64,000 bases of DNA from Opitutus sp. (GTDB lineage Bacteria > Verrucomicrobiota > Verrucomicrobiia > Opitutales > Opitutaceae). This document shows positions 1 to 64,000 of the stretch, piece after piece. The position numbers were made by a program, and so were the translations under genes. The stretch's first letter is position 1. Every line of letters begins with the position of its first letter. The DNA lies in the NCBI GenBank assembly GCA_024998815.1, contig JACEUQ010000001.1, forward strand, positions 124,001 to 188,000. The letters are read 5' to 3'. Under the pieces are notes generated by a model. That model saw nothing but the letters and a program-made list of their open reading frames with translations. It ran no database searches and was not told the DNA's origin.

Positions 1-446
1 TGGTCGGCCGGAGTGTTCAGTGCGTCGAAGCAGTAGTATTCGGTTTCGACCTCTGGGCCCTCGACCACGGTGAAGCCGACTTTACGCAGAATGCGCGTCA
101 TCTCCTCGCGTACGAGGGTGAGCGGGTGCTGGGTGCCGAGGGCGCGGTCGGGCGAGGGTAGGGTGGGATCGATGGCGGGCCCGAGCTGGGCGGCGAGAGC
201 GGCGGCCTCGATGCGGGCCAGCGCGGCGTCGAGGTGGGCCTGGAGGGCGGTCTTGGCCTCGTTGACCAGTTTGCCGACGACCGGCTTCTGCTCCTTGGGC
301 ACGGAGCCCATCTGCTTCATGAGGGCGGTTAACTCACCGTTGGGGCCAACGTAGCGCGCCTTGGCGGCATCGAAGTCGGGACGCGTGACGACTGCGGGTA
401 GTTCGCTGGCGGCTTTGGCGATAAGGGCTGAGAGCAGGTCTTGCAT
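1..446 (-). CDS. pheS: Phenylalanine-tRNA ligase alpha subunit, N-terminal part (cut by window edge)
   Basis: Charges tRNA-Phe with phenylalanine as the alpha chain of the (alpha-beta)2 enzyme in the cytoplasm. The minus-strand frame opens at an ATG (MQDLLSALIAKAASEL) and stays open to the window edge, giving 148 residues. The N-terminal coiled-coil arm is Ala/Leu/Glu-rich with the family-typical YVGPNGELTALMKQMG stretch near residues 33-48. It then enters the catalytic core at HPLTLVREEM and VEGPEVETEYYCFDALNTP. Its position downstream of rpmI and rplT matches the common infC-rpmI-rplT-pheS-pheT order. There is no clear Shine-Dalgarno sequence before the ATG. The C-terminal catalytic motifs lie outside the window. 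Confidence 0.93.
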   Translation of the reverse strand, partial: MQDLLSALIAKAASELPAVVTRPDFDAAKARYVGPNGELTALMKQMGSVPKEQKPVVGKLVNEAKTALQAHLDAALARIEAAALAAQLGPAIDPTLPSPDRALGTQHPLTLVREEMTRILRKVGFTVVEGPEVETEYYCFDALNTPAD

Positions 447-635
447 GGAAGGAGGGAAAAGGGGTGCCGACGAAACGCAGCAAAGGACACAAAAAACGAT
501 CAGGTTTTTATGGGCTGAGCGGGCATAAAAAAGGACGGCACCTCAAATGAGGCCCGTCCTTCAGTAAGACGCCCCGACTCGTGGGAGGCGGGGCGAGCTT
601 AGAAGCGAGCCGGGCAGGCTCGCCTGGTTAAGACT
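447..635 (-). promoter_or_regulatory. rplT-pheS spacer with three consecutive hairpins
   Basis: Read on the minus strand, this spacer holds three stem-loops in a row. The first (605-623) has arms GCGAGCC/GGCTCGC. The second (571-596) has arms CGCCCCG/CGGGGCG. The third is a T-tailed hairpin at 527-561. The arrangement could be a terminator with partial read-through, or an attenuator, between the ribosomal protein genes and pheS. I found no leader peptide rich in Phe codons and no T-box signature, so a regulatory role is inference only. Confidence 0.4.
527..561 (-). terminator. Intrinsic terminator after rplT
   Basis: On the minus strand a GC-rich stem (GGACGGGCCTCA paired with TGAGGTGCCGTCC, one bulge) around a short loop is followed by six T residues. 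It lies 75 bases beyond the rplT stop codon and before pheS, so it ends or attenuates the rpmI-rplT transcript. Confidence 0.75.
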
Positions 636-1025
636 TTAGACCTTCGCGGCGGCTGCAGCGGCGATCTTGGCCTTCAAAGCGGCCTTAACTTGGTTCACCA
701 CGGAGGTGAAGGCGGCTTCGTCACGGATCGCGAGATCGGACAAAACCTTGCGGTCGAGACCGGTGTTAGCGGCGTGGAGACCCTCGATGAAGCGGCTGTA
801 GCTGAGGTCATGAAGACGCACAGCAGCGCTCAAACGGATGATCCAGAGGCTGCGGAATTCGGCCTTCTTTTTCTTACGATCGCGGTAAGCGTACTGCCAA
901 GCGTGTTGTACAGCGTCTTTGGCGTAGCGGAAAAGCTTGGACTTCGAGCCGAAGTAGCCACGGGCGTACTTCAGCGTTTTCTTGTGCCGCTTGCGGGAAG
1001 CGGGGGAGTTTGTTGCACGAGGCAT
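636..1025 (-). CDS. rplT: 50S ribosomal protein L20 (bL20)
   Basis: bL20 binds 23S rRNA early in assembly of the large ribosomal subunit. The 129-residue product opens with MPRATNSPASRKRHKKTL and contains the family blocks ARGYFGSKSKLFRYAKDAV (about residues 22-40) and YAYRDRKKKKAEFRSLWI (about 46-63), then SYSRFIEGLHAANTGLDRKVLSDLA in the globular C-terminal domain. The final Ala/Lys-rich tail (AKIAAAAAAKV) is somewhat longer than in most homologues. It lies 80 bases downstream of rpmI on the same strand, the usual order. In other bacteria L20 represses this operon by binding its leader; no such site was identified here. Confidence 0.97.
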   Translation of the reverse strand: MPRATNSPASRKRHKKTLKYARGYFGSKSKLFRYAKDAVQHAWQYAYRDRKKKKAEFRSLWIIRLSAAVRLHDLSYSRFIEGLHAANTGLDRKVLSDLAIRDEAAFTSVVNQVKAALKAKIAAAAAAKV

Positions 1026-1105
1026 GTTATTTTATTTGGTTTTGGAGCTTTCGGGTCGTCTCGTTAGGATTCACCCGACTAGCTGGTTATGGTTGATGCC
1101 TGGTT

Positions 1106-1300
1106 TTAGAGGCCGAACGGCAAGCAGCGTTTAAGCGGCTTAGCGTGGCCGGGAGCCACGAGCTTGTCTTTGGAGGCACGACGCTTCTGCTTCGTGCTCT
1201 TCGCGGAAAGCAAGTGACGGAAACCGGGCGTGCGGCGTATCAGCTTACCAGTTGCGGTGAGCTTGAAGCGCTTGGCGACGGACTTTTTGGTCTTTTGCAT
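1106..1300 (-). CDS. rpmI: 50S ribosomal protein L35 (bL35)
   Basis: A 64-residue, very basic large-subunit protein. The frame is open further upstream, but the family start is the ATG at 1300 giving MQKTKKSVAKRFKLTATGKL. The 20 extra upstream residues do not resemble L35. Family landmarks are KSVAKRFKLTATGK at the N-terminus and RHLLSAKSTKQKRR in the middle. The tail (KPLKRCLPFGL) matches the end of L35 proteins. infC, which usually precedes rpmI, is absent upstream, so translation factor IF-3 must be encoded elsewhere. Confidence 0.95.
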   Translation of the reverse strand: MQKTKKSVAKRFKLTATGKLIRRTPGFRHLLSAKSTKQKRRASKDKLVAPGHAKPLKRCLPFGL

Positions 1301-1936
1301 GAGGAGAGCGGCCGAAAACAGAGGCAGCCTTCGCGCTTGGCAAGGGGAAAGTTTATCCATTGTGAGAATTGCTCGAATTGGATTTGCCTCAGCAGTGCGG
1401 CTCGTGCCTTTGCGCAGTCAGGGGGGCGCGCGGAATTCGCATGAATCTTAATTTCCGTTTAATGGGCCCATCCCCTTACTACCGCTTCAGCGCATTTGGG
1501 CTCCGCAATGTGTGCACTAGCGCTCAAACGCCCCGGATCAAAGCCGAGGGTTGCGCCAGGTTGAGCCCCTTCGCTCGTGATTGGATTTCCGGCAGCAGGC
1601 GCTCACCCTCCGAGCGGGCTGCGCCGAATAGCGCACCGCCGCCGCCCTGATTCGGGTAGCCGTGATTGATCCGGAAAAAAGCAGGTCATCTTCGTCGCCG
1701 GCCTTCCCAGATGCATTGGCAGCACGTCCACTCGCCCCGCCGGCAACGGCAAAGAATCATGGTATGCGCTCAAACTGATCGAGGAAATCGAGCCCCCCGG
1801 CGAATGGGCCATCGATTTCGATTACCGATATGAAACTCCTTAGTCTTGGGCGAGCGAAGCTGCATTTTAAACTTAGGCTGGAGCAGCCCCAGCCTAAGTC
1901 ACCGCACAAGAAAACACCGGTCCCTTGAGCTCTGGT
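1301..1936. other. 636-base gap with possible decayed coding fragments
   Basis: No intact gene is seen. Two short stretches read like protein remnants. On the minus strand, 1524-1674 reads INHGYPNQGGGGALFGAARS followed by a Leu/Glu/Arg-rich segment and a stop. On the plus strand, about 1681-1842 reads KLIEEIEPPGEWAIDFDYRY before a stop, a pattern resembling the PGEW motif of right-handed beta-helix proteins. Both lack a credible start. They may be remains of genes lost by deletion, but chance cannot be excluded. Confidence 0.3.
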
Positions 1937-3001
1937 TCAGCTGTGCGCAGGCGTGTGGGCTTCGGATTTCTTCGGGAAAGCCAATGACCAGACTACCGAC
2001 ACCCCCAGCAGAACTCCGATGATGCCAAGTGACCAAGTGATGGGGAACTTGCCGCCGAAGGCGTGATTGAGGTAAACCATCTTCAGGCCGACGAAGGCGA
2101 GGATGAGACCCAGTCCGAATTTAAGCGCCCAGAACTTGTGCATGACTCCCGCCAGGAGGAAAAACAAGGCCCGCAGTCCCAGAATAGCGAAGACGTTGGA
2201 GGTGAAGACAATCAGCGGCTCCTTGGTGATGGCGAAAATCGCCGGCACCGAATCCACCGCGAAGACGATGTCCGTCACTTCGATGAAGACCAAGCACACT
2301 AACAAGGGAGTGGCGTGGAGCACACCGCTTTTGCGCAGGAAAAACTTGTCGCCGTCCAAGGTGGGCGTGATGGGCAAAAACTTCTTTAAAAGACGAATGA
2401 TCGGGTTTTTCTCCGGTTCGATTGGCTTTTCCGATGCGAACAGGATCTTGATACCGGTCAGGATTAGGAAGATGCCGAAGATCCAGATGACCCACTCATA
2501 CTGCATGAGTACTGAGCCCAGGGAGATAAAGATGATGCGGAAAAACAGGGCTCCCAAAATACCGTAGAAGAGCACGCGATGCTGGTACTTGGCCGGAATA
2601 GCGAAGTAGGAAAACACCACCACAAATACGAAGATATTGTCCACCGAGAGAGCCTTCTCGACTACGAAGCCGGTCAGAAACTCGAGCGCAGATTGGTTAG
2701 CCAATCTCGCAGTCTCGGCGGCGATCGCGGTGGCACCGGTTACGCCTTGCGCCGCTAGCGCGTCGAGCAAGGGCGGATACTGAGGGAATTTCCATAGCGA
2801 GTATTGCCAAAACCCGTAGGCGAAAAGCATCGCGAGTGAGATCCAGGCCACACTCCAGCCGGCGGCCTCCTTGACCGTCACGACATGGGCGTCGCGGTGA
2901 AACACGCCCAGATCGAGAGCGAGCATGCCGAGCACGAATAACAAGAAGAGGCCATAGAGCCACCAGTAGCCGGCGATGGGAAAGAGAATTAGATTTTGCA
3001 T
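1937..3001 (-). CDS. TerC/Alx-family integral membrane protein
   Basis: Members of the TerC/Alx/YkoY family are polytopic inner-membrane proteins; several export manganese or metallate proteins as they are secreted. The 354-residue product has about nine hydrophobic segments. It carries the two family motifs with paired acidic residues: EKALSVDNIFVFVVVFSYF (about residues 114-132) and VFIEVTDIVFAVDSVPAIFA (about 238-257). Overall length and the C-terminal LGLRALFFLLAG segment fit the Alx-type branch. The gene stands alone. In other bacteria many family members sit behind a yybP-ykoY manganese riboswitch, but I could not recognise that fold upstream. The exact transported ion is therefore unknown. 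Confidence 0.85.
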   Translation of the reverse strand: MQNLILFPIAGYWWLYGLFLLFVLGMLALDLGVFHRDAHVVTVKEAAGWSVAWISLAMLFAYGFWQYSLWKFPQYPPLLDALAAQGVTGATAIAAETARLANQSALEFLTGFVVEKALSVDNIFVFVVVFSYFAIPAKYQHRVLFYGILGALFFRIIFISLGSVLMQYEWVIWIFGIFLILTGIKILFASEKPIEPEKNPIIRLLKKFLPITPTLDGDKFFLRKSGVLHATPLLVCLVFIEVTDIVFAVDSVPAIFAITKEPLIVFTSNVFAILGLRALFFLLAGVMHKFWALKFGLGLILAFVGLKMVYLNHAFGGKFPITWSLGIIGVLLGVSVVWSLAFPKKSEAHTPAHS

Positions 3002-3165
3002 GTATTAAGAAATATGGCTCGAGGGCGGTTTGTTACTGAACGGTTTCGGACCTCGCACTCAAGGCCGGTGCTTAGGTTTGGAAACAAAGGAGGTAAATTC
3101 CAGCCTGTTAAAACTCGCATTCTGCTCCAGCCCCCGTCGCGGCGTAGGGTCTTCTGCTCCGAACG

Positions 3166-3346
3166 CCTAAACCCGAACTCCGAAGTTCAAACCAACCACA
3201 GATTACGCAGATGGCACAGATACAATCCATTAGGAGGTAATCAACCCCGGCTTTATCCCCCATTTTTCAGCCTCTCTTAAAATTCAGTAACATTCTGATA
3301 TCTGTGCTCATCCGTGAAATCTGTGGTTAAAACTTCGGTATTTGGG
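3166..3346. repeat. Palindromic MITE-like repeat, copy A
   Basis: About 180 bases with inverted ends: the left side carries CCGAAGTTCAAACCAACCAC and the right side carries GTGGTTAAAACTTCGG. Inside are GATTACGCAGATGGCACAGA and a matching ATATCTGTGCTCATCCGTGA. Two further copies lie at 14908-15086 (opposite orientation) and 25864-26044. A group II intron begins directly at its right edge. It has no coding capacity. Confidence 0.8.
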
Positions 3347-4948
3347 CGTGCGACCATGAAACTAACAACCATAACAGTGAAAGTCTGTTCGACCGAATTT
3401 AACGATTCGCGGTCGAAGGGCCCGGTCACGGATGCAGGCCGCGAGGCCTCGCCGGAAAGCACGACCGTGTGCCCGAACCAGTCAGCCGCAACGAAGGTGA
3501 ACCCCATCCAATGAGCTCCGTTACCGAAACAACCGACGAGTCCAGCCGCTACCTGAACGGTGAAGCCTGCAAGGATCGGAAAAGGCAGTCTCGCAAAGAC
3601 GTAGGACCTAAATCGTTGATTTCCGATCAACACGTCGGCGGAGTCAGCGGGGGCGGCGGGGTGGGAAAGGTCGTTAGGTTAAGTGGTGAGACCTGCGGCG
3701 GTGGGGCGTCTTGCGATGCCTCAACCACCGGCACAAGCGCGGCAAAACCTCGTAAGGCCGGACGGGCCGTGGCAGGAGTCGGAGACCTCCATAGTAGTGA
3801 TGATCTAGCGGACATTAAAACCGCCGGGGAGCGAAGGGAGGGCACTTGTTCCCACGCATCACAGAGCGGCAAAGGACCCGACGATGGCTGGGGTGATGAA
3901 CTCTGGATAAAAACGTCACCGAAGGTTCGGAAGCTGCAACGTGTGCTATATCGGAAAGCAAAAGCGGAGCCGCATTGGCGGTTCTATAGTTTGTATGGAG
4001 AGCTGTATCGGCAGGACATTCTGTCGGATGCGCTCGATCAGGTGATCGCCAATGACGGCGTGCCGGGAGTGGACGGGTTCGAGGTGGAAACGCTCGTAAA
4101 GAACGAAGCCTATCGGGCGGCATGGCTGCTTGCGCTGGCGGAGGAAATGCGAACGAAAACCTACCGACCCAGTCCGGTCCTGCGCGTCTATATATGGAAG
4201 GATCAGGCCAGGACCAAACGTCGTGCGCTGGGCATCCCTACGGTGAAAGACCGGGTGGTGCAAAGCGCGGCGGTGATCGTGTTGCAGCCAATCCTAGAGG
4301 CGGACTTCCATGACCATTCCTACGCCTACCGGCCGAAACGTCGGACCCATCAGGCGATGGATAAGGTCAAGGAAGCCATGCTGAGCGGAAAGGTGGAGGT
4401 GGTGGACGCGGATTTATCGAGCTACTTCGATATGATCCCGCACCGCGAACTCCTGCAATTGGTGGCCAAACGGGTGAGCGATGGGAGCGTGTTGCGTTTA
4501 ATAAAAACGTGGCTGCGAGCACCCATCGTGGAAGAGGACCGGGACACGGGGTGCCGCAAGGTGAGCGCGAACCGGTGTGGCACGCCACAAGGCGGAGTTA
4601 TATCGCCTCTGCTGGCGAACCTCTACCTCAACGACCTCGATCATGCGGTGAATGAGAAGTGCGAACAAAAGCCGACGATGGTGCGTTACGCCGACGACCT
4701 CCTGATCCTGTGCAAACCGGGTCAAGGGGCGGGGCTGCAAACGCGACTGAAACGGTGGCTGGAGGCACGTAAGTTAAAGCTCAACGAAGAGAAAACCCGA
4801 CTGGTGGATACACGAAAGGAAGGCTTTGAGTTCCTCGGTTTTTCCGTCGCATGGCGGCAAGGCATGAAGAGCAAACGAAGGTATCTGCACGTGGAACCCA
4901 GTGCGAAAAGTCTGGCCAAGTTACGCGACAAAGTGCGGATGGAGCTAG

Positions 4949-6860
4949 AGCCTCCTCGAAAAGCCTTTCGCAACGGGCGTATTCCCGCCCCGGCCGGCCA
5001 CTGGGGGCGCAAACAGCCCTGAACGAACTCGGTTTACGTGTTCACGAAGGGGCGGCGGCCTAAAAACAGCCCCGGCCCCATCACTAAGGTCGCTTTTCCA
5101 ACGGCGAAGTCCACGGCGGTTCGCTCCGGGGCTTTTGCACCGAACTAATTGAACCGATTTGGGTTAGCCGCGACGAGCGAAGCGACTCAGGCCGCCAAGG
5201 GCAGCGGCTTTTCCTGAGACTTCCTCGCGCGCACCAAAATCATCCGGTCAAAGTTGTGCGCGAGGATCTTCAGGGTCAGTTCGCTGCGCACCGCCGCCAA
5301 CCCGCGACGACCCGGCCGGCCGAACCCGTGGTTGAACTTGAGCGTAAACATCAGCGACTCGATCGCGCTGCGCTCGGCGCGAAGCGTGATATAATCCTGG
5401 TGGTTCCACAGTTCCTCGCCGAGCAAGGCGCGCCCCTTGGCGCCGGAGATGCTCACCTTGGCCACCTTCAGCTCGTATGCCTGCGCCAGCCCTTCGGCGC
5501 TGGAGTAGCCGTCGTCGACGTTCGCGCTCGCCGGCACCAGGCCCGTGTTGGCGATATTCTGGATCAGCAGGGGCACCAGTTGCTTGCAATCAGCCACGTT
5601 GCCCGCGTCGAGAATCAGCGCGGTGACAAAACCGCCGCGGCTGCGGGCCAATTGCGGCTTGTAGCCAATCACCGGTTCCCGCCCGCCTTTTTCAATAAAA
5701 GCAGCACTGCGATCGGCCAGGCTGAGGACCCTTTCCCTCGACTTGGTCTTCACCCCATCATGCACCCGCGCAATGCTTTGCTGGATCGTCGTAATCACCG
5801 CGACCACGTCCCCGTGGATGCAGTCCAGTAGGTCTTCCGCGATCCGGCGCTTGGAGGGCCGCAGCTTGGCCAGTTTAACATTTGCTTCGGCCTCTGCGGC
5901 TTCTACTTGGGTGAGCAACTTGCCGCCCAACTTGCAGGCGATTTGGTAAAACTGGTCGTAGAGCAGCCGGAGTTTTTGGGCTCGGCGGGGACCACCACCC
6001 AGCAGGGCGATGGCGCGGGCGCTCTTTCGCAACTCCTCCAGCCAGTGGTCTTTGAAGCCATCCTGCAGCGAGTTAAGCCCGACCTGGTCGAGCTTGCCGC
6101 CCATGCGGTAGGCTCGCTCAAAGAGGCGGTAAATGATACCGGAGTCTGTTGGCCAGCAACTGGATGCCTTGATCGCCGTGCTGTCCAGGGTGATATCGGT
6201 AAACGAATCGAGCCCTTCGGCCAAAATATCGGCCAATTGGGCCCGGTGGATCAGGGCGAGAGTACTCTCACTCAGGCGATTTATCAGGGGGCCAACGGTA
6301 TTAGGTGCAGGCAGCGTGTACCCCAAATCATCGAGCAAGGTGCGCAACGATGCCGATTCAAGCAGCACCATCCGGGGGCAGGCACTGTATTGCGACCCCA
6401 AGTAACCGGTGGCCATGGCCGTGATAAAAACCACAACAGCGGGGGTGCGCGGACGCCCTGCGGCGAGGAACTCGGCTTGCGTTTTTTCCGCCGTGCCTGA
6501 CGCCGGCACGGCGAACAACGCCTCGGTCTGCGCCAGTTCGAACTCCCGGTCCTTCCGCCGTTCGCGCTTTTCCGCCATGGCGTGGGCGTCGAGATCGGCG
6601 GTCATGGCCACTTCGATTTCGGGGTGGGACCGCCAAAAGCGCTGTAATTGCAGTAAGAAATCACCAAAATCACTGCGCGCCGGGGTTGAAAAGAAGTCGC
6701 CGGAGGGATAAACGATCGATTCGTTACTTGATAATTTAACGCCGCTACTTATTTTGTTTCCTGTTTTCATGCAGTATAATACGGCACTTTTACAGTAAAC
6801 TTAAATCACATAAGTTGTTTTTACTAGAAAAAACCAAAAACCTTTTCGAGGAGGCTCGAG
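4949..6860 (-). mobile_element. DDE insertion sequence, copy 1 (1.91 kb, CTAG target)
   Basis: The ends are inverted repeats AGCCTCCTCGAAAAG (left) and CTTTTCGAGGAGGCT (right), followed on the right by CGAG. CTAG flanks both outer sides (4945-4948 and 6861-6864). The intact intron copy shows one CTAG at the same place, so CTAG is a 4-base target duplication. A second copy of identical length lies at 28505-30416. The left ~235 bases are non-coding and include a hairpin with arms AGCCCCGG and CCGGGGCT (5068-5133) followed by T residues. Confidence 0.9.
5187..6770 (-). CDS. IS transposase (DDE, IS1182/ISNCY-like), copy 1
   Basis: The 527-residue transposase cuts and joins the insertion-sequence ends. 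The RNase H-like catalytic triad is visible. The first Asp lies in DITLDSTAIKASSCWPTDSG (D196). The second is in ASANVDDGYSSAEG. The Glu is in RAERSAIESLMFTLKFNHGF near the C-terminus. The phrase WPTDSG after the first Asp is typical of IS5/IS1182/ISNCY-type enzymes, and exact family assignment needs an ISfinder comparison. An AT-rich promoter-like TATTATACT lies only a few bases before the ATG, so the mRNA may be nearly leaderless. The copy at 28743 differs by very few residues, for example K/R near the C-terminus. Confidence 0.9.
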   Translation of the reverse strand: MKTGNKISSGVKLSSNESIVYPSGDFFSTPARSDFGDFLLQLQRFWRSHPEIEVAMTADLDAHAMAEKRERRKDREFELAQTEALFAVPASGTAEKTQAEFLAAGRPRTPAVVVFITAMATGYLGSQYSACPRMVLLESASLRTLLDDLGYTLPAPNTVGPLINRLSESTLALIHRAQLADILAEGLDSFTDITLDSTAIKASSCWPTDSGIIYRLFERAYRMGGKLDQVGLNSLQDGFKDHWLEELRKSARAIALLGGGPRRAQKLRLLYDQFYQIACKLGGKLLTQVEAAEAEANVKLAKLRPSKRRIAEDLLDCIHGDVVAVITTIQQSIARVHDGVKTKSRERVLSLADRSAAFIEKGGREPVIGYKPQLARSRGGFVTALILDAGNVADCKQLVPLLIQNIANTGLVPASANVDDGYSSAEGLAQAYELKVAKVSISGAKGRALLGEELWNHQDYITLRAERSAIESLMFTLKFNHGFGRPGRRGLAAVRSELTLKILAHNFDRMILVRARKSQEKPLPLAA

Positions 6861-7167
6861 CTAGATGTGCGAACGCGCAACCAACCGGCGGGGTGGCGGT
6901 GGTCCGCAAGGTCAACCAAATCACTCGCGGTTGGGCTACGGCGTTTCATTACGGCAACAGCACGCACGTGTTTAGTAACCAGCAGGCTTTTGTGCGCAAC
7001 CGGTTGCGGCGGTGGCTGTGGCGAAAGTATAGCCGCACCCACGGACTCTTCGAGTTCTTCACCGACGACCGTTTGCATGGTCAATACAAACTATGGCACT
7101 GGCCGCTTACGGCGGCTTGGAAGCAATGAACTCCGCTGAAACCAAACCGAAAGAATGGGGACTCGGT

Positions 7168-7257
7168 AAGCCGTGTGCGGGAAAACCGCTTGCACGGTTT
7201 GACGAGGGGGAGGGTCGCGCTGACGGGTTACCGACGCGCGGCTCTCTCTACTCTACT
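7168..7257 (+). ncRNA. Group II intron domains V and VI, copy 1
   Basis: Domain V is the ~33-base hairpin starting AAGCCGTGTGCGGGAAAACC and ending GCACGGTTT (7168-7200). It contains the AGC triad and GAAA-type loop expected of the catalytic domain. Domain VI follows, closing with a pyrimidine-rich end that should contain the branch-point adenosine. Both domains are identical in sequence to those of copy 2. Confidence 0.85.
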
Positions 7258-7486
7258 AAACGGAACGGGTGGGTGAGCTGGTGTTTGTTTTTGGCTAAAC
7301 GGTTCCTCGACGGTTCCAGTGGGACGTCCCCAATCCATTTGCCACAAAAACACAAGATGACACAAAAACGGCCCCCTAATCCGTTTAACCACGAAGGCTC
7401 GCGAAGGTGCGCAAAGAATAACGCAATTACTTGTTAATTAAATGTATTTATCCGCTTCGCGTCCGCGTAGCCTAAGTTAATCGCGC

Positions 7487-9967
7487 TTAATCGCGCAGCA
7501 GCGATTTGAGGTCGGTGAGGGTGAGCTTGGCGTTGTTCAGGTCGCTGGCCTCAAACACGTCGGCGAGCAGGGCGCGTTTGGTTGCCTGCATGTGCAGGAC
7601 CTTCTCCTCGACCGTACCCGTGCAGATGAGTTTGTAACTGGTCACCACGCGTTTTTGGCCGATGCGGTGGGCGCGGTCGGTGGCTTGCGCCTCGACGGCC
7701 GGATTCCACCACGGGTCGAAATGCACCACGGTGTCGGCGCCGGTGAGGTTGAGGCCGGTGCCGCCTGCCTTGAGTGAGATCAGGAAAACGGGGATGTCGG
7801 CTGAGTTGTTGTAGCGATCCACTTCGGCCTGCCGCTGCTTTTGCGGGGTGCTGCCATCGAGGTAACAGTAGGACAAGCCCTGTTCCTCGAGTTCGGCGCG
7901 CAAGAGTCCGAGCAGCGAGGTGAATTGGGAAAACACCAGCAGGCGGTGCCCGTCGTCGACTGCCTCGGCAAGGAGTTCGCGGAAGGTTTCCAGTTTGCTG
8001 GAGTGGTCGGCGGAGGTGGCCGGTGCAACGAGACGCGGGTCGCAGCAGATCTGGCGCAGGCGCAGAAGCTGGGTGAGGGTGGCCAGGCGTAGGGAATTTT
8101 CGGATGCGCCGTCGGCGGCAAGGGCGTCGAGCTCCTGCTCAGACTTTTGCTGCCACTCGGTGTAAAGGCGGGACTGGACCGGCGACGGCTCGCAGTAAAG
8201 GACCTGCTCGATCTTGTCGGGCAACTCGGGGGCGACGGCCTTTTTGGTGCGGCGCAGAAGGTAGGGCGAGGTTTTCGCCCGCAGGCGTTCATCGAACCAC
8301 TGGCGCTCGTCGCTGCGGGTGCCGGCGGGGATTTTTTCGAGGTACCCGGGCATGAGCAGGTCGAAGAGCGCGCGCAGGTCGTCGAGGGCGTTTTCCACCG
8401 GTGTGCCGGTGAGCAGGAAGCGGCTGCGCGCGTTGAGGCTGCGCAGCGCCTGGGCGTTCTGAGTGCGGCGGTTTTTGATGTGCTGGGCCTCGTCGGCGAT
8501 CAGGCAAGCAAGCGGGATGTCGGCAAACAACTCGCGGTCGCGGGCGAGCGTGCCGTAGGAGGTGATCAACAGGTCGTGAGGGGTTGCGGACTCCGGCGTG
8601 GTTAAACGCGTGGTGCCGTGGTGGACAAAGACGCTTAAATGCGGAGCAAAGCGGGCGGTCTCACGGCGCCAGTTTTCCACCAACGAGGCGGGGCAAACCA
8701 CCAGCGACGGCAGTCCATTGGGCGAGGAGTGGCCGGGGCGGCCCGATGAAACTTGAAGTGAGGTAGTCGTTGGCGTTGCGCCGGCACCGCGTAGGGCAGC
8801 CAAAAGGGAGATGGCTTGCAGGGTTTTGCCCAGGCCCATCTCGTCGGCCAAAATGCCGCCGAGCCCGTGGCGATGAAGGTGCCAGAGCCAGGCCACGCCA
8901 ATCTGTTGGTAGGGGCGCAACAGGGCGTTGAGTTCGTCGGGCAGCGGCGCGGGCGTGAGCGTGGAGAGGTTGCGCAGGGCCTCGCTGCGGGCCTTCCAGC
9001 CGGCGGGTGGCTGGTAGTGGGGCACGAGTTCGTCGATCAACCCCTGCACTTCGGCGACCCGTGCGGCGGGGACGCGCCAGGTGCGGCGGGCGGCAGCCGG
9101 GGCGTTGGCGCTGCCGGCGAGCGCGCGTTGGGCGGTGGTGAGGCGGGCGATTTTCTCCGGCGGCAGCAGATAAACTTTACCCGCTTCTTCCACATAGCCG
9201 CGATTGGTGGCTAGGGCCGTGCGCAGTGCGTCGTCGCTGATCTTGCCGGCCTGCAAGCCGAGTGTGAGGGTGAAATCACCGGCGGTTTCGGTGATGTCGC
9301 ACTGCACGTCGATCTCGGCTAATTTGGCCGTGTTGGCTTCGAAGTTTTCGGTGAACTCCGCGTGATAGGTGTCACGTAACGCGACGAGGTGAGTCGCGAG
9401 GAAATTGAGGGTTTTGTGGCGGTCTCGCAGCCACCAGGTGCGCGTCGTGGCGTCGAGGGAGAACCCGTGGGTTTTGACCAAATCAAGGGCAGTGGCGTAT
9501 CCGCTTTGCTCCCGTGAGGGCAGGGTGATGGCCAAAAAATGCTCACTGCCGTCGACCGTTAACAGCGTGACGGGGGCGGGGGCTTTACTCGCCGCTGCCA
9601 ATGATGAGGCGCGCACGGCGAGGGGAGGGCGGACGGGGAGATCGGGTTTGGCAACGGGGGCTTCTTCCAAAAGCTCGCTCACGCCGCGCAGGCGCGGACC
9701 GATCCACAGGATGGAAACCGTGGGGGTGGCAACTAAGCTAAAGGCGGGTTGGCCCCTGAGTGCGGCGATCAGTTCGCGCAACTGGGCACGGGTGAGTTGC
9801 ACGAAGGGCGGGGGAGTGGCGACGCCGCCGCACAGGCGTTTGAGAATCGCCAGAGCGGGGAATTCCGCGCGGTTGGGCGCGGCGGAGGCGACGATTTCGA
9901 TTTTAACCGCGATGGCGTCGCGGGGGGCGGCAGCGGCGAGATTGGGCGGTAACAGGAGGCGCAGCAT
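7487..9967 (-). CDS. SNF2-family DEAD/DEAH-box helicase (HepA/RapA-like)
   Basis: An 826-residue ATP-driven DNA translocase. About 340 N-terminal residues match no motif I recognise. The SNF2 core follows: Walker A GGILADEMGLGKTLQAISLL, LLITSYGTLARDRELF, the DEAQ box CLIADEAQHIKNRRTQNAQ, RFLLTGTPVENALDDLRALF, then the second lobe with LLVFSQFTSLLGLLRAEL, YLDGSTPQKQRQ and the motif V/VI region LKAGGTGLNLTGADTVVHFD to ATDRAHRIGQKRVV. The ATG at 9967 is preferred; an in-frame GTG at 9994 would add nine residues. Homologues of this type often pair with a SWIM zinc-finger protein, but none is adjacent. Its cellular role cannot be read from context. Confidence 0.9.
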   Translation of the reverse strand: MLRLLLPPNLAAAAPRDAIAVKIEIVASAAPNRAEFPALAILKRLCGGVATPPPFVQLTRAQLRELIAALRGQPAFSLVATPTVSILWIGPRLRGVSELLEEAPVAKPDLPVRPPLAVRASSLAAASKAPAPVTLLTVDGSEHFLAITLPSREQSGYATALDLVKTHGFSLDATTRTWWLRDRHKTLNFLATHLVALRDTYHAEFTENFEANTAKLAEIDVQCDITETAGDFTLTLGLQAGKISDDALRTALATNRGYVEEAGKVYLLPPEKIARLTTAQRALAGSANAPAAARRTWRVPAARVAEVQGLIDELVPHYQPPAGWKARSEALRNLSTLTPAPLPDELNALLRPYQQIGVAWLWHLHRHGLGGILADEMGLGKTLQAISLLAALRGAGATPTTTSLQVSSGRPGHSSPNGLPSLVVCPASLVENWRRETARFAPHLSVFVHHGTTRLTTPESATPHDLLITSYGTLARDRELFADIPLACLIADEAQHIKNRRTQNAQALRSLNARSRFLLTGTPVENALDDLRALFDLLMPGYLEKIPAGTRSDERQWFDERLRAKTSPYLLRRTKKAVAPELPDKIEQVLYCEPSPVQSRLYTEWQQKSEQELDALAADGASENSLRLATLTQLLRLRQICCDPRLVAPATSADHSSKLETFRELLAEAVDDGHRLLVFSQFTSLLGLLRAELEEQGLSYCYLDGSTPQKQRQAEVDRYNNSADIPVFLISLKAGGTGLNLTGADTVVHFDPWWNPAVEAQATDRAHRIGQKRVVTSYKLICTGTVEEKVLHMQATKRALLADVFEASDLNNAKLTLTDLKSLLRD

Positions 9968-9994
9968 GTCGTGGGGGGCGGTGAACCTGCCCAC

Positions 9995-10375
9995 TCCCTA
10001 TCGGCGGCGGAAGTAAAAACGCCGGTTCGGCACGAAATGTTACCCGACTGCAAAAAAGAACTGGGGTTGTGGTCGCATGGCTTCCCTCGACGGGTCGTGC
10101 TTTCTGAAAAAGGATGCTCTTCGCGAAGGGAAGACGCACGGGTCCAATACGTAAGCAGCCCCGCTTGTTATCTGTTTATGTTCGTCGCTACATCAAAAGC
10201 CAACGCTACGAAGGGGTTTGAAATCGGGTAAACGACCGGATGCGCGCCGCGATTTTACATTTCATCAGCTAAAACGGGCTCGACATCATGCCTGAAAAAA
10301 TAATTTTCGTGTCGGCTGTTCAGTTTACTACGGTAAACAGGGGGCTACTTTCTCTGTATATTTACTAATTAATCT
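9995..10375. other. Intergenic region between divergent genes
   Basis: This 381-base gap separates the SNF2 helicase (minus) and the FecR-domain gene (plus), so it should hold both promoters. It becomes AT-rich over the last 100 bases and carries a 16-base palindrome at 10323-10338. I see no further gene, RNA or repeat. Confidence 0.5.
10323..10338. promoter_or_regulatory. Palindromic operator-like site upstream of the FecR gene
   Basis: GTTTACTACGGTAAAC is an inverted repeat of GTTTAC around a 4-base spacer, 38 bases before the ATG. An AT-rich stretch (TGTATATTTACTAATTAAT) separates it from the start codon. Position and symmetry suit a dimeric regulator site. No regulator is encoded nearby, so this is inference. 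Confidence 0.35.
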
Positions 10376-11221
10376 ATGAAATCCATACGTCTTACGTTGT
10401 CCATTATCGCCGCTGCCGTGGGTGCCCTTGTGGCCTCCGCCCAGCAGGCTCCCGTCGAAGCAGTCATTTCTTCGTTTGTCGGCACAGTGACGGTCACTGC
10501 TCCTGGCGCAACCGCTGGCGTCCCCGCTGTGGTCGGCCAAAAACTGCCCGAAGGTTCCACTGTCACCACCGGTGAAGGTGCCAACGTTTTGATTCAGTCC
10601 CACGAAGGCATCACCACCGGTTTGAGCGCGAGCGCAACCGCTGTCGTCGGTACGCACAGCGTCAACGCTGAGGGCGTCCGCACCGCAGTGATCGACCTGA
10701 AGACGGGCACCACCGTCTCGGTTCTCGATCCGAGCAAGCGTAAGATTAATAACTACGGCGTTCGCACCCCTAAGGGTGTCGCTGCCGCCCGTGGCACGAC
10801 CTATTCGACCAACGTTAAGGTCAACGGCCAGAACGTTGAGGTTACGGTCAACACCCTGACGGGCAAAGTGAGCTTCTCTATCGCAGGCGGTGCAAACATC
10901 GAGGTGGCCCCCGGATTCACCGCTACTTCCAATGGCACTAGCGCCATCATCACGAATGCCACTCAAAAAGAAGCGCTCTTGTTGGCCATCCAGATCGTTG
11001 CGATCATCTCCGAGACCAACCCGGCCGCTGCTGAAACCCTTAACGCCGTTGTTGATCAGTCCAAAAAAGCCGGCCTCACCGATGACGAAGTCAACGCAGC
11101 CAAGGATGTCAGCAAATTGGACATCAAGGTGGCAAAGGCCTCGCCCGATGAGCCCAAGAAGATCATTGTCGAGACACCGAAAAACACCCTCGACATCACG
11201 ATTGTCAGCCCGTCCCTCTAA
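10376..11221 (+). CDS. Secreted FecR-domain protein
   Basis: A 281-residue exported protein. Residues 1-22 form a Sec signal peptide ending at ASA-QQ. The body carries a FecR-type domain: an early SSFVGTVTVTAP strand, GQKLPEGSTVTTGEGANVLI, and later GVRTPKGVAAARGTTYSTNV and NTLTGKVSFSIAGG. The C-terminal third (QIVAIISETNPAAAETLNAV) is predicted helical. Classic FecR proteins are membrane anti-sigma regulators; this one has no transmembrane anchor beyond the signal peptide and no neighbouring ECF sigma factor or TonB receptor. It therefore more likely has a structural or cell-envelope role. A strong terminator follows, so it is monocistronic. Confidence 0.8.
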   Translation: MKSIRLTLSIIAAAVGALVASAQQAPVEAVISSFVGTVTVTAPGATAGVPAVVGQKLPEGSTVTTGEGANVLIQSHEGITTGLSASATAVVGTHSVNAEGVRTAVIDLKTGTTVSVLDPSKRKINNYGVRTPKGVAAARGTTYSTNVKVNGQNVEVTVNTLTGKVSFSIAGGANIEVAPGFTATSNGTSAIITNATQKEALLLAIQIVAIISETNPAAAETLNAVVDQSKKAGLTDDEVNAAKDVSKLDIKVAKASPDEPKKIIVETPKNTLDITIVSPSL

Positions 11222-11243
11222 TTTCGGACGAGGTTAACTCCTA

Positions 11244-11277
11244 AAAACCGGCACCGTCGTGGTGCCGGTTTTTTTGT
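11244..11277 (+). terminator. Intrinsic terminator after the FecR gene
   Basis: The perfect stem AACCGGCACC/GGTGCCGGTT around GTCGT is followed by seven T residues and then GTG. It lies 22 bases after the FecR-domain gene stop codon. Confidence 0.9.
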
Positions 11278-11391
11278 GCCTGATTCCATCAATCTCATGC
11301 AAACGCAGACAGCAGTTGTGAGATCGGGGTGCCAGCTACTACCGGAGTGCTTGGATATTGATCAAAGCTGACTGGCACCTCGATCCACGAC

Positions 11392-11883
11392 TTACAACCC
11401 GCCATGGCCGGAGTGCGCCTCCAGCGTAATGGGGGTGTTTAGTTGGTGAACCTGCACCACCAAGGCATTTAGCCCCGGCGGCTGTCCCCAATCGAACTTT
11501 TCGCGAACGGTGGCTTCCGTCCAATCATGAAATGGGTCCAGCGCGGCGACGGCCGACCAGTCGGACACGAATCGGTGATGCGTCACCTCGGCGAAAGCGG
11601 TGAGCGTAACCTGCGTATCGAGTGGTTCGCTTGGCTCGGAATTCAGCCGCTGGGCTAGAGCTGGTTTGGTCTTTTCGCGTTGGGCGTGAAACTGTGTCGG
11701 AAAAAGCCAAAAGCGGTCTGCGCGTTCCGGGTCAAAGCCGCCGCGCCCCTCCGCAATACCGCCCTTGCGCAACAGCAGCGATTGTTCGCCAGCCGCCAGT
11801 GCGTCGACGATCACCTGCCATTCTTTAAAGGCGGGATACAGGTAACCGGTTGTAGTCGAAAGCGTGGTGTCGGAGGTCGGCAT
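11392..11883 (-). CDS. DUF1802 family protein, probably frameshifted at the 3' end
   Basis: A 163-residue cytoplasmic protein with the family hallmarks AFKEWQVIVDALAAGEQSLL, LRKGGIAEGRGGF and WLFPTQFHAQREK. The function of DUF1802 is unknown. The reading frame ends at ...EAHSGHGGL. If one base is removed just upstream of that stop, the next frame reads MAGCKSWIEVPVSFDQ and continues to a stop at 11295. That resembles the AGCKSW ending I recall for this family. The gene therefore looks like a recent single-base insertion, or a sequencing error, that removes the last ~36 residues. Confidence 0.75.
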   Translation of the reverse strand: MPTSDTTLSTTTGYLYPAFKEWQVIVDALAAGEQSLLLRKGGIAEGRGGFDPERADRFWLFPTQFHAQREKTKPALAQRLNSEPSEPLDTQVTLTAFAEVTHHRFVSDWSAVAALDPFHDWTEATVREKFDWGQPPGLNALVVQVHQLNTPITLEAHSGHGGL

Positions 11884-11948
11884 TTGGGCAAAGAAAAACC
11901 GCAGTGGTTAAACTGCGGTTTTAAATTTTTGTCAGAAGCGAAGATTGC

Positions 11949-12062
11949 TTACTTCTTGGCCTTGGCGGCGGGCTTCTTGGCAGCGGCGGCGGCCTCCTTC
12001 TTGCGTTTGTGGTAGGCAATGCGGCGCTTCTTCTTGATGTGTTTGTTGGATTGTTGGCCCAT
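11949..12062 (-). CDS. 37-residue Lys/Ala-rich basic protein
   Basis: The minus-strand frame from the ATG at 12062 encodes MGQQSNKHIKKKRRIAYHKR followed by KKEAAAAAKKPAAKAKK. The charge is extremely positive, with an N-terminal nucleic-acid-binding-like half and an alanine/lysine tail like those of histone H1 or small ribosomal proteins. I do not recognise a named family. A regular start, a defined stop and position between two genes suggest it is real. It may bind RNA or DNA; that is inference. Confidence 0.65.
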   Translation of the reverse strand: MGQQSNKHIKKKRRIAYHKRKKEAAAAAKKPAAKAKK

Positions 12063-12252
12063 AGATTTTTTAGGTGAGTTGCAGACCTTGCCGGATGCAG
12101 GCAGCCGGAGTCAAGCGCAGGGTCGTAACTAACTCCGGGTATCTTTCAGGACCTTGAGGGGCGGTCGGCGCGCCCGGGCACGGAAAGACTGCGAGTTCGG
12201 CAATGTTGGGGGTTGAACGTTGGGGCCTACTCGCTTTGCTCGGCCGTTCGCC

Positions 12253-13797
12253 ATGTCGCTCCTTCCTTTTTCCAGCCAGCTCATCGCCGATGTCGGCATC
12301 TCCCTCGGTGACGAGGGCAAAGGCCGCCTGATCCCCGAAGTCGTCCACGAGTTGCGCAACACCGCCGCTCAGGTCACCACCGTTCTCAAGGTCAATGGTG
12401 GCGCCAATTCCGGCCACACCGCCGCCGGCATTAAACTCAATTTGCTGCCCTCCGGCGTGGTCGAAAAGGAGCTCGCTCACCTCGCCATCGGCGCCGGCGT
12501 GGTCGCCGATCCGCGCAAGGCCTGGTGGGAAGCCATGCCGCTGGAGAAAAAGGGCTACAACGTCCTCGCCCGCCTCGTCATCGACGAGCGCACCATGGTC
12601 TCCGACCTGACCCATCGCCTGCTCGACCTCGCGTGGGAGGATTATCGCGTCAACGTCCTTCAGGAAGAGCCGCGCGGCTCCACCGGCCGCGGCATCACGC
12701 CCGCTTACCAGGATGAAGTGGGCCAATGGCAAATCACCTACGCCGACTTCCTCGGCAGCCGTGAGGCCTACGCCAAAAAACTCGCGCAACGCGCCGAGCG
12801 CGCCCTCGCCACAATCCAGCACGTGTGCCGCGTCAGCGCCGAGACCTTCGCCGGCTTTTTTGACAAACTCGGTGCCGCCGAATTACGCGCCAACGCCGAG
12901 GCGATCGAGCTGGGCGTGTTCACCCCTGCTGAGTTCGACTTCACCGCTTTTCGCGGCACTGGCCCCTTTGCGATCAACTTGGCCGCGCTGACCGAGACCT
13001 ACTGGCAGGCCGGCCAACGCCTCGCCAAAAACATCGGCGAAGTTCGCGAGTTGATCCTCAAGGAAATCCGCGCCGGTCACACCATCATCGGTGAATTCGG
13101 CCAGGCCTACTGGCTCGACAAGCGCCACGGCTTTTCGCCCAACGTGACCGCTTCGCACACCTTCACTCCCGAGTTTTTCGAGAGCGCTGGCATTCCGGTG
13201 CAGGCCATCCACACCTTCGGCGTCGCCAAGGCCTACGACACCAAGGTCGGTACCCACGTTTTCATTACGCAGATGGACGAGGCGCACCCGCTCTCCTTCC
13301 TGTTGAAAAAACTCGAATTCGGCACCTCCACCGGCCGCCAGCGCATGGTCGGCTGGTACGACGCGGTGGAAAAGGGCGACGCCCTGCGTTACGGCGGCTT
13401 CCAGGACGTGATGATCAACAAGCTCGACGCCCTGACCCACCAGGGGGCGTGGAACTCCGATTTGCTCATCTGCACGGCCTACGAGGATGCCGCCGGCAAG
13501 CGCTACCACCACGTCCCGCGCAACGACGCGGTGCGCAAAATCCTCAAGCCGGTTTATAGCAAACACCCCGGTTGGACCGAGGATGTCTCCCAGGTTCGCC
13601 ACTTCGCCGACCTGCCTAAAAACGCCCAGCGTTACGTGGCCGCGATGGTCAAGGCGCTGCTCGACGTGGCCTTCCATGGCGAGCCGCTGCCGGCCGCCGC
13701 CAAATTGCCCAACCTGCGCTACCTCGGCGTCGGCCCCGAGCCCTCCCAGATCATCAAAGACGTCCCGGCGACCTCCGAGCTCATCAAGCTGGTGTAA
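12253..13797 (+). CDS. purA: Adenylosuccinate synthetase, divergent
   Basis: Catalyses GTP-dependent joining of IMP and aspartate, the first committed step to AMP. The 514-residue product is about 80 residues longer than typical PurA. The start at 12253 gives [20 protein letters not shown]. The GTP/IMP loop is [11 protein letters not shown], where most family members have a QWGDEGKGK-type sequence. The catalytic Asp (D20) and the NSGHT His (H55) are kept. Later motifs [17 protein letters not shown] and [18 protein letters not shown] match the Arg loop and the base-binding segment. Retention of D20 argues against the phage PurZ-type enzyme. It is monocistronic, with a repeat-containing gap downstream. 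Confidence 0.88.
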
Positions 13798-14154
13798 TCC
13801 TAATGCCTGTAAGGCATGGCCCGGATAAATCTAGGGATAAGCAAGTTGCGCTATAATATTGATATACGAACGAAGGAATCGAGTACACCGAACCGAAACG
13901 CCCCCGAGTCCCTGACGAAAGAGAACGAGTAAGAGAACGAGAACGATTCAATCCCCGTCCACCGATCGGCACGTCAGCGGCACCGCTGAATTCCGTATCG
14001 TTCTCGTTCTCTTAATCTTACTCGTTCTCGATCCGACGCCGATTGCTCGAGGTAGAGCATGCCTTAACGGCATTGGGCTTAATCCCCCGTAGCCGCGCGG
14101 GCCCCGGCTTGGGCCTTGTGATCGGGGAATCGGCGGCGTTTATGGAGCGCATTT
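13798..14154. other. 357-base gap holding a GAGAACGAG inverted repeat
   Basis: There is no gene here. The main content is the inverted repeat at 13919-14029 described separately. The remaining sequence shows no recognisable promoter, tRNA or coding signal. Confidence 0.5.
13919..14029. repeat. Inverted repeat built of GAGAACGAG units
   Basis: The left arm (13921-13947) reads GAGAACGAGTAAG then AGAACGAGAACGAT. The right arm (about 13997-14029) is its reverse complement except for a six-base addition (CTTAAT) in the middle. The arms are separated by about 50 bases. Each arm itself repeats GAGAACGA. Such a structure would form a long hairpin in RNA downstream of purA. It looks like one member of a dispersed repeat family. 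Confidence 0.75.
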
Positions 14155-14907
14155 ATGTGCGCTGCATTTTCACCGGAAGAAGACTCGTTGTTCGAAAAGA
14201 CCGGTGCCGCCGTGCTCAAACGGCTGCGCAAAACGCGCAACCCGGCCGACCTGCTCGCGGCCGTGGTCAGCGCGCACAAGGAGTTTGACCGCGCGTTTGC
14301 TACGGCTGCGCCCGAGGCCAAAGCGGTAGTCGCGTGCCGTGCGGGTTGCGACGCGTGTTGCCACGTGCCGGTGGGCGTTCAGGCCCACGAGGTGCTGATC
14401 GCCGCCGCCCACGTGCAAACGCATTTTTCGCCCACGCAGCTCGATGAACTGATCGCGCGCACCGCTGCACACCGCGCGGCGTTCGCCGGTCGGAACAACG
14501 TCGAGCGGACGGCGCTTAAACCCCCCTGCGCGCTGTTGGCGGAGGGGAGCTGCTCCATTTATGCTGCCCGGCCCGAGGCGTGCCGATCGCATCACAGTCA
14601 CAACGCCGAGTCCTGCCGCACCAATCTTCAGCACGGTAACGAAGCGCTCGACGTCTATATCCCTGGGGTGCGCGGGCGGATGTTTGCCGTCATGCTGGCG
14701 ATTGATCAGGCGGTGGTGGAGGCCGGCTTTGACGGCCAGGCTTATGATTTCGGTTCCGCACTGCATGAGGCGCTCACCAGCAGTCTGTGCGCGGTGCGCT
14801 GGGTTCAGCGCCAAAATGCGTTCCCCGACGCCTGCCGTGAGGCCGGAGATTCGGACGATGACGGGGACTCGGGTGTGATGCACCCGGAGGGGTATTTTCA
14901 GGATTAA
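14155..14907 (+). CDS. YkgJ-family cysteine cluster protein
   Basis: A 250-residue protein with the conserved cysteines of the YkgJ/Fe-S or zinc cluster family: CRAGCDACCHVPVGVQAHEV (about residues 62-81), then PPCALLAEGSCSIYAARPEA and CRSHHSHNAESC. Family members are thought to bind a metal or iron-sulfur cluster, but their substrates are mostly unknown. There is no signal peptide. The C-terminal tail is acidic (AGDSDDDGDSG). It stands alone between repeat elements, so context gives no functional clue. Confidence 0.82.
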   Translation: MCAAFSPEEDSLFEKTGAAVLKRLRKTRNPADLLAAVVSAHKEFDRAFATAAPEAKAVVACRAGCDACCHVPVGVQAHEVLIAAAHVQTHFSPTQLDELIARTAAHRAAFAGRNNVERTALKPPCALLAEGSCSIYAARPEACRSHHSHNAESCRTNLQHGNEALDVYIPGVRGRMFAVMLAIDQAVVEAGFDGQAYDFGSALHEALTSSLCAVRWVQRQNAFPDACREAGDSDDDGDSGVMHPEGYFQD

Positions 14908-15086
14908 CCCAAACGCCGAAGTTTTAACCACAGAATTCACCGATGCGCACAGATACCAGAATGTTGCTGAATTTTGAGACGGGATAAAAAAGGGGGATAA
15001 CGTCGGCTTCGTTTAGCTCCTAAGGGTTTGTATCCGTGCAATCTATGTAATCTGTGGTTGGCTTGAACTTCGGAATTCAGGATTAA
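14908..15086. repeat. Palindromic MITE-like repeat, copy B (reverse orientation, empty)
   Basis: The same repeat as at 3166-3346, inverted and without an intron. It is bounded by the direct repeat TTCAGGATTAA (14898-14908 and 15076-15086), which looks like a target duplication, although part of it overlaps the element's own ends. It shows the uninterrupted state of the site used by both introns. Confidence 0.8.
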
Positions 15087-15123
15087 TGGCTTCGTCTTCT
15101 GCTGAAGCAAATTCCCCTTGGGC

Positions 15124-16167
15124 TCAGGGGTGCGCTTCGGTTTTCGGCGCAGTTTTGCCTTGGGCCAATTGGGGCGTGACTGTTTCGCCCGATTGGCCGA
15201 CTTGAGCCAACGATCGGGCCAGACGGGTGCTGAACACACGCGCGCCGTCGGGGTTGAGGTGCATCGAGTCGGCGAAATTGCCCTCGTCTTCCACCCAGTC
15301 GCTGGCGTTGAGGTAGGTTGCCCCCGCCGCGCTCGCCAGTTCGCGCACGTGGGCCCGTAGCCGAGGCCAGATCGGCTTGGCGTAGAACGCGGCGCGGTGC
15401 TGCCGGGGCATGGGCATCTCCACGAACAGCACCCGGATCTGGTGCGCGTGGGCGAGTTGCACGATTTGGCTGATCGGCGCGGAAAACCCCGCCCGCTTGT
15501 CCGTGATCGCCGTGCAACGTTCGACAAACGAGGCGATTTCCGGCGCTCCCGGCGGCCCGAAATCGTCCACTCGGCCAAACCGGTTCGTTTTTTGTGGCGG
15601 TAATCCGATCGCGGAAAACTGCCGCCGCAGCCGTTCCACTTTTGTCCACAGCGAGGAGCGTTCGGCCAGCATCGGCACGTGCTGGGTGAAAACCAGCTCC
15701 CAGCGCTTCAACAGGGATCCGGGTGCGTAGAGCTCAGCGGCCAGCTCCGGGTCGTAGTACGAAAAGGCCCGATTACCCACGAGGTCCGACCATTCGCCAA
15801 GCGCGGGAGCATTGAGTTGATCGTCAAAGAAACCATAGACGAGCCACTGGGGCCGCAGGTCGTGCGCGAGTGCCCGGCGCCAGATGAGGAAATGCTCCAC
15901 GGGCGTGGTCGCTCCCAGCGCGAGATTGAGCGAGGGGGCCGCAGGTTGGTTCGCGGGCCAACCCGCCCGAAACGATGCCGGGTCACCGCCCGCCTCCATC
16001 AGTGAATTCCCCAAAAACACCACGGAGGTGTCCGCTGGTGGGTGCGAAACGGCGGCAAGCGCCTGCTGCCGTTGCGAACGCACGGCCAGATGCGCGATGA
16101 GGGCGTTGTAGCCGAGGAGCACGAGCAGCGCCACGCCGAGCGCAAGGAGGAGTCGCTTGGTTTTCAT
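15124..16167 (-). CDS. Membrane-anchored SGNH/DltD-like protein
   Basis: A 347-residue protein with one N-terminal membrane segment (LLLALGVALLVLLGYNALIA) and an extracytoplasmic SGNH-hydrolase-like domain. Block I is VVFLGNSLMEAG with Ser55. The catalytic Asp/His block is ADSMHLNPDGARVF (D300, H303). Proteins of this type (DltD, AlgX/AlgJ-like) act after an MBOAT protein to move acyl groups onto surface polymers. It is the last gene of a tight three-gene operon, starting 3 bases after the microprotein stop codon. The acylated polymer and the acyl donor are unknown. Confidence 0.85.
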   Translation of the reverse strand: MKTKRLLLALGVALLVLLGYNALIAHLAVRSQRQQALAAVSHPPADTSVVFLGNSLMEAGGDPASFRAGWPANQPAAPSLNLALGATTPVEHFLIWRRALAHDLRPQWLVYGFFDDQLNAPALGEWSDLVGNRAFSYYDPELAAELYAPGSLLKRWELVFTQHVPMLAERSSLWTKVERLRRQFSAIGLPPQKTNRFGRVDDFGPPGAPEIASFVERCTAITDKRAGFSAPISQIVQLAHAHQIRVLFVEMPMPRQHRAAFYAKPIWPRLRAHVRELASAAGATYLNASDWVEDEGNFADSMHLNPDGARVFSTRLARSLAQVGQSGETVTPQLAQGKTAPKTEAHP

Positions 16168-16170
16168 CGC

Positions 16171-16353
16171 TTAAAAATCGATGTAGATGAACCGCGAAGA
16201 TTGACCGCAGAAAAGGATCACCGCGCCCAGCAGCGCCCCCCACCAAAGGCCGCGCAGCCAGGCGCGGTCAAGGTGCCCGGCGCCCACAGGGGGGGCCGTG
16301 CCGCAGCCCTGCAGAAACTCGCACACCGACTTGATCCAAAACAACGTTTTCAT
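16171..16353 (-). CDS. 60-residue DltX-like microprotein ending FIYIDF
   Basis: This small gene lies between the MBOAT and SGNH genes (7-base and 3-base gaps) in a different frame from the MBOAT gene. It encodes a soluble N-terminal stretch, one transmembrane helix (about residues 33-50, LRGLWWGALLGAVILFC) and the C-terminal hexapeptide FIYIDF with Tyr57. Gram-positive DltX microproteins are likewise single-span and end in FIYxxF. Many MBOAT proteins carry a FIYFQF-like ending themselves. The terminal tyrosine has been proposed as the acyl-carrying residue. I infer that this peptide shuttles acyl groups between the MBOAT and SGNH partners. Confidence 0.75.
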   Translation of the reverse strand: MKTLFWIKSVCEFLQGCGTAPPVGAGHLDRAWLRGLWWGALLGAVILFCGQSSRFIYIDF

Positions 16354-16360
16354 GGGGAGG

Positions 16361-17539
16361 TTAAACGCCGGCGATTCGCCGGAAAAAGAAGAGTGCAGTC
16401 GGTAAATCCATACAGAAAAACGCCCAGCCGAGGTTAACCGAAACGAAGGTCAGCGCCCACCCCGCCGCTGCACCCCAGGGCGAGGGTTGCGCACTAGCCG
16501 GGCGCCAGCTTTTCCATATCCGGTGCCCGGCCAGCAGGATTCCGTGCCACAGGCCCCAGACGAGGAAGTTGAGCCCCGCGCCGTGCCACAGGCCGCTGAC
16601 CGCCAGAGTGGTTAATACGTTGAGGTAAACGCGCTGCGGTGACCGGCGTGACCCGCCGAGGGGAATAAAAACGTAATCCGTGAGCCACTTGGTGAGCGAG
16701 ATATGCCAGTGAGCCCAGAACGCGGCGATGTTGGTGCGGGCGTAGGGCCAATCGAAGTTCTCCGGCACCTTGATGCCAAACAGGCGGGCCGAGCCGATCG
16801 CTATGTCCGAATAGGCCGAGAAATCGACGTAGATTTTCACCCCATAGGCCAACAGCCAAAGCGGTAGGGCCCACCGCTCCGCCCGCGCTATATCGGCCAT
16901 GTTCAGGTGGTCGGTGAACGCGCTGAGCAGGTCGGCGATGGCGAACTTTTTGGCCAACCCGACGAGGATGCGAGTGATGCCCAGTTCCCAGTCCTCCGCC
17001 CATTCGAGGGAGGGCTGCGCGAGTTTGGCGGCGAAGTCGGGGTAGCGCTTGATGGGGCCAGCCACCATGGTCGGGAAAAACAGAATGAAGGCGAGGTAGT
17101 CGGCCAGTTTGCCGCGTTCGGCGGTGCCGCGGTAACGGTCGACCGCGTAATGGATGAATTCGAAGGTGAAAAACGAAATGCCGAGAGGCAAAAACGCCCC
17201 CGCCCAATACCACGGATTCTGAGGTGGCGGCCCCAGCACCAGACTGGTGAGGAAATTCCAGTATTTGAAAATGATCAGGAACACGAGGGCCTGGGCGATG
17301 CCGGCCAGGCACAGCCAGGAGCCGGGTTTGTAGAGGCGGCTGAAGGCGCTCTCCCACATAAAGATTAGCAGGCAAAACGCGCCGGCGGCTCCGCCGATCT
17401 GGGTGAGGGAAAAGAAAATAAAGAAGGCGGCGCCGAAGAAAAAGCATACCCACGGCTGCCAGCGCGCCCCGGCGATCCGAAACCCGATGGCCGCCGGAAC
17501 CAGAAAAATCAGGAAATAGGTGAAGGTGTTGAAAATCAT
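16361..17539 (-). CDS. MBOAT-family membrane O-acyltransferase (AlgI/DltB-like)
   Basis: A 392-residue polytopic membrane protein that moves acyl groups across the inner membrane. Start MIFNTFTYFLIFLVPAAIGF at 17539 is chosen because the 16 upstream residues are not membrane-like. Family motifs include ISFFTFEFIHYAVDRYRG, FFPTMVAGPIKR, KIYVDFSAYSDIAIGSARLF, NIAAFWAHWHISLTKWLTDY and VSGLWHGAGLNFLVWGLWHG with the catalytic His319. It stops at RRIAGV, short of the usual FIYFQF tail. That tail is present in the next small gene instead. It forms an operon with the two downstream genes. Confidence 0.9.
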   Translation of the reverse strand: MIFNTFTYFLIFLVPAAIGFRIAGARWQPWVCFFFGAAFFIFFSLTQIGGAAGAFCLLIFMWESAFSRLYKPGSWLCLAGIAQALVFLIIFKYWNFLTSLVLGPPPQNPWYWAGAFLPLGISFFTFEFIHYAVDRYRGTAERGKLADYLAFILFFPTMVAGPIKRYPDFAAKLAQPSLEWAEDWELGITRILVGLAKKFAIADLLSAFTDHLNMADIARAERWALPLWLLAYGVKIYVDFSAYSDIAIGSARLFGIKVPENFDWPYARTNIAAFWAHWHISLTKWLTDYVFIPLGGSRRSPQRVYLNVLTTLAVSGLWHGAGLNFLVWGLWHGILLAGHRIWKSWRPASAQPSPWGAAAGWALTFVSVNLGWAFFCMDLPTALFFFRRIAGV

Positions 17540-17866
17540 GGCGGCCTGCGAGCCGCGCAGAATAGCGGATCTCGGGGGCGACCGCACTGGGGCGCTAGCC
17601 GTATGAGAGGGTGGGGCTCAACCCACGGGGAGCCACCTCCGCCGGAGGTTTTGCACTACGGCGCGTTGGCCCTCATCCGTTGACCAACACAAGGACGGTG
17701 AAACCGGTCCCAAGTACACAAGCGGCGGGTTTGGAGCGCCGAACTTCCTTCGAACGGCCTCGCCAGTCCCTTTTGTGTGCACACAAAAAAAGGAGCCCGG
17801 TGAAGGGCCCCTTTTTTAACTTTTGTGATTATCGAGCAAGGCTCGGCTCACTCGAACGGCAGCGCT
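17540..17866. other. 327-base gap with terminator
   Basis: It contains the glycogen phosphorylase terminator at 17784-17817 and an 18-base perfect palindrome TTTTGTGTGCACACAAAA (17771-17788) overlapping its tail. The remainder should hold the promoter of the MBOAT operon. No gene is seen. Confidence 0.5.
17784..17817 (-). terminator. Intrinsic terminator after glgP
   Basis: On the minus strand GGGGCCC-TTCACC-GGGCTCC is followed by seven T residues and GTG. It has A-runs on the other side, so it could work in both directions. It lies 50 bases after the glycogen phosphorylase stop codon. Confidence 0.8.
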
Positions 17867-20422
17867 TTATTGGCAGCAGGCGACGACCGAAACGGGCGGC
17901 AGGCTCCAGATGTCCTTGGCGTATTCGCGGATGGTGCGATCGCTGGAGAACTTACCGACGCGTGCGGTGTTAAGAATCGCCATCTTGGCCCAACGTGACT
18001 TGTCGCGGTAAGCCGCGTCCACGCGTTCGTGGGCTTGGACGTAGGTGCGATAATCGGCGAGCACCTTGTAGGGATCGCCACCATCGAGCAGGCTGTGGTG
18101 GAGCGAACCGAACGCATGGCTCTCGCCGGGCGTGAAGTACTCGGAGCCGAGCCAATCGATGACCGCGCGCAATTCCTCGTCGTCCCCGTAGTAGTTCCAC
18201 GGGTTATAACCCTTGGCGTCGAGCGCCTCCACATCAGGCACCTTCAAGCCGAAGATGAAGATGTTGTCTTCGCCCACCTCTTCGCCGATTTCAACATTGG
18301 CGCCGTCAAGGGTGCCGATGGTGAGCGCGCCGTTGAGGGCGAGCTTCATGTTACCCGTACCGGACGCCTCTTTGCCAGCAGTCGAAATCTGCTCGGAAAG
18401 GTCTGCGGCAGGGATGATGCGCTCAGCCAGGGAAACCCGGTAGTTGGGCAGGAAAACCACCTTGAGTTTGTCCTTGATACGCACGTCACGATTGATGCGG
18501 TCGCCGATAACGTTGATCGCACGGATGATGTTCTTGGCGAGGTCGTAGCCGGGGGCTGCTTTTGCGCCAAAAATGAACACGCGGGGGACGATATCGAGGG
18601 ACGGATTTTGCAACAAGCGGCGGTAAAGGGTGATGATGTGCAGCAGGTTGAGGTGCTGTCGTTTATATTCATGCAGGCGCTTGATCTGGACGTCGAAGAG
18701 CGCGTCCGGAGAGACGACCACACCGCACTGGTCGTGAATCACCGCGGCGAGGTCTTGTTTGTTGGCGCGCTTGATCGCCATGAACTCCTTTTGGAAGTCG
18801 GCCTGGTCGGCGAACTTCTCCAATCCGCGTAGCACATCGAGGTCGCGGGCCCACACCAAGGGCGAGCCGAGTTTCTCGGTGATCAGCCCGGAGAGGCGGG
18901 GGTTGCAATCGAGCAGCCAGCGGCGCGGGGTGATGCCGTTGGTCTTGTTCTGGAACTTGCCCGGATAGAGCGCATCGAAATCAGGGAAGAGGTCCTTTTT
19001 GAGCAACTCGGTGTGCAGGGCTGCAACGCCGTTGACCGCGTGCGAGCCGACGACGGCGAGGTTCGCCATGCGGAAGGATTTGGCACCACCTTCTTCAACC
19101 AGCGAGAGAATGGCCTTCTTCGAGTTATCGCCGGGCCACTTGGCCTCGACCTTTTCCATGAGACGACGGTTGATCTCGAAGATGATTTGCGTGTGCCGGG
19201 GCAGCACGCGGGTGAAAAGAGGCACGCCCCAACGCTCCAGCGCCTCAGGGAGCAGCGTGTGGTTGGTGTAGCCGAAGGTTTTGACCACAATTTCCCATGC
19301 GTTTTCCCACGTGAAGTTATTCTCGTCGATGAGGATGCGTAGCAGTTCGGGCACCGCGACCGCAGGGTGCGTGTCGTTGAGCTGCACGGCGACTTTGGCG
19401 TCGAAGTTAGCCCAGGAGTTGCCGGGGAGGCGGAAGTGACGGCGGATGATGTCGCGAAGCGAGCACGAGACAAAGAAGTACTGCTGAACGAGGCGCAGCT
19501 CCTTGCCGTTTTCGGTCTTGTCATTCGGGTAAAGGACCTTCGAGACGGTTTCGCCGATGGCCTTTTCGCGCACGGCATCGACATAACCGCCGCTGTTGAA
19601 GGCGACCAAATCGAACTCCTCGGTCGAACGCGATGCCCACAAGCGGAGCAGGTTGACCGTTGCCGTGCCGTAGCCGGCGATCGGAATGTCGTACGGGACG
19701 CCCAAAATAGTTTTCGTATCGACCCAGCGGGGACGGGAGTTGCCGTGGTCGTCAAACACGTGCTCGACCCGGCCGTAAATCTTAACCTCGGTGGTGTATT
19801 CAGCGCGTACCACTTCCCACGGGGTACCGAACATCATCCAGTTGTCGGGATGCTCGACTTGGTGGCCATTGACGAACTCCTGCTTGAACAGGCCGAATTC
19901 ATAATGGATGCCGTAGCCGATGGCGGGCAGGTCCAAGGTGGCGAGCGAGTCTAGGAAGCATGCAGCCAAGCGGCCAAGGCCACCGTTGCCTAGACCCATG
20001 TCCACTTCGCTCTCGCGAACTGACTCCCAGTCAACGCCGAGGTCTTTGAGTGAAGCGCGGGCTTCGTCGTAAAGGCCGGTGTTGTAGAGATTGTTCTCAA
20101 AGAGGCGGCCCATCAGGTACTCGAGCGAGAAATAATAAAGACGGCGCGCGTTGTGTTTGTTGTGTTCGCCTTGGGTGCGGATGAGGCGGGCGAGAATGTG
20201 TTCGCGAACGGCCAGGGAGGTGGCGATCCACCAATCGCGCGGAGTGGCCGTGGTGTGATCGCGCGCTAGGGTGAAATTCAGGTTGCGAACGATCGCTTGG
20301 CTCAAGGATGAAACCGGTGTGTCGGCGACTCGACTCGAGGGGGGCGATGAGGCCCCGTTCGCCGTAGCGATGGGAGCGGTTGAGGAGGCAGCCGTGGACT
20401 TGGTTTTTTTAGGAGCGGGCAT
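17867..20422 (-). CDS. glgP: Glycogen/starch phosphorylase
   Basis: Releases glucose-1-phosphate from alpha-1,4-glucan ends using phosphate and pyridoxal phosphate. The 851-residue product has an Ala/Ser/Pro/Thr-rich N-terminal extension of ~35 residues. The GT35 core follows: [60 protein letters not shown] and [20 protein letters not shown]. The PLP signature is [20 protein letters not shown] with Lys693. Full length and all motifs are intact. The product feeds the phosphoglucomutase encoded at 55282. It lies downstream of mutL and argH on the same strand but with its own terminator. Confidence 0.96.
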
Positions 20423-20545
20423 GCTTAAATTTTTTTGAAGCTAACTACTAGAATCGTGCCAGTTTGCTCGTGGCGGTGTGGCAACGAACGTTGTGGGTGA
20501 ATTTTTACGTAACTCGAACCTTAAAAAACGCTGCGACCGCTTTTT

Positions 20546-22432
20546 TTAGCGCTGAAAACGGCGAGCTAAATCGCCTTGGCTTAATTCGATGTGCGTCGGC
20601 GTGCCGCCCGGACTGGTCAGCGGGGCGCGGCAGGCGAACAGTTGTCCGACCAGTGAGAGCATGGCGGCTTCGCTGACGGTTTCGCCAAGCCGGACCGCGC
20701 GGGCTGCGGCAAGGCGGGCGAGTTGATCGCGCGCCACGTCGATTTGGCTCTCCTGCAGGCGGCCGTCGCGTAACGCACCGAGCAGCTCGCGCACAAAGGG
20801 CTCGGCGTCCCCCGGCGCCATCCACGCAGGCATTCCCTCGATGCGGAAAAAATTGCGGCCGAACTCAACGACCTCGAAGCCGTGGCCGTTGAGAAACTCC
20901 AAGCGGTCCAGCAGTAGCGCGCTGGCAATGGGGTCGAGTTCCATCGGTACCGGCAGCAGCAGCCGTTGACTGGGCACCGAGCCGTCGCGGAACTGCGCCT
21001 GCAGGCGCTCGAACCAAATGCGTTCGTGCGCCGCCCGGCGGTCGAGCAAAACCAAACCCGCGCGCGTCTCGAACAGGGCGTAGGTACCGTGGGCCACCCC
21101 TAAAAAGCGCCAACCGCCCACGGCCGTGGTCGTGGCGGGTGCCAGCGGCGCTGAGGGTTTGGGGCCCGCAGTCGCGCCGAGGCTCGGCCCGCTGCTAGCA
21201 GCAGGCGGGGTTGCGCGTGCAACCTCGGGCTGGGCGCGCAGCTGTGGCAAAGGGGCGCTGGGTTGCGGTGCGCTTGGGGCAACCGCCGCACGCGGCGGTT
21301 GCGGCAGCGCTATAAGCGGGGTGGCGAGTCGCTGAAGTCCCGACGGCAGCGGCTTTGCCTCGGTTGCTGCTGGCGGGCGAGTCGCGGCTTGCGGTGAATC
21401 CACCTCCACTGCCGCATTGAACGCCGGCCGCGAGGCAGAGTCAGCCCAATCGCGTAGTCGGGCCAGCACTGCGCGGATAATAAATCCCCGCACCTGCGTC
21501 TCCGAGCGGAAGCGTACTTCACGCTTCGACGGGTGTACGTTCACATCGACCGCGGCCGGATCGATTTCGAAAAAAACAAACGCCAGCGGGTAACGCCCCT
21601 TGGGCAACGATTCGTGGTAGCTCTCAATGAGAGCGTAGTTGATCGCCTTCGTATCCACGGGACGCTGATTGATGAAGGTGATCATCTCGTGGCGGGTCGA
21701 GCGGCCCGCTCCCGGGCGACCGATCAGGCCGCTCAAGCGCATGCCGTTTTCCGCAACGTCGATGGGCATGAGTTCTCCCGCCAATTGCCGGCCGAAAATC
21801 TCCGCCACTCGGCCCATCAAATCAACGCACTCCGGCGAGCGGAAAATCACCCGACCGTCCTCGATCAAGGTGAACGCCACCTTGGGAAACGCCAAGGCGT
21901 AGAGGCGCACGCCGGTGATGATGTGCGCCGCCTCGGTGGCGTCGGTTTTGAGGAATTTGCGCCGCGCGGGCACGGAGTTGAACAACTGCGCGACTTCGAT
22001 TCGCGTGCCGACGGGGCGTCCGCAGTCGTGGACATGCACGAACTTGCCGCCGTTAACCAAAATCTCCGAGCCGACGTCGGCGGCGGCTTCGCGGGTCTGT
22101 AACGTGAAGCGGGATACGCTGGCGATCGAGGGCAAGGCTTCGCCGCGAAAGCCAAAACTCGCCAGGCGGTTCAGGTCGTCAGCCTCGTTGATCTTGCTCG
22201 TGGCATGGCGCTCAAGGGCGAGCAGGGCGTCGTCGCGCGACATGCCGTGGCCATTATCCTCGATTCGCATGAGCGAACGTCCGCCGTGGCGAAACTCGAC
22301 TTCGACGCGGGTGGCACCGGCGTCGATGGCATTCTCGACGAGCTCCTTCACTACCGCTGCAGGGCGCTCAATCACCTCGCCCGCGGCGATCTGATTGGCG
22401 ACGCGGTCGGAGAGGATGCGAACTTTGGCCAT
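20546..22432 (-). CDS. mutL: DNA mismatch repair protein MutL
   Basis: Couples mismatch recognition by MutS to strand incision. The 628-residue product has a complete GHKL ATPase domain: RPAAVVKELVENAIDAGA (catalytic Glu30), RIEDNGHGMSRDDALLALER and SFGFRGEALPSIASVSRFTL. A transducer domain with NVHPSKREVRF follows. A Pro/Ala-rich linker (about residues 345-435) leads to the C-terminal dimerisation domain. There the usual DQHA...E endonuclease motif reads LLDRRAAHERIWFE, and the CPHGRP-type motif is replaced by SPGGTPT. The nicking activity may therefore be lost. It shares a strand with argH upstream, but a terminator lies between them. Confidence 0.94.
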   Translation of the reverse strand: MAKVRILSDRVANQIAAGEVIERPAAVVKELVENAIDAGATRVEVEFRHGGRSLMRIEDNGHGMSRDDALLALERHATSKINEADDLNRLASFGFRGEALPSIASVSRFTLQTREAAADVGSEILVNGGKFVHVHDCGRPVGTRIEVAQLFNSVPARRKFLKTDATEAAHIITGVRLYALAFPKVAFTLIEDGRVIFRSPECVDLMGRVAEIFGRQLAGELMPIDVAENGMRLSGLIGRPGAGRSTRHEMITFINQRPVDTKAINYALIESYHESLPKGRYPLAFVFFEIDPAAVDVNVHPSKREVRFRSETQVRGFIIRAVLARLRDWADSASRPAFNAAVEVDSPQAATRPPAATEAKPLPSGLQRLATPLIALPQPPRAAVAPSAPQPSAPLPQLRAQPEVARATPPAASSGPSLGATAGPKPSAPLAPATTTAVGGWRFLGVAHGTYALFETRAGLVLLDRRAAHERIWFERLQAQFRDGSVPSQRLLLPVPMELDPIASALLLDRLEFLNGHGFEVVEFGRNFFRIEGMPAWMAPGDAEPFVRELLGALRDGRLQESQIDVARDQLARLAAARAVRLGETVSEAAMLSLVGQLFACRAPLTSPGGTPTHIELSQGDLARRFQR

Positions 22433-22444
22433 GGATTCGGGGGC

Positions 22445-22481
22445 AAAAAAAGGTAGGCGCCTGAAAACCGGCGCCTACCTT
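22445..22481 (-). terminator. Intrinsic terminator after argH
   Basis: On the minus strand the perfect 12-base stem AAGGTAGGCGCC/GGCGCCTACCTT around GGTTTTCA is followed by a T-run. It sits just after the argH stop and 12 bases before the mutL start. Confidence 0.9.
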
Positions 22482-22486
22482 GATAC

Positions 22487-23887
22487 TCAGCTCAAGAGCT
22501 TCTGCCAGCGGGTGAATTGTTTCTTCACCTGCGCCGGGCCGGGCATTCCGGTGCCGCGGCGTTTGGCCATGGCGCGCTGCAGATCAAACACCACGGCCCA
22601 ATCGTCGCCGTAACCGGGGTGGATTTTCTTCACCTCGGCGGTGGGCAACTTGTCCAGCGGCAGCTTGAGGGTTTCGGCGAGTTTCACGACCGAGCCGACG
22701 GCGTGGTGCGCCTCACGGAAAGGCACTCCGCGATCGACCAAATAGTCGGCGAGATCGGTGGCGAGCAGTGCCGGATCGGCCACTGCCTCGGCGCAGCGCG
22801 GGCGGAAAACCGTTAGGCCGGCGATTGTACCGGCTAGCACGTCGGCGCAAAGCCCAGTCTGGTCAAAGCTGTCGAACACCGGCGGTTTATCCTCCTGCAG
22901 GTCGCGGTTGTAGGTGAGCGGAAGGCCTTTCGCGAGGGTGAGCAGCGTGTGGAGGTTACCCTGAAGGCGGGCCGATTTGCCGCGCAGCAGTTCGCACGAA
23001 TCGGGGTTTTTCTTCTGCGGCATGAGCGAGGAGCCCGTGCAAAAGGTGTCCGGCAAATCGATGAACTTAAACTCCACGCTCGACCAGATGATGAGATCCT
23101 CGGCGATGCGCGACATGTGCACGCCGAAGAGTGCGCAGGCGTTGGCAAACTCGATGAACAGGTCGCGGTCGGCGACGGTGTCCATGGAGTTTTGGGTGAC
23201 GCGCGGGCGGCCCTTGGCATCGACAAAGCCGAGCTGGGTGGCGGTGAACTCGCGATCAATCGGCAGGGTGGTGCCGGCGATGGCGCCCGACCCGAGCGGG
23301 CACCAGTTGGCGTGATCGGCCACGACGGCGAGGCGTTCGCGGTCGCGCTCCAGCATTTCCAAATAAGCAAACAGGTGGTGCGCCAAAAAGACGGGCTGGG
23401 CGCGCTGCAAGTGGGTGTAGCCGGGGATGAGTACATCGCCATCGCTCTGGGCCACCGAAAGGATGGCACGCTGGGCACCTAGGATTTTGTCGGAAAGGAC
23501 TGCGCAGGCGTGTTTGAACCAGAGGCGCATGTCGGTGGCGACTTGGTCGTTGCGACTGCGGGCGGTGTGGAGTTTGGCGGCGGCCGGAACGCTTTGGGTG
23601 AGCGCCTGCTCGATGTTCATGTGAACGTCTTCGAGCTGGGTGCTCCAGGTGAATTTACCCGCGGCGATTTGCGCGAGAATGGCGTCGAGGCCGCGATGGA
23701 TGGCGTCGCGCTCCTTGGCGGTGATGAGGCCGACGTGCGCCAGCATCGCCGAGTGGGCCTTGCTGCCTGCGATGTCGAACGGCGCGAGCCGGTGGTCAAA
23801 CGAGACAGACTCGCTGAACTTGAGCATCAATTCCGCGGGGCCGGCGGTGAAACGCCCGCCCCAAGTCGCTTGAGATTTCTTCGCCAT
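22487..23887 (-). CDS. argH: Argininosuccinate lyase
   Basis: Cleaves argininosuccinate to arginine and fumarate, the last step of arginine synthesis. The 466-residue product starts [20 protein letters not shown], where WGGRF is the usual opening. An upstream in-frame ATG would add seven atypical residues. Further motifs are [47 protein letters not shown] and the fumarase/aspartase signature [16 protein letters not shown]. All active-site segments are present. It stands upstream of mutL, with no other arginine gene in the window. Confidence 0.96.
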
Positions 23888-23969
23888 ATATGAAAGCGCA
23901 AAGAACACGCACCAGCCCTTCCGTGCGCAATGCGAAATACAACTCGCGCCTACGCGACTCAGCGCCGAT

Positions 23970-25731
23970 TCATAGCGGGAAGTTTAGCGAGGTAAGGGCG
24001 CGGAGCGCGCGACGGTCATGATTTTCTGACATGTGAGCGAGAAAGTCGGAGGTATAAAGGTGATGTTTTTGGGGGCGTTGGCCGCGCCAGTGTATGAAAA
24101 GGCTATTGGCCCAGCGGTTGAACATACCGTGGATAGAAACCGCGTTCGGGCGGCGTAATCGGCAGCGATCATCCTGGCGCGAGGCGTCGAGGCGGGCATG
24201 CAAAGCGGTTTCGATTCCCCAGTGCGCAAGGTTGACCTCCAGCCATTGGGCGGGAGTCAACTCGGCGGCGGGGCGACTGGTGGTCAGCGCCACGGTCTCG
24301 GTGGGCTTGCCGTGGCGTTTTCGGCAGGTTCTCGCGGCTTGCGCCACCAGGGGGAAGCAGGCGCTTTCCGCGCTCAACTCGCGCGCCACCAGGGTGCGCG
24401 TCACGGGGTGCTTCTTTTCCTGGGTGGTACGTTGCTCGGCAGCGGGATCTTTTAACGGGTCCAAAAAGGGGCGCCCGGATCGGGCACTTGCGCGGCTACG
24501 ATTTTCTGCAGGCCGGGCTGATTGCCTTTGACGGTGAACAGGTAGTCGCCGCCGTGCTCCAGTACGATCGCCCGCGCGGTGTCCGCCTGGGTATGCAGGG
24601 CGTCAAGGCGCACGAGTTTGTCGACCAAATCGGCCTCTCGCACAGGGCGCGGGCGGCGGGGATCTCGTTGCTTTTTTCGGCGACGACCTCGCTGCCCAGA
24701 TAGAACAGGCTCGGCGAGGTCACTGCGGTCACGACGTTTTGTCCGCCGCTGTGCTTGGGGACTTTGCCGTCGATGACCACGATCTCGCTGTCGGGGGGCT
24801 CGCCTCGCACCTGACGTTGGTGAGCGAGCAAAACCTCCTCGATAGGCGCGGCCTGCACACGGGCGAACAGCCGGCTAAAGGTGGGCTGGCTGGGTGCCCC
24901 GTATTTGCCGCGGCGGCGGATCACCCCGAGGGCTTGGCGTTGGCTGGAGGAGAGTCGGCGGGCGAAGGCGGCCAGGTCACGTTGGCCGCGTGGCGCTCCG
25001 GCCAGATAGGCCGCCGCCGTGATCGCCAGCAGCGCGTGCAAGGGATAGGCCCCGATGTAGGCGCGGTATTCAGGCACTTGCCGGAAGGCCTCCGCCAGGC
25101 TGATTAAATCGGGGACCTTCAGGGTACTTCGCACCGGAACTTTCGCCTCCACCGCAGCTAGCGAGGGTTTGATTTGCCCTGCCTGAAGAGCTCGCCGGGC
25201 CCGGGGCTCCAGCTCGCGCACAAACAGCCGCTTGGGCTTGGCGTGGTGCTCGTAGTAATCGCGCGACTTACGCGTGTTGCCCTTGGTCTGGCCCAACTCG
25301 GTCCACCCGGATGCCTTGTATACACTTCCCGTAAAACGCTCGGGGGCGACGAAGGTTTCGACCACAAGCACGGGATGCTGGTAACGCGCTTGCCAGTCGG
25401 CGCTGAGCCGGCCGAGCACCCGGCTCAATACCGCCGAGCCCAAGTTGGACACCGCCGGCTTGGGCAGCAGCAGAAAACGCACGTTGTTAACCACCAGCGC
25501 CAGTCGGCGTCGACGTTGTTCGCCGCTCCAGCCAATCCACGCCTCCCTCCCTCGCAGGTGCAACGCCGCCGCAGCAAACACCTGCACCGCCACCCAGGTG
25601 CCCTGCGCATCGCTCACCGCGTACAGCAGCCGCTCGCCCACCGGCCTTACTGCGCCCAGATAGTGATGCTCCTCAAGCAGCCCCTGCGCTCGGGCGTTTA
25701 ACTCAGGGCTGTCTAGCACCTGCACCTGCAA
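23970..25731 (-). pseudogene. DruA-like (DUF4338) / ISAs1 fusion transposase, twice frameshifted
   Basis: Three minus-strand frames together spell one protein. The N-terminal ~190 residues (HHYLGAVRPVGERLLYAVSD, WVAVQVFAAAALHLRGREAW, VETFVAPERFTGSVYKASGW) match the DUF4338/DruA domain known from the Druantia defence system. The next part is an ISAs1/H-repeat transposase: KVPDLISLAEAFRQVPEYRA, IVVIDGKVPKHSGGQNVVTA, EKSNEIPAARALCER. The frame then shifts near 24640 to READLVDKLVRLDALHTQAD and HGGDYLFTVKGNQPGLQK. It shifts again within CCCCTTTTT near 24460 to LDPLKDPAAEQRTTQEKK and WGIETALHARLDASRQDDRC. The start codon is uncertain (TTG at 25731). Element ends could not be resolved. Confidence 0.85.
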
Positions 25732-25778
25732 GTGGCTGGAGTTTGGCCCCTGACTAGTCGAACGAAGATCAGCCGAAT

Positions 25779-25848
25779 CCTTGAGCTCACGCTCAAGGCC
25801 ACATGATTCGCGAACACACCCCTTGTGGCCTTGAGCGTGAGCTCAAGG
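25779..25848. repeat. Nested palindrome (25-base arms, each itself a hairpin)
   Basis: The arms 25779-25803 and 25824-25848 are perfect reverse complements around a 20-base loop. Each arm contains CCTTGAGC-TCAC-GCTCAAGG or its complement, so each can also fold alone. The structure lies between the transposase pseudogene and the intron-bearing repeat. Its role is unknown. Confidence 0.85.
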
Positions 25849-25863
25849 TCTGGAGTTTGGCCG

Positions 25864-26044
25864 TTTAACCTGAATTCCGAAGTTCAAGCCAACCACAGAT
25901 TACACAGATTGCACAGATACAATCCCTTAGGAGGTAAACGGACTCAGCTTGATCCCCTTTTTTTCATCCTGTCTTCAAATTCAGTAACACTCTGTTATCT
26001 GTGCTCATCTGTGAATTCCGTGGTTAAAACTTCGGCGTTCAGGT
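25864..26044. repeat. Palindromic MITE-like repeat, copy C (intron at its right edge)
   Basis: The left end reads TTAACCTGAATTCCGAAGTT and the right end GTGGTTAAAACTTCGGCGTT. It is highly similar to copies A and B. The group II intron starts at the base after ...CGTTCAGGT. Confidence 0.8.
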
Positions 26045-26165
26045 GTGCGACCATGAAACTAACAACCATAACAGTGAAAGTCTGTTCGGCCGAATTTAAC
26101 GATTCGCGGTCGAAGGGCCCGGTCACGGATGCAGGCCGCGAGGCCTCGCCGGAAAGCACGACCGT

Positions 26166-27908
26166 GTGCCCGAACCAGTCAGCCGCAACGAAGGTGAACC
26201 CCATCCAATGAGCTCCGTTACCGAAACAACCGACGAGTCCAGCCGCTACCTGAACGGTGAAGCCTGCAAGGATCGGAAAAGGCAGTCTCGCAAAGACGTA
26301 GGACCTAAATCGTTGATTTCCGATCAACACGTCGGCGGAGTCAGCGGGGGCGGCGGGGTGGGAAAGGTCGTTAGGTTAAGTGGTGAGACCTGCGGCGGTG
26401 GGGCGTCTTGCGATGCCTCAACCACCGGCACAAGCGCGGCAAAACCTCGTAAGGCCGGACGGGCCGTGGCAGGAGTCGGAGACCTCCATAGTAGTGATGA
26501 TCTAGCGGACATTAAAACCGCCGGGGAGCGAAGGGAGGGCACTTGTTCCCACGCATCACAGAGCGGCAAAGGACCCGACGATGGCTGGGGTGATGAACTC
26601 TGGATAAAAACGTCACCGAAGGTTCGGAAGCTGCAACGTGTGCTATATCGGAAAGCAAAAGCGGAGCCGCATTGGCGGTTCTATAGTTTGTATGGAGAGC
26701 TGTATCGGCAGGACATTCTGTCGGATGCGCTCGATCAGGTGATCGCCAATGACGGCGTGCCGGGAGTGGACGGGTTCGAGGTGGAAACGCTCGCAAAGAA
26801 CGAAGCCTATCGGGCGGCATGGCTGCTTGCGCTGGCGGAGGAAATGCGAACGAAAACCTACCGACCCAGTCCGGTCCTGCGCGTCTATATATGGAAGGAT
26901 CAGGCCAGGACCAAACGTCGTGCGCTGGGCATCCCTACGGTGAAAGACCGGGTGGTGCAAAGCGCGGCGGTGATCGTGTTGCAGCCAATCCTAGAGGCGG
27001 ACTTCCATGACCATTCCTACGCCTACCGGCCGAAACGTCGGACCCATCAGGCGATGGATAAGGTCAAGGAAGCCATGCTGAGCGGAAAGGTGGAGGTGGT
27101 GGACGCGGATTTATCGAGCTACTTCGATATGATCCCGCACCGCGAACTCCTGCAATTGGTGGCCAAACGGGTGAGCGATGGGAGCGTGTTGCGTTTAATA
27201 AAAACGTGGCTGCGCGCACCCATCGTGGAAGAGGACCGGGACACGGGGTGCCGCAAGGTGAGCGCGAACCGGTGTGGCACGCCACAAGGCGGAGTTATAT
27301 CGCCTCTGCTGGCGAACCTCTACCTCAACGACCTCGATCATGCGGTGAATGAGAAGTGCGAACAAAAGCCGACGATGGTGCGTTACGCCGACGACCTCCT
27401 GATCCTGTGCAAACCGGGTCAAGGGGCGGGGCTGCAAACGCGACTGAAACGGTGGCTGGAGGCACGTAAGTTAAAGCTCAACGAAGAGAAAACCCGACTG
27501 GTGGATACACGAAAGGAAGGCTTTGAGTTCCTCGGTTTTTCCGTCGCATGGCGGCAAGGCATGAAGAGCAAACGAAGGTATCCGCACGTGGAACCCAGTG
27601 CGAAAAGTCTGGCCAAGTTACGCGACAAAGTGCGGATGGAGCTAGATGTGCGAACGCGCAACCAACCGGCGGTGGCGGTGGTCCGCAAGGTCAACCAAAT
27701 CACTCGCGGTTGGGCGACGGCGTTTCATTACGGCAACAGCACGCACGTGTTTAGTAACCAGCAGGTCTTTGTTCGTAACCGGCTACGCCGATGGCTGTGG
27801 CGAAAGTATAGCCGCACCCACGGACTCTTCGAGTTCTTCACCGACGACCGTTTGCATGGTCAATACAAACTATGGCACTGGCCGCTTACGGCGGCTTGGA
27901 AGCAATGA
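26166..27908 (+). CDS. ltrA: Group II intron reverse transcriptase/maturase
   Basis: An intron-encoded protein that binds the intron RNA, assists splicing and copies it into DNA. From about position 26590 the frame shows conserved sequence (IKTSPKVRKLQRVLYRKAKA). Next come RT motifs KRRALGIPTVKDRVVQSAAV, VVDADLSSYFDMIPH, GTPQGGVISPLLANLYLNDL, MVRYADDLLIL and KLNEEKTRLVD...FEFLGFSVAW. The maturase domain ends LHGQYKLWHWPLTAAWKQ. There is no HNH endonuclease domain, so mobility would rely on reverse splicing. The 580-codon frame begins at a GTG, but its first ~140 codons overlap the ribozyme and no ATG lies near the conserved start, so the true start is uncertain. It may also serve the broken copy 1. 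Confidence 0.93.
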   Translation: MPEPVSRNEGEPHPMSSVTETTDESSRYLNGEACKDRKRQSRKDVGPKSLISDQHVGGVSGGGGVGKVVRLSGETCGGGASCDASTTGTSAAKPRKAGRAVAGVGDLHSSDDLADIKTAGERREGTCSHASQSGKGPDDGWGDELWIKTSPKVRKLQRVLYRKAKAEPHWRFYSLYGELYRQDILSDALDQVIANDGVPGVDGFEVETLAKNEAYRAAWLLALAEEMRTKTYRPSPVLRVYIWKDQARTKRRALGIPTVKDRVVQSAAVIVLQPILEADFHDHSYAYRPKRRTHQAMDKVKEAMLSGKVEVVDADLSSYFDMIPHRELLQLVAKRVSDGSVLRLIKTWLRAPIVEEDRDTGCRKVSANRCGTPQGGVISPLLANLYLNDLDHAVNEKCEQKPTMVRYADDLLILCKPGQGAGLQTRLKRWLEARKLKLNEEKTRLVDTRKEGFEFLGFSVAWRQGMKSKRRYPHVEPSAKSLAKLRDKVRMELDVRTRNQPAVAVVRKVNQITRGWATAFHYGNSTHVFSNQQVFVRNRLRRWLWRKYSRTHGLFEFFTDDRLHGQYKLWHWPLTAAWKQ

Positions 27909-27946
27909 ACTCCGCTGAAACCAAACCGAAAGAATGGGGACTCGGT

Positions 27947-28036
27947 AAGCCGTGTGCGGGAAAACCGCTTGCACGGTTTGACGAGGGGGAGGGTCGCGCT
28001 GACGGGTTACCGACGCGCGGCTCTCTCTACTCTACT
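27947..28036 (+). ncRNA. Group II intron domains V and VI, copy 2
   Basis: Domain V is the hairpin from AAGCCGTGTGCGGGAAAACC to GCACGGTTT (27947-27979). Domain VI follows and ends at the 3' splice site near 28036. Identity with copy 1 over this stretch, followed by abrupt divergence, fixes the 3' end. Confidence 0.85.
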
Positions 28037-28334
28037 TAACTCGTGCCAAGAACCATACAGGTGCTGCGCATCATGTATGGCGATCTGAGCTGATCACTCC
28101 GGAGAGTTTCGCAGACTTCGCAACAGCCACCCGCACGTCCACGAACGCATCGAAACCCATGCCGTTGCTACCTGCGGTACGCTTCTACCTTAGCTGGGGG
28201 GACGGATCTCAACTCGTTTTGGGGCCAAACTCCAGGCACCTGCACCTGCACCTGCAGGTGGCGCAGCGAAATCCCCTCCCCTTGGGGGGGGGGCGACGGG
28301 TTCGTTTCGGCGGGTATCATTTAGGCCAGCCAAA
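28037..28334. other. Accessory spacer with inverted CTGGAGTTTGGCCCC and CACCTG repeats
   Basis: This 298-base spacer follows the intron. It contains GGGGCCAAACTCCAG (28221-28235), the reverse complement of 25736-25750. CACCTGCACCTGCACCTGCA follows, a motif also seen at the start of the DruA-ISAs1 pseudogene. A frame reading ELITPESFADFATATRTSTN is open here but has no start and I do not recognise it. Confidence 0.5.
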
Positions 28335-28504
28335 ATGATTTCACGGGGCTTGTTCCGCTTACTCCGCTCCTTTGTTAGTATTCAGGTGTTTAGCTGTTCA
28401 ATGAATCGGCGGTGGGATGACTGGGCGGACGGCTGCGTTGCTCCGACCCAGCGAGCGGGTGCCGACAAGCGTGTAGCCGAATTGGCGCAACGTGCCGCAT
28501 CTAG

Positions 28505-30416
28505 AGCCTCCTCGAAAAGCCTTTCGCAACGGGCGTATTCCCGCCCCGGCCGGCCACTGGGGGCGCAAACAGCCCTGAACGGACTCGATTTACGTGTTCA
28601 CGAAGGGGCGGCGGCCTAAAAACAGCCCCGGCCCCATCACTAAGGTCGCTTTTCCAACGGCGAAGTCCACGGCGGTTCGCTCCGGGGCTTTTACACCGAA
28701 CTAATTGAACCGATTTGGGTTAGCCGCGACGAGCGAAGCGACTCAGGCCGCCAAGGGCAGCGGCTTTTCCTGAGACCTTCTGGCGCGCACCAAAATCATC
28801 CGGTCAAAGTTGTGCGCGAGGATCTTCAGGGTCAGTTCGCTGCGCACCGCCGCCAACCCGCGACGACCCGGCCGGCCGAACCCGTGGTTGAACTTGAGCG
28901 TAAACATCAGCGACTCGATCGCGCTGCGCTCGGCGCGAAGCGTGATATAATCCTGGTGGTTCCACAGTTCCTCGCCGAGCAAGGCGCGCCCCTTGGCGCC
29001 GGAGATGCTCACCTTGGCCACCTTCAGCTCGTATGCCTGCGCCAGCCCTTCGGCGCTGGAGTAGCCGTCGTCGACGTTCGCGCTCGCCGGCACCAGGCCC
29101 GTGTTGGCGATATTCTGGATCAGCAGGGGCACCAGTTGCTTGCAATCAGCCACGTTGCCCGCGTCGAGAATCAGCGCGGTGACAAAACCGCCGCGGCTGC
29201 GGGCCAATTGCGGCTTGTAGCCAATCACCGGTTCCCGCCCGCCTTTTTCAATAAAAGCAGCACTGCGATCGGCCAGGCTGAGGACCCTTTCCCTCGACTT
29301 GGTCTTCACCCCATCATGCACCCGCGCAATGCTTTGCTGGATCGTCGTAATCACCGCGACCACGTCCCCGTGGATGCAGTCCAGTAGGTCTTCCGCGATC
29401 CGGCGCTTGGAGGGCCGCAGCTTGGCCAGTTTAACATTTGCTTCGGCCTCTGCGGCTTCTACTTGGGTGAGCAACTTGCCGCCCAACTTGCAGGCGATTT
29501 GGTAAAACTGGTCGTAGAGCAGCCGGAGTTTTTGGGCTCGGCGGGGACCACCACCCAGCAGGGCGATGGCGCGGGCGCTCTTTCGCAACTCCTCCAGCCA
29601 GTGGTCTTTGAAGCCATCCTGCAGCGAGTTAAGCCCGACCTGGTCGAGCTTGCCGCCCATGCGGTAGGCTCGCTCAAAGAGGCGGTAAATGATACCGGAG
29701 TCTGTTGGCCAGCAACTGGATGCCTTGATCGCCGTGCTGTCCAGGGTGATATCGGTAAACGAATCGAGCCCTTCGGCCAAAATATCGGCCAATTGGGCCC
29801 GGTGGATCAGGGCGAGAGTACTCTCACTCAGGCGATTTATCAGGGGGCCAACGGTATTAGGTGCAGGCAGCGTGTACCCCAAATCATCGAGCAAGGTGCG
29901 CAACGATGCCGATTCAAGCAGCACCATCCGGGGGCAGGCACTGTATTGCGACCCCAAGTAACCGGTGGCCATGGCCGTGATAAAAACCACAACAGCGGGG
30001 GTGCGCGGACGCCCTGCGGCGAGGAACTCGGCTTGCGTTTTTTCCGCCGTGCCTGACGCCGGCACGGCGAACAACGCCTCGGTCTGCGCCAGTTCGAACT
30101 CCCGGTCCTTCCGCCGTTCGCGCTTTTCCGCCATGGCGTGGGCGTCGAGATCGGCGGTCATGGCCACTTCGATTTCGGGGTGGGACCGCCAAAAGCGCTG
30201 TAATTGCAGTAAGAAATCACCAAAATCACTGCGCGCCGGGGTTGAAAAGAAGTCGCCGGAGGGATAAACGATCGATTCGTTACTTGATAATTTAACGCCG
30301 CTACTTATTTTGTTTCCTGTTTTCATGCAGTATAATACGGCACTTTTACAGTAAACTTAAATCACATAAGTTGTTTTTACTAGAAAAAACCAAAAACCTT
30401 TTCGAGGAGGCTCTAG
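28505..30416 (-). mobile_element. DDE insertion sequence, copy 2 (1.91 kb, CTAG target)
   Basis: Identical in length to copy 1, with left end AGCCTCCTCGAAAAG and right end CTTTTCGAGGAGGCT followed by CTAG. CTAG flanks both outer sides (28501-28504 and 30417-30420). A few point differences from copy 1 exist near the left end. High similarity indicates recent transposition. Confidence 0.9.
28743..30326 (-). CDS. IS transposase (DDE, IS1182/ISNCY-like), copy 2
   Basis: A 527-residue transposase, almost identical to the one at 5187. It has the same catalytic residues (D196 in LDSTAIK, Asp in ASANVDDGYSS, Glu in RAERSAIESLM). Near the C-terminus it reads RARRSQEKPLPLAA instead of RARKSQEKPLPLAA. 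The gene is intact and therefore potentially active. It has interrupted a small gene of unknown function rather than the intron. Confidence 0.9.
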   Translation of the reverse strand: MKTGNKISSGVKLSSNESIVYPSGDFFSTPARSDFGDFLLQLQRFWRSHPEIEVAMTADLDAHAMAEKRERRKDREFELAQTEALFAVPASGTAEKTQAEFLAAGRPRTPAVVVFITAMATGYLGSQYSACPRMVLLESASLRTLLDDLGYTLPAPNTVGPLINRLSESTLALIHRAQLADILAEGLDSFTDITLDSTAIKASSCWPTDSGIIYRLFERAYRMGGKLDQVGLNSLQDGFKDHWLEELRKSARAIALLGGGPRRAQKLRLLYDQFYQIACKLGGKLLTQVEAAEAEANVKLAKLRPSKRRIAEDLLDCIHGDVVAVITTIQQSIARVHDGVKTKSRERVLSLADRSAAFIEKGGREPVIGYKPQLARSRGGFVTALILDAGNVADCKQLVPLLIQNIANTGLVPASANVDDGYSSAEGLAQAYELKVAKVSISGAKGRALLGEELWNHQDYITLRAERSAIESLMFTLKFNHGFGRPGRRGLAAVRSELTLKILAHNFDRMILVRARRSQEKPLPLAA

Positions 30417-30647
30417 CTAGGGGAGTGTTAGCCCCGTTGGTGGGCTTGTTTTCGGCGCGCGGTGCGGGGGCTAGCGGCCTGCGTATAAACCTGTCTACCA
30501 ATGGTATTTGGCTGCACGTGGCGGCGATTCAGGGTGCTTACAAATCCAAGAAACCTTTCCAGAAAGGCTGAAACCAGCCCGGATTACTTAGGTCTTGGTT
30601 GAAACGCGCGGTTTTACGGCTCATTTCTGCTACACTTTAACAAAACT

Positions 30648-31364
30648 ATGAACTCACTCTGGTATCTCGCCATCTTGATAGGTCCCTTCCTGTTCGGCTT
30701 ATACGCGCAGATGCGCGTGCACGGTGCGTACAATAAAAACGTACAAATCCCTTCGCGCGGCCGCATCACCGGTCGTGAGGCCGCCGACGCAGTGATGCGC
30801 TCTGCGGGCATCACCAATGTAGAAATCGTCGAAGTCCCCGGCCAACTCACCGACCATTACGATCCCATTCACCGCCGCTTGGCGTTGTCGGAGTTAAATT
30901 ACAACGGCACCAGCTTGGCCGCGCTGGGTGTGGCGGCGCACGAAGCCGGGCACGCCATCCAGCACAAAGTGGGCTATAGCATGATGACGGTTCGCCAAAC
31001 CATCGCTCCGGCCACCCAGATCGCCGCCGGTGTGTCCAACTACGTGATCATGGCGGGTATTCTCATGCTCACGTTCTTGAAAGGTTTCGGTTCGCTCGGC
31101 TATAGTTTGCTCATGATCGGCGCCGTTGCGCTGGCCGTCATCGTGCTATTCCAATTGGTCACCTTGCCCGTTGAGTTTGATGCCAGCCGCCGAGCCAAGA
31201 AGCAGTTGGTTACCCTTGGCATCCTTGATAAGGACGAGATTAAGGGGGCCAACGAAACCCTCGATGCTGCGGCGCTGACTTACGTCGCCGCCTTTGTGGC
31301 CGCGTTGGGCTCCTTGCTACACGTGGTCATGATGCTGATGGGGAGCAATCGCCGCGAAGAATAA
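30648..31364 (+). CDS. YugP-family zinc metallopeptidase (membrane)
   Basis: A 238-residue integral membrane protease-like protein. It has an N-terminal membrane segment (LWYLAILIGPFLFGLYAQM) and the zinc motif VAAHEAGHAIQHKVGY with HEAGH at 98-102. Two further hydrophobic regions follow (VIMAGILMLTFLKGFGSLGY and LMIGAVALAVIVLFQLVTLP), then LPVEFDASRRAK, which carries the third ligand region in this family, and a final C-terminal helix. The family is widespread, and its substrates are largely unknown. It is monocistronic, flanked by an accessory region upstream and a strong terminator downstream. Confidence 0.9.
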   Translation: MNSLWYLAILIGPFLFGLYAQMRVHGAYNKNVQIPSRGRITGREAADAVMRSAGITNVEIVEVPGQLTDHYDPIHRRLALSELNYNGTSLAALGVAAHEAGHAIQHKVGYSMMTVRQTIAPATQIAAGVSNYVIMAGILMLTFLKGFGSLGYSLLMIGAVALAVIVLFQLVTLPVEFDASRRAKKQLVTLGILDKDEIKGANETLDAAALTYVAAFVAALGSLLHVVMMLMGSNRREE

Positions 31365-31373
31365 CCGTTGTGT

Positions 31374-31416
31374 AAAAAAAAGACCGGGAGCCTTTGGGCC
31401 TCCCGGTCTTTTTTTT
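31374..31416. terminator. Bidirectional terminator between convergent genes
   Basis: A-run, then GACCGGGAGCC-TTT-GGGCCTCCCGGTC, then eight T residues and GTG. It serves the metallopeptidase gene on the plus strand and acs on the minus strand. Confidence 0.9.
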
Positions 31417-31469
31417 GTGTCCTGATTTCCGCTACCGCGGCCACCCATGGCCGCTGTAGCGGGCGGATA

Positions 31470-33443
31470 TCATTCCTCCTTCTGCAGGGCGGCGATCACG
31501 GAGAAATCCTCCAGGGTTGAGGTGTCGCCCTTCACTTCGCGACCGGCGGCGATTTCCTTAAGAATACGGCGCATGATTTTACCTGAACGGGTTTTCGGCA
31601 GGCCGGCGGCAATCCGCACGGAGTCCGGCTTGGCAAACGAGCCAATTTCGCGGCCGATGTGCGAGCGGAGTTCCTCTTTGAGTGCATCGCTGGTGACGAC
31701 ACCGGTTTTGAGCGATACGAACACCACGAGCGCTTGGCCCTTGAGGCTGTCGGGACGGCCCACTGCGGCTGACTCGGCAACCGAGGGATGCGAAGCCAGT
31801 GCGGCTTCTACCTCGGCGGTGCCGATGCGGTGGCCGGAGATGTTGAGCACGTCGTCCACGCGGCCGGAGATCCAGAAATAACCGTCTTTGTCCTGCTTGG
31901 CTCCGTCGCCGGTGAAGTAAACGCCGGGGAAGTCGCCGAAGTAGGCCGTTTGGTAACGTGCGTCGTCATTCCATAGGGTGCGCAGCATCGAGGGCCAGGG
32001 CTTGGTGATGACCATTTTGCCATCAGTGCCGCGTGGCACTTCCTTGCCTTGTTCGTCGACGATCTTGGCCGCAACGCCGAAGAACGGCAGACCGGCTGCA
32101 CCGGGCTTGAGCGGGGCGGCACCGGGCAGCGTGGCAATGAGGATGGAGCCGGTTTCGGTCTGCCACCAGGTGTCGACGATGGGGCAACGGCCTTTGCCGA
32201 TCATCGCATGGTACCAGCGCCACGCCTCGGGGCTGATCGGTTCGCCGACCGAACCGAGCAGACGCAGTGAGTCGAGACGGTGGCGCAGAACGTAGTTGTC
32301 GCCCCAACGCATAAAGGCGCGAATCGCCGTCGGCGCCGTATAAAGGATGGTAATGGCGTGGCGGTCGATCATCTGCCAGAAGCGGTCGGGTTCGGGCTGG
32401 TTGGGCGCGCCCTCGTAAAGGAATACCGTCGAACCGTTGGCGAGCAGGCCGTAAACAACATAGCTGTGGCCGGTGATCCAGCCGATGTCGGCGGAGCAGA
32501 AGTAGCGATCGTTCTCCTTGAGGTCGAAGACGTGGTGGGCGGAGAGCTTCGCGCCGAGCAGGTAACCGGCGCTGGTGTGGAGAACGCCCTTGGGTTTTCC
32601 CGTGCTGCCGCTGGTGTAGAGGATGAAAAGCGGGTGTTCGCTGTCGAATGCCTTGGCTTTGTGCTGGTTGGGGCCTCCCTTCCAGGCGTCGTGCCACCAG
32701 ATGTCACGGCTCTCAACCATGTTGATCTCGTTACCGGTCCGTTTGAGCACGATGACCGCTTGCACGCTCGGGGTTCCCTCGAGGGCGCGGTCGACCACAG
32801 ACTTGAGCTCCACGACTTTGCCGCGCCGCCAACCCCCGTCGGCGGTGATGACTAGCTTGGCTTGGCAGTCGTTGATGCGATCCTTGATCGCCTCGGCGCT
32901 GAAGCCGCCGAAGATCACCGTGTGCACCGCACCGATGCGGGCGCACGCCAGCATGGCGACGATCGCCTCGGGCACCATGGGCAGGTAAATCGCCACGCGA
33001 TCTCCAGCGTTGATGCCCATGTTTTCAAACACATGGGCCAGACGGCTCACGTGCATAGAGAGTTGCTTGTAAGTAATCGTGCGCACATCGCCCGGCTCTC
33101 CCTCGAAAATAATCGCGGCTTTGTTCTCGCGTGCGGTGCCGAGGTGGCGATCGAGGCAGTTTTCGGCAACGTTGAGCTTACCGCCCTTAAACCATTCGGC
33201 GTGCGGGCTTTTCCAGTTCAATACCGTGGTGAACGGCTTGCGCCAGACCAGCTGCTCGTTGGCCTGCCGCCCCCAGAAATTTTCTGGAGAGTTGACAGAC
33301 TCGGCATGGAGCTTCTTATACGTGGCAAGACTTCCTAAGTTGGCTTGACGTTGAAACTCGGCTGAAGGCTTGAAAACCCGTTTTTCGCGGGACTCGGAGG
33401 TAATCTTAGGTTCTGACACGTTATTATTTTTAGGATTTTTCAT
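31470..33443 (-). CDS. acs: Acetyl-CoA synthetase
   Basis: Converts acetate, ATP and CoA to acetyl-CoA. The start at 33443 (MKNPKNNNVSEPKITSES) gives 657 residues, the usual length. ANL-superfamily motifs are present: the AMP-binding loop FILYTSGSTGKPKGVLHTSA, DTWWQTETGSILIATLPG, the hinge YFTGDGAKQDKDGYFWISGR, VDDVLNISGHRIGTAEVEAA, and the C-terminal catalytic lysine in LPKTRSGKIMRRIL, the site often acetylated in this enzyme. It is transcribed divergently from rho, so the 127-base spacer (33444-33570) must hold both promoters. Confidence 0.96.
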   Translation of the reverse strand: MKNPKNNNVSEPKITSESREKRVFKPSAEFQRQANLGSLATYKKLHAESVNSPENFWGRQANEQLVWRKPFTTVLNWKSPHAEWFKGGKLNVAENCLDRHLGTARENKAAIIFEGEPGDVRTITYKQLSMHVSRLAHVFENMGINAGDRVAIYLPMVPEAIVAMLACARIGAVHTVIFGGFSAEAIKDRINDCQAKLVITADGGWRRGKVVELKSVVDRALEGTPSVQAVIVLKRTGNEINMVESRDIWWHDAWKGGPNQHKAKAFDSEHPLFILYTSGSTGKPKGVLHTSAGYLLGAKLSAHHVFDLKENDRYFCSADIGWITGHSYVVYGLLANGSTVFLYEGAPNQPEPDRFWQMIDRHAITILYTAPTAIRAFMRWGDNYVLRHRLDSLRLLGSVGEPISPEAWRWYHAMIGKGRCPIVDTWWQTETGSILIATLPGAAPLKPGAAGLPFFGVAAKIVDEQGKEVPRGTDGKMVITKPWPSMLRTLWNDDARYQTAYFGDFPGVYFTGDGAKQDKDGYFWISGRVDDVLNISGHRIGTAEVEAALASHPSVAESAAVGRPDSLKGQALVVFVSLKTGVVTSDALKEELRSHIGREIGSFAKPDSVRIAAGLPKTRSGKIMRRILKEIAAGREVKGDTSTLEDFSVIAALQKEE

Positions 33444-33570
33444 GCGCGCGGATATTCGTGCGCTGGGGCTATGACCGTTGTTTCTGCGGTTTATAATCCC
33501 GTCAATGGTGTGCCAACGGTTTAGCACCCCTTATGCAGTCCGCTTCTTCTCATTTTTTTTATTCATTCTC

Positions 33571-34836
33571 ATGGCTAATACATCCGCCCCCATCATCCCC
33601 GCTCCGGCTCCGGTCGAGAGCCAACCTGCGCCCCTGCCGGCTGCCGCTGACATCCCTGTCGCCGCCGTTCCCGTTGCGGTGTCCGCGCCCGTTGCTCCTC
33701 CCGTATTTGAGCGTCCGCCTGAGGTCGTCATCCACGTCGAGGGCGTTCTCGACATCGACATCCAGAAGGGGGGTAACGGCCAACTTCTTGACCTTACGCG
33801 CTACGGCAAACGTCGCCCATCCGATACCTTTGTTCCCAAGGAGCTGATCCGCCGCTTCAAATTACGCCAAGGCAGCCGCATCACCGGCACCGCCTGGCCC
33901 GCCGAGGGGCGCTTCACCAACCCAAAGATGAAGTTCGTCGAGACTGTCGACGGCATCTCCATCGATGAGCGCAAGGATCGGCCCGAGTTCATCGCGCTCA
34001 CCAGCATGTCGCCCGACAAACAGCTCAAAACCGAGCTCAAGGACGGCCGTATGACCACCCGTGCCGTCGATCTATTTTGCCCCATCGGCAAAGGCACGCG
34101 CGGCCTTATTGTCGCTCCGCCGCGCACCGGAAAAACCACCCTGTTGCGCGATTTAGCCTTGGGCGTGCTGCAAAATCACCCCGAGTGCCACGTCATGATC
34201 CTGCTGGTCGATGAACGCCCCGAGGAGGTCACCGACTTCCGTCGTAGCGTCCCCGCCGAAATCTGGGCTTCGTCCAATGATGAAAACGTGGACAGCCACG
34301 TGCGCATCGCCGACATGGCTATCGAGCGCGCCAAGCGTTTGGTGGAGGTCGGCAAGGACGTCGTGCTTTTTATCGACTCAATCACCCGCTTGGCCCGCGC
34401 TCACAACACGCTTAAAAACTCCGGCCGCACCGGCTCGGGTGGTCTCGATGTGCGCGCACTTGAAAAACCCCGCCAGCTTTTCGCTGCGGCCCGCAACGTT
34501 GAAGAAGGTGGCTCGCTCACCATCGTGGCCTCGGTGCTCGTCGAGACCGGCAGCCGCATGGACGACGTGATTTTCCAAGAATTCAAGGGCACGGGTAACA
34601 GCGACTTGGTGCTCGACCGCAAGTGCGCTGAGATGCGCCTTTGGCCGGCGATGAACATCCAGTCCTCCGGCACTCGCAAAGAGGAGTTGCTCATCGACGC
34701 CAAGAAACTCGATTCGATCCACTTCTTCCGCCGCGCCCTCGTCGCCCAGAAGGTTGAAGAGGCGACCGACACGATGATTGCCCGTCTCTCCAAGACAAAG
34801 ACCAACGAGGAGTTCCTCAAGTTAATCGCCCGCTAA
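33571..34836 (+). CDS. rho: Transcription termination factor Rho
   Basis: An RNA-dependent ATPase helicase that ends transcription. The start at 33571 (MANTSAPIIPAPAPVES) gives 421 residues. An Ala/Pro-rich N-terminal extension replaces the usual first helical domain. The RNA-binding cold-shock-like domain follows (GNGQLLDLTRYGKRRPSDTF, FKLRQGSRITGTAWP). The ATPase core has the P-loop LIVAPPRTGKTTLLRDLAL (K188), ILLVDERPEEVTDFRR, VLFIDSITRLARAHN and SGTRKEELLIDA in the R-loop region. The upstream leader is T-rich (CATTTTTTTTATTCATTCTC) with no Shine-Dalgarno motif. Confidence 0.96.
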   Translation: MANTSAPIIPAPAPVESQPAPLPAAADIPVAAVPVAVSAPVAPPVFERPPEVVIHVEGVLDIDIQKGGNGQLLDLTRYGKRRPSDTFVPKELIRRFKLRQGSRITGTAWPAEGRFTNPKMKFVETVDGISIDERKDRPEFIALTSMSPDKQLKTELKDGRMTTRAVDLFCPIGKGTRGLIVAPPRTGKTTLLRDLALGVLQNHPECHVMILLVDERPEEVTDFRRSVPAEIWASSNDENVDSHVRIADMAIERAKRLVEVGKDVVLFIDSITRLARAHNTLKNSGRTGSGGLDVRALEKPRQLFAAARNVEEGGSLTIVASVLVETGSRMDDVIFQEFKGTGNSDLVLDRKCAEMRLWPAMNIQSSGTRKEELLIDAKKLDSIHFFRRALVAQKVEEATDTMIARLSKTKTNEEFLKLIAR

Positions 34837-34897
34837 GTCCGGCCCTAGCGCCGATTTTAGCGCGTTAGTCAGTTCAAAATTTAGCATTAAAAGTAGC

Positions 34898-34914
34898 GCA
34901 GACTTCCAGTCTGC
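34898..34914. repeat. Short palindrome GCAGACT-TCC-AGTCTGC after rho
   Basis: A perfect 7-base stem with a 3-base loop, flanked by AGTAGC and TCCGCTT, 62 bases downstream of the rho stop codon. There is no T-run after it, so it is not a typical terminator. It may belong to a dispersed small-repeat family. Confidence 0.5.
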
Positions 34915-35017
34915 TCCGCTTGGATTGCTGACGAGCCTGCACCTAGCACACGGTTCGGGTGCAGTGGTTTGATTACGCGTCTTTTTCCTTCGCCCGTTTC
35001 CCTAGCTTTTTTATTTT

Positions 35018-35557
35018 ATGCGCACTGCTCTTGTCATTCTAGCCGAAGGTTTTGAGGAGCTGGAGGCCATTGCTCCGATCGACCTTTTACGCCGCGCTGG
35101 CGTCAACGTCACCGTAGCTGCGCTAGCCGAAACCATTCATGTCACGGGGCGCAGTGGCATCACCTTACATGCCGATTCGCCGTTGTCGGCGGTTGGAGAT
35201 CAACTCTTCGACCTGCTCCTCATTCCCGGCGGGCCCGGGGTAAAACTCCTGCGCGCCGATCCGCGTGTACGGACGCTTGTTCTGGCCCATCACACCGCTC
35301 ATCGCTGGCTGGCGGCGATTTGTGCAGCGCCAACCGTGTTCAATGACGCCGGTTTGCTCGCTGGCCGAAGGTACACCGCCCATTTTTCTGTCGCGAACGA
35401 ACTGCCGACACTCCTCGGCGACGAGCGCACAGTGGCCGACGGGCAACTGCTTACTTCGCGAGGTGCGGGCACCGCAGTCGATTTTGGGCTGCTGCTAGTC
35501 GAGAAACTTGTTTCACCCCAAGCCTCGCTGGATATAGCGCAATCGATCTGCGCTTAA
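35018..35557 (+). CDS. DJ-1/PfpI family protein
   Basis: A 179-residue cytoplasmic protein of the DJ-1/ThiJ/PfpI fold. The N-terminus ALVILAEGFEELEAIAPIDL has the conserved acidic residues (E13/E14) that activate the cysteine. The nucleophile lies in WLAAICAAPTVFNDAGLLAG (Cys102). The later LLTSRGAGTAVDFGLLLVEK matches the C-terminal family block. Members act as stress-related glyoxalases, deglycase-like enzymes or chaperones, so the exact activity cannot be assigned. It is monocistronic. A T-rich leader without a Shine-Dalgarno motif precedes the ATG. Confidence 0.88.
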   Translation: MRTALVILAEGFEELEAIAPIDLLRRAGVNVTVAALAETIHVTGRSGITLHADSPLSAVGDQLFDLLLIPGGPGVKLLRADPRVRTLVLAHHTAHRWLAAICAAPTVFNDAGLLAGRRYTAHFSVANELPTLLGDERTVADGQLLTSRGAGTAVDFGLLLVEKLVSPQASLDIAQSICA

Positions 35558-35791
35558 CGATAGCGCCAATGGCACCGAGATGCGCCGGGCGGGGGGCTGA
35601 TTGTAACTGCCTGTAATTCTTATTGATGGGGGCGAGCTGTGACGCACTGTTTGCTGTAACCGAGAGGGCATTCCTGCCGTCTTTATCCGAAATCGTGCGC
35701 GGGGTGGTCGTTTCTTATTTTCCCTGGCCTGCTTAAGACCCACGGAATGGAGCCGATAACTAAGTGCATAGTCCTGTTTTTTTAATACCTC

Positions 35792-37486
35792 ATGCTCGCT
35801 TGTCGTAACCTCACTGTCCGTCCTCGTCTCGGCGCCGCGCCGCTAGTTCACGGCGCCACGGCCTGTTTCCCGACGGGGGGCTTGCATGCGTTGATTGGCC
35901 CTTCTGGCTGCGGTAAAACCACGCTGTTGAAGGGCATTTTGGATATCCTGCCCTCGGAGGGTGAGGTGAGTTTGCACGGCAGGGTGCTTGCCTCGCGCGA
36001 GGAGTTGTTACGCGAGGTGGCGTTCGCTCCTCAATTCAGTATCGCCCACGCCAAACTTACCGTGGCCGAAGCGGTGAGTTGTGCGCTGCGGCTGTATCAA
36101 AAACACGACCAGTCGAGCTTGGTCGCCCGCAACGCCGAACTCCTTCAGTTGGTCGGCCTCAGTGAGCGTGGGAACACGGTGGTGGAAAAACTCAGTGGCG
36201 GGCAGTTGCGCCGACTGGGCTTGGCGCTGGAGCTGACGACTGACCCGACCTGCCTGTTGTGCGATGAAGTGACCAGCGGGCTCGACCCACGCTCGGAGGA
36301 CCAGATTCTGGCGGTGTTGCGGGCGCTGGCCGACCAGCGGGCCAAGACCGTGGTGTGCGTGATTCACAACCTGGCCAAGTTGGCGCAATTCAACACGGTC
36401 ACGGTTGTGTTTGAGGGCGCGGTGGTCTGGCAAGGGCCGCTGGTGGCGATGTTGGACCACTTCGCAATCGCGGATGCGCTGGAGCTCTATGATCGGCTGA
36501 GCGAGCAACCCCGTACGCATTGGCAGGAGCGATGGGCGGCGGTGGTCGCGGGGGCCGATCACGCCAAGCCGGCGCTGGCGGCGACCGTCGTTCCCGCCGG
36601 CCACGGGCGCACGGAGCGGGGGCCGTGTGAGCGCCCGTCGGCGCTTTCCCAACTGCGCACTCTGTTGGCGCGCCGCTGGCGTTTGCTGGTGCGCGACCGC
36701 GGTTACCTGCTGCTCACCTTGGCAATCACCTTTGGGTTTCCCTGTTTAGTGGTGATTTTTGCGCTCGGTGGTTTGCCGCAGATGAAGGGCTTGGCCTTGG
36801 AGAGCACGGGCGGCTTTTTGGAGACCTTGCAGGCCCGCGCGGCGTACCGGCAGGCGTCGGCGGAGACTGCCACCTTGGTGTCGGGATTGATCATTTTCCA
36901 AGTGATCCTGCTCAGCCTGATGGGCAGCAACAACGGCGCGCGTGAGATTGCCGCCGAACGTGCGCTCTATGAAAAGGAGCGCATGTCGGGATTGCGCCCG
37001 ACGGCTTACGCTTGGTCTAAGCTCCTGTACACCGCACTGCTGGGGGCGGCCCAAGGCGCATGGATGACGATTTTTGTGAAATTGCTCTGCGAGTTTCCGG
37101 GCGGGTGGGGAGCGCAGTTGGCTGTGCTGAGTGCGACTGGCGCCTCAATGAGTGTGGTCTGCCTAGGAATTTCGGCCATGTTAGCCTCGCCCGACAAAGC
37201 CTCTTTGCTGTCGATTTATTTGGTGGGGTTTCAGCTGCCGCTCTCGGGAGTGGTGCTGGCGCTGCCGTCGGCGTTGGTGTGGGCGGTGCGGCCGTTTATT
37301 GCCACCTATTGGGGCTGGGCCGGATACCTCATGGCGATGACCGACTCGCGGTTTTATGACGCGGTGGTGACGCTCGACAAGGGCTGGCTAGCGCCGCCCC
37401 TCGCTGCGGTGGGCGTGCTCGGCGCGCACTTTTTGGTCGGGTCCATCCTCGTGTTTTGGGGTTGCCAGAAAAAATGTTGGCCATGA
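35792..37486 (+). CDS. ABCG-like ABC transporter half-molecule (ATPase plus permease)
   Basis: A 564-residue fusion of an N-terminal ABC ATPase and a C-terminal ABC2-type membrane domain, the domain order of ABCG half-transporters. ATPase motifs: Walker A LIGPSGCGKTTLLKGIL (36-43), VVEKLSGGQLRRLGLALEL, Walker B CLLCDEVTSGLDPRS and the H-loop VCVIHNLAKLAQ. A linker (about 250-290) leads to membrane spans such as YLLLTLAITFGFPCLVVIFA and GLIIFQVILLSLMGSNNGAR, and the ABC2 motif AAERALYEKERMSGLRPTAY. It starts a three-gene operon with a lipoprotein and a large secreted protein. The substrate is unknown. Confidence 0.88.
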   Translation: MLACRNLTVRPRLGAAPLVHGATACFPTGGLHALIGPSGCGKTTLLKGILDILPSEGEVSLHGRVLASREELLREVAFAPQFSIAHAKLTVAEAVSCALRLYQKHDQSSLVARNAELLQLVGLSERGNTVVEKLSGGQLRRLGLALELTTDPTCLLCDEVTSGLDPRSEDQILAVLRALADQRAKTVVCVIHNLAKLAQFNTVTVVFEGAVVWQGPLVAMLDHFAIADALELYDRLSEQPRTHWQERWAAVVAGADHAKPALAATVVPAGHGRTERGPCERPSALSQLRTLLARRWRLLVRDRGYLLLTLAITFGFPCLVVIFALGGLPQMKGLALESTGGFLETLQARAAYRQASAETATLVSGLIIFQVILLSLMGSNNGAREIAAERALYEKERMSGLRPTAYAWSKLLYTALLGAAQGAWMTIFVKLLCEFPGGWGAQLAVLSATGASMSVVCLGISAMLASPDKASLLSIYLVGFQLPLSGVVLALPSALVWAVRPFIATYWGWAGYLMAMTDSRFYDAVVTLDKGWLAPPLAAVGVLGAHFLVGSILVFWGCQKKCWP

Positions 37487-37490
37487 ACTT

Positions 37491-37871
37491 ATGAACCTAC
37501 CCCCTATGTCGCTTTCGCCCCTGCGTGTTGCGTTTCGTTACCTGTTGTTCGTGCTGCTGTTGGCCCCGCTTTTCCTGGCGACTGGTTGCGGCCGTTCAGG
37601 GGAACCGTTTCCGGTTCGCGCGTTTTTGGCGGCGCCCGACAACCTGCTTGGCAATCGCTACGAACTGGAGGCCGAGATTGATGCGCAGCTAAACTGGCGC
37701 GAGGGACTCGGGCGTATCATTGCAGTGCGCACGCTCCGCGACAGTGCCCGTCTGCCGATTTTCATTTCGGATTCGATGAAGGCTAATCTTTTAGTTGCTC
37801 AGCGTTACCGTTTTGAAGTCAGCCTTCGTAAGGGCGGCCTGCTCTACGTGGAAAACCTCAAAAAACTCTGA
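37491..37871 (+). CDS. Small lipoprotein in the ABC transporter operon
   Basis: A 126-residue product starting 4 bases after the transporter stop. A signal peptide with hydrophobic core YLLFVLLLAPLFLATGC ends in the lipobox LATGC, predicting a lipid-anchored envelope protein. The mature part (VRAFLAAPDNLLGNRYELEA, AQRYRFEVSLRKGGLLYVEN) looks like a small beta-rich domain, possibly OB-like. No family is recognised. Position suggests that it works with the transporter or with the downstream secreted protein. Confidence 0.7.
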   Translation: MNLPPMSLSPLRVAFRYLLFVLLLAPLFLATGCGRSGEPFPVRAFLAAPDNLLGNRYELEAEIDAQLNWREGLGRIIAVRTLRDSARLPIFISDSMKANLLVAQRYRFEVSLRKGGLLYVENLKKL

Positions 37872-37873
37872 CC

Positions 37874-39970
37874 ATGCGCCGCCTCCCGCTCATCCTCCTC
37901 TTCGCTGCTGGTTCAGTTACTCTTCACGCACAGGACAATCCCTTCGGGACAGACGCTGGGGCTACCACGGGTGCCACCGGCGCGGCAAAGTCTGCTGGGA
38001 AGGCCTCAGGAGTTAACCCTTCCGCCGGTGGTTCCGCTGCCGAATCGCTGACTAGGGCAGTTAACATCAATAGCCTAGAGAGCGGTACTCTGCTGAAGGT
38101 GATTAACCAAGCTTTCGACACCAATTCCGACGCGATCGACCCAGAAAAGGGGACGATGAATTGGAAGGGGCATTCCTATGATGTGGGCCAGTTCCGCGTT
38201 TTCCGCGGCCGCTTTGAGCGCTACCTCTCGCTGCCGGCGACACGTGATCAGGATGATTACGCCGCGACGGTTACAGAGATTTTTAACCGGCTTTCCACCC
38301 GCACCGCCAACGGGTCTCAGGAAAATATAGTGGCCGCGTGGAAGTTGCTCTATCGGGCCGCCGAATTTGAGGCGGACGGCGGTAATAGTCTCGGGGTTGC
38401 CAACCAGGTTTTTAATGCCTGGCGCATCCGCGATGAGAAGGAGGCCATCATGGTCACCCAATCCGAACTTCAACGCATCCGCCGCCAACAATCAGGTCGG
38501 GTGGTCTATTCCGCCGACGTCATGGCATCGGAGACAGGCAAGACGATCGAGTCGGTTGCTAGTTCAGCGCTGCTGGGAAATTTGAATACAGGTGGCGCCG
38601 ATTCGGGCTCTACAACCACCACAACAGACTCTACGGGCACGAAGACGACCACCGGCGCTGGCGCTAAAAAGTCAGGTGATGGGTCCGCTCCACGGCAAAC
38701 TATCGGAAGCAGTACTACGGTCGGTGGCGCCAATCTGACCATGCAGGCCCGTGATCTCGCCGAGACCGAGGTTAAAATTAAGTCCTTGGAGGCTGCCGGA
38801 ATGCTGTCGGTTACCCAGGCGAAGTTGCAGTTCCAAAGCCAGATCATGAGCCTGTTCATGCAGCGCCGATTCCAACACGCGCTGATTGCCGCCAGTTTTT
38901 ACCGCTACATTTTTAAGGGGTCTCACCAAAACCTGGAGGTCGGTAAAAAGGAGCTCTCGTCATTCCTCCCCTCGACCGATCTGGCCATGACGGTCGAAAC
39001 CATCGAGTTTTTGTCCCGCGAGGCCATCAACGACGTCAACAGTGGCATGTCGGCAGTGGGGTCCAGCTATGATGGCAATCGGAAGATCGCCGCGCTGGAG
39101 CGCCTTCAGGAGACATTTTTCCTCGGTGAATACCTTCCCGCGGTCACCCAGTTTGATCCAGCACGGAAGGATGCACTGTTGACGCTTTACCGCAAAGTGG
39201 ACGAAGCGCGTAAGCTCGCGGATTTGAAGGATTATGAGGCCGTTATCCACCTCACCGACGAGATTGGTACGTTGACCGGCGACTTCCGCTCAGCCGAGGT
39301 GAACGCTGCGGTGCGTTCAGCACAACGCATGAGTACGCTCGCGCTCAGTGCAGCCCAGCAGGTGGCAGCCACGGGCGATTACGCCAAGGCACAGGAGTTG
39401 GTTGAGAAGTCCGCGCAGCTCTGGCCGCTCAATCCGTCGATCAAGAACTACAGCGAAAACATGGCCTCCCAGGCCGATATGGGTACCCAAGCCGGGGTGG
39501 TCTTTGACGATGCCTTTAAGCGCGATGACTTTCGGCGTATTTACGAACGCCGGGCCGAACTAGCCGCCGCCTTCCTTAACGACGGGGTTCGCGCCCCACA
39601 ACTGAAAGCCGTCATTGATCGCATGGCGCGCGTGGAAATTTACCTCGCGCAGACCGAGGAACTCCTGGCGCAAAACAATGCCTTTTCAGCTTGGGAGGCG
39701 CTGGTCGCGGCAGTCGCTTTTGCACCCAATGACGTCGTGCTCAATCAGCGCATGGCCCAGCTTGCACCCCGGGTTGCGGAGTTCGTCGGCCGACTGGATC
39801 AAGCCAAGCGCTACGAAGCCGACCAACGTTTTGCCGCTAGCCTTACCCAATATCTGGCCGCCCAGGATATCCATCCGGCGAGTCAGCTTGCCCGCACTGG
39901 TTTGTCGCGGGTGAGCGAGTCGATCATGACGCAACTCTCCACGGAAGTCCCAGCCCCGATCGTTCGGTAA
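37874..39970 (+). CDS. Large secreted helical (TPR-like) protein of unknown function
   Basis: A 698-residue exported protein starting 2 bases after the lipoprotein stop. The signal peptide ends near LHA-QDNPFG. Low-complexity segments follow: a Gly/Ala/Ser/Thr stretch (about residues 28-60) and a Thr/Ser/Gly stretch (about 238-280, TTTTTDSTGTKTTTGAGAKK). The second half is alpha-helical with TPR-like repeats, for example AAQQVAATGDYAKAQELVEK and EELLAQNNAFSAWEALVAAV. I do not recognise a named domain. The tight operon suggests a periplasmic or cell-surface partner of the ABC transporter. Confidence 0.7.
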   Translation: MRRLPLILLFAAGSVTLHAQDNPFGTDAGATTGATGAAKSAGKASGVNPSAGGSAAESLTRAVNINSLESGTLLKVINQAFDTNSDAIDPEKGTMNWKGHSYDVGQFRVFRGRFERYLSLPATRDQDDYAATVTEIFNRLSTRTANGSQENIVAAWKLLYRAAEFEADGGNSLGVANQVFNAWRIRDEKEAIMVTQSELQRIRRQQSGRVVYSADVMASETGKTIESVASSALLGNLNTGGADSGSTTTTTDSTGTKTTTGAGAKKSGDGSAPRQTIGSSTTVGGANLTMQARDLAETEVKIKSLEAAGMLSVTQAKLQFQSQIMSLFMQRRFQHALIAASFYRYIFKGSHQNLEVGKKELSSFLPSTDLAMTVETIEFLSREAINDVNSGMSAVGSSYDGNRKIAALERLQETFFLGEYLPAVTQFDPARKDALLTLYRKVDEARKLADLKDYEAVIHLTDEIGTLTGDFRSAEVNAAVRSAQRMSTLALSAAQQVAATGDYAKAQELVEKSAQLWPLNPSIKNYSENMASQADMGTQAGVVFDDAFKRDDFRRIYERRAELAAAFLNDGVRAPQLKAVIDRMARVEIYLAQTEELLAQNNAFSAWEALVAAVAFAPNDVVLNQRMAQLAPRVAEFVGRLDQAKRYEADQRFAASLTQYLAAQDIHPASQLARTGLSRVSESIMTQLSTEVPAPIVR

Positions 39971-40149
39971 CCGGCACGGAATTGTTGCTTTACGCCACCG
40001 CCCAACCCGCCTAACACATTCGGTTAATCCCCTTTATGCGCACCCATTGAGCTTGGAGTGATCGACGAATAATCCACTCGAATATTCCCTCGGTGAGTCG
40101 ACCTGATGCAGCTGCAGCGTTAGCCCCAACTTAAAACGATACCCCTAAA

Positions 40150-40674
40150 ATGATCAAAATAGATGCCTACGATCTTGCCACCTACGTGAAGACACAACGC
40201 GGGGGCCCCCTGCTCACGATCCTCGACGAGGTTCGCGACTTGGTGTTTATCAAGGATGTCGACGGCCGATTCCTGTTCAGCAATCGCTCGCATCTGGCTC
40301 ACATGGGACGCACCGAAGCCGAGTTGGCCGGTAAAACCGACTTCGACTTTTTCCCAGCGCGTTTGGCCGAGGCCTTTTACTCGGCCGAAACCCATATGTT
40401 TGAAACCCTAACCCCGGTTATCCGCCTGCAGGAGTCGGTGGATGCCAAGGGCCAAAAGTTTTACTCCACCGCCATCAAGATGCTGATTTGCGATCAACGC
40501 GGAAATGTCCTCGGTCTGATCGGTACGGTTCATCGTATCGCCATGGATAGTAAATACGACGTGGAGCAGTCCAAGGCGCACATCCTTTCAGTGCTGCGTT
40601 TCCAGCCGGGCATCACCCCCAGCCAGATGCAGGCCTTCGAAGCGTCCCTACCGACGGTGATGGAAAATCACTGA
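40150..40674 (+). CDS. Single PAS-domain protein
   Basis: A 174-residue cytoplasmic protein made almost entirely of one PAS sensory fold: ILDEVRDLVFIKDVDGRFLF, SNRSHLAHMGRTEAELAGKT, DFDFFPARLAEAFYSAETHM and GNVLGLIGTVHRIAMD. The phrase KTDFDFF is typical of PAS domains in Verrucomicrobia and Planctomycetes signalling proteins. There is no kinase, GGDEF or DNA-binding output domain, so it probably modulates a separate partner. A bidirectional terminator lies 20 bases downstream. Confidence 0.8.
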   Translation: MIKIDAYDLATYVKTQRGGPLLTILDEVRDLVFIKDVDGRFLFSNRSHLAHMGRTEAELAGKTDFDFFPARLAEAFYSAETHMFETLTPVIRLQESVDAKGQKFYSTAIKMLICDQRGNVLGLIGTVHRIAMDSKYDVEQSKAHILSVLRFQPGITPSQMQAFEASLPTVMENH

Positions 40675-40694
40675 ACCGGCCGACTTTCACGGCA

Positions 40695-40731
40695 TAAAAA
40701 AACGACCTCCGTAATCGGAGGTCGTTTTTTT
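40695..40731. terminator. Bidirectional terminator between PAS gene and cyclophilin gene
   Basis: A7, the perfect stem ACGACCTCCG-TAAT-CGGAGGTCGT, then T7 and GTGC. Symmetric A and T tracts allow use by both convergent genes. Confidence 0.92.
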
Positions 40732-40754
40732 GTGCCTTAGGGTAAGCGCTAGGC

Positions 40755-41270
40755 TTATTGGCTAACGGTGACGATGCGGATGCTCTCCACTTCGACGCGT
40801 TGGGTAGGGGTGCTCTTTTCGCCGCCGCCACCGTTGGTCGTCGCGACGGTGGCAATCTTCTCGAGGACGTCGTCACCGGCGACCAACTGGCCGAACGCGG
40901 TGTACTGCTTGTTGAGGAAGCTAGCGTCGCCGTGGCAGATGAAGAATTGGCAACCCGCCGAATCAGGGCTGGCCGAACGGGCCATCGAGATGACGCCGCG
41001 CACGTGGGCCTTGGCGTTGAACTCGGCCTTCACCTTGTAGCCAGGATCGCCGGTGCCAGGCATACCGCTGGCACCCTTTTTGGTGTTGGGGCAGCCACCC
41101 TGGATCATGAAACCCTTGATGATGCGGTGAAACGCGGTGCCATCGTAGAACTTCTCGTTGGCGAGTTTTTTGAAGTTTTCGACCGTCTTTGGCGCGACGT
41201 CGGGCCAGAAGGCGAGGGTCATTTCGCCGAGGGAGGTCTTGATGATAGCTTGTTCAGTGGAGGTGCTCAT
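40755..41270 (-). CDS. Cyclophilin-type peptidyl-prolyl isomerase
   Basis: Speeds cis-trans isomerisation of Xaa-Pro bonds. The start at 41270 (MSTSTEQAIIKTSLGEMTLA) gives 171 residues. Upstream in-frame residues would overlap the divergent desulfurase gene and are not cyclophilin-like. Motifs: APKTVENFKKLANEKFYDGT, the active-site AFHRIIKGFMIQGGCPN, and ISMARSASPDSAGCQFFICH. There is no signal peptide, so it is cytoplasmic (PpiB-like). Confidence 0.94.
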   Translation of the reverse strand: MSTSTEQAIIKTSLGEMTLAFWPDVAPKTVENFKKLANEKFYDGTAFHRIIKGFMIQGGCPNTKKGASGMPGTGDPGYKVKAEFNAKAHVRGVISMARSASPDSAGCQFFICHGDASFLNKQYTAFGQLVAGDDVLEKIATVATTNGGGGEKSTPTQRVEVESIRIVTVSQ

Positions 41271-41375
41271 GGGAAAAGGGCGAGCAAGCCGGCGGGGCCT
41301 CCGCAGGGCAAGCCAAACTAAGGCCTTCATTTTGGGGTTTGGCCTTTGCGGATTTGAGATTTCAGTGAGGCACAC

Positions 41376-42512
41376 ATGCCCTATTTCGACCACAACGCCA
41401 CCACCCCCCTCGCCACGGTTGCCCGCGAAATATGGCTACGGGCGCAGGACGAGGCCTGGCAAAACCCCTCGAGCCCGTATCGGGCGGGCGCGCAGGTGAA
41501 GATTCGCCTCGAAGCAGCACGGGAAAAGTTCGCCATTTTGCTGGGGGGCGAGGCTGAGCGTTATGTGTTTACTTCCGGTGCAACGGAGGGGGCCAATCTC
41601 GTTTTGGCGCATTGGGCGCGCACCTTGCCTGCCGATGCCCTGATCGGGCTCAACCCGACCGAGCACCCCTGCGTTTTGGCACCGGCGCTGGCCTTATTTG
41701 GCACTCGTGTGCGTTGGCTAACGCTGGACGCGGCGGGCGTGGTGGATGTGGCCGCACTCCGGCAAAGTAACCTATTAGGTTACTCTGGCGGCCGGATTGC
41801 TGCCGTCGTGGTGATGGCGGCAAATAACGTCACGGGGTTTTTGCAGCCGTGGGCGCACATCGCCGAGCTGTGCCAGCAGGCCGGCGTCGCCTACCTGTGC
41901 GACGCCTCCCAGTGGCTGGGCAAACTGCCCGCCGGCGGGATCGGGGGACACGGCTTCGTTATAGCCTCAGCCCACAAATTTGGGGGCCCGAAAGGGGTGG
42001 GGTTACTTAAATTGGCCCCGCAGTCCGAGGGGCTGCGCGGCCAACTCGGTGGCGAGCAGGAGCGTGGCCACCGTGGAGGAACGGAGGATTTTCCTGCAAT
42101 CGCGGCGATGGGCGCGGCGTTGGCCGAGGCCGAACAAAAAAAGGTTTTTCTGGAGACGGAACGACTGCGTTGGCGCGATGACTTTGAGCGCGACCTCACC
42201 CTTGCCCTTCCGGGCTTACGCGTGGTGGCCGTTGGTGCTGACCGGCTTTGGAATACAGTGGCGTTGATCATGCCTTTTGGGGCAAGCACGCGCTGGGTCA
42301 CACGGCTCGATAAACGCGGATTTCAGATTTCGACCGGCGCGGCCTGCGCGACCGGCAAGTCCGGCCCTTCCCCGGTGCTGGCGGCGCTCGGTTTTGAAGT
42401 CGATACTGCCCAGCGATTGGTGCGAGTGAGTGCGGGATGGGAGACGAGCGAGCTGGATTGGGGAGCGCTGCTTGGCGCTTTTATCGGGGTCGCTGTGGAG
42501 GTGCGAGAGTAG
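41376..42512 (+). CDS. Cysteine desulfurase (NifS/IscS-like)
   Basis: A PLP-dependent aminotransferase class V enzyme that removes sulfur from cysteine for Fe-S clusters or tRNA thiolation. The 378-residue product has YFDHNATTPLATVAREIW at the start and VFTSGATEGANLVLAHWAR in the middle. The PLP lysine is in FVIASAHKFGGPKGVGLLKL (K201), followed by EQERGHRGGTEDFPAIAAMG. The catalytic-loop cysteine is in ISTGAACATGKSGPSP (C324), where most homologues read SSGSACSSG. It could supply sulfur to the MnmA encoded at 46439, although the two genes are not in one operon. Confidence 0.9.
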   Translation: MPYFDHNATTPLATVAREIWLRAQDEAWQNPSSPYRAGAQVKIRLEAAREKFAILLGGEAERYVFTSGATEGANLVLAHWARTLPADALIGLNPTEHPCVLAPALALFGTRVRWLTLDAAGVVDVAALRQSNLLGYSGGRIAAVVVMAANNVTGFLQPWAHIAELCQQAGVAYLCDASQWLGKLPAGGIGGHGFVIASAHKFGGPKGVGLLKLAPQSEGLRGQLGGEQERGHRGGTEDFPAIAAMGAALAEAEQKKVFLETERLRWRDDFERDLTLALPGLRVVAVGADRLWNTVALIMPFGASTRWVTRLDKRGFQISTGAACATGKSGPSPVLAALGFEVDTAQRLVRVSAGWETSELDWGALLGAFIGVAVEVRE

Positions 42513-42586
42513 GGGAGGGATGAGTTTTTCAGTCTTTGCAAAGGCATCCCTTGGCAAGCGCCCCGCTTTGTGCACCATTACGGTTT

Positions 42587-43612
42587 ATGTTCGTAGACGA
42601 GTGTGTAATTAAAGTTCAAGCCGGTGACGGCGGACGTGGAGCCGTGAGCTTCCGCCGCGAAAAGTATGAACCGTGGGGTGGCCCCAACGGTGGCGACGGC
42701 GGTCGTGGCGGTGACGTTGTCCTTCTGGGCGATGACGACACCAACAACCTCATCGACTACAAGTACAAGCCGCACTGGAACGCCAAGGTGGGCGAGCACG
42801 GTCAAGGCGCTGATTGCAACGGCAAAGAAGGCGACTCATGCATTCTGCGGCTGCCGCTCGGCACCGTCGTCATTGACGAGGAAACCGGCAAGGCCGTCGC
42901 GGAAGTCATCGAGGACGGTCAACGCATCGTTCTGTGCAAGGGCGGTAACGGCGGCTGGGGAAATACCCATTTTAAAACGGCCACCAATCGGGCGCCCAAG
43001 CGAGCCAACGCCGGTCAGGAGGGCGAAATCGGCAAGTTTCGACTCATCCTCAAGAGTATCGCCGACATCGGCTTGGTGGGTTTCCCCAATGCCGGTAAGT
43101 CCTCGCTGACTACGCGTATCACCAAGGCCCGCCCGAAAACGGCAGCCTACCCTTTCACTACGCTGCACCCTCAGATCGGTGTCATCGAGTATCCTAAATC
43201 CTATGACCGCCTACTGCTGGCCGATGTTCCTGGCTTGATCGAGGGCGCCAGCGAAAACCGCGGGCTTGGTCATCGCTTCCTGCGGCACATCGAACGTTGC
43301 ACACTGCTCATGTTTCTCATCGACATGGCTGGCACCGACAACCGTGACCCCCGCGAGGATTACAAGACGCTCGTTAATGAACTGAAGCTCTACGACAAGA
43401 CTCTGCTTAAAAAGCCCCGCGTCGTCGTGGCCAACAAGATGGATGTCGAAAGCTCGGCGGCGAATCTCAAGAAATTCAAAACCCGTAACAAGGTGGACAT
43501 CATTGAAATCTCCTGTGCCACCGGCGAGGGGCTAGAGGAGCTAACCGACGCGTTGCGCAAGCGGGTGGTCAAAAATGGTGGTACGCCACGCATGATCAAG
43601 AAAACCGCCTGA
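42587..43612 (+). CDS. obgE: GTPase Obg
   Basis: A ribosome-associated GTPase for large-subunit assembly and growth control. The start at 42587 (MFVDECVIKVQAGDGGRGAV) gives 341 residues. The N-terminal Obg fold is glycine-rich (REKYEPWGGPNGGDGGRGGD, GNGGWGNTHFKTATNRAPKR). The G domain follows with G1 GLVGFPNAGKSSLTTRI, switch YPFTTLHPQIGV, G3 ADVPGLIEGASENRGLG, G4 VVVANKMDV and G5 ISCATGEG. There is no C-terminal OCT domain, so it is the short form. rplU and rpmA, frequent upstream partners, are not present here. Confidence 0.95.
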   Translation: MFVDECVIKVQAGDGGRGAVSFRREKYEPWGGPNGGDGGRGGDVVLLGDDDTNNLIDYKYKPHWNAKVGEHGQGADCNGKEGDSCILRLPLGTVVIDEETGKAVAEVIEDGQRIVLCKGGNGGWGNTHFKTATNRAPKRANAGQEGEIGKFRLILKSIADIGLVGFPNAGKSSLTTRITKARPKTAAYPFTTLHPQIGVIEYPKSYDRLLLADVPGLIEGASENRGLGHRFLRHIERCTLLMFLIDMAGTDNRDPREDYKTLVNELKLYDKTLLKKPRVVVANKMDVESSAANLKKFKTRNKVDIIEISCATGEGLEELTDALRKRVVKNGGTPRMIKKTA

Positions 43613-43628
43613 GCCGGTCCATCGTTCC

Positions 43629-44147
43629 ATGAGTATGACTCCAGAAGGTCGATCGCTGTTGATGCGGGCGAACCGGTTGTTAGGCGCCAGTCTGGTCGAG
43701 GCCAACTTGGTTAAAATCGAAAATCTCGAGTCCGCCAATGAGCGGCTGCTCGAGCTCATTGCGAGTGGCAACTACCGCAAAAGCTCCGTGCTCGCCATTC
43801 TCGCCTACGAGCTGCAAGTGGTGCAGGAGGCGGATGTTTTGCACCATGTGATGGACGAGCTGGGTGTAGGAATCGTTGATCTTCGTTCCTACGATGTGCC
43901 CGAAGAGCTCGGGACTGCCACGGATTTGAACTCATGCTGGGCGACATGGACGATCCCCTTCGACCATGAAGAGGGGGTTTATTTTGTAGCCACCGCCTAC
44001 TACTTGAGTCCGGCCGTGATTACCTATTGGGAAAAACAATTGGGCGGGCCGGTCGTGTGGTACTGTACCAATTTGGAGATCATCGCCGACTATATGGAAA
44101 AGCTTGAGGCTTCTCGCGCTCCTGTACCGGTTTCCCCCGCAAATTAA
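43629..44147 (+). CDS. GspE N-terminal-domain-like protein
   Basis: A 172-residue protein starting 16 bases after obg and ending 6 bases before a GspE/PilB-type ATPase. Segments such as NRLLGASLVEANLVKIENLE, RKSSVLAILAYELQVVQEAD and VMDELGVGIVDLRSYDVPEE resemble the MshEN/GspE N-terminal domain, which in some ATPases binds the inner-membrane platform or cyclic di-GMP. Here it occurs as a free-standing protein without an ATPase core. It is probably an accessory factor of the secretion or pilus ATPase that follows. Confidence 0.65.
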   Translation: MSMTPEGRSLLMRANRLLGASLVEANLVKIENLESANERLLELIASGNYRKSSVLAILAYELQVVQEADVLHHVMDELGVGIVDLRSYDVPEELGTATDLNSCWATWTIPFDHEEGVYFVATAYYLSPAVITYWEKQLGGPVVWYCTNLEIIADYMEKLEASRAPVPVSPAN

Positions 44148-44153
44148 TCCGCC

Positions 44154-45860
44154 ATGCCTCTCGGAAAAATCCAGACCCAGATTGTCTCCAAGCTCGCTGG
44201 GATGGCGCGTCTCACCGACGTCCAGGTTCAGGCGCTGGTTAATCACCCCGACGACCTCAATGGTGACGCGCTCGACAAGCTGCTCACCGAGGAGTACCGG
44301 GTTACTGCGTTCCAGATTTTTGTGGCGCGCGCCAAGGCGGTTAACATGGCCCCTTTTAACGTAGCCCGCTGGAAGCTTACCCCCCAGACCTTCGAGCGTA
44401 TCCCACAAGAGTTTTGCCAAGAGAACCTCGTGCTGCCGGTTGGACAGGTAGGCGACATGCTCCTCGTTGCTTTCGCCAATCCGTTTGAGGTCAACATCCC
44501 GGTTAAAATACAGGAGATGACCGGGATGAAGGTCGCCCGTCTGCTGGGGCGGGAAAAAGACATCAAGGACAAGTTCGTTAAAGAAACCCCTGGCTCGGTC
44601 GGCTTCGAAGACGTAGTTCAACAGATCGGCGCCGAGTTCGGTACTTCCGCTGATGCTGTTGAGGTAGACGAAGTCACCGAGGATTCAGGCCCGATTATTC
44701 AGCTTTCCAACCGAATCATCGAAGACGCCTATTATTTGGGTACGTCCGACATTCACATCGAGCCGCAGGAAAAAGAAGTGGTCGTGCGCTACCGCATCGA
44801 CGGTATCTGCAAGGAGAAGTTGCGCCTGCCTGCCAAGGTTGGGCCGGCGCTCGTAGCCCGCCTCAAGATCATGTGCAACCTCGACATCGCCGAGCGACGC
44901 TTGCCGCAGGACGGACGTATCGTTTTTAAGCAGTATACGAAAAAGGGCGTCGATATCGACTTACGTGTGTCTACCGCACCGCTCAATCACGGCGAGGGCG
45001 TGGTGATGCGTATTCTGGATAAGCAAAAGTCCACTCTGCCGATGACCGCTTTGGGTTTCTCCGAGGAGAATCTTCGGAAATACCGCGAGGTTATTCAGCA
45101 GCCTTACGGTATGATTTTGCACTGCGGGCCGACCGGCTCCGGTAAGTCGATGACCCTGTATTCCGCCCTTAACGAGATCAACTCGCCGGAGTTGGTGATC
45201 CGTACGGCTGAGGACCCCATTGAGTACACCTTGGCAGGCATTAACCAGATGCAGATGCACAAGCAGATCGGGTTGACCTTCGCCAGTGCCCTGCGCGCCT
45301 TTTTGCGGCAAGACCCCGACATCATTCTGGTGGGTGAAATTCGAGACAAGGAGACCGCCAACATCGCAGTCGAGGCGGCGCTCACGGGCCATTTGCTGAT
45401 ATCCACGCTCCACACCAACGATGCGCCGAGCACGGTTGCCCGTATGACGGATATGGGAATTGAGCCGTTCATGATCTCGTCTTCGCTGCTGTGCGTTTGC
45501 GCGCAACGTCTGATCCGGCGGGCGTGCAAGACCTGCAAAGTCCAGAGTGAGCCGACTCCGCGTGAGAAGGAGATCCTTGAAAAAGCGCTTGGTTGGAGCG
45601 GGCCTATTTACAAGGCGGCGCCCAAGGGCTGCCCCAAGTGCGGAGGTTCAGGGTACAAGGGCCGCGTCGGTATCCATGAACTGATGATCACGACCGAAGA
45701 GCTCATCGAGGGCATCAATAAGGGCTTTGAAACCGCCGAGCTTAAGAAAATCTGTATGCGGGCGGGCATGAAGACCCTTCATCAAGACTCCATGCTAAAG
45801 GTGAAGGACGGCCTGACCACGATGGAGGAGGCAATTGCCAACGTTCCGCTCGATCTTTGA
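44154..45860 (+). CDS. GspE/PilB-family secretion or type IV pilus assembly ATPase
   Basis: A hexameric ATPase that powers pilus or type II secretion pseudopilus assembly. The 568-residue product has an N-terminal GspE_N region ([20 protein letters not shown]), then [20 protein letters not shown] and [13 protein letters not shown]. Walker A is [18 protein letters not shown] (K331). The Asp box is [19 protein letters not shown] and the atypical Walker B is [16 protein letters not shown] (E395). The His box follows in [19 protein letters not shown] four-cysteine zinc site (CKTCK and CPKCGGSG) typical of GspE and PilB lies near the C-terminus. No other pilus or secretion gene lies in the window. 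Confidence 0.93.
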
Positions 45861-45871
45861 TTTTACCACCC

Positions 45872-46375
45872 ATGAACCGATTGTTTGCTCTGCTCGTTTG
45901 CGCCGTACTTGCCCTTAGTGCCGGCTGCTCCAAAAAAAACAAGGAAGTGCCTGCGGCGATTAAGTCCGAGGCTGCGATGCTCGCCAGCGAGGCTCAGTTC
46001 GCGATGCAGATCCGTGAGTTTAGCCGTGCCGAAGAGTTGATGCAGCGGTCGCTAAAACTGCGCGATGACATGCCTGAATACTGGGTGACCCTTGGTATGG
46101 CGCGTCGTAAGCAGGACAAAACGGACGGTGCGCGCAAAGCCTATAAAACCGCATTAGAGCTCCATGCTGATCGTTATAAGGAGGGGCATCAGCCTGAAGA
46201 ACTCGCTCAGCAAGCCTTCGTACTGGCCTTGCTCGGTCGTGGTGACGAGGCAATCGCGCTGTTAAATCAGGGGCTTAAGGATCATCCGAATAGTCCTGCG
46301 ATGCAGAAAATGGCCGATCCTCGTGGCCTGCCTCGTACCTTTAAAACAGAGGAATTCAAGGCGCTGAAGCTGTGA
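45872..46375 (+). CDS. TPR lipoprotein in the GspE operon
   Basis: A 167-residue lipoprotein. The start at 45872 gives MNRLFALLVCAVLALSAGC, a signal peptide ending in lipobox LSAGC. The rest is helical with TPR-like pairs (FAMQIREFSRAEELMQRSLK, EYWVTLGMARRKQDKTDGAR, FVLALLGRGDEAIALLNQGL). It follows the ATPase by 11 bases. Lipoproteins of this layout (PilF/PilW-like) help assemble outer-membrane secretin rings. That analogy is inference. Confidence 0.75.
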   Translation: MNRLFALLVCAVLALSAGCSKKNKEVPAAIKSEAAMLASEAQFAMQIREFSRAEELMQRSLKLRDDMPEYWVTLGMARRKQDKTDGARKAYKTALELHADRYKEGHQPEELAQQAFVLALLGRGDEAIALLNQGLKDHPNSPAMQKMADPRGLPRTFKTEEFKALKL

Positions 46376-46438
46376 TTTCAGCGGATGGAGTCCTGTTTAT
46401 AGGATTGCGCGCTGATCGTTAACGCCGGCGTAGGGCCT

Positions 46439-47563
46439 TTACAGGTACACCCCACCACCCAACAAGCGCTCGCCGTCATGGATTGCGAGGATTTGCCCGC
46501 TCGCAAGTCCTCGCTGGGGCTCGTCGAAACGGACCACGGCGGAGTCAGCGGAAAGCGGGGTGAACTCAATCGCCACTCTGGGGTCGCGATAACGTACACG
46601 GCCCTCCAGTCGGCAGCGAGTGGTGATCGGCGCACTGTTCCATTGCAATGCGTGCAGACGTACCTCGGCTTGGAACAACCCGGGCGCGTCGGCTGAGTCA
46701 AACGCTACTAGCAGCGCGTTGTCGTCGGCGCGTTTGCCGACGACGACATAGGCCTGATTATCGGTATTTGACGGCACGCCGATGCCTTTGCGCTGACCCA
46801 GAGTGTAATAGTGCAACCCGCGGTGTTCGCCGATGAGTTTGCCGTCGGTTGCGCGGAGGATCGGTCCGGACAAGTCGGGCACGTATTGACGGAGAAAGTC
46901 TTGCATTTTGACCTCGCCGATAAAGCAGATGCCTTGGCTGTCCTTTTTGGCGGCTGTAGGCAGGCCAGCCTCAGCGGCTAGGCGACGCAGTTCGGGTTTG
47001 GGCAAGTGGCCGATGGGAAAGCGGGCATCGGCCAGTTGGTCCTGTGAAAGCAGGGAAAGAAAGTAGGACTGGTCCTTGTTCTTGTCGGCACCTTCAATAA
47101 GCGCAAAACGAGCACCGCCGGCCTGTCCCTCGTCGCCGCGAGTGAGACTCGGCGTGTTGGTGAGTTCGATACGGCGGGCGTAGTGACCGGAGGCCACTGC
47201 TGAGAAACCGTGGTCGCGGGCCCAGTGACGGAAGACCCCGAATTTGATCTCGCGGTTGCACATGATGTCGGGGTTGGGGGTGAGACCGCGCTGGTAACCG
47301 TCGAGCAGATAGGCGACCACGCGCTCACGGTAATCCTGCATCAGGTTGACCACCCTGAACTCGATACCGAGCCGATCGCAAACCGCACGGGCGTCATCAA
47401 TGTCCTGCATCCACGGACAGTGGCCGATGACGTTGTCCTCGTTGATCCAGTTTTTCATGTACGCGCCCACCAGATCGTGGCCCTGGCGCTTGAGCAGCAG
47501 GGCGGCGACGGAGCTGTCGACTCCACCGGACATGGCGACGAGGATTTTTTCGGTTTTCGGCAC
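46439..47563 (-). CDS. mnmA: tRNA-specific 2-thiouridylase MnmA
   Basis: Inserts sulfur at position 2 of the wobble uridine in Lys, Glu and Gln tRNAs. The 374-residue product starts at a GTG. It has the PP-loop [17 protein letters not shown] (SGGVDSS at 12-18), the first catalytic Cys in [15 protein letters not shown] (C102), and the second in [19 protein letters not shown] (C213). The C-terminal beta-barrel ([20 protein letters not shown]) is also present. All catalytic residues are intact. The divergent gene on the plus strand begins over 100 bases away. Confidence 0.95.
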
Positions 47564-47685
47564 TGATCATGACGACGTGATCGGAGCGGGTGGTTTGTCA
47601 ATCGCTAGTCCTCTGGTTGATGGCTCGTCTTGTGTTTTCGGTCTTGTGCGAAGGCATCGGGCCCAATGATATCGGCGGCACTATC

Positions 47686-50208
47686 ATGGCTGCTCGTGTC
47701 CCTAAAATTGCTAGCGCTTGGTTAACTTCGCCGACACAGGGCGTGATTGAGCTTTGCCAAGATTGGCGGGCGCGAAAGCTCCCTCCGTTAACGTTGAGTT
47801 CAGGTGCGAGCTTTGCGGGGTTACACCGAGTGCCCGACTACACCTTCGGCTGTCAGAGCGCCTATTTCGTTAATCGTAAGGGCGAAATCTGGTTTTTCAT
47901 CCGAAGTGAGCTTCACCCCGAAGTGATCGCCGACAAGGAGAAGGTTTTTCTCGCGGGCGATTTCAACGGTTGGCAAGAGGCGGTTTTTCACACAGAATGG
48001 ACGATGCGGCCCGCAACTCTGGGAGGTGAATCAGTGCTCATCTGGTCGGGGCCGGCGGAGCGGTTTTTTAGGCAGCCGCACTTTAAGTTCAAATTTGTCA
48101 CCGATAAGGGACGGTGGTTGAATGTGCCCAATTCGGCTCCGAATGGCGTGCGGGACGAGACGGGGAACCTGAACTATTCGATCGATCCTGATCGTACAGG
48201 TCAGCACTTGTTCAAGTTCGACCTCGCCGCCCCCCTCGATTTGTCGTCTTCTTGGTCGGTACTTTGGTATTCGTTTAAGTCCGACCTCTCGGCGCCCCTG
48301 GATTTATCTTCCGCGTGGTCGGAACGTTGGTCGGAAGCGGCTGATTCACACAGCGTACCGCTGATGCCTGGCGACTTCTTTTTCCAGATGGAAAGCAACT
48401 TGCCGATGGGCGCCGGAGTGAAGGGCGGCGAGACGGTTTTTCGGTTGTTCGCACCCCGCGCTAAAACCGTTGAGTTATGCGTGTGTTCGCAACTGAGTGA
48501 GCAGCACGCCCCTTATCGGTATGCGCTCAATAGCCTCGGTCAGCTTGGTGGTATAAATGCGGGCGTGTGGGAAGTGGTGTTGACCGAGAATTTACACGGT
48601 TGGTTCTACTGGTACCACGTGGACGGGCCAAGGGATGTCTGCGGGCTTTTTGAGCCGGCGCATCGGGTGCTGGATCCCTACGCGCAGGCCACGATCGGTC
48701 GGCTCGGGCCAGGCATCGTGCTCGACCCACAATGGGTGGGGAAGGGGGATCGAGGCTTTAAGACGCCGGCATGGCAAGATCTCGTGATTGCCGAAGCACA
48801 CGTGCGCGACTTGGTTTCGCACGCGCCACTAACCCTGGACGGGGACGAGCGGCGTGGGTTCGCCGGACTCCGCAAGTGGGTCGAGCATCCCGATTTTTAT
48901 TTACACCGGCTCGGGGTGAACTGTGTCGAACTCCAGCCGGTGCAGGAAAATGATGCCGCTTCGGCAGACGAGTATCACTGGGGTTATATGACCTCCAATT
49001 TCTTTTCGCCTCATAGCGGCTACGCCACCAATCCGGCTAAGGCCAGCGGGGTGAAGGAATTTCAAGACCTCGTGCATGCCTTCCACAAGCGGGGGATGGC
49101 CGTGGTTTTGGACGTGGTTTACAACCACGTTGGCGAGCCGGCGCATCTGATGTTTGTCGACCGGCTGTATTATTTCGAGCAGGACAACAAGGGCCAGTTG
49201 TCCAATTGGAGTGGTTGCGGCAATGACCTACGCTGTTCCGCGGCCATGGTCACGCGGCTGATCATCGACAGTTGCCGGCACCTCATTGAGACCTACGGCG
49301 TCGACGGTTTCCGTTTTGATCTGGCCGATTTGGTGAGTGCGCCCGTGCTGATGAAGGTCGAGACCGCGCTCAAGCGTGTGAAGCCCGACGTCATACTGAT
49401 CGCCGAGCCGTGGAGTTTCCGCGGGCATATCGCGGGCGAATTGCGCGACACGGGCTGGGCGTCGTGGAATGATGGTTACCGCAACTTTGTGCGTGAGTAC
49501 GTTCGCGGCAGTGGAACGCGGGAGGGCTTTGAGTACTACCTGAAGGGCTCACCGTGGTATTACGCGAAATGGCCGGCTCAGACGGTTAACTACACGGAGT
49601 CCCACGACGACAAGACGTGGATCGACAACATCACCGACAATGCCAATCGCAACGGCGACACGCCAACGGCCAATGATCGTCGGCGTACGCATTTGATGGC
49701 TTCGATCCTATTTATGTCCGTGGGCATTCCGATGCTTTCGGCCGGACAGGACTTCATTCGCTCCAAGCTGGGTATCCACAATACCTATCAAATGGGCGAG
49801 GTGAACGCCTTGGATTATCGTCGCATTTTCCGCTTCCCGTCCACGCATACTTATTACGCAGATTGGATCGCCTTCCGACGCTCCGAGGAGGGGCGCTTGG
49901 TCCGTCATTTTACCCGCGCGAGCGAAGGATTTTTTCAGTTTTATTGGGCGCGCATCACTGCGGCTGCCGCGATTATCTATAATGCGGACCTTTCGCAGGG
50001 CCCTGTTCAATTGCTTTTTGCGATCAATAACACGCTCAGCGATGTGACGATTTCCCTCGGCGAGGGCATCGCTTCGCCGGCTTGGCGGCAACTCGCCGAC
50101 CATGAGCGGTTCTTTGGCAACGCCGGCGTAACTGCGCTTCGGCAAACCGTAGCGAATGAAATATTTCTTCCGGCGCTAGGCTGCGCGTTGTGGATCCTTG
50201 ATGCGTAA
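47686..50208 (+). CDS. GH13 glycogen-debranching/pullulanase-type enzyme
   Basis: An alpha-glucan hydrolase of family GH13. The start at 47686 (MAARVPKIASAWLTSP) gives 840 residues. Two E-set/CBM48-like domains precede the barrel: one around KVFLAGDFNGWQEAVFHTEW, the second around GGETVFRLFAPRAKTVELCV. The catalytic barrel has region I AVVLDVVYNHVGEP, nucleophile D545 in VDGFRFDLADLV, acid/base E574 in ILIAEPWSF, and D641 in NYTESHDDKTW. Near-identical 21-residue units are repeated in tandem between the two E-set domains (48211-48336). It probably trims glycogen together with the phosphorylase at 17867. Pullulanase versus isoamylase type is not resolved. Confidence 0.88.
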   Translation: MAARVPKIASAWLTSPTQGVIELCQDWRARKLPPLTLSSGASFAGLHRVPDYTFGCQSAYFVNRKGEIWFFIRSELHPEVIADKEKVFLAGDFNGWQEAVFHTEWTMRPATLGGESVLIWSGPAERFFRQPHFKFKFVTDKGRWLNVPNSAPNGVRDETGNLNYSIDPDRTGQHLFKFDLAAPLDLSSSWSVLWYSFKSDLSAPLDLSSAWSERWSEAADSHSVPLMPGDFFFQMESNLPMGAGVKGGETVFRLFAPRAKTVELCVCSQLSEQHAPYRYALNSLGQLGGINAGVWEVVLTENLHGWFYWYHVDGPRDVCGLFEPAHRVLDPYAQATIGRLGPGIVLDPQWVGKGDRGFKTPAWQDLVIAEAHVRDLVSHAPLTLDGDERRGFAGLRKWVEHPDFYLHRLGVNCVELQPVQENDAASADEYHWGYMTSNFFSPHSGYATNPAKASGVKEFQDLVHAFHKRGMAVVLDVVYNHVGEPAHLMFVDRLYYFEQDNKGQLSNWSGCGNDLRCSAAMVTRLIIDSCRHLIETYGVDGFRFDLADLVSAPVLMKVETALKRVKPDVILIAEPWSFRGHIAGELRDTGWASWNDGYRNFVREYVRGSGTREGFEYYLKGSPWYYAKWPAQTVNYTESHDDKTWIDNITDNANRNGDTPTANDRRRTHLMASILFMSVGIPMLSAGQDFIRSKLGIHNTYQMGEVNALDYRRIFRFPSTHTYYADWIAFRRSEEGRLVRHFTRASEGFFQFYWARITAAAAIIYNADLSQGPVQLLFAINNTLSDVTISLGEGIASPAWRQLADHERFFGNAGVTALRQTVANEIFLPALGCALWILDA
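48211..48336 (+). repeat. 63-base in-frame tandem duplication in the GH13 gene
   Basis: Unit 1 (48211-48273) encodes FKFDLAAPLDLSSSWSVLWY and unit 2 (48274-48336) encodes FKSDLSAPLDLSSAWSERWS. Length is identical (21 codons) and about two thirds of the residues match. It lies in the linker between the two carbohydrate-binding domains. Confidence 0.8.
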
Positions 50209-50349
50209 CGGGTCGTGCGACCAATAAACGCATCTTAATTACCACAAGTTGCGCACCCAAAACCCTTGCCAACGGCAAACGGCTCGCCTTCTTTGCTCAT
50301 CTCGCGCCTTCACGGCGCGATTAACTTGTTTCAGCAACCTAACTCATAG

Positions 50350-51411
<1,062 letters not shown>

Positions 51412-51428
51412 TTACCACTGAGGTATTG

Positions 51429-51489
51429 CCCACGGAATACACGGAACACACGGAATTAACTCTTCCGTGTATTCTGTGTGTTCCGTGGG
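51429..51489. repeat. Long hairpin between gap and pgk
   Basis: The two arms (about 27 bases each, separated by TTAAC-like loop sequence) start CCCACGGAATACACGGAACA and end TTCTGTGTGTTCCGTGGG, with only two or three mismatches. It resembles the CCACGGAATACACGG-type dispersed repeats seen in this kind of genome. In the mRNA it would form a strong stem upstream of pgk. It lacks a T-run, so it is not a classic terminator. Confidence 0.8.
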
Positions 51490-51513
51490 CACTTCGTTTC
51501 TGAGGATTTACAT

Positions 51514-52758
51514 ATGGCCAAATTCAAAACTATTCGCGACCTCGATCTCGCCGGTAAACGCGTGTTCATGCGCGTTGATTTCAATGTCCCCCAGGACAAG
51601 AAAACCGGTGCTATCACCAACAACGCCCGCATTGTCGCCGCGCTGCCCACGATCAAATACGCGCTCGAAAAAGGTGCGTCCGTCGTCCTCGCCAGCCACC
51701 TCGGCCGTCCCGATGGCCAGGTGATCGAAAAATTCTCCCTCAAGCCCATCGCTGCCGAGTTAGAGAAGGTTCTCGGTAAACCCGTGGCATTCGCGACCGA
51801 CTGTGTCGGCCCCATAGCCGAACAGGCCGCCGCCGCCCTCAAGCCCGGCCAAGTCCTCCTACTTGAAAACCTGCGCTTCCACATCGAGGAAGAGGGCAAG
51901 GTTAAGCTCGAAGATGGCACCTCGGTGAAAGCCGATCCGGCCAAAGTGACTGAGTTCCGCGCCGGTCTTTCGAAGCTCGCCGACGTTTACGTCAACGACG
52001 CCTTCGGTACCGCCCACCGCGCTCACAGCTCCATGGTTGGCGTGACCTTGCCGATCAAGGCCGCTGGTTTCCTCATGGAAGCCGAGCTCAAGGCATTCGC
52101 CAAGGTCTTGGATAATCCTGATCGTCCCCTGCTCGCCATACTCGGTGGCGCCAAGATCGCCGACAAGATTCCCCTGATCAAAAACCTGCTCGATAAGGCC
52201 GATAAAATCATCATCGGCGGCGGCATGGCCTACACCTTCCATAAAGTTCTTCGCGGCACCCCGATCGGCACCAGCTTGTACGATCCGGAAGGCGCTAAGA
52301 TCGTCGAAGAGCTCGTAGCCAAGGCTGCGGTTCGCAACGTTGAGCTGATCTTCCCGATCGACTTCGTTTGCTCCGACGCCTTCTCGCCCGACGCCAACAC
52401 ATGCGCCGCCGACCTCGCCACCGGTATTCCCGACGGCTGGGGTGGTCTCGACGCCGGCCCCAAGTCCATCGAGCTTTACCGCCAAGCGATCCTGTCGTCC
52501 AAGACCATCATCTGGAACGGCCCCGCTGGTGTATTCGAGTTCGACAAGTTCGCCACGGCCACCAAGGCCATGGCCGATGCCATCGCCGAGGCCACCGCCA
52601 AGGGCGCCACGACGATTGTCGGCGGCGGCGACACCGCGACGGCCGCGAAGAAATTCAAGGTCGCCGACAAGGTCACCCATTGCTCCACAGGCGGCGGCGC
52701 TTCCCTCGAGTTCCTCGAGGGCAAGTCACTGCCCGGCGTGGTCTTCCTTGAAAGCTAA
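51514..52758 (+). CDS. pgk: Phosphoglycerate kinase
   Basis: Transfers phosphate from 1,3-bisphosphoglycerate to ADP. The start at 51514 ([20 protein letters not shown]) gives 414 residues. Motifs: [57 protein letters not shown], and the nucleotide site [12 protein letters not shown] and [15 protein letters not shown] with the C-terminal [19 protein letters not shown]. It sits between gap and tpiA on the same strand. The upstream in-frame ATG at 51478 overlaps the hairpin repeat and is unlikely. Confidence 0.97.
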
Positions 52759-52855
52759 AATGCGTTTCACCGGTGAACAGTTGGCCTTTTGGTTACCTGT
52801 TCGCCGGTATTAATGTCCTCGCACTCTCCATCAGCTAATCAGCCTTTTAACTCTC

Positions 52856-53626
52856 ATGAATATTCGTAAAAAACTCATCGCCGGTAACTGGAAGATGAAC
52901 AAAACCTCCGCCGACGCCTCTGCGCTTTTGCAGGAAATCGTCACCGAGGTGGGTAAACAGACCGACGTGGATGTCGTCGTGTGCCCCCCGTACACGTCAC
53001 TCGAAACCGCCGCCAAGTCCCTCGATGGTTCGACGGTTAAATTGGGCGCGCAAAACCTGCACCCCGAAAAGAGTGGCGCTTATACCGGCGAAATTTCCGC
53101 CGAGATGCTCCGAGCACTTTTCGTGAACTATGTCATCATCGGCCACAGCGAGCGCCGTACTTACTTCGGCGATACCGACGCGTTTGTTAACCTCAAGGTG
53201 CTTGCCGCGCTGAAGAACCAGCTCAAGCCCATCCTTTGCGTGGGTGAAACCCTCAGCGAGCGCGAATCCGCCCAGACCCTCAAGGTCGTGCAGACTCAGC
53301 TCGAGGCTGGCCTTGAAGGCGTCTCCAAGGAACTCGCAACCAGTGTCGTCATCGCTTACGAGCCTGTCTGGGCTATCGGCACCGGTAAAGTTGCAACCAC
53401 GGAGCAGGCGCAAGAGGTTCACGCCTTCATTCGTTCGCTCCTGGTGAAGCTCTTCGGCGAGGCTGTTGCGCAGAAGGTCCGTATCCTTTACGGCGGCTCC
53501 ATGAAGCCCTCCAACGCTCCCGAACTCCTCGCGCAAAAAGACATCGACGGCGGCCTCATCGGTGGCGCTGCGCTGGAGTCCCGGAGCTTCGTTGAGTTGA
53601 TCAAGGCTGCCTCGGCCGCTAAGTAA
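52856..53626 (+). CDS. tpiA: Triosephosphate isomerase
   Basis: Interconverts dihydroxyacetone phosphate and glyceraldehyde-3-phosphate. The 256-residue product begins MNIRKKLIAGNWKMNKTSAD with Lys13 in the active site. The catalytic His is in IIGHSERRTYFGDTDAFVNL. The catalytic base Glu169 is in VIAYEPVWAIGTGKVATTEQ. The phosphate-binding end is RILYGGSMKPSNAPELLAQK and DGGLIGGAALESRSFVELI. It is last of the three consecutive glycolytic genes and is followed by a terminator. Confidence 0.97.
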   Translation: MNIRKKLIAGNWKMNKTSADASALLQEIVTEVGKQTDVDVVVCPPYTSLETAAKSLDGSTVKLGAQNLHPEKSGAYTGEISAEMLRALFVNYVIIGHSERRTYFGDTDAFVNLKVLAALKNQLKPILCVGETLSERESAQTLKVVQTQLEAGLEGVSKELATSVVIAYEPVWAIGTGKVATTEQAQEVHAFIRSLLVKLFGEAVAQKVRILYGGSMKPSNAPELLAQKDIDGGLIGGAALESRSFVELIKAASAAK

Positions 53627-53646
53627 ACCTCGTTCGTTTTTCTTCC

Positions 53647-53677
53647 TGAGGCGGTTCCATCCGGAGCCGCCTTTTTT
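53647..53677 (+). terminator. Intrinsic terminator after tpiA
   Basis: GGCGGTTCC-ATCC-GGAGCCGCC stem followed by six T residues and GTG, 20 bases after the tpiA stop codon. Confidence 0.85.
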
Positions 53678-53833
53678 GTGTCCCAGTGGCCGCCGTCCGG
53701 TTTGAAGGCAACGAACTGTTGCAGCACCGGGCGTCATTAGGTCCGACGTGTGTCCGGAAAATAAGGATAGGAATTGGGCCTAAAAACGTTGCGCCAACCG
53801 TCGGTACATTGCTGTATTTTCGCTTTTCCCATC

Positions 53834-55255
53834 ATGGCTACACCCTCGCTGATTCAGGAATTTGAACGTGCCGGACAAGGGCATGTTTTCGCATTTTATA
53901 ACGAGCTCGCGCCTGAGGCGCAGCAAGCGCTGCTGGCCGAGGCGGCCGAGATCGATCTGGCGGAGGTGGATCATCTCACGCGCACCTTGCTATCTAAGGA
54001 TGCCGCATCGGGTCTCGATCTCACTGGTTTGTCACCTGCTCCTTACGAGCGTCGCCCTGAAAATGGGGGTGATGCAGCCGCCTGGAGCGCGGCCAAAGTG
54101 GCAGGTGAGGCCGCCTTAAGTGCAGGTCGCGTTGCCGCCTTCACCGTAGCCGGTGGGCAGGGGACACGCCTAGGTTATGACGGGCCCAAGGGTACCTATC
54201 CGGTGACTCCCATTAAGCATAAAACACTCTTTCACGTTTTTGCTGAGAAAGTCCGTGCGGCCGGTGCGCGTTACGGCAAGCCGATCCATTGGTTTATCAT
54301 GACCAGTCACGTGAACCATGGGCCGACCGAGGCATTTTTTAAGGCCAATGGCTACTTCGGCCTTGCCGAGACCCAGGTTCATTTTTTCCGTCAAGGTCGC
54401 ATGCCGGCCGTCACGCCCGAGGGTAAAATCCTGCTCGAAACCAAGGGCACCATCGCCATGTCGGCCGACGGCCACGGCGGTTCGCTCCGCGCCCTCGATC
54501 GCAGCGGCGCGCTCGATATCATGGAGAAGGAGGGCATCGATATCCTGAGCTACTTCCAGGTGGATAATCCCCTGGTTCGGGGCATTGATCCGGCGTTCAT
54601 CGGCTGGAATGTTCTGCGTGGCTCCGAGATGTCGAGCAAGATGGTGGCGAAAGCCTATGCCGGCGAGAAGGTCGGTCATTTCTGCTCCCAGCGCGGTCAA
54701 AATATCGTGATCGAGTACTCCGACTTGCCGAAATCATTTCAAGAGGAGATCGACCCAGCCACCGGCGCTCTGCGCTACATCGCCGGCAGCATCGCGATCC
54801 ATATTCTCGATACGAAGTTCATCCGCCGCATGGCCCGCGGATCCGATTCCCTCCCGTTCCACCGTGCCGACAAAAAGATCCCGACGATTGATGCAGCGGG
54901 CAATCCCGTGAAACCGGACAAAGCCAACGGCGTTAAGTTTGAAATGTTTGTTTTCGACGCGCTGCCCTTCGCTGCCAAACCCGTCGTCATCGAAACTCCA
55001 CGCGCCGACGATTTCTCGCCGGTTAAAAACGCCGAAGGCCTCGATTCGCCCAAGACCTGCGTGGATGATCAGCTCCGCCAGTTTGCACGCTGGCTCAGCG
55101 CCAACGGTGCTGTCGTGCCGACCGATTCCACCGGCCTTCCACCTTTCCCAATCGAGGTTTCGCCACTCTTCGGGTACGACGAGGATTCTTTTGCGAACGC
55201 TTGGAATAAGCTTTTGACCAAGCCTGTAGTCGCCGCCGGCCTCTATCTCGAATAA
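53834..55255 (+). CDS. UDP-N-acetylglucosamine/UDP-sugar pyrophosphorylase (eukaryote-type UDPGP family)
   Basis: Forms a UDP-sugar from UTP and a sugar-1-phosphate. The start at 53834 (MATPSLIQEFERAGQGHVFA) gives 473 residues. Family motifs are the nucleotide loop AAFTVAGGQGTRLGYDGPKG, WFIMTSHVNHGPTEAFFKAN, HFFRQGRMPAVTPEGKILLE, SADGHGGSLRALDRSG and YFQVDNPLVRGIDPAFIGWN. This is the UAP1/AGX-like type, distinct from bacterial GalU and GlmU. Placement directly before phosphoglucomutase suggests that it draws on glucose-1-phosphate or GlcNAc-1-phosphate. Substrate choice is not certain. Confidence 0.88.
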   Translation: MATPSLIQEFERAGQGHVFAFYNELAPEAQQALLAEAAEIDLAEVDHLTRTLLSKDAASGLDLTGLSPAPYERRPENGGDAAAWSAAKVAGEAALSAGRVAAFTVAGGQGTRLGYDGPKGTYPVTPIKHKTLFHVFAEKVRAAGARYGKPIHWFIMTSHVNHGPTEAFFKANGYFGLAETQVHFFRQGRMPAVTPEGKILLETKGTIAMSADGHGGSLRALDRSGALDIMEKEGIDILSYFQVDNPLVRGIDPAFIGWNVLRGSEMSSKMVAKAYAGEKVGHFCSQRGQNIVIEYSDLPKSFQEEIDPATGALRYIAGSIAIHILDTKFIRRMARGSDSLPFHRADKKIPTIDAAGNPVKPDKANGVKFEMFVFDALPFAAKPVVIETPRADDFSPVKNAEGLDSPKTCVDDQLRQFARWLSANGAVVPTDSTGLPPFPIEVSPLFGYDEDSFANAWNKLLTKPVVAAGLYLE

Positions 55256-55281
55256 TCCACCCTGTTACCAGCGCCCAAACC

Positions 55282-57243
55282 ATGAGCACACTCACCCTGA
55301 TTCAAGCCGCCGGTCAGTCCGGACAACTTCTTCCCGAAACTGTAAAGAACCTGACCACCTGGTTGGGCGCCTCCCTTCCTAGCTGGGCCGTAGCTAGCAT
55401 CGACGAACTCGTCGCCAAGGCAGCTTGGGACGAACTAAACAACCGCTTCTACCGCGACCTCGAGTTCGGCACTGGCGGCATCCGCGGCCGCACCATCGGC
55501 CAACTGCCAACCTCGGTCGAGACCGGCACGCTCGGCGAACAGGGCACACCCAGTTTTGCCGCCATCGGCAGCAACATCCTTAACGACTTCACGCTCACAC
55601 GTGCCACTATCGGGCTGTTCCGCTACACCCAGGCCTATCTGGCTGAGTCCGGTCGCGCCGACATTCCCGCGTTGGTGATCGCTCACGACGTTCGCCATTT
55701 CTCGCGCCATTTCTGTGAATTGGCCGCCTCGGCTTGGACTAAACTCGGTGGTAATGCCTACATTTTTGAAGGTCCTCGTTCGACGCCTCAGCTGAGCTTT
55801 ACGGTCCGCCACCTCCGCGCCCATGCCGGAGTGGTGATCACGGCGAGCCACAATCCGCCCCACGATAACGGCTTTAAGGCCTACTTCGAGGACGGTGCTC
55901 AGGTCGTGGCCCCGCACGACAAGGGGATCGTTAATGAGGTTAACGCGGTTCCTCTCACCGAGCTCTCGGCTTACCTCGAAAAAGACCTGTCCCGCGTGGT
56001 TACGCTCAAGCGTGCGACCGACGATGCGTATCTCGCTGTCGCCAGCAAAGCGGCCATCGATATGTCTGTTTTCAAGAAAACTAAGCTCAAGGTCGCCTTC
56101 ACTAATATCCATGGCACGGGCGGCGTGATGTCCGTTCCTTTGTTGGTCCACGCCGGGGCCGAGGTGCACGAGGTTCACGAGCAGGTGGCCTTTGATGCCC
56201 GTTTTCCCTCGGTCAAGTCGCCGAACCCCGAGAATGCCGAAGCCCTTTCACTCGCGGTGAAACTCGCCGAAAAACAACATCTGGACGTGGTTTTGGCTAC
56301 CGATCCAGATTGCGATCGTATGGGCGTGGCCGTGCGCGGTCCCGACGGCAAAATGCACTTGCTCACCGGTAACCAGATCGGCGCGTTGCTGGCAGAGTAC
56401 CGCCTGACCAAATACAAGGAGCAGGGGGTTATCCCGGCCGCCGGTTCCGACCGTGTGGCGATCATTAAGACCTTCGTCACCACTTCACTGCAGGATGCGA
56501 TCGGCCTTGGTCACGGCGTTAAGGTCATCAACACGCTGACCGGCTTCAAGTGGATCGCTGCCAAGATCAAGGGTTACGAGGATCAGCTCAAGAAGGCCCT
56601 CCTCACCAAGCAGGGAATCGCGCTTGATTACGATGCAACGCCGTTTGAGACGCGCGCCAAGCTGCTCCAGCAGTACAGCACGTTCTACGCTTTTGGCTGC
56701 GAAGAGAGCTACGGCTACCTGCCCAATGACTATGTCCGCGACAAGGACGGCAATGCAGCCTGTCTCATGTTTGCCGAGCTCTGCGCGGCGGTGAAGGCGC
56801 AGGGGCTCACCGTGCCGGAGTACCTCGACAGCATTTACCTCAAATACGGTTTCTACCTCGAGGGCGTGGTTAACCTTTATTACGAAGGCGCGACGGGCGC
56901 AGCCAAGATCAAGCGTATCTTGCAAACCTACCGCTCAGCCCCGCCCAAGGCGTTTGGAGACGTCGCGGTGACCCGCTTCCAGGACTTCGGGGTCGAGGTG
57001 TTCCGTGACGCGGACAATGAGGCCATTCCCAAGCAGGACCTATATTTGGTCACGTTGGCCAATGGTTATAGCTTCGCGGCTCGTGGCAGTGGCACGGAGC
57101 CAAAGATGAAGTTTTATGTCTTCGCCAGCGCACCGGTTAAAACCGCCGCTGAATTGGCGACGGTGAAAACCCAGGTCGCGGCTGAACTCGATCGCGTAAA
57201 GGCGTTGATTGAAGCCGACGCACAGCGGCGCGCCGAGGGCTGA
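55282..57243 (+). CDS. Phosphoglucomutase/phosphomannomutase
   Basis: An alpha-D-phosphohexomutase that interconverts hexose-1- and hexose-6-phosphates. The 653-residue product is longer than most (550-600) because of an extended N-terminal domain. Motifs: RDLEFGTGGIRGRTIGQLPT near the start, phosphoserine loop VVITASHNPPHDNGFKAYF (S189), metal loop LATDPDCDRMGVAVRG (D341, D343, D345), sugar-binding FGCEESYGYLPNDYVRDKDG and phosphate-binding RGSGTEPKMKFYVFA. It starts 26 bases after the pyrophosphorylase gene. It links glycogen phosphorylase output to glycolysis. Confidence 0.94.
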   Translation: MSTLTLIQAAGQSGQLLPETVKNLTTWLGASLPSWAVASIDELVAKAAWDELNNRFYRDLEFGTGGIRGRTIGQLPTSVETGTLGEQGTPSFAAIGSNILNDFTLTRATIGLFRYTQAYLAESGRADIPALVIAHDVRHFSRHFCELAASAWTKLGGNAYIFEGPRSTPQLSFTVRHLRAHAGVVITASHNPPHDNGFKAYFEDGAQVVAPHDKGIVNEVNAVPLTELSAYLEKDLSRVVTLKRATDDAYLAVASKAAIDMSVFKKTKLKVAFTNIHGTGGVMSVPLLVHAGAEVHEVHEQVAFDARFPSVKSPNPENAEALSLAVKLAEKQHLDVVLATDPDCDRMGVAVRGPDGKMHLLTGNQIGALLAEYRLTKYKEQGVIPAAGSDRVAIIKTFVTTSLQDAIGLGHGVKVINTLTGFKWIAAKIKGYEDQLKKALLTKQGIALDYDATPFETRAKLLQQYSTFYAFGCEESYGYLPNDYVRDKDGNAACLMFAELCAAVKAQGLTVPEYLDSIYLKYGFYLEGVVNLYYEGATGAAKIKRILQTYRSAPPKAFGDVAVTRFQDFGVEVFRDADNEAIPKQDLYLVTLANGYSFAARGSGTEPKMKFYVFASAPVKTAAELATVKTQVAAELDRVKALIEADAQRRAEG

Positions 57244-57263
57244 GCCCGTTGGTCTCTCCCCAC

Positions 57264-57297
57264 AAAAAAGGCCCGACTTAAGTGTCGGGCCTTTTTT
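57264..57297. terminator. Bidirectional terminator between pgm and PPi-PFK genes
   Basis: A6, the stem GGCCCGACTT-AAGTGTCGGGCC, then T6 and GTG. It is shared by two convergent genes. Confidence 0.9.
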
Positions 57298-57333
57298 GTG
57301 CAACGCGTGGGCAGTCCGGTTGAGGGAAGCGGT

Positions 57334-58584
57334 TTAGTGCTTTACGTGGACGGTTTCGCCTTTGGGCTGGCCGATTTGGGCGAGCAGCGTTCCGAACCAG
57401 GGTGCGGTGGTGTCGAAGGGCTTGCCGCCTTTGATGCGGGGGAACTCGATGGCGCGCAGGATGCCGCCTTGGTCTTCGTCATGGCCGATCACGCCGCTCT
57501 CGCGGCGCAGGGCGCATTCCACGGCGAGGTCGGTGCAGCTCTTGATCAGCCGCAGGTCGGCATTGTTGGCTGCGGCGGCGCGGGCGAAATACCCGCTCTT
57601 TTGCACGAGGACTTTTTCGGCGCCCAGCATCTTGGCGAACTGTTCGCCAAACCATTTGCCCGGGTTGATTGCATCGAGTTTCACGTGGCCGAAGGCGTCA
57701 CGGGGAACCTCTTGGCCCTTGGCCTGCATCTCGGCGATGATCGACTCCACGCCGGCACCTTCGCTAATGAAGATGTTAACGTTATCGACGCGGTCCATGA
57801 TCGCCTTGAGGCGGGTGGCTTCAGCGGCGAGATCGACCGCCATCTCGGGGATGAACACGGCGTGGACGTCGAGGTTTTCGCGGGAGAGGCCGAGGCCGGG
57901 GACAAACTCTTCGCGATCGAGGATCTTGCGGTATTCAGCAGCGGTGGCGGCGGTGAGCCAGCCACAGTTGCGCCCCATGACCTCGTGGATGATGAGCATG
58001 CGCGGGTTGGCGTTGTGCTCGGAGACGACGTTGCGGAAATAGCGCGCGCCCTGCTCGGCAGCGGTCCAGGCGCCGAGGGATTGGCGAATGGGGAATACAT
58101 CGTTGTCGATGGTCTTGGGCAGGCCGATGACGGAGAGGCCGTAGTTGTTTTTGGCGAGGAAGGCGGCGAGATCCGCGGCGGCCGTATTGGTGTCGTCACC
58201 ACCGATAGTGTGGAGAATGTCCACGCCGTCCTTGATGAGCTGGTCGGCGGCGACTTTTTGCGGGTCCTGACCTTCTTTGACCAAGCCGCGCTTCACGCAG
58301 TCTTTGACGTTGGTGAGTTTCACGCGGCTGTTGCCGATGGGGCTGCCGCCGTGCGCATGAAGAATGGAGGCTGAGGCGCGCTCGGCGGGGCCGATTTTGT
58401 AGGAGTCGCCCAGCAGCAGGCCTTTGTAGCCACTGTGGTAGGCGATCAGCTCGATGTCGGGGGCGATCTCGGTGTAGCGCTCAATCAGGCCGCCGACGGC
58501 GGAGCTGAGGCAGGGGGCGAGTCCGCCTGCGGTAAGGAGGGCGACTTTTTTCGGGCGGGTGGGAGAGGTGGGCGTGTTGCTCAT
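57334..58584 (-). CDS. pfp: Pyrophosphate-dependent 6-phosphofructokinase
   Basis: Phosphorylates fructose-6-phosphate with pyrophosphate, reversibly, saving ATP in glycolysis. The start at 58584 gives MSNTPTSPTRPKKVALLTAG and 416 residues. The PPi-specific signature is seen: HTIGGDDTNTAAADL (GGDD at 128-131, where ATP enzymes have GGDG) and GLPKTIDNDVFPIRQSLG with Lys157. IIHEVMGRNCGWLTAATAAE and EFVPGLGLSRENLDVHAVFI complete the substrate site. It converges on phosphoglucomutase across a shared terminator. Confidence 0.94.
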   Translation of the reverse strand: MSNTPTSPTRPKKVALLTAGGLAPCLSSAVGGLIERYTEIAPDIELIAYHSGYKGLLLGDSYKIGPAERASASILHAHGGSPIGNSRVKLTNVKDCVKRGLVKEGQDPQKVAADQLIKDGVDILHTIGGDDTNTAAADLAAFLAKNNYGLSVIGLPKTIDNDVFPIRQSLGAWTAAEQGARYFRNVVSEHNANPRMLIIHEVMGRNCGWLTAATAAEYRKILDREEFVPGLGLSRENLDVHAVFIPEMAVDLAAEATRLKAIMDRVDNVNIFISEGAGVESIIAEMQAKGQEVPRDAFGHVKLDAINPGKWFGEQFAKMLGAEKVLVQKSGYFARAAAANNADLRLIKSCTDLAVECALRRESGVIGHDEDQGGILRAIEFPRIKGGKPFDTTAPWFGTLLAQIGQPKGETVHVKH

Positions 58585-58663
58585 AGCGATTATAAGAGTG
58601 CGGGGAATGGAAGGGGGAGGGAGGCGTCGCCGGCAAGGTGAAAGCATGCCGGCGAAGGCATCG

Positions 58664-60094
58664 TTATTTGGTCCCCAATGTCAGTCCGATCACATCGGCG
58701 GCGTGGTAACTGGAGCCTTCAGCAGGGAAGAACCGCGCCAGGTGCGCGACGTCGTGACCGGCGGTGATCATCGGCGGCTCGACGTGGTTTTTGTAGGTTT
58801 GGCCAAGGCCGACGGTGGCGAGAAGGCAGTTGCAAAGGCACTTCCGGTTGGTGGTGGCGTCCTCGGTTCCCCCTTTGCGTAGGAAGTTGCCTACGGGTTC
58901 ACCTCCGCAGCGGTAGCCGACGGCACCGTCTGGCTGGGTGTAGACTTCGCGCAAATACCCGAGGTCGCAGATGCGCGGGCGATCCTCGTAGCAGCTGGGG
59001 TTAGATAAGGTTTTGGGGTGATTAAGGACCTTGAAGGGAAAACCCGTTGGCGAGGCGAAGGGATCAGTGAATATTTGAGTGAGCCCGAAACGCACCAATT
59101 CGCCCACCTCTTGTTTGAGCTGGGAACCCATGCCAGACTCTTCACAGAAGGCGAAGGCGGTGCCAATCTGTACGCCAACGGCGCCCTGTTGCTGGGCTTC
59201 TGCTAGGCGTTCGGGCGTGGCGTGGGCACCTGCAATCCAGAAGGGTAACCCGAGAGCGCGGATCTTGGCCACGTCGGGCAGATCCCGCTCTCCGTAGAGC
59301 GGCTCGCCCTTGGCTGTGAGTTGCAGCGGACCTCGCGGCGGGGCGTTGTGGCCGCCGGCGGCCTCGGTCTCGACCACAAACCCATCGACTTGGCCGGAGG
59401 ATTTGCGCGCGAGCGTCATCGCCAAGGTGGCGGAGCTGACGATGGCCAAAAAGCGCGGGCGTTTTAAGGCCGGAACAGGGGCTTTGAGGAACTCAGCCGG
59501 GTCAAACGAGCTAAAGGCCTCGACGGGCGCTTGCTCGGGGCTGACGGGGGCGGTGACGTCGATCTTGAGTTTGGCTGCCTCACCGCGGGAAAACTGGTCG
59601 AGCACCCCGGGTATGGCGCGGGGGATGCCGGCGCCCATGAGCACATAATCCACGCCGGCCAGCATCGCGCCGTACAGCGAGGGCAGGGTGGGGAGCTGGA
59701 TTTTCTCAAGTAGGTTGATGCCCACGACGCCGGCGTGGTTTTCCTTGGCGAGAAAAACCTCCACGAAATTGGCGATCACCGTGAGCTCGTTGAAGGATGG
59801 GCTCGAGGTGAGCGTAGGCATCTCGACGGACTTGAAGGGTTTGTCGGCCGGCTTGCCTCCGGGGACGAACCAGTCGTTGAGCACCCGATCGGCCATGGCG
59901 GGAATGGGGAAGTGCGAGAGCGCCCGGCGCATGTCACCGGCGAGGTCACCGAGCTGGAGGCGGCGCGAGAGAACGACGGCCAAAAGGGTGCCGGAAACGA
60001 CACCGAGTTGCCCTTGTTGCGAAACGGCGCGGGCGAGCGTCCAGTTGGAGACTCCGACGCCCATCCCTCCTTGAATAATGATCGGCAGTGACAT
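58664..60094 (-). CDS. Nitronate monooxygenase/FabK-like FMN protein
   Basis: A TIM-barrel flavoprotein of the 2-nitropropane dioxygenase (NMO) family. The start at 60094 (MSLPIIIQGGMGVGVSNWTL) gives 476 residues. Motifs: the N-terminal IIIQGGMGVGVSNW, KIDVTAPVSPEQAPVEAFSS, the active-site FVVETEAAGGHNAPPRGPL, PFWIAGAHATPERLAEAQQQ and GAVGVQIGTAFAFCEESGM. The C-terminal third is cysteine-rich (YRCGGEPVGNFLRKGGTEDA, NRKCLCNCLLATVGLGQ), a feature of one subgroup. The physiological substrate could be a nitronate or an enoyl thioester and cannot be decided here. Confidence 0.88.
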   Translation of the reverse strand: MSLPIIIQGGMGVGVSNWTLARAVSQQGQLGVVSGTLLAVVLSRRLQLGDLAGDMRRALSHFPIPAMADRVLNDWFVPGGKPADKPFKSVEMPTLTSSPSFNELTVIANFVEVFLAKENHAGVVGINLLEKIQLPTLPSLYGAMLAGVDYVLMGAGIPRAIPGVLDQFSRGEAAKLKIDVTAPVSPEQAPVEAFSSFDPAEFLKAPVPALKRPRFLAIVSSATLAMTLARKSSGQVDGFVVETEAAGGHNAPPRGPLQLTAKGEPLYGERDLPDVAKIRALGLPFWIAGAHATPERLAEAQQQGAVGVQIGTAFAFCEESGMGSQLKQEVGELVRFGLTQIFTDPFASPTGFPFKVLNHPKTLSNPSCYEDRPRICDLGYLREVYTQPDGAVGYRCGGEPVGNFLRKGGTEDATTNRKCLCNCLLATVGLGQTYKNHVEPPMITAGHDVAHLARFFPAEGSSYHAADVIGLTLGTK

Positions 60095-60190
60095 AGCCAA
60101 ACACTCAACCGGCGAGAGCCGGCGCATGAAAGGTGCATTTGCCTCCAGCCGGCAGTGTGATGGAGTCTGAATCGTGCCTATTCGATCGGC

Positions 60191-60742
60191 TTATAGTGGC
60201 GGAAGGAGGGAACCTTCAGTCGCTGGCTCTGCGTTACGCTTCAGTTTGAAAAAAGCTTGGATGAGCGTGCGGCATTCCTCTTCGAGCACTCCCCCGGCGG
60301 TGATTTCGAGGTGGTGGTTGACGCGTGGCAGGGCGTTCAAATCGGTTGCGCCGCCCAAGCAGCCCATTTTGGGGTCGGGCACCGCATAACAAACGCGCTT
60401 GAGCCGGGACATGAGGGTGGCCCCGGCGCACATCGGGCAGGGCTCTTTGGTGACGTAGAGGGTGCAGTCCTCAAGGCGCCAGTTGCCCAGCTTGGCGGCA
60501 GCTTGGGTGATGGCCAAAACCTCCGCGTGGGCGGTCGGGTCTTGGGCGCTTTCCACGGTGTTGTGGGCGAGCGCGATGACCTCGCCGCCGTGCTCGATGA
60601 CGCAGCCGATGGGCACTTCGTCGCGCCGCCACGCGTCGATCGCCTGGTTGTAGGCGAGGCTCATGAAAAACGTGTCGTCACGCGAAAGCTGCGAGGGGAA
60701 ACGCTTTTCAAACGGACACTCTTGAGGGCGGGAGGATGGCAT
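60191..60742 (-). CDS. tadA: tRNA adenosine(34) deaminase TadA
   Basis: Deaminates the wobble adenosine of tRNA-Arg to inosine. The start at 60742 (MPSSRPQECPFEKRFPSQLS) gives 183 residues. The zinc site is complete: TAHAEVLAITQAA (H72, catalytic E74) and KEPCPMCAGATLMSRLKRVC (C102, C105). A 20-residue N-terminal extension precedes the deaminase core. YAVPDPKMGCLGGATDLNAL matches the conserved substrate loop. A cytosine or guanine deaminase is less likely given the DPKMGCLGG pattern. Confidence 0.92.
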   Translation of the reverse strand: MPSSRPQECPFEKRFPSQLSRDDTFFMSLAYNQAIDAWRRDEVPIGCVIEHGGEVIALAHNTVESAQDPTAHAEVLAITQAAAKLGNWRLEDCTLYVTKEPCPMCAGATLMSRLKRVCYAVPDPKMGCLGGATDLNALPRVNHHLEITAGGVLEEECRTLIQAFFKLKRNAEPATEGSLLPPL

Positions 60743-60890
60743 GGTGGCGGCAATGTGAACGGTGCGCCACAAGCGGCGTGCCGAGGAAAAACTTGACTAA
60801 GGCGGACGAAGGGTGGCTTACAAGTAGCTTTTATACACCGAATCGTTCGCATGCTCATACTCGTCCCAGGCCTCGTTGCCGCTTTTAACC

Positions 60891-61160
60891 ATGTCTGAAT
60901 CCTCTGACGGCAAATCCATTGAAGTTGAAGGCAAGGTCGTCACCGTGCTTCCGGGGACGATGTTCAAAGTCCAGCTCTCCAACGGGCACATCGTTCTCGC
61001 CCATATCTCGGGCAAGCTACGCAAAAACTTCATCAAAATCGCCGCCGGCGACGGCGTGAAGATGGAGATGAGCCCCTACGATTTGGAGAAGGCGCGCATC
61101 ACCTACCGCATGAAGGACGTCAACGCCCAGCCCTTCGTTCCCCGTAAGCGCCGCTATTAA
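60891..61160 (+). CDS. infA: Translation initiation factor IF-1
   Basis: Binds the 30S A site during initiation. The start at 60891 ([20 protein letters not shown]) gives 89 residues. The OB-fold motifs are [40 protein letters not shown] and [21 protein letters not shown] 12-residue C-terminal tail ([12 protein letters not shown]) extends beyond the usual end. It is monocistronic, with a strong terminator directly downstream. Confidence 0.96.
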
Positions 61161-61194
61161 AAGCCCGCCTCGCCTCAGTCCGACTTTTTCCATC

Positions 61195-61225
61195 GACGCC
61201 GTCATTTCGACGGCGTCTTTTTTTT
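61195..61225 (+). terminator. Intrinsic terminator after infA
   Basis: The perfect stem GACGCCGTC-ATTTC-GACGGCGTC, followed by eight T residues. Its T-run reaches the first possible start codon of the next gene. Confidence 0.9.
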
Positions 61226-61229
61226 GCCC

Positions 61230-62222
61230 GTGCCCGACTCATCTTCCGCTCCCTACAAGCCCCATCTTGGTCTGCCCTCTGGGCTCGACGAGCCGATCCG
61301 TGATTTTGGCAACTCGCTCACCCTTGAGCGGGGGCGTTCGGATCGAACGCTTGAGGCCTATGAAAGCGACCTGCGCCAGTGCGCGGCACATCTGGCACGG
61401 GCGGGTGTTAAAACATGGCAAGCCGCCACGGCCGATCAGGTGCGCGAGTGGCTCTATACGCTGAGCACCGGGCAAACGTCTGCCGGCGACGACTATACCG
61501 AGGCCAGTCTGGCGAGAAAACTCTCTGCGCTCCGGATGTTTGCCCGCCACCTCGTGCGTGAACGGGTGCGTCCCGATGATTTCACCGAGCTGCTCCAGGG
61601 CCCCAAGCTCCACCGCAAAATGCCTGGCACGCTCAACGCCGAGGAGATTGACGCTCTGCTGGCCGCGCCCGTAGGCGGCGACGCCCACGCACTGCGCGAC
61701 CGGGCTATCCTGGAATTATTTTACTCCAGCGGCCTGCGGGTTTCGGAACTGGCCGGACTGATGATCCAGCAGGTGGATTTGGAGTCGGGTTTCCTGCGCG
61801 TGTTCGGCAAGGGTTCCAAGGAGCGCGTGGTCCCGGTGGGCGGCAAGGCGGCCGAGGCCCTCGGTGCCTATTTGACCGCTGCCCGCCCCCATTTCGTTAA
61901 GCCCAAAACCGGCAGCCAACTCTTCCTCAGTGAGCGTGGGACGGCGATCTCCCGGCAGATGCTCTGGGTGCTGGTCAAAAAATATGCCAAGCAGGCCGGC
62001 ATCACCAAGACCGTGAAGCCCCATTTATTGCGCCATTCCTTCGCCACTCATTTGCTGACCGGCGGTGCCGACTTACGCGCAATCCAGGAGATGCTCGGGC
62101 ATGCAAATATTTCAACAACACAGATTTATACTGCTGTTGAGGAGCGTCGGCTGATTGAGCAACACGCGCAATTTCATCCCCGCAACCAGGGTTCAAAAAA
62201 AGGTAGGGTAAAAACCCCTTGA
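61230..62222 (+). CDS. xerD: Tyrosine recombinase XerD-like
   Basis: A site-specific recombinase that resolves chromosome dimers with its partner at dif. It is about 330 residues. The N-terminal SAM-like domain (RTLEAYESDLRQCAAHLARA) is followed by the catalytic domain. Active residues from the GTG start: R170 in SGLRVSELAGLM, H265 and R268 in KPHLLRHSFATHLL, H291 in LGHANISTTQIY and nucleophile Y300. The GTG at 61230 is preferred, though a TTG at 61224 inside the preceding T-run is also in frame. XerC versus XerD is not resolved. There is no second recombinase or dif-like site visible in the window. Confidence 0.9.
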   Translation: MPDSSSAPYKPHLGLPSGLDEPIRDFGNSLTLERGRSDRTLEAYESDLRQCAAHLARAGVKTWQAATADQVREWLYTLSTGQTSAGDDYTEASLARKLSALRMFARHLVRERVRPDDFTELLQGPKLHRKMPGTLNAEEIDALLAAPVGGDAHALRDRAILELFYSSGLRVSELAGLMIQQVDLESGFLRVFGKGSKERVVPVGGKAAEALGAYLTAARPHFVKPKTGSQLFLSERGTAISRQMLWVLVKKYAKQAGITKTVKPHLLRHSFATHLLTGGADLRAIQEMLGHANISTTQIYTAVEERRLIEQHAQFHPRNQGSKKGRVKTP

Positions 62223-62408
62223 CCGGTTGGGGATTCACGGCGTCATCGTTTACTTTTAACGGCCTGTGAAACTCAACGTAATCGTCACTCCCGCCACCTT
62301 GCGAAAACCGCACGGCAACTTCACGGGGACATTGCGGACGGTTGCCACCAAACTACGACCGGCCCCCGTGCCGAGCGTCGGCCCCAGTCAGGATTTCTGT
62401 TTCCACTC

Positions 62409-64000
62409 ATGAGCGACAAGATCACCCACGAATGCGGTATCGCGATGGTTCGGCTGCTTAAGCCGCTGTCCTATTACCAAGAGAAATACGGCACGCCGCT
62501 TTGGGGCTTCACCAAGCTTTTTCTGCTCATGGAAAAGCAGCACAATCGCGGCCAGGATGGCGCGGGTGTGGCCTGTGTGAAAAGCGACATCGCCCCGGGC
62601 GAGCCGTACATGTTCCGCGATCGGTGCGTGAAGACCAATCCGCTCGACAAGATATTCAAAACCTTGCTCGGCCAGTACAACGAGAAGGTTGCCACCGGCG
62701 AGATTCACCCTGAGTTCGCCGAAACGGTCAAAAAGCACTTCGACTTCGGCGGCGAGTTGCTCATGGGCCACCTGCGCTACGGCACCAGCGGGGGGTACAA
62801 CATCTCCTCCTGCCACCCTTATTTCCGTCGTTCGCCTTGGCCCACGCGTAATCTCGCGTTGTGCGGTAATTTTAACATGACGAATACCGAGGAGCTTAAC
62901 CGCTCGCTCATCGCCATGGGCCAACACCCGATCTTCGCCACCGACACCCAGGCGATGCTCGAAAAAATCGGCTTCTTCCTGGACGAGGAGCACGAGGAGC
63001 TGTTCCGCAAGTTGCGCGGCGAGGGCCTCACGCCTGAAGCCACCTCCCAGCGCATCAGCGACGAACTCGACCTCGCCCGCGTCATTACCCGCGCCTCGCA
63101 AAAATGGGACGGCGGATACACACTCTGCGGCCTGATCGGTAACGGCGACGCCTTCGTCGCCCGCGATCCTTCTGGCATCCGCCCTTGCTGGTATTTCCAG
63201 AACGACGAGGTCATCGCTTTTGCCTCCGAGCGCGCTCCGCTCATGACCGTGTTCGACCTCACCCTCGACCAGCCCAAGGAGGTCAATCCCGGTCATGTCG
63301 TGGTGCTGAAACGCAACGGCCACGTGAGCAGTTCGCCCTTCACCGCGCCGCTCCCGCGCACCTCGTGCTCGTTCGAGCGCATCTATTTCTCGCGCGGTAA
63401 CGACATCGAAATCTACCAGGAGCGTAAACTCCTCGGTGGTCGCCTCGCTGATCAGGTTCTCAAAGCTGTCGGCTACGACTGGGAAAATACCGTTTTTAGC
63501 TTCGTGCCGAACACCGCCGAGGTCGCCTACTACGGCCTTATGCACGCGCTGCGTGAAAAGCGGCGCGACGAGGTTAAGAAGGCTGTTCTTGCCGCCTCAG
63601 CGGCAGGAGAACTCACCGACGCACTGCTCGATGACCTTATCCTGCGCAACTGGCCGCGCGGTGAGAAGGTCGTCTCCAAGGACATCAAAATCCGCACCTT
63701 CATAGGTCAGGAAGGCATGCGTAACCAGCTCGCGAGCCACGTTTACGACATCACCTACGGATCGATCAAACCGGGCGACCACCTCGTCTGCGTGGACGAC
63801 TCCATCGTGCGCGGCACCACCCTGCGACGCTCGATCTTACGCATCCTCTCCCGGCTCAACCCGAAGAAGATCGTGATCGTATCCACCGCGCCCCAAATCC
63901 GCTTCCCGGACTGCTACGGCATCGACATGTCGGAGCTCGGTAAGTTTGTCGCCTTCGAGGCGACCGTCACCCTGCTTAAAGAGCGCGGCCAGTCGCACCT
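62409..64000 (+). CDS. purF: Amidophosphoribosyltransferase (PurF), partial
   Basis: Makes phosphoribosylamine from PRPP and glutamine, the first step of purine synthesis. The plus-strand frame opens at the ATG at 62409 (MSDKITHECGIAMVRLLKPL) and remains open to the window edge (530 codons). The N-terminal glutaminase has Cys9 one motif in, with NRGQDGAGVACV, GHLRYGTSGGYN and LCGNFNMTN, then RDPSGIRPCWYF. The PRPP-binding loop VCVDDSIVRGTTLRRSILR lies near the end. The nucleophilic Cys is not directly after Met, so an eight-residue propeptide or trimming is implied. The C-terminus lies outside the window. Confidence 0.93.
   Translation, partial: MSDKITHECGIAMVRLLKPLSYYQEKYGTPLWGFTKLFLLMEKQHNRGQDGAGVACVKSDIAPGEPYMFRDRCVKTNPLDKIFKTLLGQYNEKVATGEIHPEFAETVKKHFDFGGELLMGHLRYGTSGGYNISSCHPYFRRSPWPTRNLALCGNFNMTNTEELNRSLIAMGQHPIFATDTQAMLEKIGFFLDEEHEELFRKLRGEGLTPEATSQRISDELDLARVITRASQKWDGGYTLCGLIGNGDAFVARDPSGIRPCWYFQNDEVIAFASERAPLMTVFDLTLDQPKEVNPGHVVVLKRNGHVSSSPFTAPLPRTSCSFERIYFSRGNDIEIYQERKLLGGRLADQVLKAVGYDWENTVFSFVPNTAEVAYYGLMHALREKRRDEVKKAVLAASAAGELTDALLDDLILRNWPRGEKVVSKDIKIRTFIGQEGMRNQLASHVYDITYGSIKPGDHLVCVDDSIVRGTTLRRSILRILSRLNPKKIVIVSTAPQIRFPDCYGIDMSELGKFVAFEATVTLLKERGQSH

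Follow-up and report, generated by a model that had tools for sequence, protein, structure and literature searches.

The systems closest to the locus described here are DltB-DltX-DltD, the PatA-PatB and AlgI-type pairs, and the AT3-SGNH proteins of the OatA type. According to the passages of a 2025 paper on PatAB that treat the mechanism (PMC12148441), PatA auto-acetylates the tyrosine of its own C-terminal hexapeptide, the acetyl-Tyr hexapeptide is accepted as a donor by PatB, and DltX, a separate D-alanine carrier in the Dlt pathway, has the same role as the tyrosine of the PatA tail; as cited there, the shared mechanism was first put forward by Schultz 2023. The same passages state that MBOAT-SGNH pathways other than Dlt are without a DltX-like microprotein, and in the open-licence literature we found no description of such a protein outside Dlt. 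Dlt genes are known in a few Gram-negative bacteria, as stated in the relevant part of PMC5541007; therefore, the presence of a DltX-type protein in a Gram-negative cell is no novelty on its own.

Here, we describe a three-gene locus in a window (the whole 64,000-nucleotide stretch of Opitutus sp. DNA that was analysed) that resembles each of these systems in part. Like DltB-DltX-DltD (TIGR04091, PF12459, PF04914), it has a separate, tail-less MBOAT of predicted DltB-like fold, a single-span microprotein with a FIYxxF ending and an SGNH protein with DltD as its best fold match. Unlike them, it has no DltA- or DltC-like gene nearby, its microprotein fails the DltX model, its MBOAT fails the DltB cut-off and falls in a separate clade, and its gene order is MBOAT-microprotein-SGNH. 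With the PatA-PatB and AlgI-type pairs, as characterized in the passages of PMC12148441 on PatAB, it shares an MBOAT and an SGNH protein, a C-terminal FxYxxF acyl-shuttle hexapeptide and the lack of a Dlt-type carrier protein, but in those pairs the MBOAT itself ends in the hexapeptide (mostly FIYF[QR]F among 132 tails), whereas in the window a separate gene encodes it. Proteins of the AT3-SGNH type are also described there as passing an acyl-Tyr intermediate on the outer side to an SGNH domain, as would happen here, but their membrane domain is unrelated and is fused with the SGNH domain in one polypeptide. The window lineage is an exception to the statement on non-Dlt pathways as worded in PMC12148441, and what is new is the non-Dlt lineage together with a near-strict trade-off between an MBOAT tail and a separate candidate carrier.

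A three-gene cassette and its proposed relay

The cassette consists of the following genes, in the order MBOAT-microprotein-SGNH:

16361..17539, minus strand: tail-less MBOAT O-acyltransferase, 392 aa (MIFNTF...RRIAGV), with an ATG start at 17539; assigned by its match to Pfam MBOAT
16171..16353, minus strand: single-span microprotein, 60 aa, ending in FIYIDF, with Tyr57 as the proposed acyl carrier; recognized by its ORF, dN/dS and invariant motif
15124..16167, minus strand: SGNH/GDSL-type acyltransferase, 347 aa, with an N-terminal helix, the proposed final transferase; assigned by a sub-cut-off GDSL match, its predicted fold and Ser55/Asp300/His303

Re-reading of the DNA bore out the coordinates, frames, endings and intergenic gaps of 7 and 3 bases given in a first-pass annotation, as well as its observation that the MBOAT stops at RRIAGV without a FIYxxF tail, which lies in a separate small gene in another frame. 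An FxYxxF ending is found in only one of the 1,221 ORFs of the window (stop-to-stop, ≥30 aa), that of the microprotein. In a profile search, the window MBOAT was the sole MBOAT match in its genome; therefore, no other MBOAT found there supplies the tail. The cassette is flanked by genes for a CxxCxxCC protein and a glycogen phosphorylase-type protein. Elsewhere in the window, at 12256-13794, lies a gene for an adenylosuccinate synthetase of 513 aa with two Pfam-matched stretches, the model being shorter (416 positions).

We think it very likely that the three products form a transmembrane acyl relay, with Tyr57 of the microprotein as the acyl carrier between the MBOAT and the SGNH protein. This is proposed because the locus has the same three functional parts as the described systems: like Dlt, it has the carrier as a protein of its own, and like PatAB, it lacks nearby genes for a Dlt-type donor system. 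The relay would proceed as follows: (i) the MBOAT would load Tyr57 with an acyl group taken from a donor in the cytoplasm, which is probably acyl-CoA; (ii) the microprotein, a single helix with its C-terminus outside, would swing the acyl-Tyr to the SGNH protein; and (iii) the SGNH protein would pass the acyl group via its active-site Ser55 to a cell-surface polymer, a glycan that may or may not be peptidoglycan. The microprotein would have the role that the C-terminal tail has in PatA/AlgI-type MBOATs and that DltX has in the Dlt pathway. The acyl-Tyr chemistry is presumed by analogy with reports on DltX and PatA, and the topology, the acyl-CoA donor and the polymer are likewise putative. The first-pass annotation had read the microprotein as a DltX-like carrier in an acyl relay, and the comparison of sequences and predicted folds gives that reading good support through the mutual exclusion of tail and carrier, the invariant motif and the folds. 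Counting against it are the lack of any Pfam or NCBIfam match for the microprotein, the weaker constraint on the SGNH gene (dN/dS 0.254) than on the other two cassette genes, the low TM score of the SGNH model to DltD, and the carrier-protein or AMP-ligase genes near some relatives and about 14 kb from the cassette, all given below. A separate carrier would be experimentally handy, since one could trap, swap or mutate the acyl-Tyr species and leave the MBOAT untouched.

The window microprotein has one hydrophobic span, at about residues 33-51, preceded by the basic residues K2, K8, R30 and R34, which together with the FIYIDF end suggests that the C-terminus is outside. In 24 aligned microproteins, 3 of them canonical DltX, F55, Y57 and F60 are invariant. 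Lengths range from 34 to 65 aa across 26 loci, with start codons placed by a simple rule and doubtful in places (L003 and L044). In 12 of these loci, the start codon falls within -8 to +7 bases of the MBOAT stop; elsewhere, the small gene is found 3' of the SGNH gene or before the MBOAT (L078 and L234). Most of the 21 split non-Dlt sequences end in FIY[IVTM][DAN]F and most of the 132 MBOAT tails in FIYF[QR]F, while DltX ends in FIYN[EDQ]F or FIYDGF in six extended loci and in FLYFGF in the sequence given in PMC11035591. Since DltX endings vary, the motif alone does not part the window lineage from DltX. In a profile alignment, the last 28 residues matched MBOAT tails with 96% probability over 26 columns and DltX with 71% over 9 columns, the latter against three DltX sequences only.

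Alternatively, the microprotein could be a structural or regulatory subunit that bridges the MBOAT and the SGNH protein, its tyrosine remaining unacylated. A regulatory role of the DltD and DltX helices is deemed possible in the part of PMC11035591 (2024) concerned with them, but what is conserved here is the FxYxxF ending and not just the helix, and this ending fills in the part that the MBOAT lacks; a purely structural or regulatory role is therefore very unlikely.

Families, folds and donor genes

By family model, the window microprotein is not a DltX. It has no Pfam or NCBIfam match at E values up to 1, DltX included, no match to DltX (PF12459) was found in the window genome at an E value of 0.001, and phmmer gave no match for it in the PDB. 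As controls, two canonical DltX proteins scored 64-66 bits against PF12459 (cut-off 25), and the relatives L221 (17.6 bits) and L047 (13.0 bits) stayed below. At E values up to 1, 6/24 microproteins had a DltX match, and the four of these that were traced are the two canonical proteins, L221 and L047; other families gave weak matches to single microproteins. Genes like that of the window microprotein, which no Pfam or NCBIfam model recognizes, probably often escape annotation. The protein does have the single span and C-terminal FxYxxF of a DltX, but it is encoded with an MBOAT and an SGNH gene only and not with dltA, dltB, dltC and dltD.

The MBOAT matches Pfam MBOAT (PF03062) at 3.4e-31 (109.2 bits, cut-off 27 bits), and its only NCBIfam match is TIGR04091 DltB, at 178.6 bits and under the equivalog cut-off of 375. 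The expected catalytic histidine is His319 in LWHG, which is invariant in an alignment of 16 split sequences. An FxYxxF of its own at the C-terminus, as in the PatA/AlgI type, is lacking. The predicted model (pLDDT 88.6) has DltB 6bug as its closest solved fold (E 1e-14, TM 0.77 by query length), followed by HHAT and other MBOATs. The SGNH protein matches Pfam GDSL at 2.5e-6, which is under the Pfam cut-off, and carries both a block I, GNS at 53-55 (Ser55), and a block V, DSMH at 300-303 (Asp300 and His303). Its model (pLDDT 82.7) is predicted to have an SGNH fold and an N-terminal helix at 3-28. The best fold match is DltD 3bma (E 1.1e-5), weak at a TM of only 0.41; many SGNH proteins outscore it when TM is taken over their own, shorter length, and PatB ranks 28. 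Across 18 SGNH-like proteins from 17 split loci, Gly-x-Ser and His are invariant, and at Pfam E values up to 0.01, 10/18 match GDSL_2 and 3/18 match DltD.

Patterns for Dlt-type donor genes were checked on dlt loci, where the DltA-like ligase pattern and the revised DltC-like carrier pattern were each found in 6/6. Neither pattern occurs in positions 10001-24000 of the window. Counting this region together with 39 split loci of 5-19 kb, neither gene is present in 35/40; the five exceptions are a carrier-protein gene in two Paenibacillus loci (L043 and L046) and AMP-ligases near L281, L290 and L291, other pattern matches having been judged spurious by reading. The DltA model gave a best score of 252.2 across the whole window genome, with a cut-off of 559.85 and nothing above it. 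There were six weaker matches, including pieces of an AMP-ligase-like gene at 31554-33080 (686-codon open frame; 55.7 bits), about 14 kb from the cassette. Because carrier or AMP-ligase genes stand near some relatives and this gene lies about 14 kb away, acyl-CoA is not a certain donor.

Some of these relatives have arrangements of their own. In L043 and L046 (about 2000-8620), a carrier-protein gene is followed by MBOAT, SGNH and microprotein genes, and in L043, genes reading like radical-SAM enzymes also lie upstream of this set; the acyl group that this branch uses may be bound to a carrier. L281:2-5649 holds two AMP-ligase-like ORFs, an SGNH-like ORF, a small ORF ending in FRYWGL and, on the other strand, a short MBOAT, and is possibly a further Dlt-like pathway. 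L232:3824-9104 contains a DltB-like short MBOAT on a long branch with an upstream microprotein ending in FIYEGF, and its 11 kb show no DltA-like ligase pattern.

A second alternative to the acyl relay is a reduced true Dlt pathway, in which the cassette would be a D-alanylating DltXBD set with DltA and DltC encoded elsewhere in the genome. The three-part layout is the same, DltB is the only NCBIfam match of the MBOAT, DltD is the best fold match of the SGNH model, and the ending is compatible with DltX given the variation noted above, FLYFGF in PMC11035591 included. However, the DltB and DltA scores both fall short of their cut-offs, no DltX match was obtained in the genome at an E value of 0.001, and the tree parts the window clade (96/89) from canonical DltB (100/100); we regard this explanation as very unlikely.

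Own tails and separate carriers among MBOAT loci

We recounted 293 MBOAT loci and sorted each MBOAT by its C-terminus; 80 named loci were read with flanks of up to 6 kb, most of the rest with flanks of 1.5 kb. An FxYxxF-like tail of their own is present in 172 distinct MBOATs, L070 (FIYFQY) and L091 (SIYEKF) being classed as tailed by a looser pattern. The 61 untailed ones comprise 16 canonical DltB, 42 tail-less non-Dlt proteins (that is, outside the 16 that score over the DltB cut-off) and 3 truncated or fragmentary sequences (L016, L052 and L168) left out of the 42. A separate ORF ending in F.Y..F lies near 39/42 of the tail-less non-Dlt MBOATs; the remaining three are L281, whose small ORF ends in the FxYxxL variant FRYWGL, L278, a tailed gene cut by a stop, and L004, where the region runs off the contig end. 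On both strands of the 171 loci with tailed MBOATs only (1,143,697 bases), the one ORF other than an MBOAT that ends in F.Y..F is a 20-codon ORF on the minus strand of L089, probably due to chance. Tail and separate carrier are thus near-completely mutually exclusive, and the pattern is general.

The 80 named loci cover 853,735 bases around related MBOATs and contain 14,426 ORFs of ≥30 aa. Of these, 81 have an F.Y..F ending: 68 are tailed MBOATs and 13 are microproteins, every one of the latter sharing its locus with a tail-less MBOAT. A chance motif is ruled out by these counts and by the 1/1,221 of the window. When 10 regions were picked by a short MBOAT frame alone, four had a separate FxYxxF ORF (L279, L280, L282 and L283); the others were L281 with its FxYxxL variant, the stop-broken L278 and four tailed loci (L284-L287). 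Four loci considered as tail-less without a microprotein (L040, L041, L042 and L121) each proved to have one in intergenic DNA or in longer flanks. At canonical DltB loci, DltX was found in 6/6 extended loci and in none of the other 10 within 1.5 kb flanks.

Conservation, phylogeny and distribution of the split type

A second genome of the same genus (G012) carries these three genes in the order seen here, with an MBOAT of 94% identity to that of the window. Between the two genomes, the MBOAT has a dN/dS of 0.068, the microprotein one of 0.097 (Fisher P = 5.8e-6) and the SGNH gene one of 0.254. The microprotein genes differ in 15 codons, with all four amino acid changes within residues 5-21 and synonymous differences only in residues 22-60. 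The microprotein is a real gene: the split is kept in a same-genus genome at a dN/dS of about 0.10, and its ORF is the only one in the window with an FxYxxF ending. One-frame read-through of the MBOAT into the tail in close relatives, which the first-pass annotation had named as the finding that would overturn its reading, was looked for, and G012 and four Acidobacteriota (62-66% identity) keep the genes apart. A frameshift, assembly error or decaying gene, by which the tail of one MBOAT is read as a separate ORF, agrees with the difference in frame and has a comparable case in L278, but we reject it as extremely improbable given this conservation, and because the small gene lies 3' of the SGNH gene or before the MBOAT elsewhere in the wider clade, where a frameshift is no explanation.

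Across the genus (13 genomes including G000, some incomplete), a close copy of the MBOAT was found only in G000 and G012; G002 and G010 have tailed MBOATs of 39% identity. Beyond G012, the closest relatives among the matches listed are the Acidobacteriota at 62-66% identity. This patchiness within the genus, together with the Acidobacteriota as the closest relatives listed, suggests that the cassette spread by horizontal transfer. In G012 (locus L027), the cassette is flanked by hemB/cysS-like and rmuC-like genes, named from the translations read and not by family search; the neighbors of 15124-17539 differ between the two same-genus genomes, as if the cassette had moved as a unit.

For the phylogeny, a careful tree was built from 90 MBOATs (48 of the 172 tailed, 37 split including the window, and 5 of the 16 DltB), with the tail columns excluded. 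The long-branched or broken L232, L278, L282 and L113 were left out, and the long branches L280, L281, L283 and L121 were kept. All 48 tailed MBOATs lie on one side of a single branch (97/85), with the split forms and canonical DltB opposite; the window split clade comprises 34 rows (96/89), and canonical DltB forms a separate group (100/100). In a quick tree of 87 rows with other sampling, the tailed state needs two changes and the split clade adjoins some tailed Melainabacterial rows, while a quick tree of 94 rows places the tailed rows and the stop-broken L278 on one side (90). Without an outgroup, these trees have no root; therefore, fusion (towards tailed) and fission (towards split) are not distinguished. 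Of the two origins offered in the first-pass annotation, a distinct carrier lineage fits better, as the split MBOATs form one clade on the DltB side of the 97/85 branch. The division between tailed and split forms turns the order of fusion and fission into a testable question. Stand-alone tyrosine acyl carriers might be general and old in bacterial MBOAT-SGNH machines, the three-protein form being ancestral and one fusion having given rise to the whole PatA/AlgI-type family, a scenario that we put forward tentatively and lean slightly against.

The split type does occur in Verrucomicrobiota, where the first-pass annotation would have searched for it, but that scope was too narrow, since it is also found in Acidobacteriota, Bacillota, Actinomycetota, Melainabacteria and a CPR bacterium. 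Among the matches listed, the split lineage occurs in genomes named to six phyla, and the named genomes of the window clade belong to Acidobacteria, Opitutaceae, Paenibacillus, Pelotomaculum, Coriobacteriia, Melainabacteria and Chisholmbacteria. The split type is uncommon. In the phylum of the L038 genome (297 genomes, not every match checked), G424 and G611 carry the clade and G828, G598, G787, G748 and G582 carry other split forms, and in the phylum of the Melainabacterial genome, the clade or the split type is present in at least 6/244 genomes. At L278:4152-5570, a tailed-type MBOAT is interrupted by an in-frame TAA, which is followed by 59 codons in the same frame ending in FIYFQF; L278 is nested among tailed MBOATs in the tree and may represent decay, readthrough or a fresh split.
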